Of a stretch of DNA of 61,036 bases, positions 1 through 61,036 are shown piece by piece. Positions within the stretch are counted from its first letter, which is position 1. The number at the start of each line of letters is the position of its first letter. The stretch is from Myxococcota bacterium (GTDB lineage: Bacteria; Myxococcota_A; Bradymonadia; UBA7976; UBA1532): positions 1-61,036 of the forward strand of contig CAUJDF010000072.1 of assembly GCA_963169045.1 (NCBI GenBank), read 5' to 3'. Under the pieces are notes generated by a model that was not told where the DNA came from, did no database searches, and saw only the letters and a list, made by a program, of their open reading frames with translations. A program made the position numbers and the translations under genes.

Positions 1-225
1 GAGAAGATGCCACCCGTCCGCGACGCACTGCGCACCTGGATGGACGCCGTCGAGCCCACGCTGCTGCCCGACGATCCCGTCGCGAAAGCCATCCGCTACT
101 ACCGAAACCACTGGGACGCTCTGTTCCGGTTCATCGACGACTGTAGGGCCCCACGCCGCTCCGTCCCCGCCGCGGCCGTTTCTCCCGACTTCGACCGTCT
201 TCGCGTAGATCCGACGGCGCGGTAG
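1..225 (+). pseudogene. IS66-family transposase, C-terminal remnant
   Basis: The reading frame enters from the left edge of the window, so only the end is visible. The stretch 'AKAIRYYRNHWDALFRFID' resembles the C-terminal region of IS66 transposases (typically A.xYxLNHWxALxRFLxDG). The recognisable match stops soon after that motif and the frame ends at 225 with a basic, unrelated tail; the usual small C-terminal extension of TnpC is absent. No terminal inverted repeat is visible. Inferred to be the edge of a decayed IS66 element beside another transposition module. It could be the end of a longer intact gene whose 5' part lies outside the window. Confidence 0.6.
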
Positions 226-261
226 CGCGACCGGTGGTCGGTCGTGCCGCTGGCAAGACCA

Positions 262-308
262 CCCACCGGGACCTCCCCTTCTTGGCGGTTGGTCGAGATC
301 CCGGTGGG
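262..308. repeat. Inverted repeat upstream of the transposition module
   Basis: CCCACCGGGA at 262-271 is matched by its exact reverse complement TCCCGGTGGG at 299-308; extending outward by three bases keeps two of three pairs. The right arm lies 11 bases before the ATG at 320. It could be an mRNA hairpin controlling the DUF6431 gene or part of a transposon end. No matching sequence was recognised to the right of the module, so the end assignment is only a possibility. Confidence 0.4.
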
Positions 309-319
309 CGGGGACGCCC

Positions 320-943
320 ATGCTATCGGTGCCGGGGGTCGACCACCACAACTACGCCGAGCGCATGCTCGGCGACGGGCCCGCGCCGCAGGTGACGTGT
401 CCCGATCGGGGCTGTGCCGGGCGGTTGCTCGTCGCCCACGCGACGTACGAGCGCTACCTCGGCGGGGCACTCTTCACGGTGCTGCGTGTTCGCTGTCCCG
501 GATGCGGGGTTACGCACGCGGCTCTACCCGAGGACGTGTGCGCCTATCGCGATGCGCTGCTGCCGGCCGTCGAGGCGGCGCTGCAGGCGATCGAAGCGCA
601 TCACAGGCCGATCGACGGTGCGCGCGCCGCCGGCGAGCAGGGCCCGGGGGCGACGCGCCGCGTCCGCCGCTGGCACCGCGGCCTCGACGCCAGGATCGCG
701 TCGGTGATCGTCGCGCTGCTGCCGGCCGCTCCCGGCGCCTGGCTCGAGCGCGCCCGGAGCGCCCTCGGCGAGGGCGCCGGCGCTCTGGTTCGCCTGCGGC
801 ACTGGCTGTGGTCGCGCTACGCCCTGTTCTTCGGCGGGCCAGCCGGGCTGTACCGCCACGGGCGACCACGGCACGCCGTCCGCCGCCTCTCCACAGACCT
901 TGGCAGTCACGCTCCGGCTCCGGCTCGGGATAGGCCTCCCTGA
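320..943 (+). CDS. DUF6431-type zinc-ribbon protein of a transposition module
   Basis: A 207-residue protein with two paired-cysteine knuckles: 'CPDRGC' near residue 30 and 'CPGCG' near residue 60, followed by 'THAALPEDVCAYRDA'. Small zinc-ribbon proteins of this kind (DUF6431) are commonly encoded beside DDE integrases and ExeA-like ATPases, where they are presumed to be DNA-binding transposition accessories; that role is inferred from context. The C-terminal half is Arg/Ala-rich with no recognised domain. The ATG at 320 has a GGCGGGG-type purine-rich stretch just upstream. The integrase follows after about 45 bases on the same strand. Confidence 0.55.
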   Translation: MLSVPGVDHHNYAERMLGDGPAPQVTCPDRGCAGRLLVAHATYERYLGGALFTVLRVRCPGCGVTHAALPEDVCAYRDALLPAVEAALQAIEAHHRPIDGARAAGEQGPGATRRVRRWHRGLDARIASVIVALLPAAPGAWLERARSALGEGAGALVRLRHWLWSRYALFFGGPAGLYRHGRPRHAVRRLSTDLGSHAPAPARDRPP

Positions 944-987
944 GCGTGCCCGAGGACGGTCTTCGGGCCGGCGACGAGGAGGAGTCG

Positions 988-2336
988 ATGGACGACAAGC
1001 TGCGCGAGGAGATCGCGCTGTTCCGCTACGGAGTGATCTCCGATCTGGTGAGTGGACCGCTCGCGCCCGGCGAGAGGGAGGCGATCCTGGCGCGTATCGC
1101 TTCGCGCGAGTGGCGCATCCCGGGTTCGAGTCGGACGACCGTGGCGCGCTCGACGGCGCGGGACTGGTCGGATGCCTATCGCGCGATGGGCCTCGATGGT
1201 CTGCGCCCGCAGCCACGCAGTGATCTCGGGACGAGCCGTGCCTTGCCCGAGCCGGCGCAGAATCTGCTGCTCGATCTGCGCCGGGAGCGGCCGCGGGCGA
1301 CGGTCGACAGCATCATCCGCGCGGCGCGGCTGTCAGGGCGCGTCGCCGCGGACTTGCAGATGGCGCCGAGCACGGTGTACCGGCTCTTCGCCGCCCACGG
1401 CGTGCCTGCCGAGCCGGCCGGTGCCGGGCCCAAGCCCGACGCGCTCGCGTTCACCTATCCGCACACGGGCGACCTGTGGACGAGCGATCTGATGCACGGG
1501 CCGAGGCTGCTCGTCCCCGGCCGGCGCGACGGCGGCAGGACATACCTCTATGCGTTCCTCGACGACGCCACGCGCGTAGTGCCCTACGCCGCGTTCTACG
1601 GTGCCGAGAACGCCGCCTGCTTCCAGGACGCCTTCAAGCAGGCGATGCTACGCCGCGGCGTGCCGCGCCGGCTCTACTGCGACAACGGCGCGACCTTCCG
1701 CACCCATCACCTGCAGGTCATCTGCGCCACCCTCAACGTGGCGCTCATCCACTCGCGGCCGCACCAGCCGCGGGGCCGCGGCAAGATCGAGCGCTTCTTC
1801 CGCCACGTGCGCACGGCGTTCTTGCCGCACGTCACGCCCGAGATGCTCTCGGGGCTCGCCACCCTCAACCGGGTGTTCTGGGCATGGCTCGAGGCGGAGT
1901 ACCACCAGACGCCGCACGGCGGCCTTGGTGGCCGCACGCCCCTCGACCGCTTCTGCGACGACGCCGCCCTCGTCCGCGCCGCCCCCGACGAGCTCGAGCG
2001 GCTCATGCGCATGCGCGTCGTGCGCCGCGTCGCCCGCGACCGCACCGTTCGCGTCGACGGCCGCCTGTACGAGGCCCCCGACGGCTACGCCGGCGAGTCG
2101 GTCGAGGTGCTCTTTGACCCTTACGATCCGGCCCGTCCCGTCCACATGCGCCGCCAGGGTGAGGTGACCGAAATCGCGCTGCGCCGGCTCGACCTGTGCA
2201 CCAACGCCACGCTGCGACGCACGCCGCGCGAGCCGGTCGAGCCCGAGCTCCCGCCGGCCACCGGCATCTCCTATCTCGAGCTCGTCGCCCGCGGCTTCTA
2301 CGACCAGGGTCCGCCCAAGAACGGGGAGGAGAAGTG

Positions 2337-2337
<1 letters not shown>
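988..2337 (+). CDS. DDE-type integrase/transposase (rve fold)
   Basis: A 449-residue integrase. An N-terminal helix-turn-helix region is followed by an RNase H-fold catalytic core with the DDE triad visible: Asp in 'WTSDLMHG', Asp in 'DNGATF', and Glu in 'GRGKIERFF'. A small C-terminal Mu-like beta-barrel region ('VRVDGRLYEAPDGY') follows. The protein would cut and join transposon ends. The ATG at 988 is preferred because GAGGAGGAG lies directly upstream; a GTG at 946 in frame is less likely. The stop overlaps the ATG of the downstream ATPase (TGATG), as in IS21 and Tn7-like modules where integrase and ATPase are coupled. With the ATPase frameshifted, transposition may be lost. Confidence 0.85.
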
Positions 2338-3140
<803 letters not shown>

Positions 3141-3144
<4 letters not shown>

Positions 3145-3497
3145 GGCTCCTCGTCACCCTGCCCACGCCCGAAGGGCTGCACCTCTACGAGCGCCGCGCC
3201 GGCCGCATGCGTCACTGCGGCTTCGTGCGCCACCCGCGCGAGCTCCACCACCGCTTCGTGCGCGTCGACTGCCCCGAGCTCGTGGTCCTCGTCGGCGACC
3301 GTCACACCGACTGGTACGTCGACACCATCCTCGAGCGCGCCGATCTGCTCACCGTCCCGGCGACCTGGCTGCGCCACATCCCGCGCGCGCAGCCAACGCG
3401 GCGCGCGGCCTACGCTGCCCGGGTTGCCCTCGACCACCGCGCCCATCCGCTCGGCCTGCGCCTCGGCCGTCTCCGCACTCTGCCGCTGCCGTTCTGA
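3141..3497 (+). CDS. Small orphan protein of the transposition module
   Basis: A 118-residue basic protein with no family recognised. It starts at GTG 3141, overlapping the ATPase stop (GTGA), with GAGGAGGTG upstream; this coupling indicates it belongs to the same transposition operon. Visible features are 'LLVTLPTPEGLHLYE' at the start, a central 'DRHTDWYVDTIL' stretch, and an Arg-rich C-terminus. Many Tn7- and IS21-like modules carry a further small accessory gene after the ATPase, so a role in transposition is inferred from position only. Confidence 0.6.
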
Positions 3498-3702
3498 TCC
3501 GCCGGCGCGCGAGCGCGGTGGCTCGCCGTTCCGCATGCCCGCGTCGCCGCACTACGCCGCCGGCGGGCAAGGGCGACTGCCGACGACCTGCCACACTTCA
3601 CCGCCACGGACGAGCGCGGGATCAGTTCGGCGGAGGAGTGTGGGACTCGACACGGGCGGACGACCTCGAGTTGGCCGGGAGATCGGATCTGCACCTTGAT
3701 GT

Positions 3703-3720
3703 TATGGGCCTGAGCCCATA
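3703..3720. promoter_or_regulatory. Palindromic operator candidate of the BrnT-like toxin-antitoxin operon
   Basis: TATGGGC (3703-3709), four bases, then GCCCATA (3714-3720) form a perfect 7-bp palindrome ending 11 bases before the toxin start at 3732. Toxin-antitoxin operons are usually autorepressed by the antitoxin binding such a site. The surrounding 3498-3731 contains no convincing gene. Confidence 0.5.
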
Positions 3721-3731
3721 CGCTCTACGAG

Positions 3732-4016
3732 GTGGCGACGATCATCGAAGGCGACTTCGAGTGGGACGAGGAGAAGGCGGCTTCCAATCTCGTCAAACAC
3801 GGCGTCGCCTTCCCTGAAGCCGCCACCGTGTTCGCCGATCCGCTTGCCGTGTACCTCGACGACGGCTCGGGAACCGAGCGCATGGTCGTCATCGGGATGT
3901 CGCTGCGGAACCGCGTGCTCTTCGTCGTTCACGTCGAGCGTGGGCGACGCGACCGAATCATCAGCGCACGGCTGGCGACTCGTGCGGAACGTGTCGTCTA
4001 CGAAGGCGGAGGATGA
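3732..4016 (+). CDS. BrnT-family toxin (DUF497)
   Basis: A 94-residue protein matching the BrnT ribonuclease-toxin family: 'FEWDEEKAASNLVKHGVAF' near the N-terminus, 'DPLAVYLDD', 'ERMVVIGMS' and the C-terminal 'RIISARLAT' strand. BrnT folds like RelE-type RNases and is expected to cleave RNA until bound by its antitoxin. It starts at GTG 3732; a perfect palindrome lies immediately upstream. The stop is followed within two bases by the ATG of an XRE-type antitoxin, so the two are co-translated. The partner is not the more usual BrnA ribbon-helix-helix protein. Confidence 0.8.
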   Translation: MATIIEGDFEWDEEKAASNLVKHGVAFPEAATVFADPLAVYLDDGSGTERMVVIGMSLRNRVLFVVHVERGRRDRIISARLATRAERVVYEGGG

Positions 4017-4018
4017 GA

Positions 4019-4414
4019 ATGGCCCATTCTACGAAGCGCGTTTCCGAGGCGGATGCCGAACCCGTGAGGGTGCTGGGTCGTGGACTCCGCGCCAGGAGAG
4101 GCGTCCGTCTGACACTACGAACGGTTCGTGAGGCCATCGGCAAGACGCAGGTGGACGTCTCGCGAGAAGCGCAGATGAACCAAGGCGACGTGTCGCGCCT
4201 CGAAGCTCGCACCGACCTTGGCGATTGCCAGGTCGGCACGCTGAGACGATACATCGAGGCGCTCGGCGGTGAGCTCGAGGTGATTGCACGATTCGGCGAC
4301 AAGCGAATCACAGTCGTGGGCGTCGAGCCGCCTGCCGACTCGAGCGACGAAGTTGAACCGACGGCCCCGCCGAAGCAAAGTCCCGCACGTCGCCGTTCGA
4401 CCGGGCGCGGCTGA
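4019..4414 (+). CDS. XRE-family helix-turn-helix antitoxin
   Basis: About 131 residues with a lambda-repressor-like helix-turn-helix in the N-terminal half: 'LTLRTVREAIGKTQVDVS' followed by 'QMNQGDVSRLEARTDLG' and 'LRRYIEALGGELEVIARF'. This sequence order is typical of XRE antitoxins paired with toxins of the RelE/BrnT/HigB type. The ATG at 4019 is preferred over 4013 because the AGGCGGAGG ribosome site ends only a base or so before 4013. The C-terminal tail is Pro/Ser-rich and probably disordered. It should neutralise the upstream toxin and repress the operon through the palindrome at 3703-3720. Confidence 0.75.
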   Translation: MAHSTKRVSEADAEPVRVLGRGLRARRGVRLTLRTVREAIGKTQVDVSREAQMNQGDVSRLEARTDLGDCQVGTLRRYIEALGGELEVIARFGDKRITVVGVEPPADSSDEVEPTAPPKQSPARRRSTGRG

Positions 4415-4585
4415 CAACCCGTTGCCGCCGACGATGCCGGCGCTTCGCGCCGTCCTTGCGACTGAACGCGGAGATGACCAACGTCAACTCCTTCTCCCCC
4501 GCGGCGACAACGATTCCTCCCCATCGCCTGGCGAGGCGGGACGACCTTCGAGCGTCGGGTCGGGTGGTTCGGCTCGGAGGCGCGG

Positions 4586-5506
4586 CTATCCCAGGAGCGC
4601 GGTGAGCAGCGACGGCGGGACGACGACCTCGGCGACGCGGGCGCGGTCGAGGGGGCCGATGCGGAAGCGCGGGCCGGCGGCTTCGCTCGCGGGCTCGAGG
4701 CTCGACTCCACTTCGGCGAGCAGGGTGGTCTCGCTCGCGCGCAGCGCGCCGCGCCACTCGGCGAAGGCGTCCTCGCGGGACGAGACGACGATGGCGTGGG
4801 TGCAGCGGTTGAGGATCGCCTGATTCTTGCGGTCGATGCGGCCGCCGCAGTCGACGAGGAGCAGCGTCTTCTCGCGGCGCAGGGCGTCGAGCTGTTCGCA
4901 GACGCGATGGACGAAGGCGTCGTCGAAGCGGTTCTTGTAGCGGAGCGTGCGGGCGTCGTCCGCGGCGTCGGCGTACCAGTCGCCTTCGCCGTCCGGGCAG
5001 GCGCGCAGCACGAACACGTCGCGCTGGTAGGGGGCGGCCGTCAGCGTCGCGCGGAGCGCCTGCCGTAAGGCGCCGACGAGGACGGTCTTTCCGCTGTGGG
5101 GTGGCCCCAGGAACGCGACGACCTTGCCCGCCGGCGCGGCCGCTTCGGGCCGGGCCGGCGCGACCGACGCGTGGCGCGGGAGCCACGGGCGGAGGCGCTC
5201 CGGCGGCAGGATCGCGCCGACCGGCATCGCCTCCGGCACGCGTGTGGCCACGACCACGGCGCCCAGGCGCGGATCGGTGGTCGCGGTCCAGGCGGCGTCG
5301 CGGCAGAGGTCGACCAGGCGCCCGTACAGCCAGATCGGCGCGCGTCCGTTGACGACGAGGCCCCGGTGCGGATCGGGCGGGCGCGGGAGGCGCACCGCCG
5401 AGAGCTCGCTGGCGTCGATGAGTCCGTTGCCGTCGAGGAAGACGTCGAGGACGTCGAACGCTCCCGGTGTCGGGACGACGGTCAGCCGCAGATTGGAGTC
5501 GGTCAC
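4586..5506 (-). CDS. csx3: Csx3 (Crn3)-AAA ATPase fusion
   Basis: A 306-residue fusion. Residues about 1-100 are a Csx3 domain ('NGRAPIWLYGRLVD', 'DPRLGAVVVAT'). Residues about 125-300 are a P-loop ATPase with Walker A 'GPPHSGKT' and a Walker B-like 'TLLLVDCGGRID'. Csx3 (Crn3) proteins bind or degrade cyclic tetra-adenylate and so damp type III CRISPR signalling; Csx3-ATPase fusions are a known but poorly understood variant. The Asp and Arg of the DPRLG motif are kept, but the position corresponding by eye to the catalytic His of Archaeoglobus Csx3 is Asp here ('CRDAAW'), so ring-nuclease activity is uncertain. GTG start overlaps the RT gene stop (GTGA), with GGAGGA upstream. The 4415-4585 gap behind it holds nothing recognised. 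Confidence 0.85.
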   Translation of the reverse strand: MTDSNLRLTVVPTPGAFDVLDVFLDGNGLIDASELSAVRLPRPPDPHRGLVVNGRAPIWLYGRLVDLCRDAAWTATTDPRLGAVVVATRVPEAMPVGAILPPERLRPWLPRHASVAPARPEAAAPAGKVVAFLGPPHSGKTVLVGALRQALRATLTAAPYQRDVFVLRACPDGEGDWYADAADDARTLRYKNRFDDAFVHRVCEQLDALRREKTLLLVDCGGRIDRKNQAILNRCTHAIVVSSREDAFAEWRGALRASETTLLAEVESSLEPASEAAGPRFRIGPLDRARVAEVVVPPSLLTALLG

Positions 5507-8500
5507 ACGTCCTCCGTTCGTTCGAGCCGGAAGCGCGGCGGCTGGCCCGGCTGCCGGACGAGGGTGGCGCCGCGGACCGGGACCCGGTCGGTGCCCGCGC
5601 GCTCGAAGAGGGCGTCGAGGTCCCGGGTCGCCCGCTGAAGGCCGCGCTCCGCGTTGGCGAGGGCCTCGCGCAGTCGGCCGATGCGGTCGAGCGCCCGCTG
5701 GAAGTCGGCCGACGTCGGTCCATCCTGCGTGGGTCGCGCGTCCACGCCGCTGGCGACCGGGGCCGGTCGCCCCCGGGCGGGCTCGACGGCGACCGGCGCC
5801 GCGGCGCCCGGCTCGGCGGCGATCGTCTCGGCGCGGCTCGCTGCGCGGGCGTCGATGGTCGCCGGCTGCGTCGCGTCCTGGGTGACGGGCGGTGTGTCGA
5901 GCGCGAGTCGCGGCAGAGCGCCTGCGGGCGCGGTGTCCGGTGCCGGGTGGTCCGGCAGCCGCGCGCCGGCAGGGTCCTCGGGCGGCGCACCGGCCGGCGC
6001 GGCCGCGGCTCCGGGGCGCGGCGCGGGCGCCGGTCCGGTGGCGCGCCGTCGGGCGTCCATGCGCTCGCGGAATGCGGGGATCTCGTCCGGCCGCATCGCG
6101 TGCAGCAGCGGCGTGGGGTACGCGCCGCCCCACAGGCCGCGGAAGCGGCAGTCGCAGCCCACCTCCCGCGTGACCGCCGTGTGCCGCTGCGCCAGGCGGG
6201 CGCAGCTCGCCGGGAACGGCGGCAGTCGCTCGAGCCGCGTGCGCACGAGGCGCGGATCGCCGGGGAGCAGCGCGCACAGCGTCGGCTCCGTCTCGCCACG
6301 CGGCAGGTGGCCCAGGACCTCCACCAGGCTGGCCCGCTCCTCCGTCTCGAGGTGGCCGAGGCGCTCCGCCTTGCGCGCCAGCGCGCGCAACACCGCGCAC
6401 CCGGTGAGCACCCGCGTTGCGGTCGGCTGTTCGGCGAGCCGGGCGAGCACTTCGCTCTCGCGCCGCTGGACGACCTCTGGATGCTGGTGGCCGCGCCGCA
6501 CGATCGCCGTGACGCGGCGCACGTCGGCGCGCTCGGCGCTCCGGAGGACGGCGAGCGGCTGCGCGAGCGGCAGGCCCGCCGCGTCGAGCCACGTGGACCG
6601 GCGGCCGGTGCGCGGGTGGACGCCGAGCGGCAGCCACGCGTGCGGTCCGGGGGCGCGTCCCGGCCGGTCGCTCGCCGGCAGCCACGAGACGCCGAGGCCC
6701 TCCGGCGCCGGTCCTGCCTCTTCGGCGAGGCGCGTCAGCAGCTCGCGCGCGTGCCGCATCGGCAACGGCCCGTCGAAGAGGAACCAGAGGCGGTGCTCGC
6801 CGCCCCCCGTGTCCTCGAGCAACGAGGCGAGCCCGTGCCGCCGCGCCGCCCGCGACCAGGCGCCCAGGTGGTCGACGGCGCGGCGCGTCCAGGCGCGCCA
6901 GGCGGCGACGACCTCCGCGCCGGTCGCGTCGTCGCGCGCGACCCACGGCGGCAGGGCCACCGTCCGGCGCACCCGCGTCTCCACCACCGCGAAGCGGACC
7001 GTCGCGTCCTCGCGCACGAGGTAGACGCCGCGCCGCGCTTCGCCGGCCAGGTGCCGCGCGATGCCGGCGCCGTCGAGCGGACCCGGCGTGTCGGCGGCCA
7101 CGTGGTGCGCGCCCTTGTCGCGGCGCTCGACGGCGTGGCGGTCCCGTCGCCCGGCGAAGCACGCGCCGATCGTCTCGAGGTCGGCGTCGCTCGCGGCGAC
7201 CTCGGCCTGGCGCCTCTCCGGTCGGGCGGATCCGGCGAGCGCGCGCGCCGCTTCGGCCAGCGCCAGCGCCCCCGCCTGCGCGAAGGCGCGCGCCGCGGCG
7301 GCCCAGTCGGCCCGCAGCGCACGCACGGCGGCCACCGGAACGGCGAGCACCTCGGCGATCGCCTGCTCGCGCCGGCCGTCCGCCGCCAGCGCGTGGCGCG
7401 CCTCGACGAGCGCCGCCGCGTCGCCGTCGGGCCCGCCGAGCGCCCGCCAGGCCCCCACGAGGGCCGCGCCGACGTCGTCCGCCGCGCCGGGCGCGTCCGC
7501 GGCGCCCGGTCCGCCGACCGCGCCGGTCCCGCCCGCGGCGCCCGGTCCGCCGACCGCGCCGGTCCCGCTCGCGGCGCCCGGACTGCGGACCGCGCCGGTC
7601 CCGCTCGCGGCGCCCGGACTGCGGACCGCGCCGGTCCCGCCCGCGGCGCCCGGACTGCGGACCGCGCCGGTCCCGCCCGCGGCGCCCGGTGCGCCGCCCC
7701 CGTCGAGCGTCGCGCCCGGCGCGAGTGTCGCCATCCCGGCGAGCGCGACACGCCGCCGCGCGAGCGCCGCGTCCGGCCGCCGCCGCAGCAGCGCCCACAG
7801 CACGAGCGGGTGCTCCACCTCCTCGGCGAGCAGCGGCCCGTACCAGCGCTCCCACTCCTCGACCAGCGCCGCGACCCGCCCCGGCGCCGCCGCCGCCCGC
7901 ACCGCCAGCGCCGCGTGCGCCGCCGCCGACGGACGCCGCCCCCGTTCATCGAAGCGCGCCCCCAGGAACACGAAGCCTTCGCGCAGGTGGCCGCGCGTCG
8001 TCTTGCGGTCGTTCAGCCGCAACCCCAGCGCCTCGACCTCGGACGTCAGCAGGCCGAGCGCGTCCGTCGCCTCCTGCGGCGTCTCGGCCAGCGCCAGCAC
8101 GTCGTCGGCGTAGCGCAGATATGCGAAGCCCGCCGCCGTCAGCGCCGCGTCGACCGGCCGCAGGTACACGTTCGACAGCAGGGGCGACAGCGCGCTGCCC
8201 TGCCCGATGCCCTCGCCGGGTTCGTCGAGCACGGCGCCCTCGATCGCGCCGGCCGAGAGCAGGCGTCCGATCAGGCGCACGATCGGCGGATCGATCCCGT
8301 CGGCGGCGAGCGTCGCCAGCAGCCGGTCGCGGTCGATGCGGTCGAAGAACTTGCGCACGTCGGTGCGCACGAACCACGTGCGTCCCTGGCCGAGGTGCCG
8401 GTCGACCTCGCCGAGCGCCATCGCGACGGAGCGGCCCGGGCGGTACGCGTACGCGGCGTCCGACAGCGTGGGCTCGTAGTGCGCGTTCAGGACCACGGCG

Positions 8501-8769
8501 AGTGCGCGCTGGACGACTCGGTCCTCGACGGCGGCGACCACGATGCGGCGGTCGGGGTCGTCGAGAAGGCGCACGCGCCGCCCCGGACGCGGCCGCCACG
8601 TGCCGTCGAGGAGCGACCGCGACAGCGCCGCGAGACGGGTCCGGGCGTCGCGCGCGTAGCCTTCGACGGTGAGGCCGTCGACGCCGGGGCCGGCGCCGCG
8701 CCGCTCCACCCGCCGCCACGCGTCGTCGAGCACGCCCGCCGATGCCACTTGTGCCATCAGCCCTGCCAT
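5503..8769 (-). CDS. Reverse transcriptase fused to a CRISPR-associated primase-polymerase-like domain
   Basis: A 1088-residue fusion. Residues about 10-330 are a group II intron-like RT: 'RTDVRKFFDRID' (metal-binding Asp), 'GIGQGSALSPLLSN' and catalytic YADD at 220-223. Residues 360-427 are a 12-residue repeat linker. Residues about 525-760 match the AEP primase-polymerase fold of CAPP/TOTE-type proteins ('RRGVYLVREDATVRFAVV', 'GGGEHRLWFLFDG'). A C-terminal zone has four spaced cysteines ending in 'GCDCRF' at 871-876, like the Fe-S region of these primases. An Ala/Pro tail and a short coiled coil follow. The expected DxD metal motif reads Val-Glu-Thr-Arg at about 596. RT/CAPP genes are linked to spacer capture from RNA, but no cas1 or cas2 is adjacent. 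A second ATG lies at 8757. Confidence 0.85.
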   Translation of the reverse strand: MAGLMAQVASAGVLDDAWRRVERRGAGPGVDGLTVEGYARDARTRLAALSRSLLDGTWRPRPGRRVRLLDDPDRRIVVAAVEDRVVQRALAVVLNAHYEPTLSDAAYAYRPGRSVAMALGEVDRHLGQGRTWFVRTDVRKFFDRIDRDRLLATLAADGIDPPIVRLIGRLLSAGAIEGAVLDEPGEGIGQGSALSPLLSNVYLRPVDAALTAAGFAYLRYADDVLALAETPQEATDALGLLTSEVEALGLRLNDRKTTRGHLREGFVFLGARFDERGRRPSAAAHAALAVRAAAAPGRVAALVEEWERWYGPLLAEEVEHPLVLWALLRRRPDAALARRRVALAGMATLAPGATLDGGGAPGAAGGTGAVRSPGAAGGTGAVRSPGAASGTGAVRSPGAASGTGAVGGPGAAGGTGAVGGPGAADAPGAADDVGAALVGAWRALGGPDGDAAALVEARHALAADGRREQAIAEVLAVPVAAVRALRADWAAAARAFAQAGALALAEAARALAGSARPERRQAEVAASDADLETIGACFAGRRDRHAVERRDKGAHHVAADTPGPLDGAGIARHLAGEARRGVYLVREDATVRFAVVETRVRRTVALPPWVARDDATGAEVVAAWRAWTRRAVDHLGAWSRAARRHGLASLLEDTGGGEHRLWFLFDGPLPMRHARELLTRLAEEAGPAPEGLGVSWLPASDRPGRAPGPHAWLPLGVHPRTGRRSTWLDAAGLPLAQPLAVLRSAERADVRRVTAIVRRGHQHPEVVQRRESEVLARLAEQPTATRVLTGCAVLRALARKAERLGHLETEERASLVEVLGHLPRGETEPTLCALLPGDPRLVRTRLERLPPFPASCARLAQRHTAVTREVGCDCRFRGLWGGAYPTPLLHAMRPDEIPAFRERMDARRRATGPAPAPRPGAAAAPAGAPPEDPAGARLPDHPAPDTAPAGALPRLALDTPPVTQDATQPATIDARAASRAETIAAEPGAAAPVAVEPARGRPAPVASGVDARPTQDGPTSADFQRALDRIGRLREALANAERGLQRATRDLDALFERAGTDRVPVRGATLVRQPGQPPRFRLERTEDV
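7502..7690 (-). repeat. 36-bp in-frame tandem repeats in the RT-primase linker
   Basis: Five consecutive 36-bp units run from 7502 to 7681, plus a partial sixth. They translate to the 12-residue unit Pro-Gly-Ala-Ala-Gly/Ser-Gly-Thr-Gly-Ala-Val-Arg/Gly-Ser/Gly. There are no spacers and the unit is a multiple of three, so this is a flexible coding linker between the RT and primase halves, not a CRISPR array. Copy-number change would alter linker length without breaking the frame. Confidence 0.85.
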
Positions 8770-8823
8770 GCCACTCGTTGTCACACGGCGAAGAGCGCGG
8801 CGCAACGGTCGGCGGAGGGCGGG

Positions 8824-11271
8824 ATGAGCGACGAGCGACGGGGACTGCGGGGCATCGGCGCCGACGGCGCGGTGGTGTGGCTCGTGCCGGACGGCGGCGC
8901 GGTCGAGCAGGGCGCGCACACCGTCGTCCACGTACCGGCGCGCCTGCCGGACGCCCGCGCCTGGCTCGGCGCCTCGCCGTTGGCCAGGCTGCGGGCGCCG
9001 GTCGCCTGGGAGGCCGCCGACGCCTGGTCGGCAGTGTTGCTCGCGCTGCCCGAGCTGCGCGCGGGGGCGCCGCGCGCGGCCGAGCCGGCGGATCCCTCCC
9101 CGCGGGAGCTGCTGCGCCTCGCCGAGCGCGCCGCGAGCTGGCACGGCGCGGAGCACCGGGAGACGCGCCGCGCGCGGGACGAGGCGCTCCGCCGCAACGA
9201 CGCCGCCGACGTCGAGCGCGCGATCGCCCGCGGCGCGCGCTCCCGCGCCCTGCTGCAGCGTCTGTACGACGTCGCGCTCGCGCGGGGCGCCGGTCACCCG
9301 GAGGTCACCGAGGCGCGGCGCCGCTTCGAGCGCGAGTTCCGGTACCTCACCCGCGAGGCCGACAAGCAGGTCTCCGCCGCCGACGCCGCCCGGCGACGCC
9401 GCGCGGTGACCACCTCGAGCGTGCGCGCCGGCGACGTCCCCCGCGAGATCCACCGGCTCGCGCCCTCGCCGGCGTGGACGCTGCTCATCGACGAGACCGG
9501 CCGCCGCTTCGCCGAGGAGGACGACGGCCCCGAGGGCCGCTTCGTCGGCCTGCTCGTGCCGGAGGGCTGCGCCGTGACGCCGCCGCCGCCGGGCTTCCAC
9601 GCCGTCGACGCGGACGCCGCGACCAACGACCGCGTCGTCCAGGCGGTGCTCGACGCGCCGGTGGGCGTCTTCGGCGTCGGCCTGTCGGCGGTGCCGCCGG
9701 CTCCGGGCGACCGCTGGGTCGCCGGCGTGCTCGAGGTCGTGCACTGGGTCCTGCGCCTGCTGCCGGTCCACGGACGCACGCGGCTGGACGTGCTCGTCGA
9801 GCAGCGGGGCGCGCACCGCGCCCAGGCCGACTGGCAGGCCCTCGTCACCGAGGCCGGCCGTCACCTCGCCGAGATCAACCCCGCCCGCTATCGCCAGATC
9901 GCGCTCGACCTGCGGGTCGTCGCCAAGGACGCGCACCCGCTCAACGGGAGCGTCGACGCGCTCGCGTTCATGTGGGGCAGCCGGGCGCCGGCGGCGCGCG
10001 CACGCCTCCGGCAGAGCGGCCTGACGGACGGCTGCCTCCACGGCGGCAGCCCGGTCGTGCTGCGGCGCGCCTGGGACCTGCTCGGACGCGGCACCGCGCT
10101 CGACGGCGCCACGTGGGCGGAGCTGGCGTGGCATCCCGACGCCGGTGGCATCGCCGGCCTGCTCCTGGACCAGGTGGGCGCCGCCGCGCGCGAGGACGTC
10201 GCGTTGTGGAGCCGCTATCTCGACGCCGCGGTCGACCACCTCGAGAGCAAGGGCGTCCGCATGGGCGCGCTCGGCCGACAGGTGGCGTGGCTCGAGGCGT
10301 GGCAGCCGCAGGGGGCGGTCCTGCCGCCGAAGCTCCGGCTGGCCTGGCTCGTCGCGCGGCTCGAGCACGACAACCACCTCGGCGCCGTCGACGGCGAGGT
10401 GCTGGCGGAGCTCGAGTCCCTCGGGGCGCGACTCTTCGACGAGGCGCCGGCGCTCGTGTGCCAGGCCGACCTCGACCGCGCGGTCCTGGCGACGAACCGC
10501 TTCGACTTCGCGGGCGCGACGGCGGCCCTGGCGCGCTTTGCGGACGTCCCGCCCGCGGTGCCGGGCCTCCAGCACTGGGGCCGGGTGCGCAGCTCGCTCG
10601 GGCAGCACGCGGCGTTCCGCGGGGAGCCGGCGAAGGCCGAGGTCCACTTCACCGAGGCCGTGGCGGCGTTCGCGCGCCTGTCCGACGAGCGCGTCGCCGC
10701 GGGCGAGGTGCGCCACACCGCGACCTACCGCGCCTTCGCGGCGCTCGACCGGCGCGACCTCGGCGCGGCGGCGCGGCGCGCCCTCGTCGCGGCGGTGGTC
10801 GACCTGACGCCCGACGCGATCGCCGCGCTGGCGCGGTCCGTCGAGCCGGCGACGCGGCACGGGCACCACCTGCTCGTCCGCTACCTTTGCGAGCACGGAC
10901 GCCCCGACGAGGTCGACGCCTACCTGGGGGCGCGACGGGACTGGCGCGTCGGGGAGGGCCACCCGTGGGCGCTCATCCGCGCAGGGAGGGCGGTGCTGCT
11001 GGCGCCGCGCGACGCCGCCGCCGCGCGCGAGGAGATGGCGCGCGCCGCCTCGCTCGCCCTCGACGGCGGGCCCACGCTGTGCTTCATCGGCGCGGCGCTG
11101 GCGATGGTCGCCGCCCGCTGGGGCGCGCCGCCGGCGGTGGACGCAGCGCTGCTCGACGAGCTCGCGGCCCTGCTGCCGGGCGCGCCGGTCGACGCGCTGC
11201 GGCGCGCCCTCGCCGGCGAGGGGTCGCCGCTCGCCGCGCTGCGGACGCTCCTTCCGTTCAACTTCCGCTGA
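8824..11271 (+). CDS. DUF3800/RNase H-like plus TPR protein of the CRISPR locus
   Basis: An 815-residue protein, no named family certain. Residues about 215-385 look like a DUF3800-type RNase H-fold nuclease: strand-plus-Asp 'WTLLIDETG' (Asp near 221), 'LDVLVEQRG' (Glu near 326) and 'SVDALAFMWGS' (Asp near 378), matching the spacing of DDE-like RNase H families. Residues about 430-815 are Ala/Leu-rich paired helices resembling TPRs. The first 200 residues are helical. It starts at ATG 8824 behind GGCGGAGGGCGGG and is divergent from the RT-primase gene across only 54 bases, suggesting shared control. It may process nucleic acid for the RT-primase, but that is inference from fold and position. 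Confidence 0.6.
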   Translation: MSDERRGLRGIGADGAVVWLVPDGGAVEQGAHTVVHVPARLPDARAWLGASPLARLRAPVAWEAADAWSAVLLALPELRAGAPRAAEPADPSPRELLRLAERAASWHGAEHRETRRARDEALRRNDAADVERAIARGARSRALLQRLYDVALARGAGHPEVTEARRRFEREFRYLTREADKQVSAADAARRRRAVTTSSVRAGDVPREIHRLAPSPAWTLLIDETGRRFAEEDDGPEGRFVGLLVPEGCAVTPPPPGFHAVDADAATNDRVVQAVLDAPVGVFGVGLSAVPPAPGDRWVAGVLEVVHWVLRLLPVHGRTRLDVLVEQRGAHRAQADWQALVTEAGRHLAEINPARYRQIALDLRVVAKDAHPLNGSVDALAFMWGSRAPAARARLRQSGLTDGCLHGGSPVVLRRAWDLLGRGTALDGATWAELAWHPDAGGIAGLLLDQVGAAAREDVALWSRYLDAAVDHLESKGVRMGALGRQVAWLEAWQPQGAVLPPKLRLAWLVARLEHDNHLGAVDGEVLAELESLGARLFDEAPALVCQADLDRAVLATNRFDFAGATAALARFADVPPAVPGLQHWGRVRSSLGQHAAFRGEPAKAEVHFTEAVAAFARLSDERVAAGEVRHTATYRAFAALDRRDLGAAARRALVAAVVDLTPDAIAALARSVEPATRHGHHLLVRYLCEHGRPDEVDAYLGARRDWRVGEGHPWALIRAGRAVLLAPRDAAAAREEMARAASLALDGGPTLCFIGAALAMVAARWGAPPAVDAALLDELAALLPGAPVDALRRALAGEGSPLAALRTLLPFNFR

Positions 11272-11412
11272 CTCGGTGGCGGCGGGGCGCGCCGGTGGGG
11301 CGGACCCCGGCGTCGGCGGCGGTCGTCCGTCTCGGAACCCGGGGGATGCATGCGGGGGCGGCGAAGCCGGTCTCCGCACGGGCGGAAGTGCGCGGCGGCG
11401 GCGCGAGCCCGT

Positions 11413-11469
11413 CTCCGGACCTCCGAAGACGAGCCCTTCCGAAGAAAGTTCGTCTTCGGAGGTCCGGAG
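11413..11469. repeat. Perfect 20-bp inverted repeat between convergent genes
   Basis: The 20 bases at 11413-11432 are the exact reverse complement of 11450-11469, separated by 17 bases. The hairpin lies between the 3' ends of two convergent genes (stops at 11271 and 11601), so it could act as a bidirectional terminator or be a REP-like mobile palindrome. No T-tract follows either arm. Confidence 0.8.
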
Positions 11470-11573
11470 CCGAACTTCTTGCGGCGGAGCTCGTCTCGGG
11501 AGGTCCGGAGACGCACTTCGTGCGGCGGCGCGCGTCTCGGGCGGTGCGGCGCGAGGCTTCGGCGGACGGCGTG
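11451..11573. repeat. Degenerate 41-bp tandem repeats
   Basis: Three consecutive 41-bp units start at 11451, 11492 and 11533. The first two share about 34 of 41 positions, with a common core GGAGGTCCGGAG and ACTTC-TGCGGCGG; the third is more diverged. The preceding segment (11411-11450) carries the same core in the opposite orientation. The 11272-11600 gap holds no gene I can support, only these repeats. Confidence 0.7.
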
Positions 11574-11600
11574 CGCGGCCGGGCACGTGTCGTCGTGCCG

Positions 11601-13013
11601 TCAGCCGCCGCCGGCCAGCGGGACGAAGTCGTAGACGGGATCGGCGTCGGCGGGCGCCTCGCGTCCGTCGGCTGCGGCGACGGCGCGCGCGTGCTCGAGC
11701 ACGACGGCCCGGAACTGGTCGAGCTCCCGCGCCTCGAGCGTGCGGAAGCCGTGGGCGAGGATGCTCTTGTTGCGCCCATTGAGCAGGCCCTCGAACCTGG
11801 CGTCGCCCACGTCCCTCAGGCCGGCGAGCACGGGATCGCCGAGCGCGCGCAACAGCGTCCGCGTCTGGGACAGCGCCAGCTTGTCGGGCAGCAACGCGAG
11901 GCGGTGCTCGGGGCGGCACGCGGCGTTGTAGCGCTCGAGCAGCGCCGCCGGGGCGTCCGGTCGGACGTCACCGACGTCGATGCCGTGGCGCGCCGCCAGC
12001 CGCTGGAGCGAGAGCTCGAGGCAGCGATACAGCAACAGCGCCGCCAGGTCGGGCTCGCGCTCGCTGCGCCGGCGCGCGGTCGCCAGCAGGAAGCGCGACA
12101 GCGCCTCGACCAGGTCCGCGTCGAACGCGGGCCGCGCGGCGCGGTCGGTGGCGCGCCCGAGCAGCGCCAGCGCCTCCGCCTGCCGATCGAGGCGCGCCGT
12201 CGCGTCGAGGAGCGGCTCCTTCGGGAGCATGCGCCGGGAGGCCCGCCCGAGGTCCTGCGCCACCTCGCGGACCGCCCGCTCTGCCTCGCCGAACCGCAGC
12301 GCGGACCAGGCCGCGTACGCGCCGCAGAGCCGCGCGCGGGCGCCGAAGTGGAAGCCGGGCGCCCGCGCCGCGTCGAGGCCGCGGAAGAGCCGCTCCGCCA
12401 CGTCGAAGAGCCCGCGGTCGAAGGCCCGCTCCGCCTCCACGCGCTCGAGATCGCCGAATACCACGAGCGGGTGTTCGACGACGTGCGCGCGCTCGAGCCC
12501 GAACCACGGGAACGCGCGCGAGATGCGCTCCGACTCCACGTAGATCTGGCGAAGGCGCAGGTAGCCGGCCACCGTCGACGCGCCGGCGGTCATCGCCTTG
12601 GTGCCGGACGTGAAGTCGATGGTGATCGCCTCGCCGGCGTGCCGCTCCACGATGTCGCGGATGGCTTCGTACACCGCGACCGAGTCGGCCTTGCCGACGT
12701 GCCGCGTCCGCACGTCGCGGTCGCCGGCGAGCGCGAGCGCCCGCGCGACGCTCGCCGCCGACTCGTCGGTGTGCACCAGGTACACGACCCGGGCCGGCGT
12801 GCGCGTCAGCGAGAGCGCCACCGAGTAGGGCTGCGTCCCCACCGTCGCGACCAGCACGTCGACCGGCTCCGCCTCGGCCGCCATCGCCGCGAGCGCCGCC
12901 GGAAAGTACTCCGCCTCGTAGCGCCGCGCCGCCTCGTCGGCTGTCTCGGCCTCACCCACGCGCGCCGCCGCCAGGGCCCGCCGTCGCAGCGCGTCCTCGT
13001 CTCGCAGGTTCAT
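11601..13013 (-). CDS. CARF-HEPN ribonuclease (TIGR02710-like CRISPR ancillary protein)
   Basis: A 470-residue cyclic-oligoadenylate-activated RNase candidate. The CARF Rossmann domain covers about 45-200: 'VDVLVATVGTQPYSVALSL', then 'VYLVHTDES', then the ligand-loop motif 'DFTSGTKAMTAG' near 133-144. The C-terminal half is helical and ends in a HEPN domain with the RNase motif Arg414-Asn ... His421 ('GRNKSILAHG', Rx6H). This order and the 'TSGTKAM' motif match the TIGR02710 family of type III accessory proteins. The ATG at 13013 has GGGAGG upstream. It is transcribed away from the cmr operon, sharing a 106-base divergent promoter region with it. It would cut RNA non-specifically when Cas10 makes its cyclic messenger. 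Confidence 0.85.
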   Translation of the reverse strand: MNLRDEDALRRRALAAARVGEAETADEAARRYEAEYFPAALAAMAAEAEPVDVLVATVGTQPYSVALSLTRTPARVVYLVHTDESAASVARALALAGDRDVRTRHVGKADSVAVYEAIRDIVERHAGEAITIDFTSGTKAMTAGASTVAGYLRLRQIYVESERISRAFPWFGLERAHVVEHPLVVFGDLERVEAERAFDRGLFDVAERLFRGLDAARAPGFHFGARARLCGAYAAWSALRFGEAERAVREVAQDLGRASRRMLPKEPLLDATARLDRQAEALALLGRATDRAARPAFDADLVEALSRFLLATARRRSEREPDLAALLLYRCLELSLQRLAARHGIDVGDVRPDAPAALLERYNAACRPEHRLALLPDKLALSQTRTLLRALGDPVLAGLRDVGDARFEGLLNGRNKSILAHGFRTLEARELDQFRAVVLEHARAVAAADGREAPADADPVYDFVPLAGGG

Positions 13014-13064
13014 GGGTCCTCCCATCTTTCTTGGTGGTCCCATCGTATTCGCACAACTTCGCGA

Positions 13065-13094
13065 TTGACACACGGAGACGTCCCGCGTTGGAAT
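13065..13094 (+). promoter_or_regulatory. Sigma-70-like promoter of the cmr operon
   Basis: A perfect TTGACA at 13065-13070 is followed 18 bases later by TGGAAT at 13089-13094. This lies 26 bases before the first gene of the operon and inside the divergent gap to the CARF-HEPN gene. Clean TTGACA boxes are rare in this GC-rich window. Confidence 0.5.
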
Positions 13095-13119
13095 CGCCGC
13101 CACAACGGGGGAGGGCACG

Positions 13120-13767
13120 ATGGCTTCGAAGAACCAGGGAGCGTACGGGGGCAGGGTCAGCCGCGGGCGGTACGTGGCGCGCCGACTCAAGACCGCAGGC
13201 CAGCAGCAGCGAGCCGCGGACCTGCTCGCGCTGGCGCTCGCCGCACGCGCCGCCGGCCGGGCCTGGGAGGACGCGCACGACCCGGTCGACGACGCGCTCG
13301 CGGACCGCGACGCCGCCGACCTGGCCCTCGACACCGCCGCGCAGGAGGCCCGCTTCGGCCTCGCGTCGCGCGGCATGCACGCCACCCGCGAAGCGCCCTA
13401 CACCGACATCTTCCCCGACGGCATCGACCCCTACGTCAGCGCGCCGCTCGACCAGCAGGCGCCGCGCTACCGCGACCTCCTCCGCCGCGTCGCCCTGCAC
13501 CTCGCCGCCGACGACGCCGTCCGCGTCGCCCTCGCCCCCCGCGTCGAAGCCGGCCTCGCCGCCTGGACGGCGGCGTGCGACCGCCTCGAAGCCGCGCGCG
13601 CCGAGACGGCGCTCGCCCGCGGCGCGCTCGAGAAGGCCGTCGACGCGCTCGACCGCCAGCTGCAGAAGACGCGCGCCGCGCTGACCGTCGACTTCGACGC
13701 GCGCACGGCGGCCAGCTTCTTCCCGAAGACGAAGGCGAAGGCGACGGGGGCGGCCGAGGACGCGTGA
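13120..13767 (+). CDS. Coiled-coil-like protein leading the cmr operon
   Basis: A 215-residue Ala-rich helical protein, not recognised. Residues about 1-70 are basic then helical, the middle contains 'YTDIFPDGIDPYVSAPL', and residues about 130-190 form a continuous amphipathic helix likely to be a coiled coil. There is no signal peptide or membrane segment. It starts at ATG 13120 behind GGGGGAGGG, 26 bases downstream of a good promoter, and ends 38 bases before the HEPN-NTPase gene. Its place as first gene of the operon suggests a role in this CRISPR system, for example as a partner or inhibitor of the HEPN-NTPase, but no function can be read from the sequence. Confidence 0.65.
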   Translation: MASKNQGAYGGRVSRGRYVARRLKTAGQQQRAADLLALALAARAAGRAWEDAHDPVDDALADRDAADLALDTAAQEARFGLASRGMHATREAPYTDIFPDGIDPYVSAPLDQQAPRYRDLLRRVALHLAADDAVRVALAPRVEAGLAAWTAACDRLEAARAETALARGALEKAVDALDRQLQKTRAALTVDFDARTAASFFPKTKAKATGAAEDA

Positions 13768-13805
13768 CGCAGCCTGCCGGCGCCGTCCGGGTGAGGTGAG
13801 AGCTC

Positions 13806-15575
13806 TTGGCATCGGGCAACCCTGAGACAGAGATGACGGACGACGTCCTGCGAGAGCGGTTCGTCGTCTACGGAAGAGACCTGGCTCGCGATCTGCGACC
13901 GGCGCCCGACGATCACCTGTTTCGCCTTCTCTTCCGAGCCATTCGGGGCCATCACGAGCTCTGGCGGGCTTCGGGGCGTCGCGCGATGGTCGGCATCGCC
14001 GCCGGGTTGCGGTCTCGGATTCCCGACAGCGAGCAGAAGCACGTTCGCGCCTGGATCGCGCTGTTCGAGCCGATGGTCCGTCGCCTCTGCCGCCTCGGCG
14101 GAGTCAAGGCGGCGGAGACGGACAACCTGGGGGACGTCATGCGGCTGGCGGGCGTCGAGCGCCAGTACGGCGGCGGCGATGCCGCGCTCGCCGGCGCTCT
14201 CGGCGTCGCGCGATTGCAAGCCACGACGGATCGCGAGCTCGAGTGGCTGCTGGCCGTCCAGGCGCGCCGAACACGCAACGAGCTCGCGCACGCTCGCCTG
14301 GATGTGTTGTCCTGGCGTCGACGCGTCGAGGTCACCGAGGCCATCGTCGTCACCCTCCTCCGCCTTCTCCAGTCGCGGCGTGATCGCATCGAGCAGGCGC
14401 TGCTGTGGGAGGAGCTGAGGCCGACGTCCGCGGCCGGCACCGACATCGACTGGGCATGGGCACCGACCGGGCAGGATGAGGTCACGACCGGTTCCTCCGC
14501 CGCCTTCGCCCGCGCGCTCATTCACCTCCTGGGAGATAGGCGGGTGGTGGTGCTCCAGGGCACACGCGGCGTCGGCCTCACCCACTTCGCGCTGACACTG
14601 GCCGCGGTCGGCATCGCCGATCGGGCCTTCGTATTCATGAGACTTCCGCTCGACGAGCCGGAGCCGATCGATCGTGACGAGGGTGACGACGCGCACCTCG
14701 GCGCGCTGGTCGGTTCGAGCCAGGCGCGGCAGGAGTGGTTCCGGAGCGCTCTTCGCCAGCGCCGTCTCGTCCTCGTGGTGGACGGGCTCGGCCGTGTGTC
14801 ATGGCCCCGGTTCGTGCGCGAACGCCAGGAGATGGAGCGCGCCTTCGCCAGGCATCCCGGGCTGCGCTTCGTCCTGCTCGTGGCGGATGGCAGCGAGGTG
14901 ATGGCGACTCCGCATGCGCTCGGGACGCTCGGACACGCGGCGACGCACGTGCGGACTCTGGCGCGGCGATGCAACGTCGACGAGCTGCCGCCGACCATGT
15001 ATCTCGGCTACTGGATCCGGCAACTGACGCCTCGGGTGCGCGAGGCCCTCGGCTCCAAGCCGGACGCGGCGACGGTCGTGCGCTGCATCGTGCGCGAGGG
15101 CCTCGGCCCGAGTCATCCCGAGCGGTGGCTGGCGCTGGAGCCGCCCCTCCGGCGGCCGGCGGCGGCCTGGATCGCAGCGCGAACGCTGCACCACATCGCC
15201 CGGATGCTCGACGAGGTCGCCGACGGGGATGCCGTCAGCGTCGCGATGGCGCAGCGCTCCGTCTACACGGCCGCGGAGGCGCTGCGCGGCGACGCCACCG
15301 GACCGCTCGCGGACAAGCTCGACGATGCCGTCCTCGCGGCCCTGGTCGACGCCGGGCTGCTGCGCTCCGCGGGCGAAGAGGCATACGCCATCGCGCACCC
15401 GGACCTCGAAGCGCAGGTCTGGGACGAAGGCTTCGCCGGGTGGACGCTCGCGGGCTTCCTCGGATTGAGCGAGGAAGAGCGCCATGCGCCCTGGGCGTCC
15501 CTCAGCGTGGTGTCCGGTCACGACACGTCCATGCGTCTCGATGATGAAACCGAAATCGCGGGAGTGCTCGCGTGA
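13806..15575 (+). CDS. HEPN domain fused to a P-loop NTPase with degenerate Walker A
   Basis: A 589-residue protein in the cmr operon. An N-terminal helical domain carries a HEPN RNase motif: 'RRTRNELAH' gives Arg157-Asn ... His162 (Rx4H). A P-loop fold follows, with 'VVVLQGTRGVGLTHFA' at about 247-262, where the Walker A Lys is replaced by Leu258. A Walker B-like 'LVLVVDGLG' has Asp326. Helical and winged-helix-like C-terminal regions complete a STAND/NACHT-like layout. There is no CARF domain, so it is not an obvious cyclic-oligoadenylate effector. The start is TTG 13806 (GAGGTGAG upstream) or ATG 13833. Its stop overlaps the cmr1 start. An RNase held by a nucleotide-sensing switch is a reasonable inference. 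Confidence 0.7.
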   Translation: MASGNPETEMTDDVLRERFVVYGRDLARDLRPAPDDHLFRLLFRAIRGHHELWRASGRRAMVGIAAGLRSRIPDSEQKHVRAWIALFEPMVRRLCRLGGVKAAETDNLGDVMRLAGVERQYGGGDAALAGALGVARLQATTDRELEWLLAVQARRTRNELAHARLDVLSWRRRVEVTEAIVVTLLRLLQSRRDRIEQALLWEELRPTSAAGTDIDWAWAPTGQDEVTTGSSAAFARALIHLLGDRRVVVLQGTRGVGLTHFALTLAAVGIADRAFVFMRLPLDEPEPIDRDEGDDAHLGALVGSSQARQEWFRSALRQRRLVLVVDGLGRVSWPRFVRERQEMERAFARHPGLRFVLLVADGSEVMATPHALGTLGHAATHVRTLARRCNVDELPPTMYLGYWIRQLTPRVREALGSKPDAATVVRCIVREGLGPSHPERWLALEPPLRRPAAAWIAARTLHHIARMLDEVADGDAVSVAMAQRSVYTAAEALRGDATGPLADKLDDAVLAALVDAGLLRSAGEEAYAIAHPDLEAQVWDEGFAGWTLAGFLGLSEEERHAPWASLSVVSGHDTSMRLDDETEIAGVLA

Positions 15576-16960
15576 ACAATCCGCCGAAGCGTCCGCCCTT
15601 CCTGCCCGACTACGCGCGGGTCGTCCCACCGTCCTCGATCGTGAGCTGGACGCTCCCGCTCGAAGTCGTCACGCCCCTCTACGGCGGCGGCCCCCGGCCG
15701 CGCGACGTCGATCGCGCCACGCCCGTCCGCGTCTCGGGCGTCCGCGGGCAACTGCGCTTCTGGTGGCGCGCGCTGTTCGCGGGGCAGCTCCGCAACCCGC
15801 GCGCGCTGTATCAGCGGGAGCGCGAGCTGTGGGGCGGCCTGGGCGCGAACGCCCGGGAGGTCTCGTGCTCTCGCGTCTCGATCGCCGTGTCGGTCACGAA
15901 GACGACGTCGACCGAGAGCAGCGACGTCACCATCGGGCAGCCCGACGCTTACGCACTCTGGCCGGCGCGCGAGACCAACGAGGCCAGGGCGGCGGTCCGC
16001 TTCCGGCCGGGGCTCGCCTTCGACCTCGAGGTGCGCGTCGACGGCGCTTCGCCGAAGGACGTGGCCGAGGTGCGCGGCGCGCTGCGCGCATGGCTGCTCT
16101 TCGGCGGCGTCGGCGGTCGTACGCGGCGCGGTTGCGGCGCCGTCGCGCTGTCGACCCCCGCCGGTCGGGCGGAGTGGCTGCCCGAGCGGCTCGATCCCGA
16201 CTCCGTACGCGGCTGGCTGTCGCCGCATCCTTCGGCGGGCAAGGGCTTTCCGTCCCTCGCCGGGGCGGGCCTGTACGTGGGGGCGACGACGCCGGGCGCG
16301 GCGCCGGCATGGCACGCCGCGCTAACGTGGCTGCGCGACTTCCGGCAAGGCACGAATCCGCGTTCGACCGACGTCGCCGCTGCGGGCGCATTCGCGCGCC
16401 TGCGGCCCTCGCTCCAGCCGGGCGCGGCGGGGCGACCGGGTCGCTCCCGCTGGCCCGAGCCGGACGTGGTGCGCAACGCCTTCGGACCGCGGTTTCACGA
16501 CCACGTGCCGCAGATCAAGACCGACGACCGCAGCTGGCCGCGCGCGCAGTTCGGACTGCCGATCCAGATGCAGTTCCAGCGCAATGCCCGGCCCGGGGCG
16601 CAGCCATATCCGAACCAGCCGCCGCCGCGCCTCACCGTGGGGTGGCGCCCGAACGGCGACAAGGACAAGGTCAGTCAGCGCCTCGCCAGCCCGCTGATCG
16701 TGAAGCCGGTGCAGACCCGCACGGGACACTTCGTGTCGGCCGCGCTGTGGCTCGACCGCACGTTGCCCGCCAGCGCCCAGGCGGGGCGCGTCGATCGCGA
16801 ACGGCGCGACGAGCCGCAGCTCGACGCCCGCACCACGGCGCCGATGAGCCGGATGCCGGCGGCGCCGCTCTTCACGCCGCTCGCGGGCAAGACATCGGTG
16901 CGCGATGCCTTCTGCGACTGGCTCGTCGCCACGCACCGGCTGAACGGAGGGACGCTGTGA
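15572..16960 (+). CDS. cmr1: Cmr1 (Cas7-type subunit of type III-B effector)
   Basis: A 462-residue RAMP protein. Diagnostic motifs are 'LEVVTPLYGGG' near residue 30, 'VRVSGVRGQLRFWWRALF' near 52-68, and the glycine-rich loop 'GGVGGRTRRGCG' around residue 180. Cmr1 caps the head of the Cmr filament and contacts the 3' region of the crRNA-target duplex. The second half contains 'FGLPIQMQF' and 'ASPLIVKPV', also typical of the family. It starts at GTG 15572, overlapping the NTPase stop by four bases, and its own stop overlaps the cas10 start (GTGA). The neighbours give a complete cmr1-6 set. Confidence 0.92.
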   Translation: MNNPPKRPPFLPDYARVVPPSSIVSWTLPLEVVTPLYGGGPRPRDVDRATPVRVSGVRGQLRFWWRALFAGQLRNPRALYQRERELWGGLGANAREVSCSRVSIAVSVTKTTSTESSDVTIGQPDAYALWPARETNEARAAVRFRPGLAFDLEVRVDGASPKDVAEVRGALRAWLLFGGVGGRTRRGCGAVALSTPAGRAEWLPERLDPDSVRGWLSPHPSAGKGFPSLAGAGLYVGATTPGAAPAWHAALTWLRDFRQGTNPRSTDVAAAGAFARLRPSLQPGAAGRPGRSRWPEPDVVRNAFGPRFHDHVPQIKTDDRSWPRAQFGLPIQMQFQRNARPGAQPYPNQPPPRLTVGWRPNGDKDKVSQRLASPLIVKPVQTRTGHFVSAALWLDRTLPASAQAGRVDRERRDEPQLDARTTAPMSRMPAAPLFTPLAGKTSVRDAFCDWLVATHRLNGGTL

Positions 16961-18885
16961 GCCAGACCCTGCTCGTGCTGGCCCTGGGCCCCGTCCAGGA
17001 CTTCATCGAACGCGCGCGTCGCATGCGGGACCTGTGGTTCGGCTCGCACATCCTGTCCGAGCTCTCGCGCGCCGCGGCGAAGCGACTCGCCGAGGAGCCG
17101 GGGTGGACGCTCGTCTTCCCCGCGCTCGACCTGGGCGACGTCGAGCTCGATCCGTGTCTCGGCATGCGTCGCGCGGATGGCAACCCGCCGCTCGGCATCG
17201 TCAACAAGGTGCTGGCGCTGGGTCCGGCCACCGACGACGCGGCGGTGGAGCTCCTCGCCGCCGCCGCTCGGGGGAAGGCGATCGACGTCTGGAAGGACTT
17301 CGCCCGGCAGGCGGCGGGGCGGGCGAAGGACCTGATCGCGCGCGACCTCCGGCCGGAGGAGACCCCCGAGGGCGTCATCGAGTCGCTCATCGAGGTCTAT
17401 GCGAGCTGGACGTCCGTCGTCGCGCCCGGCGATTTCGAGCGGGCGCGCCAGGACGCCGAGGAGGCCCTCGCCGCGCGCAAGCGACTGCGAGATTTCTCGC
17501 GCTGGCCGTGCGGCGGTCCGTATCCGAAGTCGAGCCTCGACGGGTGCCGCGAGAGCATCCTGGTCGACCGCGCCATGCGACCACGCGTCGAGAGGCCGCG
17601 GAAGAGCGCCGGCGACCTTCGCCTCGATGAGCGCGAGCACCTGGACGGCGTCGCCTTCGTGAAGCGGGCCGGCGGCGAGCCCGATCAGTTCGTGCCGGTG
17701 GCGCGTGTCGCCGTCGAGCCGTGGCTCGCGGCGGTGCAGCGGGCCGCGGTCGCCTCGCCCGCCGTCGGCCAGACGCTCGCCAACCTCGAGAAGGCGTGCC
17801 GCGAGCGCCGCGTCGCGCGGTGCAGCGCCGACGCCGCGGCGTGGCTCCGGGGCGGCTTCGTGTTCGACGGCGAGCTCTTCTTCGAGGGCCAGTGGCAGAA
17901 CATCGAGCTGTCCGGCGAAGGCGACGCGCCGACGGCGTTCTGCCGCCGGTTCGTCGGACCGCTCTTCACCCGGCACCGGTTCCCGGCGCCCTCTCCGTAT
18001 CTCGCGTGCCTGAGCGCGGACGGCGACTCGATGGGCGCGGCGCTCTCGACCCTCGGCTCGGCCGACGAGCACCGCGCCGTCTCGCGCGCGCTCGCGGAGT
18101 TCGCCCGCGGCGTCCGCGCGATCGTGGAGGGCCACGCCGGCGTGCAGATCTACGCCGGGGGCGACGACGTGCTCGCCTTCGTCCCTGTCGACAGCGCCGT
18201 GCAGTGCGCCGACGACCTGCGCCGCGCCTTCCACCGGACGCTCGCGACGGCGTTCCCCGGGCAGGACGCGGCGCCCACCCTCTCCGTCGGCCTCGCCATC
18301 GGCCACACGCTGACGCCGCTCGGTGAGCTCGTGGGCCGCGCCCGCGACGCGCTCCATCTGGCGAAGGACGGCGACGACCTGCCGCCCGGCGATCCGCGCC
18401 GCCGCAACGCGCTCGGGGTGATCAGCGACAAGCGAAGCGGGGGGGAGACCGCGTGGCGCTGCCAGTGGACGGCGCCCGATGACGGCAGCCGCCCGGTGCA
18501 GCAGCTGGAAGCGCTGCGCGATCTGATGCTCGACGGCCGGATGCCACGCCGGCTGCCCTATGAGCTCCGGGAGGTGCGGGAGCGGATGCACGGGCTCTCC
18601 GACGAGGACCGAGTGCTGGGGCCGGCCTTCCGGCACGAGGTGGAGCGGGTGATCGCGCGCAAGCGTCCCGATGCGTCCATGCCGAAGGGCGCGCCGAAGC
18701 CGGACGCCAAAGCGTTCGGCCTCGAGCTCCCGGCGCCGAACGACTCGGGCGCAGGCAAGGTGCGCGACGCCCTGGACGAGTGGGTGAGGCGGGCCGAGGT
18801 GGCGATGATCCTGGCCGACGCTCGGCGGAACATCCGCGCCGTGGCGCGGGCCCTTCAGCGCAGTGCGGCGGAGGCGGTTCAGTGA
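16957..18885 (+). CDS. cas10: Cas10/Cmr2, large subunit with cyclase palm, no HD domain
   Basis: A 642-residue Cmr2. It begins directly with the first palm domain ('LGPVQDFIERARRMRDLWFG'), so the N-terminal HD nuclease domain found in many Cas10 proteins is absent. The first palm's Asp pair is in 'SADGDSMG' near 354, and the second palm has an intact GGDD at 401-404 ('YAGGDDVLAFVP'). Target RNA binding should therefore switch on cyclic oligoadenylate synthesis but not HD-dependent DNA cutting. A C-terminal helical D4-like domain follows. GTG start overlaps cmr1 by four bases and the stop overlaps cmr3. The two CARF proteins and Csx3 in this locus are the expected readers of its product. Confidence 0.93.
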   Translation: MSQTLLVLALGPVQDFIERARRMRDLWFGSHILSELSRAAAKRLAEEPGWTLVFPALDLGDVELDPCLGMRRADGNPPLGIVNKVLALGPATDDAAVELLAAAARGKAIDVWKDFARQAAGRAKDLIARDLRPEETPEGVIESLIEVYASWTSVVAPGDFERARQDAEEALAARKRLRDFSRWPCGGPYPKSSLDGCRESILVDRAMRPRVERPRKSAGDLRLDEREHLDGVAFVKRAGGEPDQFVPVARVAVEPWLAAVQRAAVASPAVGQTLANLEKACRERRVARCSADAAAWLRGGFVFDGELFFEGQWQNIELSGEGDAPTAFCRRFVGPLFTRHRFPAPSPYLACLSADGDSMGAALSTLGSADEHRAVSRALAEFARGVRAIVEGHAGVQIYAGGDDVLAFVPVDSAVQCADDLRRAFHRTLATAFPGQDAAPTLSVGLAIGHTLTPLGELVGRARDALHLAKDGDDLPPGDPRRRNALGVISDKRSGGETAWRCQWTAPDDGSRPVQQLEALRDLMLDGRMPRRLPYELREVRERMHGLSDEDRVLGPAFRHEVERVIARKRPDASMPKGAPKPDAKAFGLELPAPNDSGAGKVRDALDEWVRRAEVAMILADARRNIRAVARALQRSAAEAVQ

Positions 18886-20135
18886 AGCGCTCGATCGTGT
18901 TGTGCCCGCGCGACGGGCTGAGCCTGAAGGACGCCCGCAGCATGTTCGTCGCCGGCGGGATGCCCTCCCGAGGCCTGTCGTGGCTCACCCCGACGACGAC
19001 GGCGGGCGCCGCGCGGGCGGTGGCGGGGCGCGCCCTCGGCTACGAGACGACCTACGGCGCGGACGTGGAGCGGTGGCGTCGGCTCGCCACCGACGTCGAC
19101 GTGCGCGGTCCGCTGGCGGTCGTGCGCGCCCTCGACGACGCCGCGCGCTGGCAGCCGCTCTGGCCGGCGCCCCGCGACGCGGTGCGCAAGCCCGCGGTGG
19201 ACGCGCGCGGCCGGCCGTGCGGACGGCTCGAGTGGCTCGAGCCGCGCCCGCGCGAGGACCTGCGCGCTCGTGTCTGCGCCGTCGGCGCGACGGACGGCGT
19301 CGAGCGGGACGCCCTCGAGTCGATGTTGCTCCCGCGGCTCGACGAGCGGGAGAAGCCCCTCCCGGCGCTCCCCTGGTGGTCGCACGACGAGCTCGTGGCC
19401 TGGCTGCGCGATCCCCGGCCACGCAATGAGTCCGCCGCCGGCGCCGTCCCGGTGATGCGTCCGGACGTGCACGTCGCCATCGACGCGGAGAAGGACGCGG
19501 CCGCGGACCAACATCTGTTCTCGCTGCCGACGCTCGAGACGCTCGTCATGAAGCGCCATGGCGCGTCGGCGTTCGAGGTCGGCGTCGCCCTGACGGTGGA
19601 GACGAGGGACCTCGCCGGGGACCTCGAGCTGGCGGGTCTTCCGTGGCGGGTCGGCGGCGAAGGGCGGTTCGCGTGGAGCGAGACGCTGCCCGACGAGGTG
19701 CTGGCCGCCCCACAGAGCCTGCTGCGCGCCTGGACGGACACGCGGTTCCTGCGTCTGTGCCTCGTGACGCCGGCGCGCTTCGACGCGGGGTGGCGCCCCG
19801 ACTGGCTCACCCCGGTCAAGGGCGCCGACGGCGCGCGTTTCGAAGGCGAGATGCCGGGGACGAAGAAGCGTGTCGCCCTCCGCGCGGCGTTCGTGGACCG
19901 CCCGCAGTGGATGAGCGGCTGGAACCTCGCCCTGCGCGAGCCCAAGCCCTCCCACGTCGCGGTGTCGGCAGGGGCCGTCTATTACTTCGAGGCGCTCGAC
20001 GGCGCGGCCTTCGCCGCCGGCGACGTCGAAGCGCTCTGGCTCGCGAGCATCCAGACCCGGGGGACGGTCGAGGCACGCGACGGGTTCGGTCTCGTCGTGC
20101 CGGGCGCCTGGCCCTCTCGCTCTTCCAATCGCTGA
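18882..20135 (+). CDS. cmr3: Cmr3 (Cas5-type subunit)
   Basis: A 417-residue Cmr3. Family-like features include the N-terminal strand 'IVLCPRDGLSLKDARSMF', the early 'SRGLSWLTPTTTAGAARA' region and the central 'DVHVAIDAEKDAAADQHLF'. The C-terminal stretch around 'ALWLASIQTRGTVEARDGFG' contains the glycine-rich closing loop. Cmr3 binds the 5' handle of the crRNA and holds Cas10 on the filament base. GTG start at 18882 overlaps the cas10 stop by four bases. A 19-base gap then separates it from cmr4, the widest gap between cmr genes in the operon. Confidence 0.88.
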   Translation: MKRSIVLCPRDGLSLKDARSMFVAGGMPSRGLSWLTPTTTAGAARAVAGRALGYETTYGADVERWRRLATDVDVRGPLAVVRALDDAARWQPLWPAPRDAVRKPAVDARGRPCGRLEWLEPRPREDLRARVCAVGATDGVERDALESMLLPRLDEREKPLPALPWWSHDELVAWLRDPRPRNESAAGAVPVMRPDVHVAIDAEKDAAADQHLFSLPTLETLVMKRHGASAFEVGVALTVETRDLAGDLELAGLPWRVGGEGRFAWSETLPDEVLAAPQSLLRAWTDTRFLRLCLVTPARFDAGWRPDWLTPVKGADGARFEGEMPGTKKRVALRAAFVDRPQWMSGWNLALREPKPSHVAVSAGAVYYFEALDGAAFAAGDVEALWLASIQTRGTVEARDGFGLVVPGAWPSRSSNR

Positions 20136-20154
20136 CCCGACACGGAGACCAACC

Positions 20155-21018
20155 ATGCAACGTGCCTACATCGTCCATGCCTTGTCGCCCCTCCACGCCG
20201 GCACCGGGCAGGCACAGGGCGCGATCGACCTGCCGATCGCCCGCCTCCGTGGGACGGGCATCCCGTACCTGCCGGGCAGCTCGGTAAAGGGCGTCCTGCG
20301 CGACGCGTCCAGGCCCCGGTCCGCATCCGAAGACGACGGCGCCGTTCACGCGGCGTTCGGTCCCGACGTCCCCGATGAAGAGAAGCGCTTCGCGGGCGCG
20401 CTGACGTTCGGCGACGCCCGCCTGCTCGCGCTGCCCATCCGCAGCTTCAAGGGGACGTTCGCCTGGGTGACGTCGCCGCTCCTCCTGCGGCTGGCGCGGC
20501 GCGATCTCGCCTGGACGCTCGACGTCCCGCGGCTGACCGCGTCGACGAGCACGCTGCTGACCAGCTCGACGGTGCTCGAGGCCAACGGCCACATCTTCCT
20601 CGAGGAGATGGAGTGCAAGAAGCACCCGGCCCCCGGCGACCTGGTCGATCGATGGGCCGCGAAGATCGCCGCGGCGGCGTTCGCTGGCGACGAGGAACTG
20701 TTCACCGAGCGGTTCGCCATCGTCGACGACGAGACGATGTCTCATCTGTGGGTGTGTTGCACCCAGGTTGACGCCCGCGTGCGCATCGACCGGGAGCGGG
20801 GCGTCGTCCAGGACGGGGCGCTCTGGTACGAGGAGAGCCTGCCCGCGGAGACGCTGCTCGTCGGCGTGGCCGTCGCCGCGGAGAAGCGCCAGGGGCACGA
20901 GGGCGCGGCGCTGCTCGATCGCTTCGTCGGGAAGCACCGCGACGACCTTCAGTTCGGCGGCAAGGCCACCGTCGGCCGTGGACGGGCGCGATTCCTGCCC
21001 GTCGTGGAGGCGCAGTGA
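20155..21018 (+). CDS. cmr4: Cmr4 (Cas7 backbone, target-RNA nuclease)
   Basis: A 287-residue Cmr4. The N-terminus shows the full signature: 'LSPLHAGTGQAQGAIDLPI' followed by 'TGIPYLPGSSVKGVLRD'. The Asp in 'AIDLPI' (Asp25) corresponds to the catalytic Asp that cuts bound target RNA at 6-nt intervals, so slicing should be intact. Later motifs include 'FGDARLLALPIRS' and the glycine-rich 'FGGKATVGRGR' near the C-terminus. Several copies stack to form the filament backbone. Its stop overlaps the cmr5 start (TGATG). Confidence 0.95.
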   Translation: MQRAYIVHALSPLHAGTGQAQGAIDLPIARLRGTGIPYLPGSSVKGVLRDASRPRSASEDDGAVHAAFGPDVPDEEKRFAGALTFGDARLLALPIRSFKGTFAWVTSPLLLRLARRDLAWTLDVPRLTASTSTLLTSSTVLEANGHIFLEEMECKKHPAPGDLVDRWAAKIAAAAFAGDEELFTERFAIVDDETMSHLWVCCTQVDARVRIDRERGVVQDGALWYEESLPAETLLVGVAVAAEKRQGHEGAALLDRFVGKHRDDLQFGGKATVGRGRARFLPVVEAQ

Positions 21019-21389
21019 TGAGGACGCTCGACCAGCGGCGCATGACGGTCGCGCACAACGCATTCCTTCCACTCTCGGCCGCCGACCGCAAGCTGTGGGA
21101 GGGCCTCGTGAACGGCCTCGGCGCCGAGGTGCAGCGCTGCGGCCTGCTGCAGGCGCTCGCCTTCCTGCACCGCCGGTCGTCGGAGCGCGAGAGGGAGCTC
21201 GTCGGCACCTTGTGCACCCTCATCGCCCAGCACCTGAAGCAGATGCGCCACCTGACGGACGAGCAGAGCCGCGGGCCGCTGCTGACGACCGTGCGCGACC
21301 TGCCGGTGGACGCCTACATGCGCGTGACGCGCGAGGTAATCGAGCTGTCGGTCTGGTTGAAGCGATCCGCGCAGATCGGAGTCGGCTGA
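21018..21389 (+). CDS. cmr5: Cmr5 (small subunit, Cas11)
   Basis: A 123-residue all-helical protein of the size and position expected for Cmr5. The start 'MRTLDQRRMTVAHNAF' is typical of the family, which begins with a helix containing Q-R-x-A. Several copies line the inner side of the Cmr filament and guide target RNA. ATG 21018 overlaps the cmr4 stop; a GTG at 21015 in frame is a less likely start. Its stop overlaps the ATG of cmr6. Confidence 0.88.
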   Translation: MRTLDQRRMTVAHNAFLPLSAADRKLWEGLVNGLGAEVQRCGLLQALAFLHRRSSERERELVGTLCTLIAQHLKQMRHLTDEQSRGPLLTTVRDLPVDAYMRVTREVIELSVWLKRSAQIGVG

Positions 21390-22573
21390 TGCGTCAGGCA
21401 CTCGTGAAGCTGGGCGCCGTGTTCGCGAAGGCGGAGTCCGCCCACGCCGGGCTCCTTCACGAGCGCTATGCGCCGCTCGAGTACGCGGATGTCAAGGACG
21501 TCGGCAAGGTGCCGACGGACGTGCGCGAGGCCTATCTGAAGCGCGTCGCCTCGATCCGCGTGCCGGCCGTGTATCGGGCGGCGTACCGGCGCTGGATGGG
21601 CGCGGCGCTCGCGGAAGGCGCGGCGTTCGCCTACGTCGAGGCGCACACCCGCCTCCTGCTGGGACATGGCAACCCCGCCCCTGGCGAGGTCGGGCTCACG
21701 CTGCATCCCGTCTATGGCGTGCCTTGCCTGCCAGGCAGCGCCCTGAAGGGACTGCTGAACCATTACATGGCGAGCTGGGCCGCCCCCACGGACGACGGGT
21801 GGCGCGGCGTGGCCTACGACGGCGGCGGGCGGCCGGTCGGCGAGCCGGGGCCGTACCACGGGCACGTCTTCGGGGCGCCCGAGCTCTCCGTCGAGGGGGC
21901 TGAGGTCGGCCGGCGCGGCAGCCTCGTCTTCGAGGATGCCTGGCTCGTGCCCGACTCGGTCGGCGACGCGCCGCTGGCGCTGGACGTGGTGACGCCCCAT
22001 CAGGGCGACTACTACCGGAAGCTCGGCGACGGCGCGTTTCCCGATGACTGGACCGACCCGGTGCCGGTGACGTTCCTCACGGTGCCGCCCGGCGCGCGGT
22101 TCCTGCTGGTGGTCTCGCCCGCGCCGGGCGACGAGCGGTCGGCGGGCATCGTCCTCGCGCACCTCTGCGATGCGCTGGCGACGTGGGGCATCGGCGCGAA
22201 GACCCGCGCCGGTTACGGGCGGCTCGGGCGAATCGCGCCGCCCGCCGAAGCCGTCGAGCCGGTCGCGGAGGCGCAGGCGCCGCGTCCGGCGCCGGCGCCC
22301 CGACCGGCGCCGCCGGCGCGTCCAGCCTCGGCGGCGCTCGACGCGATCGAGGCGGCGGTGAAGGAGGTGACCGACCCGGCCGAGAAGGAGAGCGCCCCGC
22401 CGATCGCCGCGCGGTTCGCGGAGCGCTTCGCCACGGACGCGCTGCTCGAGGCCCTGACGCCGTCCGAGTACCCGCACGCCTACGCGACGCTGCACGCGCT
22501 CAAGCGGCACAGCGGCCTGATGAAGCGGTGCGGCCCGCGCATCCTGGCCATGCTCGAGAAGGTGAAGTCATGA
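21389..22573 (+). CDS. cmr6: Cmr6 (Cas7-type subunit) with helical C-terminal extension
   Basis: A 394-residue Cmr6. The RAMP core spans about 1-285: 'TRLLLGHGNPAPGEVGLTL', 'GVPCLPGSALKGLLNHY', 'GSLVFEDAWLVPD', 'VTPHQGDYY' and the C-terminal glycine loop 'GIGAKTRAGYGRL', all diagnostic. Cmr6 sits near the 3' end of the crRNA next to Cmr1. A Pro/Ala-rich linker then leads to an extra helical domain of about 85 residues, longer than usual for Cmr6. ATG 21389 overlaps the cmr5 stop, and its stop overlaps the start of the CARF-HEPN gene, placing the effector RNase under the same transcript. Confidence 0.93.
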   Translation: MRQALVKLGAVFAKAESAHAGLLHERYAPLEYADVKDVGKVPTDVREAYLKRVASIRVPAVYRAAYRRWMGAALAEGAAFAYVEAHTRLLLGHGNPAPGEVGLTLHPVYGVPCLPGSALKGLLNHYMASWAAPTDDGWRGVAYDGGGRPVGEPGPYHGHVFGAPELSVEGAEVGRRGSLVFEDAWLVPDSVGDAPLALDVVTPHQGDYYRKLGDGAFPDDWTDPVPVTFLTVPPGARFLLVVSPAPGDERSAGIVLAHLCDALATWGIGAKTRAGYGRLGRIAPPAEAVEPVAEAQAPRPAPAPRPAPPARPASAALDAIEAAVKEVTDPAEKESAPPIAARFAERFATDALLEALTPSEYPHAYATLHALKRHSGLMKRCGPRILAMLEKVKS

Positions 22574-24060
22574 AGAGCCGCATCGTGGTCTTCCTCGGCC
22601 TCGCCGAGAACACCGATCCCGCGCGGTATGCGCTGGAGGGCGGCGAGGCAGCGTCGCTGGCCAGTGAGACAACCCGGTTGCCGTGGAACGTCTGGTTCGA
22701 CTGCATTCGCGCCGACGGCGGAAAGCCCGAAGAGGCGACGATCGTCGTCGTCGGCAGCGCGAAGACAGAAGAGACCTGGCTCGAGAGCGGATTCCTCGAC
22801 GACGACCTCCACAAGATCGGCATGCCGTACGACCGTCGACACATCGCGTTCCTTCCCTACGACTGGGGAACGCTCCTCGAAGCGCACGGCGTGGGCGGCT
22901 TCTGGGCGTTCTTCGATGCGCTCCGAAAGGTGCTGGCCGGAGAGCCCCTGAGCGGGGTCGAGTCGTTGCGGTGGCTGCGCGGCGCCGACGCCGACGAGCG
23001 CGTCGGGCACGTCGTGGTCGACATCACCCACGGTTTCCGGTCGATCCCGTTCCTCGGCGGCGCGGTGCTCGAGTTCGTGCAGACGGCGGCACGCCGGGAC
23101 GCGGAGCAGACGGCGGAACGCCGGGACGAGGCGCATCCGGCGCCGCGCCACCGCGTGTTCTACGCGGCCGCTGAGGCGGGGAAGGAGGGCAACCGCGGCG
23201 ACGTGCCCGTCTGGGAGCTGACGCCGTTCCTCGAGGCGGTCGAGCTGAGCCGCGCGCTCGATGCGTTCATGCGTCACGGGCGCGCCGACGACCTCGCCGA
23301 GTTCCTGGCCCGGTCGGCCGAACCGGCGTGCCAGCGTCTCGCCGAGCCGATGCGCGCGTTCGCCGACGACCTGCTCTTCACGCGCCTGCCCAACCTGCTC
23401 GAGGTCAGCGGGCCGGCCTTGCAGCGCGCGCTCGCCGCGGACCTTCCGTCGCTCGTCGCCGCCTTCCGCTCCGTCGGACCCGACCTGCAGCGCTTCGGAA
23501 GCGCCATCGAACGCCTCGTCCCCGGTGGGCAGCCGCTCGCGCCGGTGGACCGACGAGGCATCGCTGCGGCGGCCGAGCTCGCGAAGCGGCTGTGGGAGAC
23601 CGGTCACTACCTGGCGTTGCACTGTCTCATCCGCGAGTCGCTCGTGACGGCGTTCACGGTGCTTGCCGTCGAGCCAGGCGTGCCCATCGCGCAGCCGGGC
23701 GGGAAGAAGGCGTTCAAGATCCAGCGCGACACGGCGGAGGGTTACTCGCGCGACATCGCGGTATCTGGCGCCGAGGGGGGCCCGCGCGACATCGTGGCGC
23801 CCGACGCTGACGGCTTCGAAAGGCAGCGGTCCGCAGCCGAAGCGTTCTCGCAGGGGAAGCGTCCTGCGGGATTCCGAGAGCCAGACGCGGAGCTCAAGCT
23901 GCTCGTGAAGGCGACGAACGAGATCGCGCAGACGCGCAACGATCTCGCCCACTGGTCGATGCGCGCGAATCCTCTGACGACCGAGCAGCTCCGCGACCGT
24001 TTGGCGGCCGACCTCGATTACTTCCTGAAGTACGCGACGGCGCTCTCGGCCGAGAACTGA
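22570..24060 (+). CDS. CARF-HEPN ribonuclease, DxTHG (Csx1/Csx2-like) family
   Basis: A 496-residue effector. It opens with 'MKSRIVVFLGLAENTDPARY', a CARF first strand. The hallmark 'VVVDITHGFRSIPF' (Asp151-Ile-Thr-His-Gly) is the DxTHG ligand-binding motif. The C-terminal HEPN domain has the RNase motif Arg456-Asn ... His461 ('TRNDLAHW', Rx4H). It should be a cyclic-oligoadenylate-activated non-specific RNase of the Csx1 group. ATG 22570 overlaps the cmr6 stop by four bases, making it the last gene of the operon; a convergent gene begins 25 bases beyond its end. Between the halves is a long helical linker. Confidence 0.9.
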   Translation: MKSRIVVFLGLAENTDPARYALEGGEAASLASETTRLPWNVWFDCIRADGGKPEEATIVVVGSAKTEETWLESGFLDDDLHKIGMPYDRRHIAFLPYDWGTLLEAHGVGGFWAFFDALRKVLAGEPLSGVESLRWLRGADADERVGHVVVDITHGFRSIPFLGGAVLEFVQTAARRDAEQTAERRDEAHPAPRHRVFYAAAEAGKEGNRGDVPVWELTPFLEAVELSRALDAFMRHGRADDLAEFLARSAEPACQRLAEPMRAFADDLLFTRLPNLLEVSGPALQRALAADLPSLVAAFRSVGPDLQRFGSAIERLVPGGQPLAPVDRRGIAAAAELAKRLWETGHYLALHCLIRESLVTAFTVLAVEPGVPIAQPGGKKAFKIQRDTAEGYSRDIAVSGAEGGPRDIVAPDADGFERQRSAAEAFSQGKRPAGFREPDAELKLLVKATNEIAQTRNDLAHWSMRANPLTTEQLRDRLAADLDYFLKYATALSAEN

Positions 24061-24085
24061 GTCCGGGCACAAGAGACAGTCGCCG

Positions 24086-27000
24086 CTACTCGACGTCCGG
24101 GTCGGCCGCGAACGCATCGAGCCACGCCCGCGCGCCCGCCGCCATCTCCTCGAGGCGCGCCGCGTCCCACCCGCCGCCCGGCACCGGGAGGTCCAGCCCG
24201 GTCCGCGCCTCGTGCGCGTCGAGGAACGTCGCGAGCGCGCACAGCTTCCGCACCCGCCGCTCCGCGTCCCGCGCGGGCGTCGCGAGCCACGCCGCGGCGA
24301 GGCGGCCGAGCGGCTGGCGGCCGCCGGTGCGCCACACGGCGCGTCGGTCGAGCGCCTCCACGGCCGCCGCATCGTCGCCGCGGGCGAACGCCGCGTCGGC
24401 CTCGAAGAGGGCGCGGCCGGTGTGGTCGGCACGCGTGACCGGCGCGTCGTCGCGTCCGAGGGCCACCCGCGCGAACCGGCGGAGCTCGTCGAGCGCGCAC
24501 GGGCCCTCGGCGGGCGCGCTCTCCCACGCCGCGACGGCGCCCGTGAAGTCGCCGGCACGCATGCGCGCCAGGCCGCGCAGATGGGCGACATGGCGCGCGA
24601 GCGGATCGCCGGGCGGATGGGGATCGGTGCGGAGCGCCGCGGCGGGACCCCAGTCGTTGCGGTGGGTGGCCGCATCGTCGGCGTCGAGCACGCACAGGAG
24701 AGGGTCGCCCGGGCGCTGGCGCGCGGCCTCGATCAGGAGCCGGTCGGCGAGGCTCGGATCGACGAACGCGACGCCGCGGAAGAGGGCGACGGCGTCGGTC
24801 TCGGAGCGCCGCAGCTCGGCGAACGCCCAGGCCTCGCGGTGCATCTCGGGCTGCTGTCGGCATGCGACCTGGTACCGGCGCCAGGCGGCGTCGGCCTCGG
24901 CGAACGGGACGCTGCACTCGAAGAAGGCCGGGTTCGGCTCGGCGTCGCGCGGCGGGTCGTCCGCGGCATCGAAGAGGGGCGCGTCGGGGCCGAGCGCCAC
25001 CGCCCGCACGTGCTCGTCACCCGGCAGGAGCGCCACGACGGTCCGGCCCTCCGCGTCCGTCAGGAGGACGGTCGGCGTGGGCGCCGGGACGGTCCAGCGC
25101 AGCTCGGGACTGCCGGGGCCGATCGCGATCGCGGAGAGCCGGTCCGTGTCCTCGCCGTCACGGACGGCGAACGTCAGCGCTGCCTCGCCGCCGGTGGCCA
25201 TCGCGGTCACCTCGCCGGTCTGCAGGCGCTCCGGCTCCGCGCCGGCCACCCGGATCGTGGGCCAGGTGTCGGTGCGGGCGCCGGCGGCGTCGAACGCGAG
25301 GAGCGGCTGGTGCTCCGTCTCGCTGTCGTGGTTGGGGCACGCGATCCAGCCGTCGCCGCCGGGCCGGGCGGTCATCGCGTCGATGTAGGCGTCCGGCGGC
25401 AGCTCCATCTGGCCGGCGCGCCGTCCGTTCGCTTCGCAAAGGTGCGGCGCGCGCAATCCGGTGCGCAACACGACGCGGCTGTCGTCGCCTGCGAGGACGA
25501 CGTCGAACCAACGGCCGTCGTCATACCGGCGGACGACCTGGCGGCGGACGACGTCGAAGACCACGACGCGTCCGTCCTTGAGCCGCCGCCTCGAGAACGC
25601 GAACCACCCGAAGGCGCCGCCCGGCAGGAGCCGCGAGCTCTCGAGCATCTCTTCCTTCGTCCGGCCAGGGTCGCACGGCGTCAGCCACTCGATGCGATCG
25701 CCGGCCGGGGTGAGCCGCACGAGGTGCCGGTCGTCGATGAGGCATCGGATGCCATCCGCCTCGACCAGCAGGTCCGGCGCACGGAGGGGCAGCGCGTCGC
25801 GGAAGGCGACCACCCGGCGCGCGCTCGTGGCCCCGACGTCGAGAAAGCGAAGGACGAGCCAGCGCTCGCGTGCCTCGAAGAGGACCGCGGTGCGGCCGTC
25901 CGGTGTGAGCCAGCCCGGGGCCTCGCCGCGGCCGCTCCAGACAGCGACCCCGCGCACGTCGAAGTCGCCGTCGGCGGCGAAGAAGCCCCACTGCCGGTGC
26001 AACGCAGCGTCGGCGGCTCGCGCGCGCGCCGCCCACGTCTCCCCGGAACGTCGCGCGCACAGCGCCCGCGCCTCGGCGTATTGGCCGGCGGCGAGGAGCG
26101 CTGTGCGCTGGGCCTCGGCCCGCGCCTCGTCGAGACGCGCCTCGAGGGCGGCCGCCTCCGCCGGCGCCGCCGCGCGCGCCGTCAGCAATGCCGCGCCCGC
26201 CGCGTCGAAGTCGCCCGCCTGAAGCGCCGACTCGGCCTGGGCGAGCGCCGCCCTGGCGGCCGTCCGCGATCGCGCCCGCGTGAGGCGCTCGAGCTCCGCC
26301 CCGAACGCCCGCGCCGCCGACAGCGCGGCGAGCACCCGCTCGTGCGGACGCAGGAGCGCGGCGGCCTCGTCGAGCGCGCCCGCGGCGAGCGCCGCCTCCG
26401 CCGCTTCGAGCGCGAGTACCCCGCGGACGGCGGAGCGGGCCGCGGCGGGGGACTGCGGCGCCAGCGCGGCGAGGCGCGCGAGGGCCGGCATCTCGGCGTG
26501 GTCGTGGCCTCCGTCCAGCGGCGCAGCGCGGTCGGCAGCAGCGGGCGGAGCGGCGCGGAGGCCGGCCTCGCGGTCGGCGCCAGCGGGCGGAGCGGCGCGG
26601 AGGCCGGCTTCGCGGTCGGCAGCAGCGGGCGGAGCGGCGTGGAGGCCGGCCTCGCGGTCGGCAGCAGCGGGCGGAGCGGCGTCGTGCGGGCTCAGCGCGA
26701 CTTCTCCGCCGCCTGGCACGGGTGGACGACCGCCGCGCACCGCGTCGCGCAGGTGTGGCTCGAGCGCGAGCCATTCGAGCAGCGCCGTCTCGGTCGGTCC
26801 CTGGCGCAGCGCGCGGAGAGCGGATTCGACGCGCGCCGCATCTCTCTCCTTCCGCGCCGCCGCCTCCGCGTGCGACGGCAGGTCGCCGACGTCGGCGCCG
26901 AGCGCCTCGGCCTTGCGGAGGAGGCGCAGCGCTGCTTCGCCGCGCCCGGACGCCAGCGCCTCCGCGGCGCGCGACAGCGTGGACGTGCGCTCCGCTTCCT

Positions 27001-28128
27001 CCCGGCAACGACGGGCCGCGCCGATCGCCTTCGCCGCGATCGCGCTGCTCGGGTGACGCCGCAGGAGGTCGCGCGCGCGTCGCTCCAGGTCGTCGAGGAG
27101 CGCGCCGGCCGGCATTGCCGAGGCCGCGCGCGCGCCGGCCGCGCGGGTCGACGCCGGGGCCGGGGCCGAGCCGGGCGCCGGGGCCGAGCCGGGCACGGCA
27201 GCCGCGCCGGGCGCCGGGGCCGAGCCGGGCACGGCAGCCGCGCCCGCGCCGGGCACCGCAGCCGCGCCGGGAGCCGGGTGCGCGAGCGCGCCGCCCGCGT
27301 CGAGGTCGCGCGCGAGCGCCTCCTCCTCGTCGCGGAACGCCGCGCCCGCCGCGGCGGCGACGGCCTGCTCGAGCGTGGCGACCGCGGGCGCGGCGGGATC
27401 GGCGTCCCGCGCCCGCTCGACCCAGCGCCGCGCCGCGTCCGTCTCCCCGCTCGCCAGCGCGTGCCGCGCCAGCGTCGCGGCCGCCTCGGCCGCCCGCGGT
27501 CCGGACAGCCCCTCGAGCCACGCAGCGGCCTCGGAGACCCCCGCCCGCGCCGCCGCGGTCGCCAGCAGCGTCCGCACCTCCGGGTGGGCCGCGGCCTCGC
27601 GCCGAATCCGCGGCGCCAGCGCGAGCGCCTCGTCGTCGCACGCCAGGTGGTCGACGAGGAGCTCGAGGAGCGCCACCGCCTCCGCGGTCCCGCCGCCCGA
27701 CGCGGCGAACGCCGCCTCGAACGCGCTCCGCGCGCCGTCGAAGTCATACTCGGCGAGCGCGGCGCGGCCCGCGTCGAGCGACGTCGTCCTCGACTCGGCG
27801 CGCGGCGACGCCATCGTCGGCGGCCCTGCGTCCTCGCCCAGGTCGAGGCGCAGGCGCACCCACGACCGCGCGTCCTCGTCGAGCGCGTCGACGAGGGCGT
27901 GGGCGGCGTCGCGCCCCGTCGCCCAGACGCGCAGCGAGACGACGCCGGGCCCGTCGGCGACCACCGCGAGCGCGTCGCCGAAGCGGCGGACGAGCTCGCT
28001 CTGGAGCCGCGCCTTCTCGGCGTAGCGGCGCTCGGTCTCGCGTCGCGAGACGCCGCGCTCCGTCGGGTTCGCGCGGTGGATCAGATCAGCTCGACGAGGG
28101 TCTCGAGGTCGGGGCCGCGGCCGGACAT
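24086..28128 (-). CDS. Giant TPR/beta-propeller protein, frameshifted near the N-terminus
   Basis: The intact frame from GTG 27964 gives 1292 residues. The N-terminal half is Ala-rich TPR-like helices with two repeat-rich linkers, the middle is propeller-like beta repeats ('GGAFGWFAFSRRRLKDGRVV', 'RTGLRAPHLCEANGR'), and the C-terminal part is more TPR-like helices. No catalytic domain is recognised. The natural start is probably ATG 28128: it reads M-S-G-R-G-P-D-L-E-T-L-V-E-L-I and then hits TGA, exactly where GATCA is duplicated in tandem (28079-28088). With one copy the frame runs on through 'HRANPTERGVSRRETERRY' into the long frame. The gene is therefore broken, phase-variable or mis-sequenced. 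It converges on the cmr operon with a 25-base gap; a functional link is not shown. Confidence 0.7.
26528..26695 (-). repeat. 42-bp in-frame tandem repeats
   Basis: Four 42-bp units begin at 26528, 26570, 26612 and 26654, the last incomplete. They encode the 14-residue unit Glu-Ala-Gly-Leu-Arg-Ala-Ala-Pro-Pro-Ala-Ala-Ala-Asp-Arg. They lie in a linker of the TPR/propeller protein and keep the frame. Confidence 0.85.
28079..28088 (-). repeat. 5-bp tandem duplication causing a frameshift
   Basis: GATCA (TGATC on the coding strand) occurs at 28079-28083 and immediately again at 28084-28088. One copy joins the ATG at 28128 to the 1292-residue frame; two copies create a TGA after 15 codons. Confidence 0.8.
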
Positions 28129-28177
28129 CGCGGCAGCGTGTCCAAGGCGCGCAGCCGACGCAAGTTCGAGGCGCCGG

Positions 28178-29134
28178 TCAGCGCTTCAGGCGCTCGAGCT
28201 CCGCGAGCAGCTCCGCGACGCGCGCTTCGGCGGCGGCGCGGCGGCGGGCCTCGTCCACTGCCCGGCGCGCCTCGTCCGCCGCCCGGCGCTCCGCCTCCTC
28301 TGCGCGGCGGGCCTCGTCCTCGGCGCGGCGGGCCTCGTCCTCGGCGCGGCGGGCCTCGTCCTCGGCGCGGCGGGCCTCGTCCGCGGCGCGGCGGGCCTCC
28401 TCCTCGGCGCGGCGCTCGGCGGCCTCCGCGCGGCGACCCTCGTCCTCGACGCGCCGCTGCACGTCGTCGAGCATGCCGGCGAGGCGCTCCACCCACTCGC
28501 CCGTCTCGAGGATCGGCGCGTTCCCCGCATAGAAGCGCAGGCGTCCACCCTCGACGCCGAGGTCGAGCTCGAGCGCCTCCGACGAGTGGCGCCCGCCCTG
28601 CGGTAAGATGGGCACGTACGCCCGCGCGTCCGGCGACGGCAGCCGGTGACCATACAGGCGGGCCCGCGCCAGGTCGAACACGAAGTACTCGGGGATGCCG
28701 AGCTCCGCGTACCGACGCACGTTCGTCTCGGCGTCCTTCTTGCGGTCGCCGCCGTGGTGCACTTCGAGCACGAAGTCGAGGCCCCTGCCTTCGTGGCTGA
28801 CCACCCACTTCGTGCGCGCGTGCGGATCGACGTCGAACACGACGAGGAGGTCGGGCGCGAAGCGACGCGCCGCCGGGTAGTAGACCGCCAGCTCGGAGGC
28901 GACGTAGACGCCGCGGCCCCCGCGGCGGCCGAAGAACCCGCGCAGCGCGTCGAGGGCGCCGGTCTTCGCGGCCAGGTGCAGGTCGCCCTCCGGCGGGGCC
29001 GCCTCGGCGTCCGTCAGGCTCGGCGACAGCGCGTCGACGACGCGCCGGCGCTGCTCGGACGTGAGGGCGTCCCACTCGGCCTGCGAGGGGGCGCACGTCG
29101 TGGAGAGGCCGCTCGGGTCGTGTCCGGGCTCCAT
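28178..29134 (-). CDS. Uma2-family PD-(D/E)XK endonuclease with heptad-repeat tail
   Basis: A 318-residue protein. Residues about 15-210 match the Uma2 (DUF820) restriction-endonuclease-like fold: 'ELAVYYPAARRFAPDLLVVF', 'LDFVLEVHHGGDRKKD' (the E-x-H/K part of the active site) and 'RYAELGIPEYFVFD'. Residues about 225-310 are a long coiled coil built from 7-residue repeats (Glu-Ala-Arg-Arg-Ala-Glu/Ala-Asp), encoded by 21-bp units around 28290-28420. Uma2 proteins are abundant in cyanobacteria and Myxococcota; their role is uncertain and often linked to mobile DNA or defence. The ATG at 29134 begins the recognisable protein. Confidence 0.8.
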   Translation of the reverse strand: MEPGHDPSGLSTTCAPSQAEWDALTSEQRRRVVDALSPSLTDAEAAPPEGDLHLAAKTGALDALRGFFGRRGGRGVYVASELAVYYPAARRFAPDLLVVFDVDPHARTKWVVSHEGRGLDFVLEVHHGGDRKKDAETNVRRYAELGIPEYFVFDLARARLYGHRLPSPDARAYVPILPQGGRHSSEALELDLGVEGGRLRFYAGNAPILETGEWVERLAGMLDDVQRRVEDEGRRAEAAERRAEEEARRAADEARRAEDEARRAEDEARRAEDEARRAEEAERRAADEARRAVDEARRRAAAEARVAELLAELERLKR

Positions 29135-29172
29135 GCGTCCGACGATAGCACGCAACGCCCGCGGCGCGGCGT

Positions 29173-30498
29173 TCAGGCCAGCTCGCCGAGCGGCCCCGTC
29201 CCGTCGTCGCCGAACTCGTCCGCCTGGCCGCCCATCGCGCGGATGAGGCTCACGTACAAGTTCGAGACGGGCGGCCGCTCGCGGAAGACGATGTGGCGGC
29301 CCGGGCGCAGCGCGCCGCCCGCCTTGCCCGCGAGCAGGATGGGCATGTTCTGGTGGCGGTGGGCGTTGCCGTCCTCGATCTCGCTCGAGAAGTACAGCGC
29401 GCACTGGTCGAGCAGCGTGCCGTCGCCCTCCTCGATGGCCTTCAGCTTGCCGACGAGGTAGGCGAACTGCTCGACCTCCCAGGTGTCGATGACCTGCAGC
29501 TGCGCGTGGTTGGCCGGGTTGTTCTGGTGGTGCGAGATCTGATGGTGGCCGTCGAACACGTTCAGGAAGGGGAACGGGCGGTTGCTGCCGCCGTTGCCGA
29601 GCATGAACGTCGCGAAGCGCGTGAGATCGCACTGGAAGGCGAGCGCCATCAGGTCGTTCATCTGCCGCACCTGGTCCGGCAGCTCGCCGCCCGTCGGCGC
29701 CTCGCCCGCGTCGCAGCTGCCGACCTCGTCGGCGGTCGCGATGCGTCGCTCGAGCTCGCGTACGCCGGTGAAGTACTCGTCGAGCTTGGCGCGGTCGGTG
29801 GGGCCGAGCTTGCCCGTGAGGCGGGTGGCATCCTCCTTCACGAAGTCGAGGATGCTCCGGTGGTAGCGGCGCCGTCGCTCGATCTGTTCGCGCGTCGCGC
29901 GCGGATCGACGCCGCCGAACAGACGATCGAACACCGAGCGCGGGCTCGTCTCCTTCGAGACCGGCGTGCGTTCGCCCGCCCACGAGATGTTGCGGCTGTA
30001 GGCGCACGAGTAGCCGGAGTCGCAGCCGCCGACGTTGCCGCCGCCCTCGAGGCCGAGCACGAGCGAGGGGAACTTCGTCTCGCCGCCGAGCTGCTGCGCC
30101 ATCGCCTGGTCGACGCTGACGCCGTTGCGGATGTCGGCGCCGTCGGTCTTCGTCACGTGGCGCGCCGTCAGGAACGCCGACGTGCCGCCCGCGTGGTCGC
30201 CGGGGCCCTCGGGGCGCCCGGGCAGGTTGTCGAGGCCCGTCAGCACGAGCACGTCGTCGCGGAACGCGGCGATCGGCTGCAGGATGGGCGTCGGCGTCCA
30301 GTTCGCGCCGGCCTCGGCGGGCGTCCACCCGGCCATGTGGATGCCATTCGGCACGAACCACGCCAGGAAGCGCCGCGGCGGCGGCATGTTCGCCGGGCGG
30401 CCCTGCCCGAAGGCCAGCGAGGGCCGCATCGCGTCGAGGAAGGGCAGCGCGACCAGGGCGCCGGCCCCGCGCAGGAAGCTTCTGCGGGAGAGTGCCAT
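29173..30498 (-). CDS. DUF1552 secreted protein with Tat signal
   Basis: A 441-residue DUF1552 protein. The start 'LSRRSFLRGAGALVALPF' is a twin-arginine signal, so it is exported folded. Family-like motifs follow: 'RRFLAWFVPNGIHMAGWTP', 'DNLPGRPEGPGDHAGGTSAF', 'HHQNNPANHAQLQ' and 'CALYFSSEIEDGNAHRHQNM'. The family (sulfatase-like alkaline phosphatase fold) has no established activity. ATG 30498 overlaps the stop of the upstream DUF1592-type gene (ATGA); these two families are almost always paired in Planctomycetota and Myxococcota. Together they probably act on extracellular polymers, by analogy with paired copies elsewhere. Confidence 0.9.
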   Translation of the reverse strand: MALSRRSFLRGAGALVALPFLDAMRPSLAFGQGRPANMPPPRRFLAWFVPNGIHMAGWTPAEAGANWTPTPILQPIAAFRDDVLVLTGLDNLPGRPEGPGDHAGGTSAFLTARHVTKTDGADIRNGVSVDQAMAQQLGGETKFPSLVLGLEGGGNVGGCDSGYSCAYSRNISWAGERTPVSKETSPRSVFDRLFGGVDPRATREQIERRRRYHRSILDFVKEDATRLTGKLGPTDRAKLDEYFTGVRELERRIATADEVGSCDAGEAPTGGELPDQVRQMNDLMALAFQCDLTRFATFMLGNGGSNRPFPFLNVFDGHHQISHHQNNPANHAQLQVIDTWEVEQFAYLVGKLKAIEEGDGTLLDQCALYFSSEIEDGNAHRHQNMPILLAGKAGGALRPGRHIVFRERPPVSNLYVSLIRAMGGQADEFGDDGTGPLGELA

Positions 30499-32666
30499 CA
30501 GTCGTCTCCCTCGGCGCGCCGGTGCGTGAACGCGGGGCTCTTCGCGATGGCGTGCGCCAGCGCCGCGAAACGGTAGCCGCCCTCGCGGAACGCCGTCTCG
30601 ACGTCCTGCAGCATGCACCGCTCGCCGTTCTCGATGCCGCGACCGAGCGCGTAGGTGAACAGTTGCCGGGTCATGCAGCGCGGCACCTGGGGGTCGCCCT
30701 TGAGCAGGGCGGACAGCTCGGCGGCGCCCTGGAACTGCCGGCCGCCGGGCAAGATGCCGGTCGCGTCGATCGCGTGCGGGCCGTCCGTCTCGCGCCACTG
30801 GCCGATGCCATCGAAGTGATCGAGGCCGAAGCCGAGCGGGTCGAGCGCGTCGTGGCAGGCGGCGCAGTCCGGGTTGGCCCGGTGCTGCTCGAGCCGCTCG
30901 CGCAGCGAGGCGTTCGGATCGACGCCGTCGCCGATGTTGTTCTCGACGCCGGGCGGCGGCGGCGGCGGCGGCTCGCAGAGGAGCTGCTCGAGCACCCACT
31001 TGCCGCGCTTCACCGGCGACGTGCGCCGCGGGAACGAAGTGACCGTGAGCACGCTGCCCTGCGTCAACAGACCCACGCGGCCGGACGCCGGCGGCAGGTC
31101 CACGCGCCGGAAGGCAGTGCCGCCGACGGGCTCGCCCGCGATGCCATCCATGCCATAGTGACGCGCGAGCCGGTCGTCGACGTAGGTGAAGCCGGCGTCG
31201 AGCATGTCGAGCATGCTGCGCTCGGACCGCACGAACTCCTGGAAGAACAGGCGCGTCTCCTCGCGCATCGACGCGCGCAGCTCGTCGTCGAAGGCCGGGA
31301 AGGTCGCGTAGTCGGGCGCGACGTCGTCCATGGCCCGTGTGTAGAGCCACTGCCCGGCGAAGTTGTCGACCAGCGCCTGCGCCCGCGGATCGGCGAGCAT
31401 GCGCGTCACCTGACGCTCGATCTCGTCCGGATCGCCGAGGCGACCCGTGTCGGCGGCGTCGAGCAGCTCCGCGTCCGGCGTGCTGCTCCACAGGAAGTAC
31501 GAGAGGCGGGCCGCCAGCTCGTGGTCGGTCAGCGGGTGCGCCTCGGGGGCGGGATCGAGCTCGACGCGATACAGGAAGTGGGGCGACAGCAGGATGGCGC
31601 GCAGGGCGAGCGCGATGCCGGCCTCGAAGTCGTCGCCCTCGGCGCGCGCCTGCTCCACGAGCGCCACGAGGCGCGTCAGCTCGTCGTCGCCGAGCGGTCG
31701 CCGCCACGCGTTGCGGCCGAACGCGCCGAGGATCTCGCGCGCGCAGGCCGCCTCGCCCGCGGTGGCCGGGTCGCAGGTGATCAGGCGGTCGCGCGGCCAG
31801 GGGCGCGGCGTCTCGACGAAGTCCAGCGGCCCTTCGACCTCGAGCCAGTCGACGATCAGGTTGCGGTCGCGCTGGGTCGGGTCGGGATCGTCCGGCTCGT
31901 AGTAGTCGTTGAGGAAGACGACGCCGAACGTGTGCAGGCCCGGCTCGAGGCGCACCGTCAGCGAGAGCGTCTCGGGCGCCGCCTCGGTGGCGCGCAGCTC
32001 GACGCTCTGCGCCTCCCGCCCGTCGACGGTGAACGCCACGCGGACCGGATCGGGGCCCGCCTGCATGCCGAACATGCGCGCCGAGAAGCGGTAGTCGCCG
32101 GCGTCGGTCAGCGTCGCCGTGCCCGCGATCTCGCCGTTGGACCACAGGTTCCAGCCCTGGTTGCGCCAGGCCGCGCCGACGTCGCCGGTGAGCGTCTCGG
32201 CCTCGAAGCGGAAGACGTCGGCGGCGGTGCGAGGCGTCTGCAGCGCGGCGGCGACGGCCTGCTCGGCGGCGAGGTCCAGCTTCTCGATCAGCAGCGGCGA
32301 CACGCTGAGCACGTCGGCGATGTTGTCGAAGCCGTAGCCGACGTCGTCCTGCGGGAAGTCGCGGGCCGGCTGCAGGTCGATCCCGAGCAGGTCGCGCAGC
32401 GTGTTGTCGATCTCGGCGCGGTTGAGACGGTGGAGCGTCACGCGGCCGGGGTCGCGCGGACCCTCGCAGGCGCCGGGCCGCGGCGCGCCGCCGCCGCCAC
32501 CGGCGCCGCCGCCACCGGCGCCGCCGCCCTCACCGCCACCGCCACCGGCCCCGCCGTCCCCGGGCGCCGGCGTGCCGCCGAGCCCCCCGTTGCCGTCGGG
32601 CGCCGAAGTCTCCTGGCACGCCGTGAGCGCCGCCGCCAGGACCAACGTGGAGACCGCCGTGCGCAT
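30498..32666 (-). CDS. DUF1587/1595/1592/1588/1585 multidomain lipoprotein
   Basis: A 722-residue secreted protein. The start has a lipobox ('LVLAAALTAC'), then a Gly-rich spacer about 35 residues long. The usual domain order is visible: DUF1587 ('LHRLNRAEIDNTLRDLLG'), a carbohydrate-binding-like beta domain ('FRFEAETLTGDVG'), DUF1595, DUF1592 ('RLSYFLWSSTPDAELLDAA'), DUF1588 ('RHYGMDGIAGEPV', 'FPRRTSPVKRGKWVLEQLL', with 'CAACHDALDPLGFGLDHFD', a cytochrome-like CxxCH) and DUF1585. ATG 32666 is chosen because the lipobox follows; a start at 32702 would add 12 residues before the signal. It is coupled to DUF1552. Substrate unknown. Confidence 0.9.
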   Translation of the reverse strand: MRTAVSTLVLAAALTACQETSAPDGNGGLGGTPAPGDGGAGGGGGEGGGAGGGGAGGGGGAPRPGACEGPRDPGRVTLHRLNRAEIDNTLRDLLGIDLQPARDFPQDDVGYGFDNIADVLSVSPLLIEKLDLAAEQAVAAALQTPRTAADVFRFEAETLTGDVGAAWRNQGWNLWSNGEIAGTATLTDAGDYRFSARMFGMQAGPDPVRVAFTVDGREAQSVELRATEAAPETLSLTVRLEPGLHTFGVVFLNDYYEPDDPDPTQRDRNLIVDWLEVEGPLDFVETPRPWPRDRLITCDPATAGEAACAREILGAFGRNAWRRPLGDDELTRLVALVEQARAEGDDFEAGIALALRAILLSPHFLYRVELDPAPEAHPLTDHELAARLSYFLWSSTPDAELLDAADTGRLGDPDEIERQVTRMLADPRAQALVDNFAGQWLYTRAMDDVAPDYATFPAFDDELRASMREETRLFFQEFVRSERSMLDMLDAGFTYVDDRLARHYGMDGIAGEPVGGTAFRRVDLPPASGRVGLLTQGSVLTVTSFPRRTSPVKRGKWVLEQLLCEPPPPPPPGVENNIGDGVDPNASLRERLEQHRANPDCAACHDALDPLGFGLDHFDGIGQWRETDGPHAIDATGILPGGRQFQGAAELSALLKGDPQVPRCMTRQLFTYALGRGIENGERCMLQDVETAFREGGYRFAALAHAIAKSPAFTHRRAEGDD

Positions 32667-32747
32667 GGGGACGAAGGTACGCCGGACGGCGGATGCTGCC
32701 AAGAAGGGTTTGCCCGCCGGTCGCGGGCGTCGCCATCATGCGCGGCC

Positions 32748-33257
32748 ATGGACAAGAAGCGCATCGCGATCATCTCCACCGGCGGCACCATCGAAAAGAC
32801 GTACGACGAGCTCGCCGGCGTCCTCTCCAACCGCGTCAGCGTGCTCGACGTGATGCTGGCGTCGATGCAGCTGCACGGCATCGACATCATCCGCGTCCCG
32901 CTGATGAACAAGGACAGCCTGGACATGACGCCGAAGGACCACGAGCTCATCGCGCGCACGGCGGGCGCCATGGCCGAGGCGCACGACGGCGTGGTGGTCG
33001 TCCATGGCACCGACCGCCTCGCCAACAGCGGCGACAAGGCGTACGAGCTCAACCCCGAGCCGCCGGTGCCCATCGTGTTCACCGGCGCGATGCGCCCCTA
33101 CGAGCTGCGCAGCACCGACGCGTTGCAGAACCTGACGGAGGCGCTGCTCGCGGTGCAGCTCGTCCCGCCCGGCGTCTACGTGGCCATGCACAACCGCGTG
33201 CTCGCCTTCCCCGGCGTCGAGAAGGACCGCGAGCACGGCACCTTCGTGCGGCGCTGA
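32748..33257 (+). CDS. Asparaginase N-terminal domain protein
   Basis: A 169-residue protein containing only the N-terminal domain of L-asparaginase, half the usual length of about 330. The nucleophile Thr is in 'ISTGGTIEKTY' near residue 11; the second catalytic motif is 'VVHGTDRLANSG', where the usual T-M-x-E-T is replaced; 'VFTGAMRP' is the Lys-bearing strand region but has no Lys here. Stand-alone single-domain versions are common in this phylum, so it is probably natural rather than truncated. Activity on asparagine is uncertain. Its stop overlaps the next gene by four bases (CTGA). Confidence 0.75.
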   Translation: MDKKRIAIISTGGTIEKTYDELAGVLSNRVSVLDVMLASMQLHGIDIIRVPLMNKDSLDMTPKDHELIARTAGAMAEAHDGVVVVHGTDRLANSGDKAYELNPEPPVPIVFTGAMRPYELRSTDALQNLTEALLAVQLVPPGVYVAMHNRVLAFPGVEKDREHGTFVRR

Positions 33258-33904
33258 CGCCCTTCCGGCTCTTCGGGCCCGACCACCTCGCCGCGCTCGC
33301 CGTCTGCGCGCTCGCGGCGCTGGCGCTCGTCCGCCGCCCGGGACGCGCCGCGCGCCTCGGCCTCGCCGCCTGCCTCGCGCTCGCGACGGTCGCGTACCTC
33401 GCGCTCGAGGCGCACTTCCGCTTCCTGCACGTCTGGGACTTCGTCCCGCTCCACCTGTGCGACGCCGCGATCTTCCTCGCGATCTACGCGCTGCTCACGC
33501 GGCGGCCGCTCGCCGTCGAGGTGCTCTACTACTGGACGGGCGCCGGCACGACGCTGGCGATGCTCACGCCCGACGTCGCCTGGGCGTTCCCGCACTGGCG
33601 CTTCGTCACCTACTTCGCGCTGCACGGCGGCGTCGTGGCGGCGGCGGCCATGCTCGTCTTCGGCGATGGCATCCGCCCGGGACCGCCGTGGCGCGCCCTG
33701 CTCGCGCTGAACCTGTACGCGCTCGCCGTCGGCGCGGTGAACGCCACCTTCGGCACCAACTTCCTGTACCTGTGCCGCAAGCCATCCGGCGCCTCGCCGC
33801 TCGACTGGTTCGGGCCGTGGCCGGTGTATCTCGTCGTCGCCGAGGTGGCGGCGCTCGCGCTCTTCTCGTTGCTCTACGTGCCGTTCCGCCGCCGGCGTCG
33901 TTGA
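33254..33904 (+). CDS. TIGR02206/YwaF-like integral membrane protein, non-AUG start
   Basis: About 216 residues with six or seven hydrophobic helices. 'PFRLFGPDHLAALAVCALAA' at the start, 'VWDFVPLHLCDAAIFLAIYAL', 'YYWTGAGTTLAMLTPDVAW' and 'PLDWFGPWPVYLVV' are characteristic of the TIGR02206 (YwaF) family of unknown function. No ATG, GTG or TTG lies in frame near the conserved N-terminus; the best candidate is CTG 33254, which overlaps the asparaginase stop (CTGA) and would be initiated by translational coupling. The next upstream in-frame starts fall deep inside the asparaginase gene. Confidence 0.75.
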   Translation: MTPFRLFGPDHLAALAVCALAALALVRRPGRAARLGLAACLALATVAYLALEAHFRFLHVWDFVPLHLCDAAIFLAIYALLTRRPLAVEVLYYWTGAGTTLAMLTPDVAWAFPHWRFVTYFALHGGVVAAAAMLVFGDGIRPGPPWRALLALNLYALAVGAVNATFGTNFLYLCRKPSGASPLDWFGPWPVYLVVAEVAALALFSLLYVPFRRRRR

Positions 33905-34221
33905 GGACGCCGAGCGAACGCTCGAAGCTCGCCTGGCGCCGGAAGAGCGCGTGGGCGTCGACGCCCTGCGCGCGGCCGAGCCGCTCGTCGAAGCGCAGCT
34001 CGGGGTCGACCGGCACCTCGACGCCGTCGGCGCGCAGGCGCGGCGCGCCGATGGCGACGAGCAGCGCGTCGTCACGTGCCCCGGGCGCGATGGAGGGCCT
34101 CGCTCCGTCCGTCGACGCGCGCCTGAAGCGCCGCGAGGTCGCGGTCGAGGCGACCGCCCCGCGAGCCGCCGGCGCACGAGCAGGCAGCGAGCGCCATCAG
34201 GACGAGGAACGCCGCACGCAT
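33905..34221 (-). pseudogene. Decayed small lipoprotein gene
   Basis: From ATG 34221 the minus strand encodes 49 residues with a convincing lipoprotein signal ('MRAAFLVLMALAACSCAGG') and 'LDRDLAALQARVDGRSEAL', then stops at 34072. One base further along, the next frame continues as plausible protein ('DDALLVAIGAPRLRADGVEV', 'PELRFDERLGRAQGVDAHAL', 'ASFERSLGVLND'). The switch is at a GGGG run. It then runs into the 3' end of the convergent membrane-protein gene with no stop of its own. I read this as a frameshifted, truncated gene; family unknown. The rest of 34222-34555 holds only repeats. Confidence 0.4.
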
Positions 34222-34272
34222 CAGGCCGCCGAGGGCGTCGCGCGGCGTACCGTCGTGACCGCCGAGTCCGTC

Positions 34273-34445
34273 GGCGGGCGCTCGAAGGGGCGTCGACCAT
34301 ACTCGGAGTAAGGTCGGTGGCGGGTCGAGGCGCCGTCGACGCTACTCGGAGTCGGGGGGCGGACGCTCGAAGGGGCGTCGACGCTACTCGGAGTCGGGGG
34401 GCGGGCGCTCGAAGGGGCGTCGACCCTACTCGGGAGTAGGGTCGC
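34273..34445. repeat. Tandem repeats of about 42 bp
   Basis: Four copies, one incomplete, share the core CGCTCGAAGGGGCGTCGAC followed by TACTCGGAGT. Full copies start near 34273, 34358 and 34399; a partial copy starts at 34331. They fill most of the gap before the HNH gene. They do not match the 41-bp repeats at 11.4 kb. Confidence 0.7.
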
Positions 34446-34555
34446 TGGCGGGTCGCGGCGTCGCTCGTCTCGATTGCGGCTGGGGGCGCGGCCTCGAGAG
34501 CCGTTGACTCCACCACCGGCGCTGCTACGGTCGCCGGACGACGCGGGAGGCGGGC

Positions 34556-35485
34556 ATGGCGCTGCACGGCTGGGTCGCGCCGACGGACTTCGGCTGGTTC
34601 GAGTTCCTGCGGGCGCGGCCGCACCTCGACGAGGTGAACTTCTGGTTCCCGAAGCCGCGCGCGCCGTTCACCCGCCTGCCACCGGGCTCGCCGGTGTTCT
34701 TCAAGCTGAAGGCGCCGCACAATCGCGTCGCCGGCTGGGGCGTCTACACGCGCTTCATGGCGCTGCCGCTGTGGCAGGCCTGGGATCTGTTCGGCGAGAA
34801 GAACGGCGTGCCCAGCTTCGAGCGACTGCGGCGCGTCATCGGCGACTACCGCCAGCGCGGCACCGTCGCCGAGCCCGGCGACGTCATCGGCTGTCTCATG
34901 TTGACGACGCCGCGCTTCTATCCGCCGGAGGCCTGGGTGCCGGTGCCCGCCAGCTATGCCTCGAACCTCGTGCGCGGCCGCTCTTACGACCTGCAGGGCG
35001 CCGAGGGCGTCGCGCTCTGGCAGGCGTGCATGGTCGACCGCGCCGCGGTGGGTCTGCCCGCGGAGCAGCCGCTGATCGTGACGCCGCAGACCGGCAAGCC
35101 GCAGCTCGTCGAGCCGCGCCTGGGGCAGGGCACCTTCCGCCTGCTGGTGACCGAGGCCTACGACTGGGCGTGCGCCGTCACCAACGAGCACTCGCTGCCG
35201 GTGCTCGAGGCGGCCCACATCCGTCCCTTCAAGCTCGGCGGCCCCCACGACATCTCGAACGGCCTCGCCCTGCGCGCCGACATCCACCGCCTCTTCGACC
35301 GCGGCTACGTCACCGTGACGCCGGACTATCACTTCGAGGTGAGCAAGCGCCTCGAGTCCGAGTACCACAACGGCAAGGTGTATTACGCGATGCACGGCCG
35401 CGGCATCGCGGCGCCCGCGCAGCTCGCGCACCGCCCCTCGAAGGCGCAGCTGGCCTGGCACAACGAGCACGTCTTTCGGCCCTGA
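34556..35485 (+). CDS. HNH endonuclease with EVE/PUA-like N-terminal domain
   Basis: A 309-residue nuclease. The N-terminal half looks like an EVE/PUA-type reader: 'DEVNFWFPKPRAPFTRLPPG' and 'PVFFKLKAPHNRVAGWGVY' are typical of domains that recognise modified bases. The C-terminal half is an HNH nuclease: 'CAVTNEHSLPVLEAAHIRPF' then 'GPHDISNGLALRADIHRLFD', giving His-His ... Asn ... His. This pairing suggests modification-dependent cutting of invading DNA; that specificity is inferred. The ATG at 34556 has CGGGAGGCGGG upstream. It is a single-gene unit; the next gene converges on it five bases away. Confidence 0.85.
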   Translation: MALHGWVAPTDFGWFEFLRARPHLDEVNFWFPKPRAPFTRLPPGSPVFFKLKAPHNRVAGWGVYTRFMALPLWQAWDLFGEKNGVPSFERLRRVIGDYRQRGTVAEPGDVIGCLMLTTPRFYPPEAWVPVPASYASNLVRGRSYDLQGAEGVALWQACMVDRAAVGLPAEQPLIVTPQTGKPQLVEPRLGQGTFRLLVTEAYDWACAVTNEHSLPVLEAAHIRPFKLGGPHDISNGLALRADIHRLFDRGYVTVTPDYHFEVSKRLESEYHNGKVYYAMHGRGIAAPAQLAHRPSKAQLAWHNEHVFRP

Positions 35486-35490
35486 GGTTC

Positions 35491-35835
35491 TCACGGGAGG
35501 GGCTCGTCGCCGAAGAGGGCGCAGAGGCCCTCGAGGCGGGCGCGCAGCGCGCCGACGAGGGCGGTCAGCTCGGCGGCGAACGCCGCGTCGGTCGGCAGCC
35601 GGCGGCACGAGAGCGCGAGCGCCTGCGCGTCGGCGAGCGCGCGCCGGGCGATGGCGGGCACGTCGGCGCCCTCGGCGCGGTGCGCGAGCTGGACGCAGGC
35701 GGCGGTGAGACGCGCCGTCGCCGCCTGGAACGCGACCGCGTGCGCGCGGACCTCGGGCGCGTCCGCCGTCGAGAGGCGCAGGCAGGCGCCGAGCGCGCGG
35801 TAGGCGTGGTCGACGAGGGTTGCTTCGGTGGCCAT
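35491..35835 (-). CDS. Hypothetical helical protein
   Basis: A 114-residue Ala/Leu-rich all-helical protein with no recognised family, signal peptide or membrane segment. It may be a four-helix bundle ('VDHAYRALGACLRLSTAD', 'RRALADAQALALSCRRL', 'LTALVGALRARLEGLCALF'). It starts at ATG 35835 and is convergent with the HNH gene. Codon usage (strong G/C in third positions) supports it being real. Confidence 0.55.
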   Translation of the reverse strand: MATEATLVDHAYRALGACLRLSTADAPEVRAHAVAFQAATARLTAACVQLAHRAEGADVPAIARRALADAQALALSCRRLPTDAAFAAELTALVGALRARLEGLCALFGDEPLP

Positions 35836-36001
35836 GGGACCTCGAACGCGTCGTTCGAGAGATCCCTCGGACACGCGCGCCCCGTGTCGCGGAATTCGAC
35901 CGGGCGCGCGGTCGATTTCTTCCGGCACCCGGCGGCAGCGCGCCATGGCGTGCGTCCGCCGGGTGCCGATAGACTCGCCGCGACCAGCACGGGGGCGACG
36001 G

Positions 36002-38743
36002 ATGCGGCGCGCGGTGATCCTGGCGATGGGGCTCTCGGCTTGTGACGGGGGCGGTGGGGCATCGACGGCGATCGACGGCGCGCCCCACGCCGACGCGCAG
36101 GCGGCCGACGCGGGCGATGCCGCGGACTCCGCGGCGCCGAGCCCGCCGGACGCGGCGCCCCGGGACGCAGGCGAGGCCGCGGACGCCGCCCTGGCGCCCC
36201 CCGACGCCGCGCCCCCGCCCGCCGCCCGCCTCGTCATCAACGAGGTCGACTGCCACGGCCGCGACTGGATCGAGGTCGTCAACCTCGGTCCCGGCGCCGC
36301 CGACCTCGCCGCCTGGACGCTCACCGACGACCCGTCCGACCGCGCGCGCCGCTACGCGCTGCCCGCCGGCGCCCTCGCCGAGGGCGGCATCGCCGATTTC
36401 CGCCGCCAGGACGAGGACGACGCCGGCTTCACCTTCGGCATCGGCTGCGGCGACGACACGATCACGCTCCTCGGCCCCGACGGCGCGGTCGCCGACGCCG
36501 TGGACGTGCCGCCGCTCCCCGCGGACGCCACGTGGGGCCGCCTGCCCGACGGCACCGGCGCCTTCGCGCGCAACGCGCCGACGCGCGGCGAGCCCAACCG
36601 CCCCGGCCGCGTGGCCGGCGCGCGCTTCTTCGACACGCCCGGCCCGTCGCTCGTGGAGCTGCGCTTCGACGAGGCCGCGCGCCAGGCCCTCGGCGAGAAC
36701 CCGTACGGTTACGTGCCGGCCGGCGTTCAGCTCACCGACGCGTCCGGCGAGGCCACGGGCTGGCACGACGTCGCCGTGCACATCAAAGGGCGCCTCGGCA
36801 GCCTGCGCGACCTGGACGGCAAGGCGGCGTTCCGCGTGGACCTGAACCGCGTCGTCGCCGGCCAGACCCTCGAAGGCCTGCAGGCGCTCACGCTCAACAA
36901 CATGGTGCAGGACGCCTCGTTCGTGCACGAGTGGGCGACGTATGGGCTCTTCCGCGAGGCGGGCATCCCGACGCCGCGCGTGGCGTACGCGTGGGTCCGG
37001 GTGAACGACGAGGACTTCGGCCTGTACGCGCTGATCGAGACGTACGACGACGTGTACCTCGGCGAGCACTTTCCGACCACGGCGCACCTGTACGAAGGCC
37101 TGTACGGGCAGGACCTGGAAGCGTGGCACGTCCCCGAGCTCGACGTGGAGGAGGGCGACGCCTCGGACCGCGACGACTTCGAGGCGGTCGTCGCGGCCCT
37201 CGACGCGGGCGGGGCGGGGCCGCTGCGCGATCGCACCGCGGATCTCATCGACTGGGACCAGGTGCTCACGGTGATGGCCGGCGAGATCTTCACCGGCCAC
37301 TGGGACGGCTACGCGCCCACGCGCAACAACTGGTACATGCACTTCGACGACGCCGGGCGCCTGCGGCTGCTGCCGTGGGGCGCCGACCAGACGTGGGGGG
37401 CAGACATCGGCCTGCACGACGGCCAGGGACGTCTGCTCACCGCCTGCATGGCGGACGACGACTGCCGCCGTGCCTACGACCTGAAGCTGCACGACGTCCT
37501 GCTGGCGTTCGACCGCGCGAACCTGCTCGAGCGCGTGCCGGACCTGTACGCGACGCTGCGCCCGCACGTGGCGCGCGACCCGCGCAAGGAGACCTCGCTC
37601 GAGGGGGCCGACGCGTCCGTTCAGGGCACGCTCGAGTTCATGCGCTGGCGCCGCGCGCAGGTGGGCGACGCGGTCGCCTGTGTCCTCGAGAACCGCGACG
37701 ACGACGGCGACGGCTTCGTCTGCGACCGGGACTGCGCCCCGGACGACCCCGCGATCTTCCCGGGCGCGCCCGAGATCTGCGGCGACGACGTGGACCAGGA
37801 CTGCAACGGCCGCGCGGACGACGCGCTCGACTGCCCCGACTGTCGGGAGCACTTCCTCGGCCCGCACCGCTACCTCGTGTGTCCCAACCCGCGCACCTTC
37901 GCCGAGGCCGCCGCGCACTGCGCCGCGAATGGATCGGCGCCGGTCCGCGTCGACGGCCCCGGCGAGGACGCATGGCTCTGGCAGCGCGCGCTCGGGACGT
38001 TCCATCAGTGGTGGTGGCTCGGCGCGACCGACGCCGCCCGCGAGGGCCGTTTCGTGTGGGCCGATGGCACCGAGGCGACCTACACCGCCTGGGCCGACGG
38101 CCAGCCCGACGACGCGAACGGCGAGGACTGCGTCCACTACTTCGAGTGGGGGCCGGTCTGGAACGACCTGCCCTGCGAGGAACGCCTCGGGGTGCTCTGC
38201 GAGGACGTCTGCGCGCCCGGCCAGGACGACGACGGCGACGGCGCCCTGCGCTGCGGCGAGGACTGCGACGACGGCGATCCCGCCGTGGGTCCCGACGCCT
38301 CGGAGGTCTGTGGCGATGGCATCGACCAGGACTGTGACGGCGAGGCCGACGACGGGCCGGCGTGCGACTGTGTCGAACACACGCGCGGCGGTCGTCGGTA
38401 TCTGTTCTGCCGACGCGAGCGCACATGGGAGGAGGCGCTCGACGAGTGCCGCGCGGTCGGCCTCGACCTCGCCGTCGCCGGCGATGCCATCGAGAACGAC
38501 TGGCTCGCGCGCCGCTCCCAGGAGGTCGCGCGCGGCGCGTGGTGGATCGGCGCGAACGACCGCGACGAGGAGGGCGCCTTCGTGGGACCGGACGGTCGCC
38601 CCCTGCGCTTCACCGCCTGGGCCGAGGGCGAGCCGAACGACTGGGGCGGTGACGAGGACTGCGCGGAGCTGCTCGCGGACGGCGACAACGTTTGGAACGA
38701 TCTCTCGTGCCGCGACCGCCGCCCGACGATCTGCGCGGAGTGA
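36002..38743 (+). CDS. CotH-family lipoprotein with lamin-tail and two C-type lectin domains
   Basis: A 913-residue surface lipoprotein. The signal with lipobox 'LAMGLSAC' is followed by a long Asp/Ala/Pro stretch. Domains in order: lamin-tail-like ('RLVINEVDCHGRDWIEVVNL', about 75-175); CotH kinase-like ('VELRFDEAARQALGENPYG', 'VHIKGRLGSLRDLDGKAAFR', 'RLRLLPWGADQTWG', about 215-555); MopA-type calcium-binding motif ('EICGDDVDQDCNGRADD'); C-type lectin 1 (about 615-735, 'WWWLGATDAAREGRFVWADG'); a second MopA motif; and C-type lectin 2 (to the C-terminus, 'WWIGANDRDEEGAFVG'). CotH proteins are protein kinases in Bacillus spore coat; the lectins suggest glycan binding at the cell surface. It is a stand-alone gene. 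Confidence 0.85.
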   Translation: MRRAVILAMGLSACDGGGGASTAIDGAPHADAQAADAGDAADSAAPSPPDAAPRDAGEAADAALAPPDAAPPPAARLVINEVDCHGRDWIEVVNLGPGAADLAAWTLTDDPSDRARRYALPAGALAEGGIADFRRQDEDDAGFTFGIGCGDDTITLLGPDGAVADAVDVPPLPADATWGRLPDGTGAFARNAPTRGEPNRPGRVAGARFFDTPGPSLVELRFDEAARQALGENPYGYVPAGVQLTDASGEATGWHDVAVHIKGRLGSLRDLDGKAAFRVDLNRVVAGQTLEGLQALTLNNMVQDASFVHEWATYGLFREAGIPTPRVAYAWVRVNDEDFGLYALIETYDDVYLGEHFPTTAHLYEGLYGQDLEAWHVPELDVEEGDASDRDDFEAVVAALDAGGAGPLRDRTADLIDWDQVLTVMAGEIFTGHWDGYAPTRNNWYMHFDDAGRLRLLPWGADQTWGADIGLHDGQGRLLTACMADDDCRRAYDLKLHDVLLAFDRANLLERVPDLYATLRPHVARDPRKETSLEGADASVQGTLEFMRWRRAQVGDAVACVLENRDDDGDGFVCDRDCAPDDPAIFPGAPEICGDDVDQDCNGRADDALDCPDCREHFLGPHRYLVCPNPRTFAEAAAHCAANGSAPVRVDGPGEDAWLWQRALGTFHQWWWLGATDAAREGRFVWADGTEATYTAWADGQPDDANGEDCVHYFEWGPVWNDLPCEERLGVLCEDVCAPGQDDDGDGALRCGEDCDDGDPAVGPDASEVCGDGIDQDCDGEADDGPACDCVEHTRGGRRYLFCRRERTWEEALDECRAVGLDLAVAGDAIENDWLARRSQEVARGAWWIGANDRDEEGAFVGPDGRPLRFTAWAEGEPNDWGGDEDCAELLADGDNVWNDLSCRDRRPTICAE

Positions 38744-38746
38744 TCG

Positions 38747-41479
38747 TCACCGGTCCCAGGTGAACCAGACCTTCACCCGCGCGCCCTCGGGCGCGTCGGC
38801 CTTCGGCTTCGTCAGCTCCATCGACAGGCCCTCGGGGGGCACGGCGACGCCGCCGAAGAACAGCTTGGGGTTGGCCCAGCGCGCCGCGTCGGCGTCGTCG
38901 AAGCGCGCGACGGCGGGGTGGGGGGCGCTGCCGGTCTTCTTCAGCGTCCCGCCCTCGACCTCGTAATAGGTGACGCCGTCGGGGAACGGCTCGAGCGCGA
39001 ACGGCGCGTCGAGCGTGTGCACGTAGCGCAGGGCGCGGTCGCGCATGCGCCACGCCACGTCGCCGCCGGTGACGCGGTAGTCGTACAGCTCGCCCGCCTC
39101 GTGCCACTGTTGGCGCGCCTCGCCGGGCAGCAGCTCGTTGCTCATGCGGAAGCTGTAGATGAGCGGACGCCCGAAGGGACGCAGCGCCGCGATGGCCGGC
39201 GACTCCGCCGCGCACTTCACGTCCGCCTGCAGCGCGGCCTCCCGGGGGCGATAGGCGGGATCGCGCACGAAGCACAGCGTGTCGATCGCCGGCTTCTTCA
39301 GCGCCTGCTGCGCCTCGGGCACGCCGAGCTCGTAGCGCGTGTCGAACGCCGCCTCGCTGCCGGCGTACCACTTGTCGAGGCCGGGCAGGCGCAGCTCGTT
39401 GGGGTTCGCGTCGACCGGCAGCAGGAAGCCCTGGCCCTGGCCGTTGTCGACGGGGTCGTTCTCGCTCCACGCGTAGGCGCCGTTCGCGTACCACACGAGG
39501 ACGCCGGGCCGCGGGCGCGTCGAGACGGCCTTCATCTTGCCGTCGGCCGGATCGGCGTAGAACCGGACGAACGGCTCCGTCATGGCGCCGTCGTAGCTGC
39601 CCGGCGCGTACGGATCGCGGTACTCGACGACGTAGTACTGCGGCACGAGCACCGTGTGGCGGCCTTCGCTGGCGGTGAAGCCGTCGAGGCGCCAGCCGGG
39701 GCCAGGCTCGCCCTCGAAGTCCTCGCGCAGACCCGCGATCTGCACGTCGTCGAACAGGAAGCCGCGCATCACCGAGGCCATGTCGGTGAAGTAGCGCCAG
39801 CGCACGCGCGCCTGCTTGCCGGCGAGGTCCGAGAGGTCGAACTTCGGCCGCACCCAGGTCGGCGACAGGCACGGGCTGCGCTCGCGGCCGGCCTTCTCCT
39901 CGCCGTGCGCCATCTTCTGCTTCGGGTCGCATTTCGAATGGCTCTCGTTCTTGCCGTCGCCGTCGAGGTCGCCCGAGACGCCGGTGAAGCCGGGGACGGT
40001 GCCCGCGCCGTCGTGCCCCTGCTTCGCCGGCATCAGCCGGCGATCGGTGGGCAGGCGGCGCGTCCAGGTGCGCCCGTCGTCGGCGCTCGTCTCGAGGTAG
40101 GCGAAGTCCCAGCCCGCCTCGATCTCCCACCACGCGTCGAAGCTCAGCTCGACCTTGCCCTTCGCCTCGCGCAGGTCGAGCCGCAAGGTCGCGGAGCGAT
40201 TGAGCTCGTTGCCCTGGCCGCTGTAGAGCGCGCGCTTGCCGGCGCGGGGCGCCTCGAGCGCGATCTCCCGCGTGCGCGGCGGCAGGACGACGAGCGCCGC
40301 GCGCCACAGGCCCTCGCGCTGCTTGGCGAGCGCCACCGGCGCGGGGTCGAGCGGCGCGTCGAGCGTGCGCAGGTAGACCGACTGCACCTTCTTGCCGCCG
40401 AACGCCGGCGGCACGATCACCTGAGGCCGCAACCAGCCGAGCATGATCCGCGACCACGCCGACAGGTTCTGCGGGAGCGGGTCCGTCGTGCTGCTCATCG
40501 CATCCCAGCCGCCGGTGCCGTTGCTGCTGGTGCGCGCGTACAGGTCGGGCAGGCCGATCGAGTGCCCGAATTCGTGAATGAACGTGGACACTTCCGTGTA
40601 CTCGGACTGCATGTTGTAGTCGAGCGCCCACAGCCCGTCGGCCAGCGGCACGCCGCCGCGCGCGTGCGTGCGGCCCTCGACGGCCGGGCCCTGCGACTCG
40701 CGCTTCTGCACGAGGAAGCGGTGCGGCCACAGGCGCTCGACGCACTCGCGCTCCTCGGCGCCGAGCCCCTTCAGCGCCTCGGCGCCGGCGTTCGGCGTGA
40801 GCACGTCGTCGAGCTTGTAGAGGCCCTGGCACGAGGACTGCCCGCCCCCGGCGTAGATCAGGACGAGGTGGTCGACGTAGCCGTCGGCCTCGTCGCGCAG
40901 GCCGTCGCCGTCGAAGTCGGTGGGATCCCAGCGGTCGAAGGCCGACCAGTCGTCGGCGCGCGCGCGCTGCAGCGCCTCCTCGACGAGCCCCTCGGGGTCG
41001 GCGTCGTTGCGCCAGTCGCCGCCGTCGGGGCGCACCGCCGCGCCGTAGGCCGCGCGCGCCTTCGAGAGGCGCACCGGCGGGAGCACCGTGCCCTGCAGAT
41101 GGTAGGTGCCGAGGCTCTGCGCGGCGTAGTAGTGGCTCAGCGTGCCCCGACGCTCCCCGGCCGGGTCGAAGAGCTGCGCCTGGTACCAGGCCGCCAGCTT
41201 CTCGCCCTGCTTCGGGTCGCCGGCGAAGCGATCGAAGCCGCGGTCGGCGAACTCGACGAGGACGACGAGCAGGCGGTGCGGACGGTCCTTGGGGGCGCGC
41301 ACCGGGGGGATCGCGTCCCAGCGCAACACCGGATGGCCGAGCGCGTCGAAGCGCATCGCGGCCAGGTCGCGGACGAGCCGGGCCCGCGCGGCGGCGAGCC
41401 CCTCGGCGGCGGGGACGGGCGCTTCAGCGGCCAGCGCGGGCGTGGCGAGCAGGAGGCAGGCGAGCAGCAGTCGCGTCAT
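38747..41479 (-). CDS. M6-family (immune inhibitor A-like) secreted metalloprotease
   Basis: A 910-residue protein with an N-terminal signal peptide ('MTRLLLACLLLATPALA'). The zinc motif HExxH is in 'STFIHEFGHSIGLPDLYA', followed by the family's 'GGWDAMSS' Met-turn region. A preceding 'LLVVLVEFADRGFDRFAG' and 'GTLSHYYAAQSLG' match the InhA/M6 catalytic domain start. Downstream beta domains with 'FDAWWEIEAGWDFAYLETS' are also typical of immune inhibitor A proteases. It should be a secreted zinc endopeptidase, probably used in predation or nutrient acquisition. No C-terminal sorting tail is visible. It converges on the CotH gene with a gap of three bases. Confidence 0.88.
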   Translation of the reverse strand: MTRLLLACLLLATPALAAEAPVPAAEGLAAARARLVRDLAAMRFDALGHPVLRWDAIPPVRAPKDRPHRLLVVLVEFADRGFDRFAGDPKQGEKLAAWYQAQLFDPAGERRGTLSHYYAAQSLGTYHLQGTVLPPVRLSKARAAYGAAVRPDGGDWRNDADPEGLVEEALQRARADDWSAFDRWDPTDFDGDGLRDEADGYVDHLVLIYAGGGQSSCQGLYKLDDVLTPNAGAEALKGLGAEERECVERLWPHRFLVQKRESQGPAVEGRTHARGGVPLADGLWALDYNMQSEYTEVSTFIHEFGHSIGLPDLYARTSSNGTGGWDAMSSTTDPLPQNLSAWSRIMLGWLRPQVIVPPAFGGKKVQSVYLRTLDAPLDPAPVALAKQREGLWRAALVVLPPRTREIALEAPRAGKRALYSGQGNELNRSATLRLDLREAKGKVELSFDAWWEIEAGWDFAYLETSADDGRTWTRRLPTDRRLMPAKQGHDGAGTVPGFTGVSGDLDGDGKNESHSKCDPKQKMAHGEEKAGRERSPCLSPTWVRPKFDLSDLAGKQARVRWRYFTDMASVMRGFLFDDVQIAGLREDFEGEPGPGWRLDGFTASEGRHTVLVPQYYVVEYRDPYAPGSYDGAMTEPFVRFYADPADGKMKAVSTRPRPGVLVWYANGAYAWSENDPVDNGQGQGFLLPVDANPNELRLPGLDKWYAGSEAAFDTRYELGVPEAQQALKKPAIDTLCFVRDPAYRPREAALQADVKCAAESPAIAALRPFGRPLIYSFRMSNELLPGEARQQWHEAGELYDYRVTGGDVAWRMRDRALRYVHTLDAPFALEPFPDGVTYYEVEGGTLKKTGSAPHPAVARFDDADAARWANPKLFFGGVAVPPEGLSMELTKPKADAPEGARVKVWFTWDR

Positions 41480-41599
41480 CAGCGGTCCTCGGTCGGGGAA
41501 GGCGGGGAGTGTAACCCGACGGCGCGTCCGAGGGCTTCCGGCGGGCATCGGACATCGATCGGATTGGCCGGCGGCGGGGGCCGCCGGAGGAGCGCGAAC

Positions 41600-43576
41600 A
41601 TGGGCACGTCTCCCGCCGGGTCGGGCCGCCTCGATGTCGAAGCCTTCGACCTGATCGACCGGCGCATGGACGCCATCCTCGCGGCGACGGCCGACCGCCT
41701 CGCGGGCCACGGCCTCGAGCTCGACGGCGCGATTCTGCGCTTCTACCTGCGCCAACTCGCGCACGCGGTCGCGCGGGGGATGCCGGAGCCGTTCGTGCGC
41801 AGCGTGCGTTGGGCCGAGGAGACGCACGGCCAGGGGGTGCCCTCCCGGGGCGAGATCCGCGCGATGCTCGACGCGCTCGCCGACGCGGTCGACGCCCAGC
41901 TGCCGCCGGCGCTGGCGGCGCGCTGTCGGGGCGTGATCGGCCCCGCCGCGGACCAGGGGCCCGCCGGCGCCGTCGAGCTGCCGAGCCGCCTGCGGCCGGA
42001 CGCGCCGCACTTCGACCTCTGCCGCGCCTGGCTCGACGACCTGCTTGCCGGGCGCCGCCACGAGGCGCGCGGACGGATCGTGGCGGCGCTCGAGGCCGGC
42101 GGCGTGTCGCCCGCGGACCTCTACCGCCACGTGCTCGAGCCCGCGCAGCACGAGATCGGCCGCCTGTGGCAGCTCGGCCGGATCTCCGTCGCCCAGGAGC
42201 ACTTCTGCACGGCCGCGACCCAGCTCGTCATGGCGATGCTCTATCCGCGCATCTTCGCGTCCCCGCGCAGCGGCCGCACCGTGCTGGTCACGTCGGTCGG
42301 CGGCGAGCTGCACGAGATCGGCGCCCGCATGGTGGCCGACTACTTCGCGATGGCCGGCTGGGAGACGCACTACCTCGGCGCCGACACGCCGGCGACGGCG
42401 GTCGCCGAGGCGGTGCGGGCCGGCCGCCCGGACGCCGTGGCGCTCTCGTGCACCATGCTGCACAACGTCCGCGAGGTGGTCCGCATCGTCGACGCCATCC
42501 GGGAGGTGCCCGGCGCGCCGGTCGTCCTCGTCGGCGGCCGCGCCTTCCTGAGCGATCCGGCGCTCTGCGGCCTCGTCGGCGCCGACGGCACGGCCGAGAG
42601 CGGTGTCGGCGCGGTCGAGGCCGCCGAGCGTCTGCTCGCGCTGCGGGGCGGCGCACCCACCGCACAGACCGGCGGGACCGCCGGCGAGGCGCGCGAGGCC
42701 GCCGCGGACCTCGGCGGCGCCGCGCGCGAGATCGGCGGGCTCGCCCGCGCGGGCGGCGATCCGCTCGAGCCGCTGCTCGCCGAGATGAGCCGCCTCAACA
42801 ACGAGCTGCTCGGCCTTCAGCGTGAGCTGCACCTGCAGAACGAGCGGCTGCGCCGCCTCGATCGCGAGAAGAACGCGCTCCTCGGCATGGTGGCCCACGA
42901 CCTGCGGAACCCGCTCGCGGTCGTCTCCGGGCTGTGCGACGCGCTCCTCGAGACCGCGGGTGACGCCGATCGGCGGCAGCTCGTCGAGCGCATCGACGAC
43001 CGCGTCGGCTGGATGGGGCGCTTGGTGGACGAGCTGGTGGACGTGGCGGCGATCGAGGCCGGGCACGTGCGCCTCGAGGTGCAGCGGTTCGATCTGGGAT
43101 TGCTGATCGAGCGCAACCTCGAGCTGAGCCGCGTGCTCGCCGCGCCCAAGCAGGTGCGGATCGAGGTGGAGCGCCCGGACGGGGCCGTCGAGGTGGAAGG
43201 CGACGCGCGCAAGGTCGAGCAGGTGCTGCTGAACCTCGTCCAGAACGCGATCAAGTTCTCTCCGGTCGGCGGCATGGTGCGGGTGCGCCTCACGGAGGCC
43301 CCCGAGGAGGTCTCGGTGTCGGTGAGCGACCATGGCGTCGGCATGTCATCCGAGGTGTGCCAGCGCGTCTTCCGCGACTACGTGCGCCGCGGCGCGCGAG
43401 GGACGGCGGGGGAGAAGAGCACCGGCCTCGGCCTCTTGATCTGCGGTCGCATCGTCGAGCGGCACGGCGGGCGCTGTCACGTGGAGAGCGAGCTCGGGCG
43501 CGGCAGCACGCTCGGCTTCACGCTGCCGCGGCGCGGCGTTCGTCAGTCGTCGCCGCCCGGCTCGCGCACGACGTAG
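41600..43576 (+). CDS. Cobalamin-binding (CarH-like) sensor histidine kinase
   Basis: A 658-residue soluble kinase. Residues about 130-350 form a B12-binding unit: a four-helix cap with 'LWQLGRISVAQEHF', which fits the Wx9EH signature of CarH photoreceptors (Trp190), then a Rossmann domain with the lower-ligand motif 'GGELHEIG'. A coiled coil ('LNNELLGLQRELHLQNERL') leads to a HisKA domain with phospho-acceptor His433 ('MVAHDLRNPLAVV') and an HATPase_c domain ('NLVQNAIKFSP', 'DHGVGMSS', 'STGLGLLICGRI'). It probably senses light or adenosylcobalamin. No response regulator is adjacent. Its 3' end overlaps the convergent universal stress gene by 34 bases. Confidence 0.88.
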   Translation: MGTSPAGSGRLDVEAFDLIDRRMDAILAATADRLAGHGLELDGAILRFYLRQLAHAVARGMPEPFVRSVRWAEETHGQGVPSRGEIRAMLDALADAVDAQLPPALAARCRGVIGPAADQGPAGAVELPSRLRPDAPHFDLCRAWLDDLLAGRRHEARGRIVAALEAGGVSPADLYRHVLEPAQHEIGRLWQLGRISVAQEHFCTAATQLVMAMLYPRIFASPRSGRTVLVTSVGGELHEIGARMVADYFAMAGWETHYLGADTPATAVAEAVRAGRPDAVALSCTMLHNVREVVRIVDAIREVPGAPVVLVGGRAFLSDPALCGLVGADGTAESGVGAVEAAERLLALRGGAPTAQTGGTAGEAREAAADLGGAAREIGGLARAGGDPLEPLLAEMSRLNNELLGLQRELHLQNERLRRLDREKNALLGMVAHDLRNPLAVVSGLCDALLETAGDADRRQLVERIDDRVGWMGRLVDELVDVAAIEAGHVRLEVQRFDLGLLIERNLELSRVLAAPKQVRIEVERPDGAVEVEGDARKVEQVLLNLVQNAIKFSPVGGMVRVRLTEAPEEVSVSVSDHGVGMSSEVCQRVFRDYVRRGARGTAGEKSTGLGLLICGRIVERHGGRCHVESELGRGSTLGFTLPRRGVRQSSPPGSRTT

Positions 43577-44004
43577 ACGGGGCAGGCGGCGCGGCGCAGG
43601 ACCTGCTCGGTGACGCTGCCGATCAGCATGCGCCCGAGGCCCGTCCGACCGTGCGTGCCCATGACGATGAGGTCGGCCTTCAGCTCGTCGGCAGCGCGCA
43701 GGATCGCGTCGGCGGCGAGGCCCTCGGCCACCTGCGGGTGGACGGGGATGCCGGCGCGCTGCAGCGACTCGGCCTGCGGCAGCAGCTGGCGGCGCGACTC
43801 GGCGACGAGGTAGTCGCGCAGCGGCAGCAGGGTGCCGGCGGCGCCGGGCACCATCGTCGTCGGCAAGAGACCGGTCGGCAGCTCGTAGACGTGCAGCAGC
43901 GCCACCTCGGCGCCGTACTTCTGCGCGAGGCCCACGGCGTGCTCCATCGCGTGTCTCGAGCAGGAAGAGAAGTCGGTCGGAGCGAGGATCGTCTTGTAGT
44001 CCAT
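43543..44004 (-). CDS. Universal stress protein (UspA family)
   Basis: A 153-residue single-domain Usp. 'YKTILAPTDFSSCSRHAMEH' at the start, 'VALLHVYELP' in the second strand, and 'LIVMGTHGRTGLGRMLIGSV' give the ATP-binding G-x2-G-x9-G-S pattern. Such proteins bind ATP and support survival under stress. ATG 44004. The last 34 bases overlap the 3' end of the convergent histidine kinase gene on the other strand, so both mRNAs have complementary tails. It shares a 299-base divergent upstream region with the HU gene. Confidence 0.92.
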   Translation of the reverse strand: MDYKTILAPTDFSSCSRHAMEHAVGLAQKYGAEVALLHVYELPTGLLPTTMVPGAAGTLLPLRDYLVAESRRQLLPQAESLQRAGIPVHPQVAEGLAADAILRAADELKADLIVMGTHGRTGLGRMLIGSVTEQVLRRAACPVYVVREPGGDD

Positions 44005-44191
44005 GGGCGGGAATGTACCACGCCGCGGGCCGTCCCGTCGGGCTCGACGCCCGTCGGGTGGGCCGCGAGACACGTCCGGAGGCCCGCCGAGACGGGCGGC
44101 CGGCGTCGCGCGGGAGGGCTGGAAGTGCCCGGTATGTCTTGGCTTTTCCGCAAACCCGCGCCGGATATGCGTTTTCGCGCGATTTCGTGCG

Positions 44192-44220
44192 TTGACACGC
44201 GATCGGAGCGGCCTTAGTGT
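44192..44220 (+). promoter_or_regulatory. Sigma-70-like promoter of the HU gene
   Basis: TTGACA at 44192-44197, 17 bases, then TAGTGT at 44215-44220. The local sequence is AT-richer than its surroundings, and the leader to the HU start at 44304 is about 75 bases. The rest of the 44005-44303 gap shows no gene. Confidence 0.5.
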
Positions 44221-44303
44221 CCCGGCCTCGAAGCGCCCCGGCGCTCGTTGAACCCAGAACGGGATTCGGTTCCGCCCCCCCACAGGCACGAGGAGGAAGG
44301 CTC

Positions 44304-44585
44304 ATGGCTGGCAAGGCCGATATCGTGAAGCAGGTTGCGCAGTCCGTCGACGGCCTCACCAACGCGCAGGCCGCCCAGGCGTTCGACCAGGTCTTCGAGA
44401 CCATCCGCATCAACCTCGAGAAGGGTGAGAAGGTCACCATCCCCGGCTTCGGCACCTTCTCGCTCTCGGAGCGCGCCGCCCGCCAGGGCCGCAACCCGGC
44501 GACGGGCGCCTCGATCACCATCCCCGCCCAGAAGGGCGTGAAGTTCAAGCCGGGCAAGGACCTCAAGGACGCCCTCAACGGCTGA
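44304..44585 (+). CDS. hup: HU-family nucleoid protein
   Basis: A 93-residue HU/IHF-fold protein. 'MAGKADIVKQVAQSVDGLTN' is the helical start, 'GEKVTIPGFGTFSLSERAAR' is the HU signature, and 'GRNPATGASITIPAQKGVKF' is the DNA-bending arm with its Asn-Pro intercalating pair; 'KPGKDLKDALN' closes the fold. It bends and packs DNA as a dimer. The strong AGGAGGAAGG site upstream and near-consensus promoter fit high expression. Arm sequence fits HU better than IHF. Confidence 0.93.
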   Translation: MAGKADIVKQVAQSVDGLTNAQAAQAFDQVFETIRINLEKGEKVTIPGFGTFSLSERAARQGRNPATGASITIPAQKGVKFKPGKDLKDALNG

Positions 44586-44598
44586 TCCTCGCTCCGGC

Positions 44599-44616
44599 CC
44601 GGTCGCCCGCGACCGG
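44599..44616 (+). terminator. Possible hairpin terminator after HU
   Basis: CCGGTCG, loop CCCG, CGACCGG: a perfect 7-bp stem 14 bases after the HU stop. No T-run follows, so this is only a weak candidate. Confidence 0.3.
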
Positions 44617-44704
44617 CCGGCGCGCTCTGCCAGCGCCGGGCGCTCCGCGTCCCGGCGCCGGTGCGGTCTCCCGCCATCACACCCGATGACGGGAGTCCGC
44701 ACCG

Positions 44705-45505
44705 ATGCCACGCCTCTGGCCTCCCTACGATCCCGACCGCCTCGATCAGCGCGAGCCCGCGTTCGTCGCCCGCTGCGCGGGGCTCGTGCGTCGCGTGCAC
44801 ACGCGCTGGCATCGCGGCGAGGTCCGCGGCCTCGAACACATCCCGCCCGGCCCGGCGCTGTACGTCGGCAACCACTCCGGCGGCCTGTGGACGCCCGACA
44901 CGTTCATCTTCGCCCAGGCGGTCCACGACGCCCGCGGCATCGAGGACGTGCCCTACGGCCTCGCCCACGACCTCGGCGTCGACGTCCCACCGCTGAACCG
45001 GCTGCTGGTGCCGCTCGGCGCGGTGCGCGCGGTGCCCGGCAACGCTGAGCGCCTGCTCGCCGCCGGCCACAAGGTGCTCGTGTATCCCGGCGGCGACGAG
45101 GACGCGCTGCGGCCGTTCCGGCAGCGTGGCCGCGTCGTCTTCGGCGGCCGCCGCGGCTTCGCGCGCCTCGCGCTGAAGGCGGGCGTGCCGATCGTGCCCG
45201 TGGTCGCTGCGGGCGCGCACTCCGGCTTCATCATCCTCGACGACGGCCGGCGCCTCGCGCGCCTGCTGCGCGCCGACCGCTGGGCGCGCCTCAAGGTCTT
45301 CCCCATCATCCTCTGCGCGCCCTGGGGACTCGCGCTCGGGCCGGCCGTGCTCTATGTGCCCTTCCCCAGCAAGGTGCTCGTCGAGGTGCTGCCGCCCATC
45401 GCGCCCGAGGGCACCTCCGACGAGCTCGCCGGCCGCGTCGAAGCCACGATGCAGGCCACGCTCGACCGCCTCGAGGCCGAGCGCCGACGCCGAGGGGCTC
45501 GCTGA
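44705..45505 (+). CDS. Lysophospholipid acyltransferase family protein (PlsC-like)
   Basis: A 266-residue acyltransferase. The catalytic block is 'YVGNHSGGLWTPDTFIF', where His and Asp are eight apart as in the MGAT-like LPLAT subgroup rather than the classic HxxxxD. Block II-III 'KVLVYPGGDEDALRPF' and block IV 'GVPIVPVVAAGAHSGFIIL' are also present. It probably transfers acyl chains to a lipid or alcohol acceptor at the membrane. No signal peptide; short hydrophobic segments suggest peripheral membrane association. A G-rich site is not obvious before ATG 44705. Acceptor not predictable. Confidence 0.85.
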   Translation: MPRLWPPYDPDRLDQREPAFVARCAGLVRRVHTRWHRGEVRGLEHIPPGPALYVGNHSGGLWTPDTFIFAQAVHDARGIEDVPYGLAHDLGVDVPPLNRLLVPLGAVRAVPGNAERLLAAGHKVLVYPGGDEDALRPFRQRGRVVFGGRRGFARLALKAGVPIVPVVAAGAHSGFIILDDGRRLARLLRADRWARLKVFPIILCAPWGLALGPAVLYVPFPSKVLVEVLPPIAPEGTSDELAGRVEATMQATLDRLEAERRRRGAR

Positions 45506-45542
45506 CGCATCAAACCTTCGAAGATGCAGAAGCGAGGTGCGC

Positions 45543-45860
45543 ATGGGTCGTCAAGTCAGGCACAACGACCAGTCCCTCCATCAAGAAGAGGCCGAGCGGC
45601 GCCGCGAAGAGGGCCAGCAGGGCTATCGCAAGGGCGACAACCACGCCGGCGGCGGCGGGCGCCAGGGCGGCGGCGGCAAGCAGCGGCGCCCGCCCGATGG
45701 CTGGGAGAAGGGCGACGTCGCCCGCACCGTCGACGACCACCACACCGCGCATCCGGTGCCGATCAAGCCGGGTCGCGATCCCGACCGCAAGGCGGAGATG
45801 AAGGACGAGCGCCGCGAGATCCTGCAGCAGGTGTATCACCCGCGCGGCCGGCAGGGCTGA
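45543..45860 (+). CDS. Small charged, Gly-rich hypothetical protein
   Basis: A 105-residue very hydrophilic protein. It has a Glu/Arg-rich helix ('QEEAERRREEGQQGYRKG'), a Gly-rich stretch ('NHAGGGGRQGGGGKQRRP') and a basic C-terminal part ('PIKPGRDPDRKAEMKDERRE'). It looks intrinsically disordered, perhaps a stress or nucleic-acid-associated protein; no family recognised. ATG 45543 follows GAGGTGC. The surrounding codon bias supports translation. Confidence 0.55.
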   Translation: MGRQVRHNDQSLHQEEAERRREEGQQGYRKGDNHAGGGGRQGGGGKQRRPPDGWEKGDVARTVDDHHTAHPVPIKPGRDPDRKAEMKDERREILQQVYHPRGRQG

Positions 45861-45906
45861 CGGCGGCGGCTTTACCCCACCCGCGCGCTGGCCCACAATG
45901 CGCGCG

Positions 45907-46350
45907 ATGGACTCTCTCCTCGTGGTCTTCGTGCCGGGGCGCGCGCGCGTCGGCGCGCTGGTGTCCGCCTTCGCCAAGCTGGGCCTCCAGTACGTCGAGG
46001 GGTGCGCCGAGCCGCCGATCCGCGCGGCGTACGCGGGGCGCGCCGGGCTGCTCGTGACGCTGGTGGGCTGGACGCCGGCGGCGCGCACGAAGTCGAAGGT
46101 GACGCTGCCGCCCGCCGTGCGCGACGCGTTGCTGGCCGTCGGCGGCTCGCCGCCCGGCGATGCGCTCGAGATGGTGGTCCTCGCGCCGGGCGGCGACCTG
46201 CGCGGCGAGGCCCGGCTGGGCTTCGACGAGCTGGACCGGCCGCTGGCGCCGGGGTGCCGGTACGTCGTCTCCGGTCTGGTGGCGTCGGTCCACGTGCCGC
46301 CCGAGCCCCATCCGGCGAACGCGACGCCCGGGACGCACCTCGATGACTGA
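45907..46350 (+). CDS. Hypothetical protein upstream of the amidohydrolase
   Basis: About 147 residues, no family recognised. It starts 'MDSLLVVFVPGRARVGALV' with beta-alpha character and no cleavable signal; an alternative ATG is at 45898. A poorly defined ribosome site precedes both. Its end overlaps the amidohydrolase start by eight bases, so it is likely the first gene of the operon that continues into the MoxR system. Confidence 0.55.
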   Translation: MDSLLVVFVPGRARVGALVSAFAKLGLQYVEGCAEPPIRAAYAGRAGLLVTLVGWTPAARTKSKVTLPPAVRDALLAVGGSPPGDALEMVVLAPGGDLRGEARLGFDELDRPLAPGCRYVVSGLVASVHVPPEPHPANATPGTHLDD

Positions 46351-47533
46351 CGTGCAGGTCTTCCGCGGGGCGACCGTCCACACCTGCGGCCCTCGGGGGG
46401 TGATCGAGCGCGGCGACGTCGTCGTCCGCGGCGGCCGCGTGGAGGCGGTGCGCGAGGCGGGTCGCGCCCCCCGCGGCGCGACGGTGCACGACGTCCGCGG
46501 CCGGCACCTGACGCCCGGCCTCGTCGATCCGCACGTGCACATGGGGGTGATGCCCGAGGGATTCGCCAACGAATCCAAGGACATCAACGAGATGACCGCG
46601 CCGCTCACGCCGCAGATGCAGGCGCTCGACGCGATCTGGCCGGGCGACGTGGCCTTCGCGCGGGCGCGCGCCGCCGGCGTCACGACCGTGTGCGTGCTGC
46701 CGGGATCGGCCAACGTGGTCGGCGGGACGGGCGTCGTCCTCAAGACGGCCGGGCGCGACGTGGAGCGCATGGCCATCGCGCCGCGGGCCTGCCTCAAGGT
46801 CGCGTTCGGCCACAACGTCAAGCACAGCCACGGCCTCAAGACGGGGCGCGCGCCGCTGACGCGCATGGGCATCGCGGCGCTCTTCCGCGAGGCGTTCGAC
46901 GGCGCGGCGGCCTACGGCGAGCGGCGCGCGAAGGACGCGTCGGTCCCCCTCGATCGCGGCCGCGAGGCGCTGCTGCGCGCCCTGCGCGGCGAGATCCCGG
47001 TGCGGGCCCACGCCTCGCGCAGCGACGACATCCTGACGGCGCTGCGCCTGGCGAGGGAGTACGGCCTGCGGCTCGTCCTCGAGCACGGCTACGAGGCGCA
47101 CCTCGTGCTCGAGCAGGTCAAGGCCGGCGCGGCGGCGGTGGTGCTCGGACCGATGTTCCGCTGCTGCGGAAGCTCCGAGGAGACCCACCTCGACTTCGCG
47201 GTCACCAAGGCGCTCGACGACGCGGGGGTCACCGTGGCGCACATGACCGATCATCCAATCGTTCCGGTGGGTTACCTGTCGATCCAGGCGGGGCTCTGCG
47301 TGCGTGCAGGCCTCTCGCCCGACCGGGCGCTCCTCACGATCACGCGGCACGCGGCGGAGGTGCTGGAGTGCGCGTCGCGCGTCGGCTCGATCGAGGTCGG
47401 CCACGACGCCGACCTCGTCGTCTTCGACGGGCCGCCGCTCGAGATCGGCAGCCGGGTGCTCGCGACATACATCGACGGCGCGCCGGTTTACCGGCACGGC
47501 GACGCCCTGCCGGTGCCCGGGATGGCGCATTGA
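46343..47533 (+). CDS. Amidohydrolase (imidazolonepropionase-like)
   Basis: A 396-residue metal-dependent hydrolase. The small beta-sandwich start 'FRGATVHTCGPRGVIERGD' leads to the HxH metal motif in 'LTPGLVDPHVHMG'. Further His/Asp ligands are in 'IPVRAHASRSDD', 'LVLEHGYEAH' and 'VTVAHMTDHPIVP' (final His and Asp). The closing 'VGSIEVGHDADLVVFDGPPL' is typical of the superfamily. The substrate is unknown; ring amides or isopeptides are common. It overlaps the gene before it by eight bases and the phosphatase after it by four (TTGA), so it appears to be transcribed with the downstream conflict-system genes. Confidence 0.85.
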   Translation: MTDVQVFRGATVHTCGPRGVIERGDVVVRGGRVEAVREAGRAPRGATVHDVRGRHLTPGLVDPHVHMGVMPEGFANESKDINEMTAPLTPQMQALDAIWPGDVAFARARAAGVTTVCVLPGSANVVGGTGVVLKTAGRDVERMAIAPRACLKVAFGHNVKHSHGLKTGRAPLTRMGIAALFREAFDGAAAYGERRAKDASVPLDRGREALLRALRGEIPVRAHASRSDDILTALRLAREYGLRLVLEHGYEAHLVLEQVKAGAAAVVLGPMFRCCGSSEETHLDFAVTKALDDAGVTVAHMTDHPIVPVGYLSIQAGLCVRAGLSPDRALLTITRHAAEVLECASRVGSIEVGHDADLVVFDGPPLEIGSRVLATYIDGAPVYRHGDALPVPGMAH

Positions 47534-48012
47534 CCGCCGACCTCGACCTCCTGCTGCCGAACTTCGGCTGGGTCGAGCCCGGCGTGCTGGCGGGATGCGG
47601 GCTGCCGGGGCGCGGCCTCGCGAGCAAGCTGCTGCCGGCGTGCGAGCGGGCGCGGGCGCACGGCGTCGACCTCGTCGTGAGCCTGCTCGAGGCGCCGCCA
47701 CTGCTGCCGGTGCTGCGGGCGGCAGGGCTCGGGGCGCTGCACTTCCCCATCGCGGACCACGGCGCGCCCGACGATCTCGTCGCCTTCGCGCGCTTCGTCG
47801 ACGCCGTCGCCGCCCGCATCGCGGCGGGCGAGACGACGCTCGTCCACTGCTACGCGGGCATCGGCCGCACCGGGCTCTTCCTCGCGGCGTTCCTGGCGCG
47901 CCATCGCGGCCTGACCGCCGACGAGGCCGTCGCGACGCTGCGCGCGGTGCGGCCGCGCAGCCTCGAGACGGCGGTCCAGATGCGGGCGCTGGCGCGCCTG
48001 GCCCGGCGCTGA
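47530..48012 (+). CDS. Dual-specificity protein phosphatase
   Basis: A 160-residue phosphatase. The catalytic loop is 'TLVHCYAGIGRTGLFLAAF', giving HCx5R with the nucleophilic Cys and the Ser/Thr position after Arg. A general-acid Asp lies in 'HFPIADHGAPDD'. The small size fits an atypical dual-specificity or cyclin-phosphatase-like fold. The TTG start at 47530 overlaps the amidohydrolase stop by four bases. Its stop overlaps the MoxR start (TGATG). It might reverse phosphorylation within this operon, but that is inferred from context only. Confidence 0.8.
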   Translation: MTADLDLLLPNFGWVEPGVLAGCGLPGRGLASKLLPACERARAHGVDLVVSLLEAPPLLPVLRAAGLGALHFPIADHGAPDDLVAFARFVDAVAARIAAGETTLVHCYAGIGRTGLFLAAFLARHRGLTADEAVATLRAVRPRSLETAVQMRALARLARR

Positions 48013-49169
48013 TGGTGGTAGGCTCGGCGCATCCGGCCGGCGGAGGGCGCGTGGTCCAGGTGGCGGAGGTCGCGGCGGGCGTGCGCGCCATGCTCGCGGA
48101 GGCGGCGCGGGGGCTGGTCGACCGCGAGGCGCTCGTCGAGCTGGTCGTGCTGGCGGCGGTCGCCGGCGAGCATCTGCTCGTGCTGGGTCCGCCGGGCACG
48201 GCGAAGAGCGAGGCGGTGCGTCGCGTGGCCCGCGGCATCGAGGCGCGCTCGTTCGAGTACCTGCTCGGGCGCTTCACCGAGCCGAGCGAGATCTTCGGGC
48301 CGGTCGACCTGCGCCGCCTGCGCGAGGGCGTCGTCGAGACCGCGACCGAGGGCATGCTGCCCGAGGCCGAGATCGCCTTCCTCGACGAGGTGTTCCTCGG
48401 ATCGACGGCCATCCTGAACACGCTGCTCGGCGTGCTCAACGAGCGCACGTTCCGGCGCGGGCACACGCAGGTGCGCTGCCCGCTGCGCGTGTGCGTCGGG
48501 GCGTCGAACGCGCTGCCCGAGGACGAGACGCTCGCCGCCTTCGCCGACCGCTTCCTGGTGCGCGTGTTCGTCGAGCCCATCGGCGATCCGCTGCTCGAGG
48601 ACCTGCTCGAGGCGGGCTGGGCGCTCGGCGAGGCGCGCCCGCAGGCGCGCGCCTCCATCGCCGACCTCGACGCGCTCGGCCGGGCGGCGCGGGGCGCGGA
48701 TCTCGCCGACGTCCGGGTGGAGCTGGCGCGGGCCGTCCGCGCGCTCCGGCGCGCCGGCATCTGGCTGTCGGACCGGCGCATCGTCCGCACCCAGCGGCTC
48801 GTCGCCGCGGCGGCGGTGCTGGCCGGGCGCGCGGCGGCGACGGCGGCCGACCTGTGGCCGCTCGTCTACGCGCTGCCGACCGCGGAGATGCAGCGGACGG
48901 GGCGCGACGTGCTGCGCGACCTGTTGGCGGCGAGCGCGAACGAGGCGCTGCCGGCCGCCGCCGCCGAGGCGTCGCTGGGGCCGGCGGCGCGGGCGGGCCG
49001 GCTCGTCGAGGCCGCGCGGGCGCTGCTGTCGGCCCCCACCGGCGACGAAGGCTGGCGCCTGCGGCTCGAGGGCGTGGCGCGGGAGATCGACGCGAGCTTC
49101 GCGCCCGACGCGCTGCCGGGACCGCTGGCCGAGGTGCGCGCCGCCATCGTGGAGCGGCTCTCGCCGTGA
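48012..49169 (+). CDS. MoxR-type AAA+ ATPase of a bpX ternary system
   Basis: A 385-residue AAA+ ATPase. Walker A 'GPPGTAKSEAV', sensor-like 'FTEPSEIFGPVDLRRLREG' and Walker B 'IAFLDEVFLGSTAILNTLLG' are those of the MoxR/RavA group. It is expected to work as a chaperone with a vWA-domain partner. The start is ATG 48012 (overlapping the phosphatase stop) or GTG 48051 with GGAGGG upstream, after which the usual helical start 'VAEVAAGVRAMLAEAARGL' begins. It is followed by bpX5-, vWA/propeller- and bpX6-type genes, the order described for MoxR/vWA/beta-propeller ternary conflict systems by Kaur and colleagues (eLife 2020). Confidence 0.88.
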   Translation: MVVGSAHPAGGGRVVQVAEVAAGVRAMLAEAARGLVDREALVELVVLAAVAGEHLLVLGPPGTAKSEAVRRVARGIEARSFEYLLGRFTEPSEIFGPVDLRRLREGVVETATEGMLPEAEIAFLDEVFLGSTAILNTLLGVLNERTFRRGHTQVRCPLRVCVGASNALPEDETLAAFADRFLVRVFVEPIGDPLLEDLLEAGWALGEARPQARASIADLDALGRAARGADLADVRVELARAVRALRRAGIWLSDRRIVRTQRLVAAAAVLAGRAAATAADLWPLVYALPTAEMQRTGRDVLRDLLAASANEALPAAAAEASLGPAARAGRLVEAARALLSAPTGDEGWRLRLEGVAREIDASFAPDALPGPLAEVRAAIVERLSP

Positions 49170-49543
49170 GCTGGCGGCCGCGGGAGGCGCCGCTCGCGCC
49201 GTGCGCCGTCGCGGGGTCGGGTCCGGCGGCGCGGGCGCTGGCGCGCCGGGCCGCGGGGAGGCGCCTCGACGGCGTGGCCGGCGACGACGTGATCGTGCTG
49301 CTCGGCGACGCGGACGCCCTGCCGTGGGCCGACGGTGTCGTCTACCTGGGGCGCGACGCGCGCGCGCCGTCGCTGCTCCTCCCGACGGCGCTCGAGCCGG
49401 CGTGGCCGGTGGCGCTCTTCGAGCGCGCGCTGCTCGCGCGCCACCCCGGCACGCCGCTGGCGGTCTTCGGCGGCTTCATCGTCCCGCTCGGCGGCGCGCG
49501 CCCGGTGGCACCGGACCGCCTCGCGGCGTGGCTGGCGCGGTGA
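49166..49543 (+). CDS. bpX5-like small protein of the ternary system
   Basis: A 125-residue protein. The architecture and sequence ('VIVLLGDADALPWADGVVYL', 'PSLLLPTALEPAWPVALFE', 'LAVFGGFIVPLGGARPV') resemble the bpX5 family found between MoxR and the vWA component in these systems. GTG 49166 overlaps the MoxR stop by four bases and its stop overlaps the vWA gene start. No catalytic residues are visible; presumed to be a structural or adaptor component. Confidence 0.65.
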   Translation: MSWRPREAPLAPCAVAGSGPAARALARRAAGRRLDGVAGDDVIVLLGDADALPWADGVVYLGRDARAPSLLLPTALEPAWPVALFERALLARHPGTPLAVFGGFIVPLGGARPVAPDRLAAWLAR

Positions 49544-51267
49544 GCGGGCAGGAGCTCCCGCCGGCGCTGGCCCCGTGGGCCGCGACGCTGGCCGCCTTTC
49601 CGCGCGACCTCGCGCTGACGCTCGGGCCGTGGCTCGCGCGGCTCTCGGGCGCGCTCGGACCGCTGTCGCGGCACCGCGCGTGCGGATCGGGCGAGCCCGA
49701 CGGGCTGGACGGGCTGGCGCGCCGGGGTTCCTACGAGCGGCTGCTGGCGAGCGAGTGGCTGCTGGCCGACGAGGCGCCGCTCGAGTTCGCGCGCCGCGCC
49801 GCCGCGGGGGAGCACGGCTTCCTCGCGCTGGCCCGCAAGCAGGCCGCGGGGGCGCGGCGCTGCGTCGCGCTGCTCGACGTGGGGCCCGACCAGCTCGGCG
49901 CGCCCCGCCTCGCCCACCTCGCGCTCCTGCTCGTGCTGAAGCGGCGCGCCGCCGAGGCCGGCGCCGACCTCGCGTTCGGCGCGTTGCAGCGCCCGGAGGG
50001 GCCGCTCCACGAGGGCCTGACGCCGGGGGCGGTCACCGCCTGGCTCGCGGCGCGCGACTGGTCCGGCCCCACCGCGGCCCACCTCGGCGCCTGGTCGGAG
50101 CGCCTCGGCACGACCGCCGACGAGCGCTGGATCGTGGGCGGCCGAGCGGCGGCGGGCCTCGACCCCGAGTGGAGCCGGGTGCTCGTCGACGAGGAGCCGC
50201 CATGTCTCGAGGTCCGCGTCCGCCGGCGCGCGGGCGGGGAGCGGACGCTGACGCTCGACCTGCCGCCCGAGCCGGTGGGCGTGCGCCTGCTGCGGCAGCC
50301 GTTCGCGCCCCCGGCGGCGACCCCGGTCACCATGGGGCCGCCGCCGCGCATGCTCGCCTTCTCGTCGGACGGCCGGCGCCTCATCGGGCGCATGGCCGAC
50401 GGCTCGTTCCTCGCGTGGCACGTGCCGCACAGCGCGCGCGCGACCGAGGGCCGGTCGCGCGTCTGGCGCGTCGGCAAGGGGCAGGGGGTCGTCGGCGCCG
50501 GCTGGTTCGGCCGCGGCTGGCGCCTGCTCACCACCGACGGGGACCGCCTGCGCTACTGGCACGGGGGCGACCTGCGGGCGATGGGTCCCGCGCTCGCGGG
50601 ACCGGCCAGCGAGGGCATCCCGCCGATGTTCGGCATCCCGCCGACGGGGCGCATCCGGCTGGTCGTGATCGACGGCGAGGGCACGCTGCGGGTGCTCGCC
50701 ATCAAAGACGGCGGATTCGTTGGGGAATTTGGTCGGCGCGGCGTCCGTGGCGCGTGCGCGGTGGGCGACAATCGCGTCGCCTACGTGGTCGCCCACGCCG
50801 AGTTCGCCGAGATCGCGGTCTGGCCCGAGGACCGCCCGAGCAAGGTGGTGGGCGTACCGTGCGCCGCGCCGCCGGCGGCGTTCTTCGGCTGGTCCACGCA
50901 GGCCTATGCCCGCACGGTCGCCATCGAGAAGAGACCCGGCGTCTGGGCCGCCTTCCGCGACCACCGCAGCGGGGAGTCCTACGAGTGGGCGGCGCCGGCG
51001 GGCGACGAGGTAGTGGGCGTGACGGCAGACCGGCGGACGGGCGAGGCCGTCCTCGTCGTGCGCGCGGCCGACGGCCGGCGTCTGCGGCTCGTGGGCCGTT
51101 CGCTCGACGCCGCGCTGCCCTCGGCGGGGACGTCGCCGATCGTCGCGGCGGTCGCCAGCGGGGCGGCGGCGCACGTGGCGTGGCTGCGCGCCGACGGTCG
51201 GGCGACGGTCTACGACCTGATGCGCGAGGAGGTGCTCCTCGAGGTGCAGCCGGGGGCGACGCCGTGA
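49540..51267 (+). CDS. vWA-like domain fused to a beta-propeller (ternary system)
   Basis: A 575-residue protein. The N-terminal half has a vWA-like Rossmann fold: 'RRCVALLDVGPDQLGAPRLA' starts the first strand. The MIDAS loop DxSxS reads Asp-Val-Gly-Pro-Asp, so metal binding is probably lost or altered. The C-terminal half has repeated beta blades ('RMLAFSSDGRRLIGRMADGS', 'GRGWRLLTTDGDRLRYWHGG', 'TRVYDLMRE'-like end). This is the expected partner of the MoxR ATPase. GTG 49540 overlaps the previous gene; its stop overlaps the bpX6 gene start. Confidence 0.75.
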   Translation: MSGQELPPALAPWAATLAAFPRDLALTLGPWLARLSGALGPLSRHRACGSGEPDGLDGLARRGSYERLLASEWLLADEAPLEFARRAAAGEHGFLALARKQAAGARRCVALLDVGPDQLGAPRLAHLALLLVLKRRAAEAGADLAFGALQRPEGPLHEGLTPGAVTAWLAARDWSGPTAAHLGAWSERLGTTADERWIVGGRAAAGLDPEWSRVLVDEEPPCLEVRVRRRAGGERTLTLDLPPEPVGVRLLRQPFAPPAATPVTMGPPPRMLAFSSDGRRLIGRMADGSFLAWHVPHSARATEGRSRVWRVGKGQGVVGAGWFGRGWRLLTTDGDRLRYWHGGDLRAMGPALAGPASEGIPPMFGIPPTGRIRLVVIDGEGTLRVLAIKDGGFVGEFGRRGVRGACAVGDNRVAYVVAHAEFAEIAVWPEDRPSKVVGVPCAAPPAAFFGWSTQAYARTVAIEKRPGVWAAFRDHRSGESYEWAAPAGDEVVGVTADRRTGEAVLVVRAADGRRLRLVGRSLDAALPSAGTSPIVAAVASGAAAHVAWLRADGRATVYDLMREEVLLEVQPGATP

Positions 51268-53957
51268 GGCCACGCGCGCCCGTCCACCGCGGCCACGTCG
51301 ACGCGGTGGGTTTCGTCGTCGACGAGGCCCTGCTGGGGTCGGCGGCGCGGGCCCGCGTCCTCGCGCTGTGGCGGCCCGGCGCGCGCGTCCTGCGGGCCGG
51401 GACGCGGCTCGTCGTCCTGCTGCCGGTGCCGGTGCGGGTCCGCGCCGAGCGCGCCCCGGGCGCGCCCCTGGTGGCCGCGGAGGGCCTCCTGTCCGCCTGT
51501 CCGCTCGACGCGAAGGAGCGCGCGGCGCTCGCCGCGCCGCCGGGCGCGCTCGTGCTCGTGGCGGGCGGGCGCGCCGAGGTCTTCGCGACGCTCCCCGACG
51601 AGGACCCCGCGGCCTGGATCGACCTCGGCGCGTTCACGCCGGTGGCGGTGACGCCGCTCGGGACGCCGCCGGCGCCGCCCCCGCTCGCGCCGGTGGCCGC
51701 GCCCGACGTGCGCGCCGTGTTGCGCGTGCCGCCGGCGGATCCGGCGCTGGCGGCGCTGCGGGCCCGCCTCCGCGGCGAACGGGCGCCGGAGGGCGCGGGA
51801 CGCCCGGCCGGCGCGGGGCTCGCGTTCCTCCGCGCGGCGCTTTCCCGGAGGGGCGGCGCGCGGGCGCCGGCGGGGCCGCCCGGTCCGCTCGAGCGGCTCG
51901 CGGGCGCGCTCGCCGGGCTGCTGGCGCGGCCGTCGGCGCGAGCGGCGGCGCCGGCCCGTGGGCTCGCGCCTCAGACGGTCCCGGCGCGCCCCGGACTGCT
52001 GTCGCGGTTCGTCGCGCGGTTCCGGCGGCCCGACGGGCCGGGCGGCGCGCCGCCGAAGCCGTCGCTGCTCGACCGCCTGCGCGCGTTCGCGGCGCAGCGC
52101 CTGCTCGATCTGGGGCTGGCGCGACACCTCGGCCGCCTGCACGCGCGCCACCTCGCCGAGACCCTCGACCTGCTCTCGCGCGGCCGCTTCGACGAGGCGC
52201 TGCGCCGCGCCATCCCGCTCGGCGACCTCGACGCCCCCGCGCCGACCGTGCCGTCGCTCTCGGCGCCGTCGGTCCGGTCCGACCTGAGCATCCGGGTCGA
52301 GCCCCGGCGGGCGCCCGGCGGCGGCGTGGCGCTGCCGTCGGACCTGTTCGCGGACGTGCGGCGGCGCTACCGCGAGGCCTGCGAGCGACTGGTCGCCCTG
52401 GGCCGGTACGACGAGGCGGCCTTCGTGCTCGCGGAGCTGCTGGGGGCCGACGAGGAGGCCGTCGCCCTCCTCGAGAGGCACGACCGCAAGCGCCTCGCCG
52501 CCGAGCTCGCCGAGGCCCGCAACCTCGCGCCCGGATTGGTGATTCGGCAGTGGATGATCGCCGGCGACCGCCAGCGCGCCCTGCAGGTGGCGCGGCGGAC
52601 GGGGGCCTACGCCGACGCGGTGGCGCGGCTCGAGGGCACCGAGGTGGCGGCCGTCCTGCGCGCCGGCTGGGCCGATCTCCTCGCGAGCGGAGGCGACTAC
52701 GCCGGCGCCGTCGACGTCATCTGGCCCGTCGCCTCGGCGCGCCACCTGGCGGTCGCCTGGATGGAGCGGGCGATCGAGGCCGGCGGTCCCGCGGGCGCGC
52801 GCCTGCTGGCCCGACGGCTCGGCATGGGGGGCGCCGACGCCGAGGTGCTGGGCGCCCGCGTCCGCGCGCTGCTCGACGACCCCGACGCCGCCGAAGAGCG
52901 CCTCGCGTTCGCCGACGCGCTCGACGGGCAGCCGGCCTGGTCGCGGCCGACGGCGCGGGCGCTGGTCCGCGACGTCGCCGGCGCCGACGGCGATCGCGCC
53001 GAGATGCTCCGCCGGCACGTCCGGCGGCTCGGCGATGCCGTGCTCGGCGAGGACCTGCCGCCCCTTCCGACGCCTCCGCCGCCCCGCTGGCCGGTCCGCG
53101 TCACGTTCGCCGATGCCGGCACGCTGCCGGTCTGGGACGCCGCCGCGCTGCCCGACGGGCGCACGCTCGTGGCGCTCGGCGAGGGCGGGCTGCGCGTGCT
53201 GACCCGCGACGGCCGGATCGCCGGCCGCCTCGAGACCCCCGCCCACCGCCTCGTCGTCGCCGACAACGGCCTGCGCGCGCTGGCGCTCGCCCGCCGCGGC
53301 GAGGCCTGGCGCGTCACCCCGGTGGATCCGATCCGCCGCACCGCCGGCGACGGCGTCGTCCTGCGCCTCGACGCCTTCGCGCCCGACTTCGACGGCACGC
53401 TGTGGTTCGTGGCCCGCGACGACGCCGTCATGGCGCTCGACGTCCTCGATCCCGAGCTCGCCGCGCTCTGGCGCCTGCGCGACGTCGGCGGGCCGGTGGG
53501 CGCCGTCGCGCGGGCCCGCGACGCCTGCCTCGTCCTCGTCGACGGCCCGACGTCCGAGATCTGGCGGCTCTCCCTGCCCGACTTCGTGCTGCGCGCCCGC
53601 GCGGACGCCGCGAAGGAGCTGGGCGAGGTCACGCTGGGCGCGCCGCTCTCCGGCCACGGCGCGATCGTCCTGCCGTGCGAGGAGCGCTCGAGCCTGCTGT
53701 TCGCCGGCGCGCGCCCGCGGGCGGCGGTGCTGGTGACGGGCGTCCTGGCCGCGTCGCCCGCGTGGGTGGTGTCGCGCGGCGAGACCGTGCAGGTGCGCAC
53801 GTCGGAGGGCGAGGCGCGTGCGGACCTCTCGCTGCCGGGCGCGGCGCGCGTCGCCGCCCGCATCCAGGGGACGCTGCTCGTCCTCGCCGACGACCGCGGC
53901 CGGGTCGTCCACTTCGACGCGCAGCGCGGCGCCGTCGTCCGCAGTCTGCGGGTCTGA
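51264..53957 (+). CDS. bpX6 domain, helical repeats and beta-propeller protein (ternary system)
   Basis: An 897-residue protein. It starts with a bpX6 domain ('VHRGHVDAVGFVVDEALLGS', about 5-165), a Pro/Ala linker, a paired-helix region resembling TPRs (about 330-590) with 'RRYREACERLVALGRYDEAA', and ends in a beta-propeller (about 600-897, 'WDAAALPDGRTLVALGEGGL', 'RVVHFDAQRGAVVRSLRV'). It is the last gene of the overlapping set and completes the MoxR/vWA/propeller system, predicted to be a NTP-driven, propeller-scaffolded conflict system. No toxin domain is recognised in any of the four genes. Confidence 0.8.
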   Translation: MRPRAPVHRGHVDAVGFVVDEALLGSAARARVLALWRPGARVLRAGTRLVVLLPVPVRVRAERAPGAPLVAAEGLLSACPLDAKERAALAAPPGALVLVAGGRAEVFATLPDEDPAAWIDLGAFTPVAVTPLGTPPAPPPLAPVAAPDVRAVLRVPPADPALAALRARLRGERAPEGAGRPAGAGLAFLRAALSRRGGARAPAGPPGPLERLAGALAGLLARPSARAAAPARGLAPQTVPARPGLLSRFVARFRRPDGPGGAPPKPSLLDRLRAFAAQRLLDLGLARHLGRLHARHLAETLDLLSRGRFDEALRRAIPLGDLDAPAPTVPSLSAPSVRSDLSIRVEPRRAPGGGVALPSDLFADVRRRYREACERLVALGRYDEAAFVLAELLGADEEAVALLERHDRKRLAAELAEARNLAPGLVIRQWMIAGDRQRALQVARRTGAYADAVARLEGTEVAAVLRAGWADLLASGGDYAGAVDVIWPVASARHLAVAWMERAIEAGGPAGARLLARRLGMGGADAEVLGARVRALLDDPDAAEERLAFADALDGQPAWSRPTARALVRDVAGADGDRAEMLRRHVRRLGDAVLGEDLPPLPTPPPPRWPVRVTFADAGTLPVWDAAALPDGRTLVALGEGGLRVLTRDGRIAGRLETPAHRLVVADNGLRALALARRGEAWRVTPVDPIRRTAGDGVVLRLDAFAPDFDGTLWFVARDDAVMALDVLDPELAALWRLRDVGGPVGAVARARDACLVLVDGPTSEIWRLSLPDFVLRARADAAKELGEVTLGAPLSGHGAIVLPCEERSSLLFAGARPRAAVLVTGVLAASPAWVVSRGETVQVRTSEGEARADLSLPGAARVAARIQGTLLVLADDRGRVVHFDAQRGAVVRSLRV

Positions 53958-54055
53958 CGCGATCGCCGACATTGCGGCGGGGTCCGACGTACTCCGGCGG
54001 GTGGCGCTTGACGCGCCGGCGGCGTCCGGGATGGGATGGCGGGACGGGGGCGGGC

Positions 54056-56032
54056 ATGACGATGCGCGGCGACAGGTGGGCGTGGTGGCTGGCGGGCCTC
54101 GTCGCCGCGTGCGCGTCGCCCGAGGCGCCGCCCCCCGCGGTCGTCGCGAGCGGCGCGGCCATCGTCAACGGCGACATCGAGCCGGGCTGGCCCGGCGTCG
54201 GCGCGCTCACGCTCGACGACCCGGGCCTCGGCTACGCGGGCGCGTTCTGCACCGGCACGCTCATCGCGCCGCGCTGGGTGCTGACGGCGGGCCACTGCGT
54301 CGACAACGCCGACTTCGGCGGGCTGTTGCCGGCCGAGCTCGTCTGGTTCTACATGGGCCCGGACGCCAACCCCGGCTTCGACGGCGAGCGGCCGCGCGAC
54401 GGCCGGTTCGTCCCCGCGGCGCGCCTCATCCCGCACCCGCTGTGGGCGCAGGACGTCCGCGACGCCCACGACATCGCCCTCGTGCAGCTCGCCGAGCCGG
54501 TCGGCGACGTCGAGACCTTCCCGCTCAACGACGCGCGCCTCGAGGGCCTCGAGGGCCGCGACACGTTCTACGTCGGGTACGGCGTCACCCATGGCATCGA
54601 CCAGCTCGGCGGCGGCATCAAGCGGTCGACGACGCTCCCGATCCTGCGCGTGCGGCCGGTGAGCTACTACAGCGGCGCCGAGACCACCGGCATCTGCTTC
54701 GGCGACTCGGGCGGGCCCGGCTTCCTGCGCCTCGGCGGGCGGTGGGTCGTGGCCGGCGTGAACAGCGCCGGCACCGGGCAGAACCCCGAGAACCCGTGCC
54801 TCGGCGCCTCCATCCACGTGCGCGTCGACGCGGAGCTCGCCTGGATCCGGTCCACGATGGGCCGCGAGGGCGGCGACTGCCGGCGCGACCCCGGGGTCTG
54901 CCAGTGCGCGGCCGCCTGCCTGCCGTCGGGCGTGTGCGACGACCGGGCCTGCGGGCGCCGGCTCGACTGCCTCGAGTCGATCGCCTGCTTCGACGCGTGC
55001 GGCGACGACCTCGCCTGCCTCGACTGCGCCGAGGACATCGCCGAGCCGGCCTACCCCGACGTCGTCGCGGTCTACGAGTGCTCCGATTTCGCTTGCGGCG
55101 TCACCCAGGACGTGTTGCGCGACGCGTGCGTGCGCGCCTCGTGCGGCGACCAGCTCGCGGCCTGCGGTGATCCGGGCGTGGAGCCGCCGCCGCCGCCTCC
55201 GCCGCCGGCGCGGGCCTGCGTGGACGCGTGGCGCTGCACGCTCGACTGCGGGGGGGCCATCGACCGGCGGTGCGCGAGCGCGTGCGCCGAGCCCGGCGCC
55301 GTCGACTTCCGCGCCCTCACGGCGTGCCTCGAGACGCGGTGCGGCGACGCGCGCGGCGATCCGGCGGCGTGGAGCCTGTGCGGCGCCCGCCGCTGCGCCG
55401 CCGAGTGGACGGCCTGCGTGCCGCCACAGACGTGCGGCATCGACGGCGGCGACTGCGGAGACGACGCCTGCCTGCCGGTGCCGTGGGGCGGTCGCCAGTG
55501 CGTCCCGACCGCCAACCGGGGCGAGGGCGAGCGCTGCGATCCGCGGCCCGCCCCGCTCGGCACCGACTGCGCCGACGGCCGCGTCTGCACCCACGACGGC
55601 CGCTGCGCGCGCGCCTGCCTGCGCGACCGCCATTGCGCCGACGGCGAGACCTGCCGCCTCGACGCCACTCCGGTGCCCGGCCTCGGCGCCTGCGCGGCCT
55701 GCGCCGACGCCGACCGCGACGGCGTGTGCGCCGACCAGGACTGCGACGACGGCGATCCGGCGACGCTCCCGGGCGCCGAGGAGATCTGCGGCGGGGGCGA
55801 CGAGGACTGCGACGGCGAGGTCGACGAGGCCTGCGCGCCGCTCCCGCCCCCGGAGCCACCGCCCGCCGCGCTCGACGGCGGCCCCGGCGACGACGCCGCG
55901 AGGGCGCCCCTCGACGAAGGGGAGAGCGCGCTCGGCCTGCACGGCCGCGGCTGCCGGTCCGCGCCCGGCGGCGGCCCGTGGTGGCTGCTCGCGCCCGCCG
56001 CAGTTTTCCTGAGGCGGCGCCGGTCGGTGTAG
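54056..56032 (+). CDS. Trypsin-like serine protease lipoprotein with MYXO-CTERM-like tail
   Basis: A 658-residue exported protease. Lipobox 'WLAGLVAAC' follows the start; the catalytic triad is visible as His in 'VLTAGHCVDN', Asp in 'AHDIALVQL' and Ser in 'CFGDSGGPGFL'. A long Cys-rich region follows, with MopA-like 'DCDDGDPATLPGAEEICGGG'. The C-terminus is 'GLHGRGC', then 'PWWLLAPAAVFL' and 'RRRR', the Gly-Cys / transmembrane / Arg pattern of MYXO-CTERM proteins anchored or released by myxosortase. It strongly supports Myxococcota. The two lipid-modification-type signals at opposite ends are unusual. Confidence 0.9.
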   Translation: MTMRGDRWAWWLAGLVAACASPEAPPPAVVASGAAIVNGDIEPGWPGVGALTLDDPGLGYAGAFCTGTLIAPRWVLTAGHCVDNADFGGLLPAELVWFYMGPDANPGFDGERPRDGRFVPAARLIPHPLWAQDVRDAHDIALVQLAEPVGDVETFPLNDARLEGLEGRDTFYVGYGVTHGIDQLGGGIKRSTTLPILRVRPVSYYSGAETTGICFGDSGGPGFLRLGGRWVVAGVNSAGTGQNPENPCLGASIHVRVDAELAWIRSTMGREGGDCRRDPGVCQCAAACLPSGVCDDRACGRRLDCLESIACFDACGDDLACLDCAEDIAEPAYPDVVAVYECSDFACGVTQDVLRDACVRASCGDQLAACGDPGVEPPPPPPPPARACVDAWRCTLDCGGAIDRRCASACAEPGAVDFRALTACLETRCGDARGDPAAWSLCGARRCAAEWTACVPPQTCGIDGGDCGDDACLPVPWGGRQCVPTANRGEGERCDPRPAPLGTDCADGRVCTHDGRCARACLRDRHCADGETCRLDATPVPGLGACAACADADRDGVCADQDCDDGDPATLPGAEEICGGGDEDCDGEVDEACAPLPPPEPPPAALDGGPGDDAARAPLDEGESALGLHGRGCRSAPGGGPWWLLAPAAVFLRRRRSV

Positions 56033-56043
56033 CCTGCACCCGC

Positions 56044-56775
56044 ATGCAGACGCCCGAGGACGAGCCGCCGGCCCCGCGCCGGCGCAAGAAGCAGTGGGTG
56101 ATGCCCGACGGCCGGCCCTCCGACGTGCCGCCGGACGAGGAGCCGGGCGTGCGTATGCGGCGACGCGCGCGCCTGGCGATCGCGGCGCTCGGCGTCTACT
56201 TCGCGATGTCGAGCGCGCCCGCCTTCCACACGCCGCTGATCCGCAGCCCCGCCTGGTGGCTGTACATGCTGTCGGTGCCGCTCGTGCTGCTCGCGCTGCT
56301 CGTCGGCGGCGTCGCCGCGCTCGTGGCGCGCCGTCGCGCGGGCGAGGGCGCCTCGTGGCACGCGTGGCACGGCCCGCTGCTCGCGATCTCGGTGGCCGGC
56401 TTCGCCCTCTTCCTCGTCTCGCTCGTCCTGCTGTCGATCGTGCGCCACGGTCAGCCGCTCGGGTCCTACGCGGCGCGCTTCGACGGCGAGGTGTGGCGCC
56501 TCCCGTCGTCGGCGGAGCCGGTGCACGGTGACCTCAGCCCGCGTCAGAAGATGGTCGGCGACCTCATCGACAACGTGCTGCCCGGCCGGACGCGCGACGA
56601 GATCGTGGCGCTGCTCGGCCCCGTCGCCGAGACGACGTACCTCGACGGGACCGGCCGCGACATCCTCTACCCGCTCGGCCTCGAGCGCGGCCCCATCGCC
56701 ATGGACTCGGAGTGGTTGCTGATCTGGCTCGACGGTGACGGTCGCTTCGACGCGGCCGCCGTGATGAACGACTGA
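56044..56775 (+). CDS. Membrane protein with SmpA/BamE-like C-terminal domain
   Basis: A 243-residue protein. The first 50 residues are charged; hydrophobic helices cover about 50-70, 75-100 and 120-142. The C-terminal 90 residues resemble an SmpA/BamE-type small-lipoprotein domain, 'DLIDNVLPGRTRDEIVALLG' then 'DSEWLLIWLDGDGRFDAAAV'. Function is unknown. It starts 11 bases after the protease stop and is followed by a lipoprotein gene in the same direction. Confidence 0.65.
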   Translation: MQTPEDEPPAPRRRKKQWVMPDGRPSDVPPDEEPGVRMRRRARLAIAALGVYFAMSSAPAFHTPLIRSPAWWLYMLSVPLVLLALLVGGVAALVARRRAGEGASWHAWHGPLLAISVAGFALFLVSLVLLSIVRHGQPLGSYAARFDGEVWRLPSSAEPVHGDLSPRQKMVGDLIDNVLPGRTRDEIVALLGPVAETTYLDGTGRDILYPLGLERGPIAMDSEWLLIWLDGDGRFDAAAVMND

Positions 56776-56792
56776 GCGTTCCGGGGGACTGA

Positions 56793-57746
56793 ATGCGTCA
56801 TTTTGCCTTGTGTTTCGCAGTGTTGTTGGCGGCGTGCGCCGGCGCGCCGCCGAAGCCGCCGGCGGCCCCGCAGGCCCGCATCGAGCAGGCGGTCATGGGC
56901 GACACTCGCGTCGGCACCTACGTCTCGGTGCCGCGTGGATTCGACACCTCGTCCTACTGGATCGAGGGCCCGGACGGCCTGGTGCTGATCGACACGCAGT
57001 TCCTGCCGTCGTCGACGGTGGAGCTCGCCGACGCGGCGGAGCGCCTCACCGGCAAGAAGATCGCGCTGGCGATCGTGCTCCATCCCAACCCCGACAAGTT
57101 CAACGGGACGGCGACGCTCCAGCAGCGCGGCGTGAAGGTGGTGACGAGCGCGCAGGTGGCGGCGCTGATCCCCGAGGTGCACAAGCTGCGGACGCAGTGG
57201 TTCTACCAGCGCTACAAGCCCGACTATCCGAAGGAGACGCCGCGCCCGGAGGTCTTCGGCGACGCGACGACGACGCTCGAGGCGGCGGGTCTGAAGCTGA
57301 CGGCGCACGTGCTCGGACCCGGCTGCAGCGGCGCGCAGGTGGTGATCGAGCACGAAGGGCACCTGTTCGTCGGCGACCTGGTGGCGAACCGCAACCACGC
57401 CTGGATGGAGCTCGGCCTGCTCGACGAGTGGCAGGCGCGGTTGGCGACGCTCAAGGCGCTGAACCCGAAGTTCGTGCACCCGGGGCGCGGCGCGTCCGGC
57501 GGCCCGGAGCTGCTCGACGCGCAGGCCGCGTACCTCGAGCGCGTGCGCGCCATCGTGGGCGAAGCGCAGCCGAAGGGCGCCCTCGACAAGCCGACGATGG
57601 CGCGCCTCGAGAAGGCCATCCAGGACGCGTACCCCGGCTACGGCTACCCGTACTTCCTCAAGATCGGCCTGCCCGGCGTCTGGAAGGCGCTCGCCGCGCC
57701 GGAGCAGACGCCGGAACAGACGCCGGCGCAGACGCCGGCGCCGTGA
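56793..57746 (+). CDS. Metallo-beta-lactamase-fold lipoprotein with degenerate metal site
   Basis: A 317-residue lipoprotein (lipobox 'AVLLAAC'). The MBL fold is clear: 'SYWIEGPDGLVLIDTQFLPS', 'VVIEHEGHLFVGDLVANRNH' and 'KFVHPGRGASGG'. The HxHxDH motif reads Leu-His-Pro-Asn-Pro-Asp-Lys-Phe: the second and last His of the motif are replaced by Asn and Lys, so normal two-metal binding is unlikely. It ends with short Gln-Thr-Pro repeats. Activity therefore uncertain; it may bind one metal or none. Confidence 0.8.
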   Translation: MRHFALCFAVLLAACAGAPPKPPAAPQARIEQAVMGDTRVGTYVSVPRGFDTSSYWIEGPDGLVLIDTQFLPSSTVELADAAERLTGKKIALAIVLHPNPDKFNGTATLQQRGVKVVTSAQVAALIPEVHKLRTQWFYQRYKPDYPKETPRPEVFGDATTTLEAAGLKLTAHVLGPGCSGAQVVIEHEGHLFVGDLVANRNHAWMELGLLDEWQARLATLKALNPKFVHPGRGASGGPELLDAQAAYLERVRAIVGEAQPKGALDKPTMARLEKAIQDAYPGYGYPYFLKIGLPGVWKALAAPEQTPEQTPAQTPAP

Positions 57747-57808
57747 CCCCACGCCGTCCGTGAAACGACCCGCCCGCGTCCCGACACTCAACTGTAGGAG
57801 GCACGCGG

Positions 57809-58585
57809 ATGGTCGAGCGGCTGAGCGCCCGGCAATACGACGAGTTCTTCGACGTGGGCTTCGTCGTCGTGCCCGGCCTGCTCGACCGGGACGACGTGGA
57901 TCGGGCGCTCGTCGCCTTCGACGCGCTCGTCGAGATGGCCCGCGACCTCGACGGCACGGTCATGCACCGGGGCGCGCAGTTCGTCGTCGACGGCGGGACG
58001 CGCATCCACCGCGTGGTGTGGTGCGGCGCGGCGGCGCCGGCGCTCTCGGCGCTCGGCCGCCATCCGCGCCTCGTCGCGCTCGCCGGGCAGGTCCTCGGCG
58101 CGTCGCGCGTCGTGCAGCTCATCAACCAGGCCCACTTCAAGCTGCCCGGCGACGGCGTCGCCTTTCCGTGGCACCAGGACAGCACGCACCGCCGCTACGG
58201 CACTCCGCAGTGGACCGACGTCAACGGCCGCGGCAGCTTCGTCGAGATCGCGGTGGCGCTCGACCCGATGGGCCCGGAGAACGGCGGCCTGCGCTTCGTG
58301 CCCGGGAGCGGCCGGCTCGGTCACGTCCCCCCCGATCCGAGGACGGGCGAGCTGCCGCCCGGCCTCTTCGACCCCGCGGCTGCCGTCGCGCCGCGCCTCG
58401 CGCCGGGGGACGCCGTCCTCTTCGGGCCGTACACCATCCACGGCAGCCCGCCGAACCCCGGCCCGGCCGCGCGCCGCCTCTTCCTCAATGGATTCGCGTC
58501 GCCCGGCGCGAATCGCCGCGTGTACCCCGGCGAGGGCGCCGGTCGCCTGCTCGACGTGCCGCGCTCGATCGACCGCGCCGCCTGA
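57809..58585 (+). CDS. Phytanoyl-CoA dioxygenase (PhyH) family protein
   Basis: A 258-residue Fe(II)/2-oxoglutarate dioxygenase. The iron motif HxD is in 'VAFPWHQDSTHRRYG', the distal His in 'FGPYTIHGSPPNPGP', and the 2-oxoglutarate-binding Arg in the following 'RRLFLNGFAS'. 'PMGPENGGLRFVPGSGRLGH' is highly typical of the family. TAGGAGGCACGCGG precedes ATG 57809. The substrate is unknown, but a secondary-metabolite or lipid hydroxylation is usual. A SnoaL-like gene follows 45 bases later. Confidence 0.9.
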   Translation: MVERLSARQYDEFFDVGFVVVPGLLDRDDVDRALVAFDALVEMARDLDGTVMHRGAQFVVDGGTRIHRVVWCGAAAPALSALGRHPRLVALAGQVLGASRVVQLINQAHFKLPGDGVAFPWHQDSTHRRYGTPQWTDVNGRGSFVEIAVALDPMGPENGGLRFVPGSGRLGHVPPDPRTGELPPGLFDPAAAVAPRLAPGDAVLFGPYTIHGSPPNPGPAARRLFLNGFASPGANRRVYPGEGAGRLLDVPRSIDRAA

Positions 58586-58630
58586 TCCGCCGCGCCCGCT
58601 CGCCCGTACGACGGTCACGGAGGTGATCCC

Positions 58631-59029
58631 ATGCGCGCGCAGAAGAATCTCGAGACCGTCCAGGCGATCTACCAGGCGTTCGGCGCCGGCGACATCCCGG
58701 CGCTCGTCGAGCGGCTCACGCCCGACGTCGAGTGGACGTGGCACGGCCCGGCGAGCGTCCCGTTCGCCGGCACGTTCCGCGGACGCGACGGCGTCGTCGA
58801 GTTCCTCGGCAGGGTGGGCGCCCACGTGGAGATCCGCGCCTTCGAACCGCACACGATGCTCCCCGGCGAGGACCACGTGCTCGTGCTCGGCCGCGAGGTC
58901 GAGGGCCCGCGCGGATCCGACCGGACGTACGACCTGCCCTTCGCGCACGTGTACCGCCTGCGCGACGGGCGCGTGCACCGCGTCGACATCTTCCTCGACG
59001 CCGCCGCCGTCGCCGCCGCCTTCGCCTGA
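58631..59029 (+). CDS. SnoaL-like/NTF2-fold protein
   Basis: A 132-residue protein of the nuclear-transport-factor-2 fold. 'AIYQAFGAGDIPALVERLTP', 'DVEWTWHGPASVPFAGTFRG' and 'HVYRLRDGRVHRVDIFLDA' are characteristic. Such proteins are cyclases, dehydratases or small-molecule binders. CGGAGGTGATCC provides a clear ribosome site before ATG 58631. Its position after the PhyH gene suggests a shared small-molecule pathway, unproven. Confidence 0.85.
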   Translation: MRAQKNLETVQAIYQAFGAGDIPALVERLTPDVEWTWHGPASVPFAGTFRGRDGVVEFLGRVGAHVEIRAFEPHTMLPGEDHVLVLGREVEGPRGSDRTYDLPFAHVYRLRDGRVHRVDIFLDAAAVAAAFA

Positions 59030-59041
59030 TATCCTGCCGGG

Positions 59042-59677
59042 GTGCCGACCACCCTCCTCGCGCTCGCGCTCGCCGTCCCCGCCTGCCTCGCCGACCGCGA
59101 CGCCGTGCGCGACGTCCCCGATCGCGAGCTGCTCGCGCGCCTCGTCTTCGCCGAGGGCACCTCGACGAACGTCGACGCGGTGCCGGCGTGCCGCGCGCGC
59201 GGCGGCGCCGTCTTCGAGGCGATCGCCTGGGGGGTGATCAACCGGGTGCGACTCGGCGAGGCCTCGCCCGCGTTGCGCCGCAAGTACGGCGACGGCCTGC
59301 GCGGGGTGGTCTTCGCGCCCGGCCAGTTCAACCCCGCGATCTCGAAGCGTTCCCGCTTCGCCCGCCTCTTCCGGTGCCCGACGGCGGCCGCGGGCTGGGA
59401 GGCGGGCTGGGCGCGGGCGACGGCGGCGGCGGACGCGGCGCTCGGCCCGCCGGCGCGCAACCCGTTCCTGCTCACCGACTGGGAGCGGACCCACGGCCTC
59501 TCCCTCGTGGCGCACTTCTACTACCCGCGGTCGTCGCAGGCGACCGCCGTCCCGCCGCCGTGGACGGACCCGCGCGGCCTCGTGCGCGACGCCGTCGTCG
59601 CCGGCCTGCCGCTCGGCACCGACTGCGTCTGGTTCTTTCGGCTCGAACGTCCGTTCGTCGCGCCGCCGCAGGAGTAG
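59042..59677 (+). CDS. SleB-like cell-wall hydrolase
   Basis: A 211-residue protein starting at GTG 59042 with a short hydrophobic N-terminal segment ('TTLLALALAVPACLA') that may be a signal or lipobox-like export sequence. 'LLARLVFAEGTSTNV', 'AIAWGVINRVRLGEASPAL' and 'LRGVVFAPGQFNPAI' match the SleB/Hydrolase_2 family (Glu of 'FAEG' is a likely catalytic residue). It should act on peptidoglycan. Confidence 0.65.
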   Translation: MPTTLLALALAVPACLADRDAVRDVPDRELLARLVFAEGTSTNVDAVPACRARGGAVFEAIAWGVINRVRLGEASPALRRKYGDGLRGVVFAPGQFNPAISKRSRFARLFRCPTAAAGWEAGWARATAAADAALGPPARNPFLLTDWERTHGLSLVAHFYYPRSSQATAVPPPWTDPRGLVRDAVVAGLPLGTDCVWFFRLERPFVAPPQE

Positions 59678-59698
59678 CGCGGCGGCGCGCGGGATGGC

Positions 59699-61036
59699 TC
59701 AGCGACAGACGCCGTCGCCGTCGAAGTTGGCGTCGTCGCAGACGAAACCGGCGTCGCAGTAGTCCTCGCGCAGGGCGGGATCGCAGCGGGCGGTGAGCCG
59801 CTTCAACGGGACGACGCGCAGCGCGTAGAGGGCGCGGTGGTCCGATCCGTGCTCGTCGACGAGGAAGTAGTGGCTGCCCGCGGGCAGGTCGACCAGCAGG
59901 CGCGAGCACAGGCCCACGCCGCCGTCGTCGTCCCCATTGAGGTAGTTGGCCGGGTCGACGGCCGCCGCCCAGCCGCCGGTGTTGAGGTCGGCGGGATCGA
60001 TGCGGAAGAGGCGCGTGTCGCCGTCGCACGCGCCGAGCGAGCTGGTGGTCTCGATCGCGAGGCGCATCGGCGCCGCGAGCGTCAGGCGGTAGACGTCGAA
60101 CTGGTCCGCGGAAGCGGCGTCGACGGCGCCGACGTACTGCCGGTTGGGGCCGGTCGTCGAGACGACCGCCGCCGCGGACGTGTGATTCGGCTCGACCTCG
60201 ACGGTGGTGCGCCAGAGGCGCTGGCAGGTGCCGGCGCCGTCGACGGTCGTCGACGCGCAGGTGTAGCCGAAGCCGCAGGTGTCCGCGTTGCCGCTGCGGT
60301 CGCAGGCCGCGCCGGGCGCCTGCACGGGGGCCGCCGCCCCCGCCTCGATCACGGTGTATGCGTGCTCGGGGCAGAGGTGGGTCGGCGCGGTGTTGCCGTC
60401 GGCGTCGCGGACGACGAGCTTGACCAGATAGCGGCCCGGTTCGTCGATCCAGATGACCGCCGTGGCGGTCGCCGGGTCGTCGGGGAAGCCGCCGAGCGCC
60501 GGGTTCGCCGGGTCGAAGAAGGCCTCGTAGATCCGCGCGGTCGACGCCTGCGGCTGGTACTGGACGACCCAGTGCCAGGCGACGACGTCGGCGGACGACA
60601 GCGAGCCGTCGAGCGTGAGCGTGCTCGGGGGCTCGACCTCGGAGTAGGAGGGCGAGGCCGTGGGATCGGGGCAGTCGCCGATCAGGACGCCGCCCGGGCC
60701 GCCGCCGCCGGGGCCGCCGCCGGGGCCCCCGGGACCGCCGCCGGGGCCGCCGCCGCCGGGGCCGCCGCCCGGGCCCCCGGGACCGCCGCCGGGGCCGCCG
60801 CCGGGGCCGCCAGGGCCGCCGCCGGGGCCGCCAGGGCCGCCGCCGGGGCCGCCAGGGCCGCCGCCGGGTCCGCCGCCGGGTCCGCCGCCGGGTCCGCCGC
60901 CGGGGCCACCGCCGGGGCCGCCGCCCGGTCCGCCGCCGGGGCCACCGCCGGGGCCGCCGCCCGGTCCGCCCCCCGGTCCACCGCCGGGACCGCCGCCCGG
61001 TCCGCCGCCGGGGCCACCGCCCGGTCCGCCACCCGG
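59699..61036 (-). CDS. Partial secreted protein with Gly/Pro repeat and Ig-like/PPC domain
   Basis: Open reading frame entering from the right edge, so the start is missing; at least 445 residues. The first visible 110 or more residues are a Gly-Gly-Pro/Gly-Gly-Gly-Pro low-complexity repeat. The next part contains a PKD/Ig-like domain ('TLDGSLSSADVVAWHWVVQY', 'GRYLVKLVVRDADGN') and then a PPC-like domain ('EVEPNHTSAAAVV', 'SADQFDVYRLTLAAPMRL'). The end has paired-Cys motifs ('CDAGFVCDDANFDGDGVC') like Myxococcota surface proteins. It is probably an extracellular protein; function unknown. Confidence 0.7.
   Translation of the reverse strand, partial: PGGGPGGGPGGGPGGGPGGGPGGGPGGGPGGGPGGGPGGGPGGGPGGGPGGGPGGGPGGGPGGPGGGPGGPGGGPGGPGGGPGGGPGGPGGGPGGGGPGGGPGGPGGGPGGGGPGGVLIGDCPDPTASPSYSEVEPPSTLTLDGSLSSADVVAWHWVVQYQPQASTARIYEAFFDPANPALGGFPDDPATATAVIWIDEPGRYLVKLVVRDADGNTAPTHLCPEHAYTVIEAGAAAPVQAPGAACDRSGNADTCGFGYTCASTTVDGAGTCQRLWRTTVEVEPNHTSAAAVVSTTGPNRQYVGAVDAASADQFDVYRLTLAAPMRLAIETTSSLGACDGDTRLFRIDPADLNTGGWAAAVDPANYLNGDDDGGVGLCSRLLVDLPAGSHYFLVDEHGSDHRALYALRVVPLKRLTARCDPALREDYCDAGFVCDDANFDGDGVCR
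60690..61036 (-). repeat. Gly/Pro-coding low-complexity repeat
   Basis: Almost uninterrupted CCGCCG/CCGGGG units on the plus strand (minus strand: Gly-Gly-Pro and Gly-Gly-Gly-Pro). Copies of 15-21 bp recur (for example GGGCCGCCAGG steps at about 60800-60870). It is in frame with the partial gene and runs off the window edge. Confidence 0.85.

Follow-up and report, generated by a model that had tools for sequence, protein, structure and literature searches.

A CRISPR-associated family of RNase H-fold TPR proteins with putative links to cyclic-oligoadenylate signalling at type III loci

Introduction

A protein that carries TPR and DUF3800 parts has been described together with Cas12a2, and its AlphaFold model has an RNase H fold (PMC10910872). 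That study also reports, as a separate matter, that RNaseH genes occur in linkage with adaptation modules. A DUF3800 RNase H-fold nuclease is also listed for some VI-F and V-A2 loci (PMC12669027). These two papers were the only ones found on DUF3800 and CRISPR in a search of the main texts of openly accessible papers. For type III systems, neither RNase H nor DUF3800 occurs as a term in an effector survey (PMC11229360), and we found none with an RNase H fold among the ancillary nucleases of these systems in the published surveys searched.

Here we describe a protein of this general kind from a type III locus. Its gene lies in a 61,036-nucleotide stretch of contig CAUJDF010000072.1 of a Myxococcota bacterium, hereafter the window. 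The protein resembles the TPR-DUF3800 proteins of Cas12a2 (V-A2) and VI-F loci in joining TPR to a DUF3800-like RNase H-fold domain at a CRISPR locus, the TPR part having been reported for Cas12a2. Compared by description, the two groups differ in that the known proteins have been reported for class 2 loci, whereas the family presented here occurs at type III loci, with one member fused to Csx1 and another to Csx20. The literature searched yielded no type III example that has these fusions, although an earlier mention is possible in subscription papers or supplements. The family also resembles the type III cyclic-oligoadenylate (cOA) effectors (Csx1/Csm6, Can1/2-Card1, Cad1, Cami1) in its type III loci, in its pairing of a nuclease with a sensing module and in having one Csx1-fused member, but most of its members carry no recognisable CARF domain.

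Results

The gene and its family

The gene (Table 1) starts with ATG, just 5′ of which lies GGAGGGCGGG. Its GC content by codon position (0.84/0.55/0.97) is what a genuine gene of a GC-rich genome would show. Because the opposite strand is also open in one frame, openness alone is little proof of the gene; rather, it is established as real by 15 homologous proteins that share 33-49% identity in the core.

Table 1. Coordinates of the TPR-RNase H gene, its parts and its neighbours in the window
Feature	Position	Strand	Basis or remark
TPR-RNase H protein gene, whole feature, 815 aa	8824..11271	+	ORF reading and homologs
Variable N-terminus, residues 1-89	8824..9090	+	modelled with low confidence; matches no family
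Helical linker region, residues 90-203	9091..9432	+	helices 93-200 in model
RNase H-fold nuclease domain (predicted), residues 205-425	9436..10098	+	modelled alone
D223 and E224 codons, motif LIDETG, strand 1	9490..9495	+	invariant 16/16
H259 codon, invariant	9598..9600	+	family alignment
E326 codon, VEQRG, end of strand 319-326	9799..9801	+	invariant 16/16
K368 codon, invariant	9925..9927	+	family alignment
D378 codon, VDALAF helix	9955..9957	+	invariant 16/16
TPR solenoid, residues 426-815, conserved LPFNFR-type C-terminus	10099..11268	+	model and alignment
Divergent start region, 54 bases, common to RT-CAPP and TPR-RNase H gene	8770..8823	.	
RT-CAPP (reverse transcriptase and AEP primase), divergent neighbour	5503..8769	-	
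Csx1-type CARF-HEPN effector ORF, convergent neighbour	11601..13385	-	gene probably starts well within the ORF
cmr1-cmr6 type III-B effector cluster	15572..22573	+	Cas10 palm domain; other cmr genes by eye
Second CARF-HEPN (Csx1/Csm6-like) effector	22510..24060	+	

The window protein matches nothing in Pfam, NCBIfam or PADLOC, save a sub-threshold hit to Sec2p in Pfam. Relatives were found by homolog search and then with profiles; a contig scan with the single protein gave 0, and one with an alignment gave 8. The 15 full or partial homologs come from Myxococcota (G004, G015, G138, G141 and a Sandaracinus MAG), from Chromatiales and their kin (Thiocapsa imhoffii, Thiorhodospira sibirica, G389, G392, G432, G433, G500 and the PL23b MAG), from one Oceanospirillaceae MAG and from one unplaced bin. 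The searches run on plasmids and viral contigs returned no relatives. Seven residues (D223, E224, G226, H259, E326, K368 and D378) are identical in the window protein and all 15 homologs, and the last residues, which resemble LPFNFR, are also strongly conserved. These proteins make up a genuine, CRISPR-associated family that combines a predicted RNase H fold with TPR, which spans Myxococcota and Gammaproteobacteria and is missed by Pfam, NCBIfam and PADLOC.

Two further kinds of protein were also observed. A relative with the TPR part but without the nuclease domain (G138:C237, L027 9482-11197, minus strand) has no CRISPR gene seen adjoining it. Moreover, a second, convergent paralog (L009 11996-14440 and L065 15259-17700, both minus strand) carries YIDEA, AEA and YADLLAH motifs and a homologous TPR end.

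Predicted fold and relation to RNase H and DUF3800

In a full-length AlphaFold2 model built from a nine-sequence alignment (pLDDT 80.9, pTM 0.61), the N-terminus is poorly resolved and is followed by helices, then by an alpha/beta domain and finally by a long solenoid of helices. The solenoid (residues ~426-815) matches TPR proteins in VIA-align with Z up to 18, the matching part being placed at residues ~458-815; the Pfam TPR match to a relative is sub-threshold. Because Foldseek and VIA searches with the whole model were swamped by TPR matches, the alpha/beta domain was folded alone (pLDDT 85, pTM 0.87). RNase H2/HII proteins are the best Foldseek matches of this isolated domain in the PDB (E 6e-5 to 6e-4), and its VIA-align superposition on RNase HII (1eke) covers 155 residues at 3.1 A (Z 11.7). 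The PDB chains that VIA-align lists are overwhelmingly RNase H2, H3, H1 or Argonaute. In a comparison with predicted structures of viral proteins, one of the best named fold matches is a DUF3800 protein (E 7e-5).

On the strength of this model, the catalytic domain is predicted to belong to the RNase H fold superfamily, and D223, E224, E326 and D378 are conserved acidic residues that form a putative metal site. The first-pass annotation, made from the letters alone, had pointed to Asp/Glu/Asp residues, a helical repeat region at the C-terminus and an RNase H-like domain of the DUF3800 type. The first two are present as the invariant residues and the TPR solenoid, and the RNase H fold appears in the predicted domain. 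A DUF3800-like signature is present, in that motif, fold and a weak profile score place the protein close to DUF3800, but the Pfam HMM (PF12686) gave no match at E up to 10 and 1. The order of motifs, DE(T/S)G ... H ... VE(Q/N)RG ... K ... D, is that of the collected DUF3800 proteins, whose DE(S/T)G, VE(N/Q)RG, K and (x)xD motifs follow one another in the same way. In hhalign comparisons with DUF3800, most alignments gave P of about 0.005-0.05 with a reported probability of only 1-7%, yet this weak profile score was still above all 100 column-shuffled controls, and E326 and D378 align with the E and D of DUF3800. Given the motif order and a weak score above the shuffles, we call the domain DUF3800-like and not a member of Pfam DUF3800. 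The window protein also exceeds that family in length, its linker and TPR adding about 600 residues.

RNase HII/RNase H2 provides the nearest solved fold and likewise has an adjacent D-E pair on strand 1. Even so, the RNase HII profile comparison did not score above shuffled controls, and the DEAGRG motif is absent. A housekeeping RNase HI or HII identity was ruled out by sequence and context.

N-terminal fusions to cOA-pathway proteins

The N-terminus, residues 1-89 of the window protein, is replaced in relatives by a Csx1 CARF-HEPN part, by Csx20 or, possibly, by a cold-shock-like domain. In the G015 homolog, Csx1 CARF-HEPN (PADLOC 1.5e-101; HEPN motif RNGFDH, by eye), linker, nuclease and TPR lie in one uninterrupted frame of 1,274 residues. 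In the G141 homolog, the N-terminus is Csx20 (PADLOC 1.8e-23), fused in frame to the nuclease-TPR core. That Csx20 is a ring nuclease which degrades cA4 has been confirmed by experiment (PMC12409355). The two fusions lie on different branches of the family tree, whose deep branching is only partly resolved. The N-terminus is thus a swappable module that was twice drawn from the cOA pathway. Only the G015 fusion, through Csx1, has a cOA-binding domain in its own chain, G141 carrying Csx20; in the window protein PADLOC and Pfam recognise none, and its first ~90 residues model poorly. The cold-shock-like N-termini of some Chromatiales are weak matches (Pfam CSD E 0.21; UNR E 0.3) and were not relied on.

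Genomic context

The window locus is of type III-B, given its cmr1-6 cluster with a Cas10 palm domain (17998-18372) and its two CARF-HEPN effectors. No Rfam match occurs anywhere in the window. Context was counted over twelve family members, window included, that have enough flanking DNA or a fusion, and ten of these are CRISPR-linked through nearby cas, cmr or CARF genes, through arrays or through fusion. The window locus contains cmr genes, and in Thiorhodospira cmr genes adjoin the family gene, with cas6 and a downstream array of 86 repeats also found there. G015 is linked through its Csx1 fusion. Thiocapsa has cas6, a CARF-adenosine deaminase gene and an array; G433 has cas6 and a CARF-adenosine deaminase gene; G432 and G389 each have cas1 and cas6; and G392 has cas6 and repeats on both sides of the gene. 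The Oceanospirillaceae locus contains cas1, cas2, a CARF-PDDExK gene and an array, and that of G141 contains CARF-HEPN and a further CARF-like gene, cas6, a CAPP primase and cas1. The flanking stretches read for G004 and G500 hold no cas gene. By a rough estimate, cas6 would be expected within 10 kb of a random gene in well below 1% of cases.

The type III setting of the first-pass annotation is therefore borne out, and the family recurs at type III loci as an ancillary protein. A strong Cas10 (PF22335) match was seen in only 8 of the 16 carrier genomes, partly owing to MAG incompleteness, and so co-occurrence at the genome level is not proof of a type III link. In the order of Thiocapsa, such a match was present in 4/7 carriers vs 69/210 genomes overall.

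Discussion

We put the probability at roughly 0.5 that the protein is a type III CRISPR-associated nuclease of the cOA signalling branch. It is probably an unrecognised part of the CRISPR alarm pathway and not a helper of the neighbouring reverse transcriptase (RT). This reading is based on the architecture, the modelled fold, the invariant active-site residues, the CRISPR linkage and the two in-frame fusions to cOA-pathway proteins. CARF genes also neighbour it repeatedly: two CARF-HEPN genes lie in the window, Thiocapsa and G433 each have a CARF-adenosine deaminase gene, and the Oceanospirillaceae locus has CARF-PDDExK. Counting against it are the absence of a recognisable cOA-binding domain from the window protein and of cas genes from the G004 and G500 stretches, as well as Cas6 or Cas1 at several loci, which fits roles in crRNA production or adaptation.

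In this view, a variable module at the N-terminus, acting as sensor or adaptor, is followed by the helical linker and by an RNase H-fold domain of DUF3800/RNase HII-like type, which would hold a D-E/E/D metal site, and the TPR solenoid would provide a docking surface for a partner. We infer that the protein acts in the cOA response and that a CARF effector either activates it or serves as its docking partner. At the window locus this might happen in trans, with the product of the convergent CARF-HEPN gene or of the second one in the same locus, and in the G015 fusion it might happen in cis through Csx1. Nucleic acid would then be cut by two-metal catalysis. RNA or an RNA:DNA hybrid would be the likeliest substrate because RNase H2 is the nearest fold, although Argonaute, integrases and RuvC have this fold as well. 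Perhaps the TPR region holds the nuclease inactive until the signal arrives. More tentatively, the family might constitute a new class of type III effector, in which an RNase H-fold nuclease is switched on by cOA, either in trans together with separate CARF proteins or, for the Csx1-RNase H-TPR fusion, in cis, and possibly destroys RNA:DNA hybrids of replicating or transcribed invaders. If true, the cOA response would extend to a new catalytic fold, with the Csx1 fusion as a ready test protein, and a connection would arise between type III immunity and the TPR-DUF3800 proteins that occur, so far unexplained, at Cas12a2 and VI-F loci.

The first-pass annotation had instead read the protein as an RNase H that serves RNA-derived spacer or cDNA handling beside an RT-primase. 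The neighbour is indeed an RT-primase (RVT_1 5e-26, AEP-TOTE 2e-13), and exactly 54 bases separate its ATG (8769, minus strand) from that of the TPR-RNase H gene (8824, plus strand). Removal of RNA from the RNA:DNA hybrids of this enzyme during spacer acquisition from RNA would suit the nearest fold, RNase H2, which acts on such hybrids, and also the CAPP and Cas1 genes near the G141 homolog and the Cas1 genes that G432, G389 and the Oceanospirillaceae have at distances of up to about 10 kb. However, among the 12 contexts an RT adjoins the gene only in the window, a CAPP primase adjoins it in one other locus (G141), and none of the Cas1 genes near the family is RT-fused in the loci read. Genetic linkage to an RT is not conserved as a general rule. 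CAPP-type primases, counted with PF22548, occur somewhere in the genome in 3/5 Myxococcota carriers and in 36/374 non-carriers, but this enrichment is based on small numbers, and shared type III loci would be an equally good explanation of it. Furthermore, no cas1 occurs in the Thiorhodospira stretch, where the gene has cmr genes and an array for neighbours, the primase half of the window RT-CAPP lacks the DxD motif, and the fusion partners belong to the cOA pathway. The gene instead adjoins or is fused with CARF/Csx20, Cas6, Cmr and arrays. We consider the adaptation role unlikely for the family, although an RT-linked use could still be local to the window locus.

It is also rather unlikely that the protein processes or turns over crRNA or array transcripts in company with Cas6 and type III complexes. 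Cas6 lies within about 10 kb in seven relatives, arrays directly adjoin the gene in Thiorhodospira and G392, and crRNA biogenesis or degradation has been proposed for the TPR-DUF3800 protein at Cas12a2 loci (PMC10910872). Such a role leaves the Csx1 and Csx20 fusions unexplained, however, and no Cas6 was seen near the window gene. Another signalling scheme is suggested by a set of p138, sigma-like, p468 and CHAT-like genes that adjoins the gene in four Chromatiales loci (p138 detected in 3/4), in which the TPR part would serve as scaffold or as substrate of the protease, with the nuclease as output. We view membership in such a CHAT-protease/sigma-factor-like cassette as improbable, since the window, Thiorhodospira and the Myxococcota loci lack the set and its members, named by eye, have no Pfam match beyond weak TPR. 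A catalytically dead RNase H-fold adaptor, for which the TPR-only relative might serve as a precedent, is very unlikely because the acidic residues are all invariant.

Other features of the loci

Within the window RT-CAPP, the primase (AEP) half appears catalytically degenerate, in that VETR aligns with FDLD of the G141 CAPP motif I and the DxD is gone; the YADD motif of the RT is intact. Between the convergent CARF effector and cmr1 (13120-15575, plus strand) lie genes for proteins of 215 aa and 589 aa with no Pfam match, the larger of which looks like a STAND-type NTPase. The left end of the locus (946-3144, plus strand) holds genes for a transposase and a TniB-like ATPase, recognised by eye.

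The Chromatiales cassette (L009 3628-8521, L065, L067 and L068) is conserved beside the gene, its sigma-factor-like protein being ~310 aa and its CHAT-like protein ~750 aa. With names given by eye, its layout resembles the type III-E CHAT/Csx30/sigma cascade. A JAB-ThiF (E1-like) protein, also recognised by eye, is encoded near the family in L009 (17385-19488), with equivalents in L065, L068, L069 and L070. It mostly occurs with a UBL/E2-like protein, and the two might form a ubiquitin-like conjugation pair in CRISPR islands. Finally, a Lon-protease-like ORF (by eye) lies downstream of the G004 homolog (L005 17637-19277, plus strand).

Follow-up and report, generated by a model that had tools for sequence, protein, structure and literature searches.

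The window, by which we mean the whole stretch of 61,036 nucleotides analysed here, belongs to a genome of 9.0 Mb in 109 contigs and carries a cmr operon on its plus strand. The first two genes of this operon, which we call CC (13120-13767; 215 aa, ATG start) and B (13806-15575; 589 aa, TTG start), lie 5' of cmr1 and are not Cmr subunits, as the first-pass annotation had recognized. The Cmr subunits themselves follow on the same strand: cmr1 (15572-16960; Pfam RAMPs, E 9.8e-20; TIGR01894, 7.2e-10), cas10/cmr2 (16957-18885, from a candidate start; TIGR02577, 1.1e-49; GGDD present), cmr3 (20135 at its end and 18780 at the start of its longest ORF, the true start being probably later; PF09700, 2e-38), cmr4 (20155-21018; TIGR02580, 3.4e-63), cmr5 (21015-21389; PF09701, 1.5e-15) and cmr6 (21401-22573, start provisional; TIGR01898, 1.2e-33). 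The operon then continues with a Csx1-like CARF-HEPN gene (22570-24060, frame from 22573; PADLOC PDLC01032, 6.3e-32), whose product has RNDLAH at residue 455. A second CARF-HEPN gene, of the TIGR02710 family and Csm6-like, diverges from the operon on the minus strand (11601-13013; TIGR02710, 2.1e-34; PF09670, 2.6e-18); it was scanned as a longer frame reaching 13385, with a probable start at 13013.

The four-base overlap between B and cmr1 is present as GTGA at 15572-15575, where the stop of B and the start of cmr1 coincide. Since cmr1 and cmr2 share an identical GTGA (16957-16960), the coupling of B to cmr1 reflects the general style of the operon. The proposal that CC sits directly behind a promoter is unproven, because no sigma-70-like site was found between 12900 and 15800. 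A scan with Rfam at gathering thresholds gave no CRISPR array match, and no array was recognized by eye in 20 of 27 repeat families.

Other genes of the window belong to the same neighbourhood. The minus-strand gene at 4586-5536 has a Csx3 ring-nuclease domain (PF09620, E 3.6e-19) and, after it, a P-loop recognized by eye, GPPHSGKT (AAA_16 only at E 0.063); it is a likely off-switch for the cyclic oligoadenylate of the local system. Also near the cmr operon on the minus strand, a reverse transcriptase (PF00078) is fused to a TOTE-type primase-polymerase (PF22548) at 5503-8676; the genome has two Cas1 matches, both on other contigs (C84 and C85). An 821-aa frame with no Pfam match at E 0.1 lies between the reverse transcriptase-primase and CARF-HEPN genes (8805-11271, plus strand). 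A Mu/Tn7-type transposase (rve, Mu-transpos_C) and, after it, an AAA_22 protein (TniB only at E 0.012) lie at the edge of the defence region (946-3144, plus strand). Farther along, tandem 21-nt repeats at 28191-28484 lie in a long minus-strand ORF and code for an Ala/Arg/Glu-rich repeat.

Gene B looks like a protein-coding frame. GAGGTGA stands six bases 5' of its TTG, GC content at codon positions 1, 2 and 3 is 0.77, 0.50 and 0.85, and the coding-like pattern is found in all 10 sub-windows examined. The protein has no match in Pfam, NCBIfam or PADLOC at E up to 1.

The N-terminal part of B looks like a HEPN domain. Both residues named earlier as an RNase active site, Arg157 and His162, are present in RNELAH (residues 157-162; 14274-14291, plus strand), the sole R[ND]x3-4H of the protein. 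The HEPN survey of Anantharaman et al. (2013, PMC3710099) describes the motif as Rx4-6H in which the Arg is followed by a polar residue, usually N, D or H, and RNELAH fits it. A second Arg-to-His site, RDEGDDAH at 290-297, fits Rx6H with D after the Arg and falls within the P-loop module instead of the helical N-terminal part. The loose form Rx4-6H is worthless as evidence because B is rich in Arg, and it occurred in 99.9% of 20,000 shuffled versions of B. Stricter forms, all picked after inspection of the sequence, were rarer: R[ND]x[LIVM][AVLSI]H occurred in 1.6% and RNxLAH in 0.025% of the same shuffles, and R[NDH]x[LIVM]AH in 417 of 50,000.

The position of the motif is also suggestive. 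Helices are predicted with low confidence at residues 50-71, 74-97 and 142-162 and again from 167/168 onward, within a HEPN-like helical region of about residues 50-200 (13953-14405, plus strand). In these poor AlphaFold models (pLDDT 33-46 around the motif), helix 142-162 closes at His162 and is followed by a loop and a long helix. According to the same survey (PMC3710099), the HEPN motif closes helix 3 with helix 4 next, and many families have Ex3[KR]; B has E88-R92 (EPMVR, 88-92) within an earlier predicted helix. The structure prediction called for by the first-pass annotation gave models of B, and they were poor: the single-sequence model had a pLDDT of 42.8, and a trial with residues 1-205 was no better (45.0). 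A fold search with the poor model of B returned nothing with E below 0.001 (TM about 0.1), and HEPN was absent from the best 50. Neither B nor its segments matched a HEPN family in Pfam, NCBIfam or PADLOC, and the only Pfam match of the HEPN-like segment, Abdominal-A at E 0.3-0.5, is meaningless. Because profile and fold matches are both lacking, we describe B as HEPN-like and not as a proven member of the family.

B also differs from the effectors of known type III systems. It shares an R-N-x-L-A-H-type motif with the Csx1-like protein, and both are encoded in the cmr operon, but neither B nor its segments matched any of the many CARF models of PADLOC, in line with the earlier statement that B has no CARF domain. 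Similarity of B to the two local CARF-HEPN proteins is confined to the short motif stretch (best E 0.20 and 4.0), and we rejected an origin of its HEPN-like region by duplication of the HEPN domain of either one. We considered whether cyclic oligoadenylate might activate B through a sensor of a kind not recognized, for instance in the helical C-terminal 200 residues. The window does contain the signalling parts (the GGDD of Cas10, two CARF-HEPN proteins and Csx3), but these same parts would make B redundant as a cyclic oligoadenylate effector, and a set of models as rich in CARF as PADLOC matched no part of B. We regard such a sensor as very unlikely.

Behind the HEPN-like region lies what is likely a degenerate STAND-like P-loop module. 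The P-loop-like segment VVVLQGTRGVGLT (residues 247-259; 14544-14582, plus strand) includes GTRGVGLT at 252-259, in which Leu258 replaces the expected Lys, as had been noted before, so that Walker A, GxxxxGK[ST], is not matched. It is followed by a Walker-B-like strand, LVLVVDG (residues 321-327; 14766-14786, plus strand), and then LGRV, in the order of P-loop proteins. The predicted structure alternates between beta and alpha, with one strand (246-251) before the P-loop and another (321-326) at the Walker-B-like position, again from the poor AlphaFold model. Among 50,000 shuffled versions of B, the strict P-loop-like pattern appeared in 4, a looser one in 344 and a Walker-B-like strand in 2,426, and the strict pattern followed by a Walker-B-like strand appeared in none; these patterns, too, were picked after inspection of the sequence. 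At E up to 10, segment 14415-14960 had four Pfam matches, all of which we take to be P-loop families; the best was NACHT (E 0.06), and nSTAND3 scored E 0.28, both short of the cut-off. NACHT is unspecific at such scores: at E 0.1 it gave matches in every one of 14 control genomes, and the 47 that it gave in the genome of B at that threshold (150 of 245 candidates scored) did not include B. For these reasons we use STAND for B as a likely but unproven label. Of the earlier description of B as a HEPN protein with a STAND-like P-loop, then, the motifs fit; profile and fold searches did not confirm it.

The same evidence bears on two deflationary readings of B. One is that B is not HEPN at all but some helical protein, P-loop-derived or otherwise, in which RNELAH arose by chance. 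The lack of a family match, the poor models and the occurrence of looser motif forms in 0.8 to 1.6% of shuffles are compatible with this, but the type of the motif, its predicted location where a helix ends and the way the features are ordered argue for HEPN; it is on motif, place and order that we base the call, and we hold a chance RNELAH to be quite unlikely. The other is that B was once a defence protein and is now decaying or inert. The lost Walker A Lys would suit this, as would the failure of the searches to find relatives that could show constraint. Against it stand 589 open codons with a uniform codon-position signature and an intact RNELAH, and we consider this reading unlikely.

The predicted architecture of B has published counterparts. 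Bacterial proteins with an N-terminal HEPN domain fused to a STAND NTPase were described as early as 2013 (Anantharaman et al. 2013, PMC3710099), and B shares with them the order of HEPN followed by a STAND-like P-loop as well as Rx4H with N after the Arg. It differs from them in its lost P-loop Lys, in the lack of a significant sequence match and in its position before cmr1. PMC8195603 describes two-gene nSTAND2 systems in which an inactive STAND is fused to HEPN or GT4. B likewise would join an inactive STAND-like module and a HEPN effector in one protein, but no active STAND partner adjoins it, its neighbours being cmr1 and CC, which matches no P-loop family in Pfam or NCBIfam. STAND proteins have been linked to cas genes before: in Streptomyces, a STAND NTPase adjoins a derived I-E CRISPR module, a link found in numerous species (PMC8730458), whereas B is found in one genome. 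The legend of a figure of new class 1 variants, new type III variants included, defines STAND (PMC12669027), and a STAND-bearing type III variant may therefore have been published. No HEPN-STAND protein heading a cmr operon was described in the titles and abstract starts of the literature matches listed, a coverage that leaves out most subscription papers, and no such effector is named in the part of PMC11229360 that was available.

B is an orphan in every collection searched. No homologue was found in its own genome or in 15 other genomes of its order, and a shallow scan of 376 other genomes of its phylum, those 15 included, yielded none that we accepted. These large scans score few first-look candidates per genome (e.g. 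3 of 14), so relatives can be missed. Nine phylum matches with E from 4e-4 to 1e-2 were rejected; two are ATPase/STAND-like proteins, presumably an ABC-ATPase-like and a STAND-TPR-like protein, and the rest are frames without matching motifs. Among 29 genomes, taken from 30 of the 80 cmr1 loci described below, there were three weak matches (E 0.0012-0.0068), of which two were inspected and not borne out and the third covers 52 residues of a 70-aa frame. Scans of 692 genomes of two other phyla, those of the cmr1 loci L118 (398 genomes) and L087 (294), gave one match each, at E 3e-4 and 1.4e-4. Neither was reproduced by tblastn with the same residues, their sites being, we assume, a sigma-54-regulator-like protein and a repeat protein, and no homologue was accepted. 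Phages and plasmids gave none, a scan of genome and viral contigs that is sensitive to close relatives only gave none, and PDB chain sequences gave nothing significant (best E 1.2).

To place B and CC among other cmr operons we used a Cmr1 alignment search, which gave 292 confirmed loci; 80 were kept, of which 63 have 2 kb or more of sequence ahead of the cmr1 match and 17 have less. Neither B nor CC matched in any of the 80 (best E 1.3 for B and 0.65 for CC), so the co-conservation with cmr1 that the first-pass annotation had suggested looking for was not detected, and B shows no conserved association with type III loci. The closest operon, L085, has a Cmr1 of 47% identity and cmr1-6 plus Csx1 in the same order. 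Before its cmr1 (L085:878-4656), we saw by eye kinase-like and TIR-like ORFs on the plus strand and then a minus-strand sigma-factor-like ORF, with no CC or B. A CARF-HEPN gene precedes cmr1 in L076 and L088, and various other genes, judged by eye, do so in further cmr1-first loci of the phylum; the site before cmr1 is variable among loci. After eight cmr2-first loci and five with almost no upstream DNA were dropped, a crude ORF finder reported a same-strand upstream ORF in 51 of 67 loci. A canonical Walker A together with R[ND]x3-4H occurs in one of these 51 (L099), and none of them has R[NDH]x[LIVM]AH or the strict P-loop-like pattern with the Lys position left free.

These loci bear on the possibility that this lineage has in B an ancillary Cmr effector, which would dock on the Cmr complex and be activated by target RNA recognition with no second messenger. 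Co-translation with cmr1, the lack of a CARF domain and the variability of the site, where L076 and L088 carry a CARF-HEPN effector gene, would suit such a role. However, all 80 cmr1 loci lack a match to B, and a messenger pathway is already present in two CARF-HEPN proteins, a GGDD Cas10 and a Csx3 gene; we give this docking role a low probability. A more specific form of it, in which B would be a private CARF-less RNase with a nucleotide-dead STAND, made with Cmr1 by translational coupling and activated by contact with target-bound Cmr, seems to us quite improbable.

Gene CC has a different distribution. Its matches in Pfam, NCBIfam and PADLOC at E up to 1 are all weak, the best in PADLOC being one called 'Effector' (E 0.046), and a profile of CC gave weak TolC matches (best E 0.022). 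Three paralogues, one of them a partial match, lie on other contigs of the same genome, and five further copies occur in 4 of 187 other genomes of the phylum. No common family emerged among the nine CC members, with a weak Flagellin_N match in one (E 0.0012) and weaker ones in the rest; CC is probably a helical family. When ten window proteins were compared by tblastn (E up to 0.01) with stretches of 11-16 kb around the eight copies outside the window, CC alone matched, and none of the eight lay near a match to the Cmr, Csx1 or CARF-HEPN proteins of the window. Cmr4 (TIGR02580) was found in three of the five CC-bearing genomes, above the cut-off in two, and never on a contig bearing a non-window copy of CC. 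The link of CC to CRISPR consists of its position in this operon and nothing further. For CC, then, relatives are found away from type III loci (0 of 8 near cmr, csx1 or CARF-HEPN matches), the very outcome that the first-pass annotation had named as counting against its proposals.

One of those proposals made CC and B a toxin-inhibitor pair. The two genes are indeed adjacent on the same strand, separated by a 38-bp gap in which no terminator was called. However, no match to B was found in the 11-16-kb stretches around any of the eight other copies of CC, three of those copies are in this same genome, where B is single-copy, and the neighbours of CC, judged by eye, differ at every site. We think a toxin-inhibitor pair highly improbable. 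The other proposal, a third arm of immunity, fares no better, with the pair missing from 80 cmr1 loci and the relatives of CC elsewhere. Given that B has no homologues, that the pair is absent at those loci and that CC lies elsewhere, a conserved arm or a conserved toxin-inhibitor pair is unlikely, although a third arm private to this lineage may exist. For the pair, a recent passenger is a likelier reading than an additional arm of CRISPR immunity.

Our preferred explanation, which we hold tentatively and at somewhat less than even confidence, counts B, as an orphan effector, among the known proteins that combine an N-terminal HEPN with STAND, and sees in it a HEPN RNase independent of cyclic oligoadenylate and co-expressed with Cmr. 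The RNase, acting through Arg157 and His162, would be held in check by the STAND-like module, whose nucleotide site appears to have decayed; release would therefore probably come from binding of a partner or ligand and not from ATP hydrolysis. B would have been acquired at a site between cmr1, with which it is now translated, and CC, a chromosomal gene unrelated to it. Its arrival at the operon was probably recent, a term we use because B is absent elsewhere, and the lack of any match in 80 cmr1 loci fits a recent passenger. As read from its sequence, B would most likely act in abortive defence, cutting RNA when triggered by infection and with no need for cyclic oligoadenylate.

If activation by contact with Cmr were true, this one operon would combine messenger-driven and contact-driven RNase arms, and type III immunity could engage an RNase effector without cyclic nucleotides and would thus also sidestep ring nucleases. 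On the present evidence, the case is mainly a warning that overlap with cmr1 does not keep a HEPN-like gene from being an unconserved passenger, and that co-translation by itself is insufficient to define an effector.
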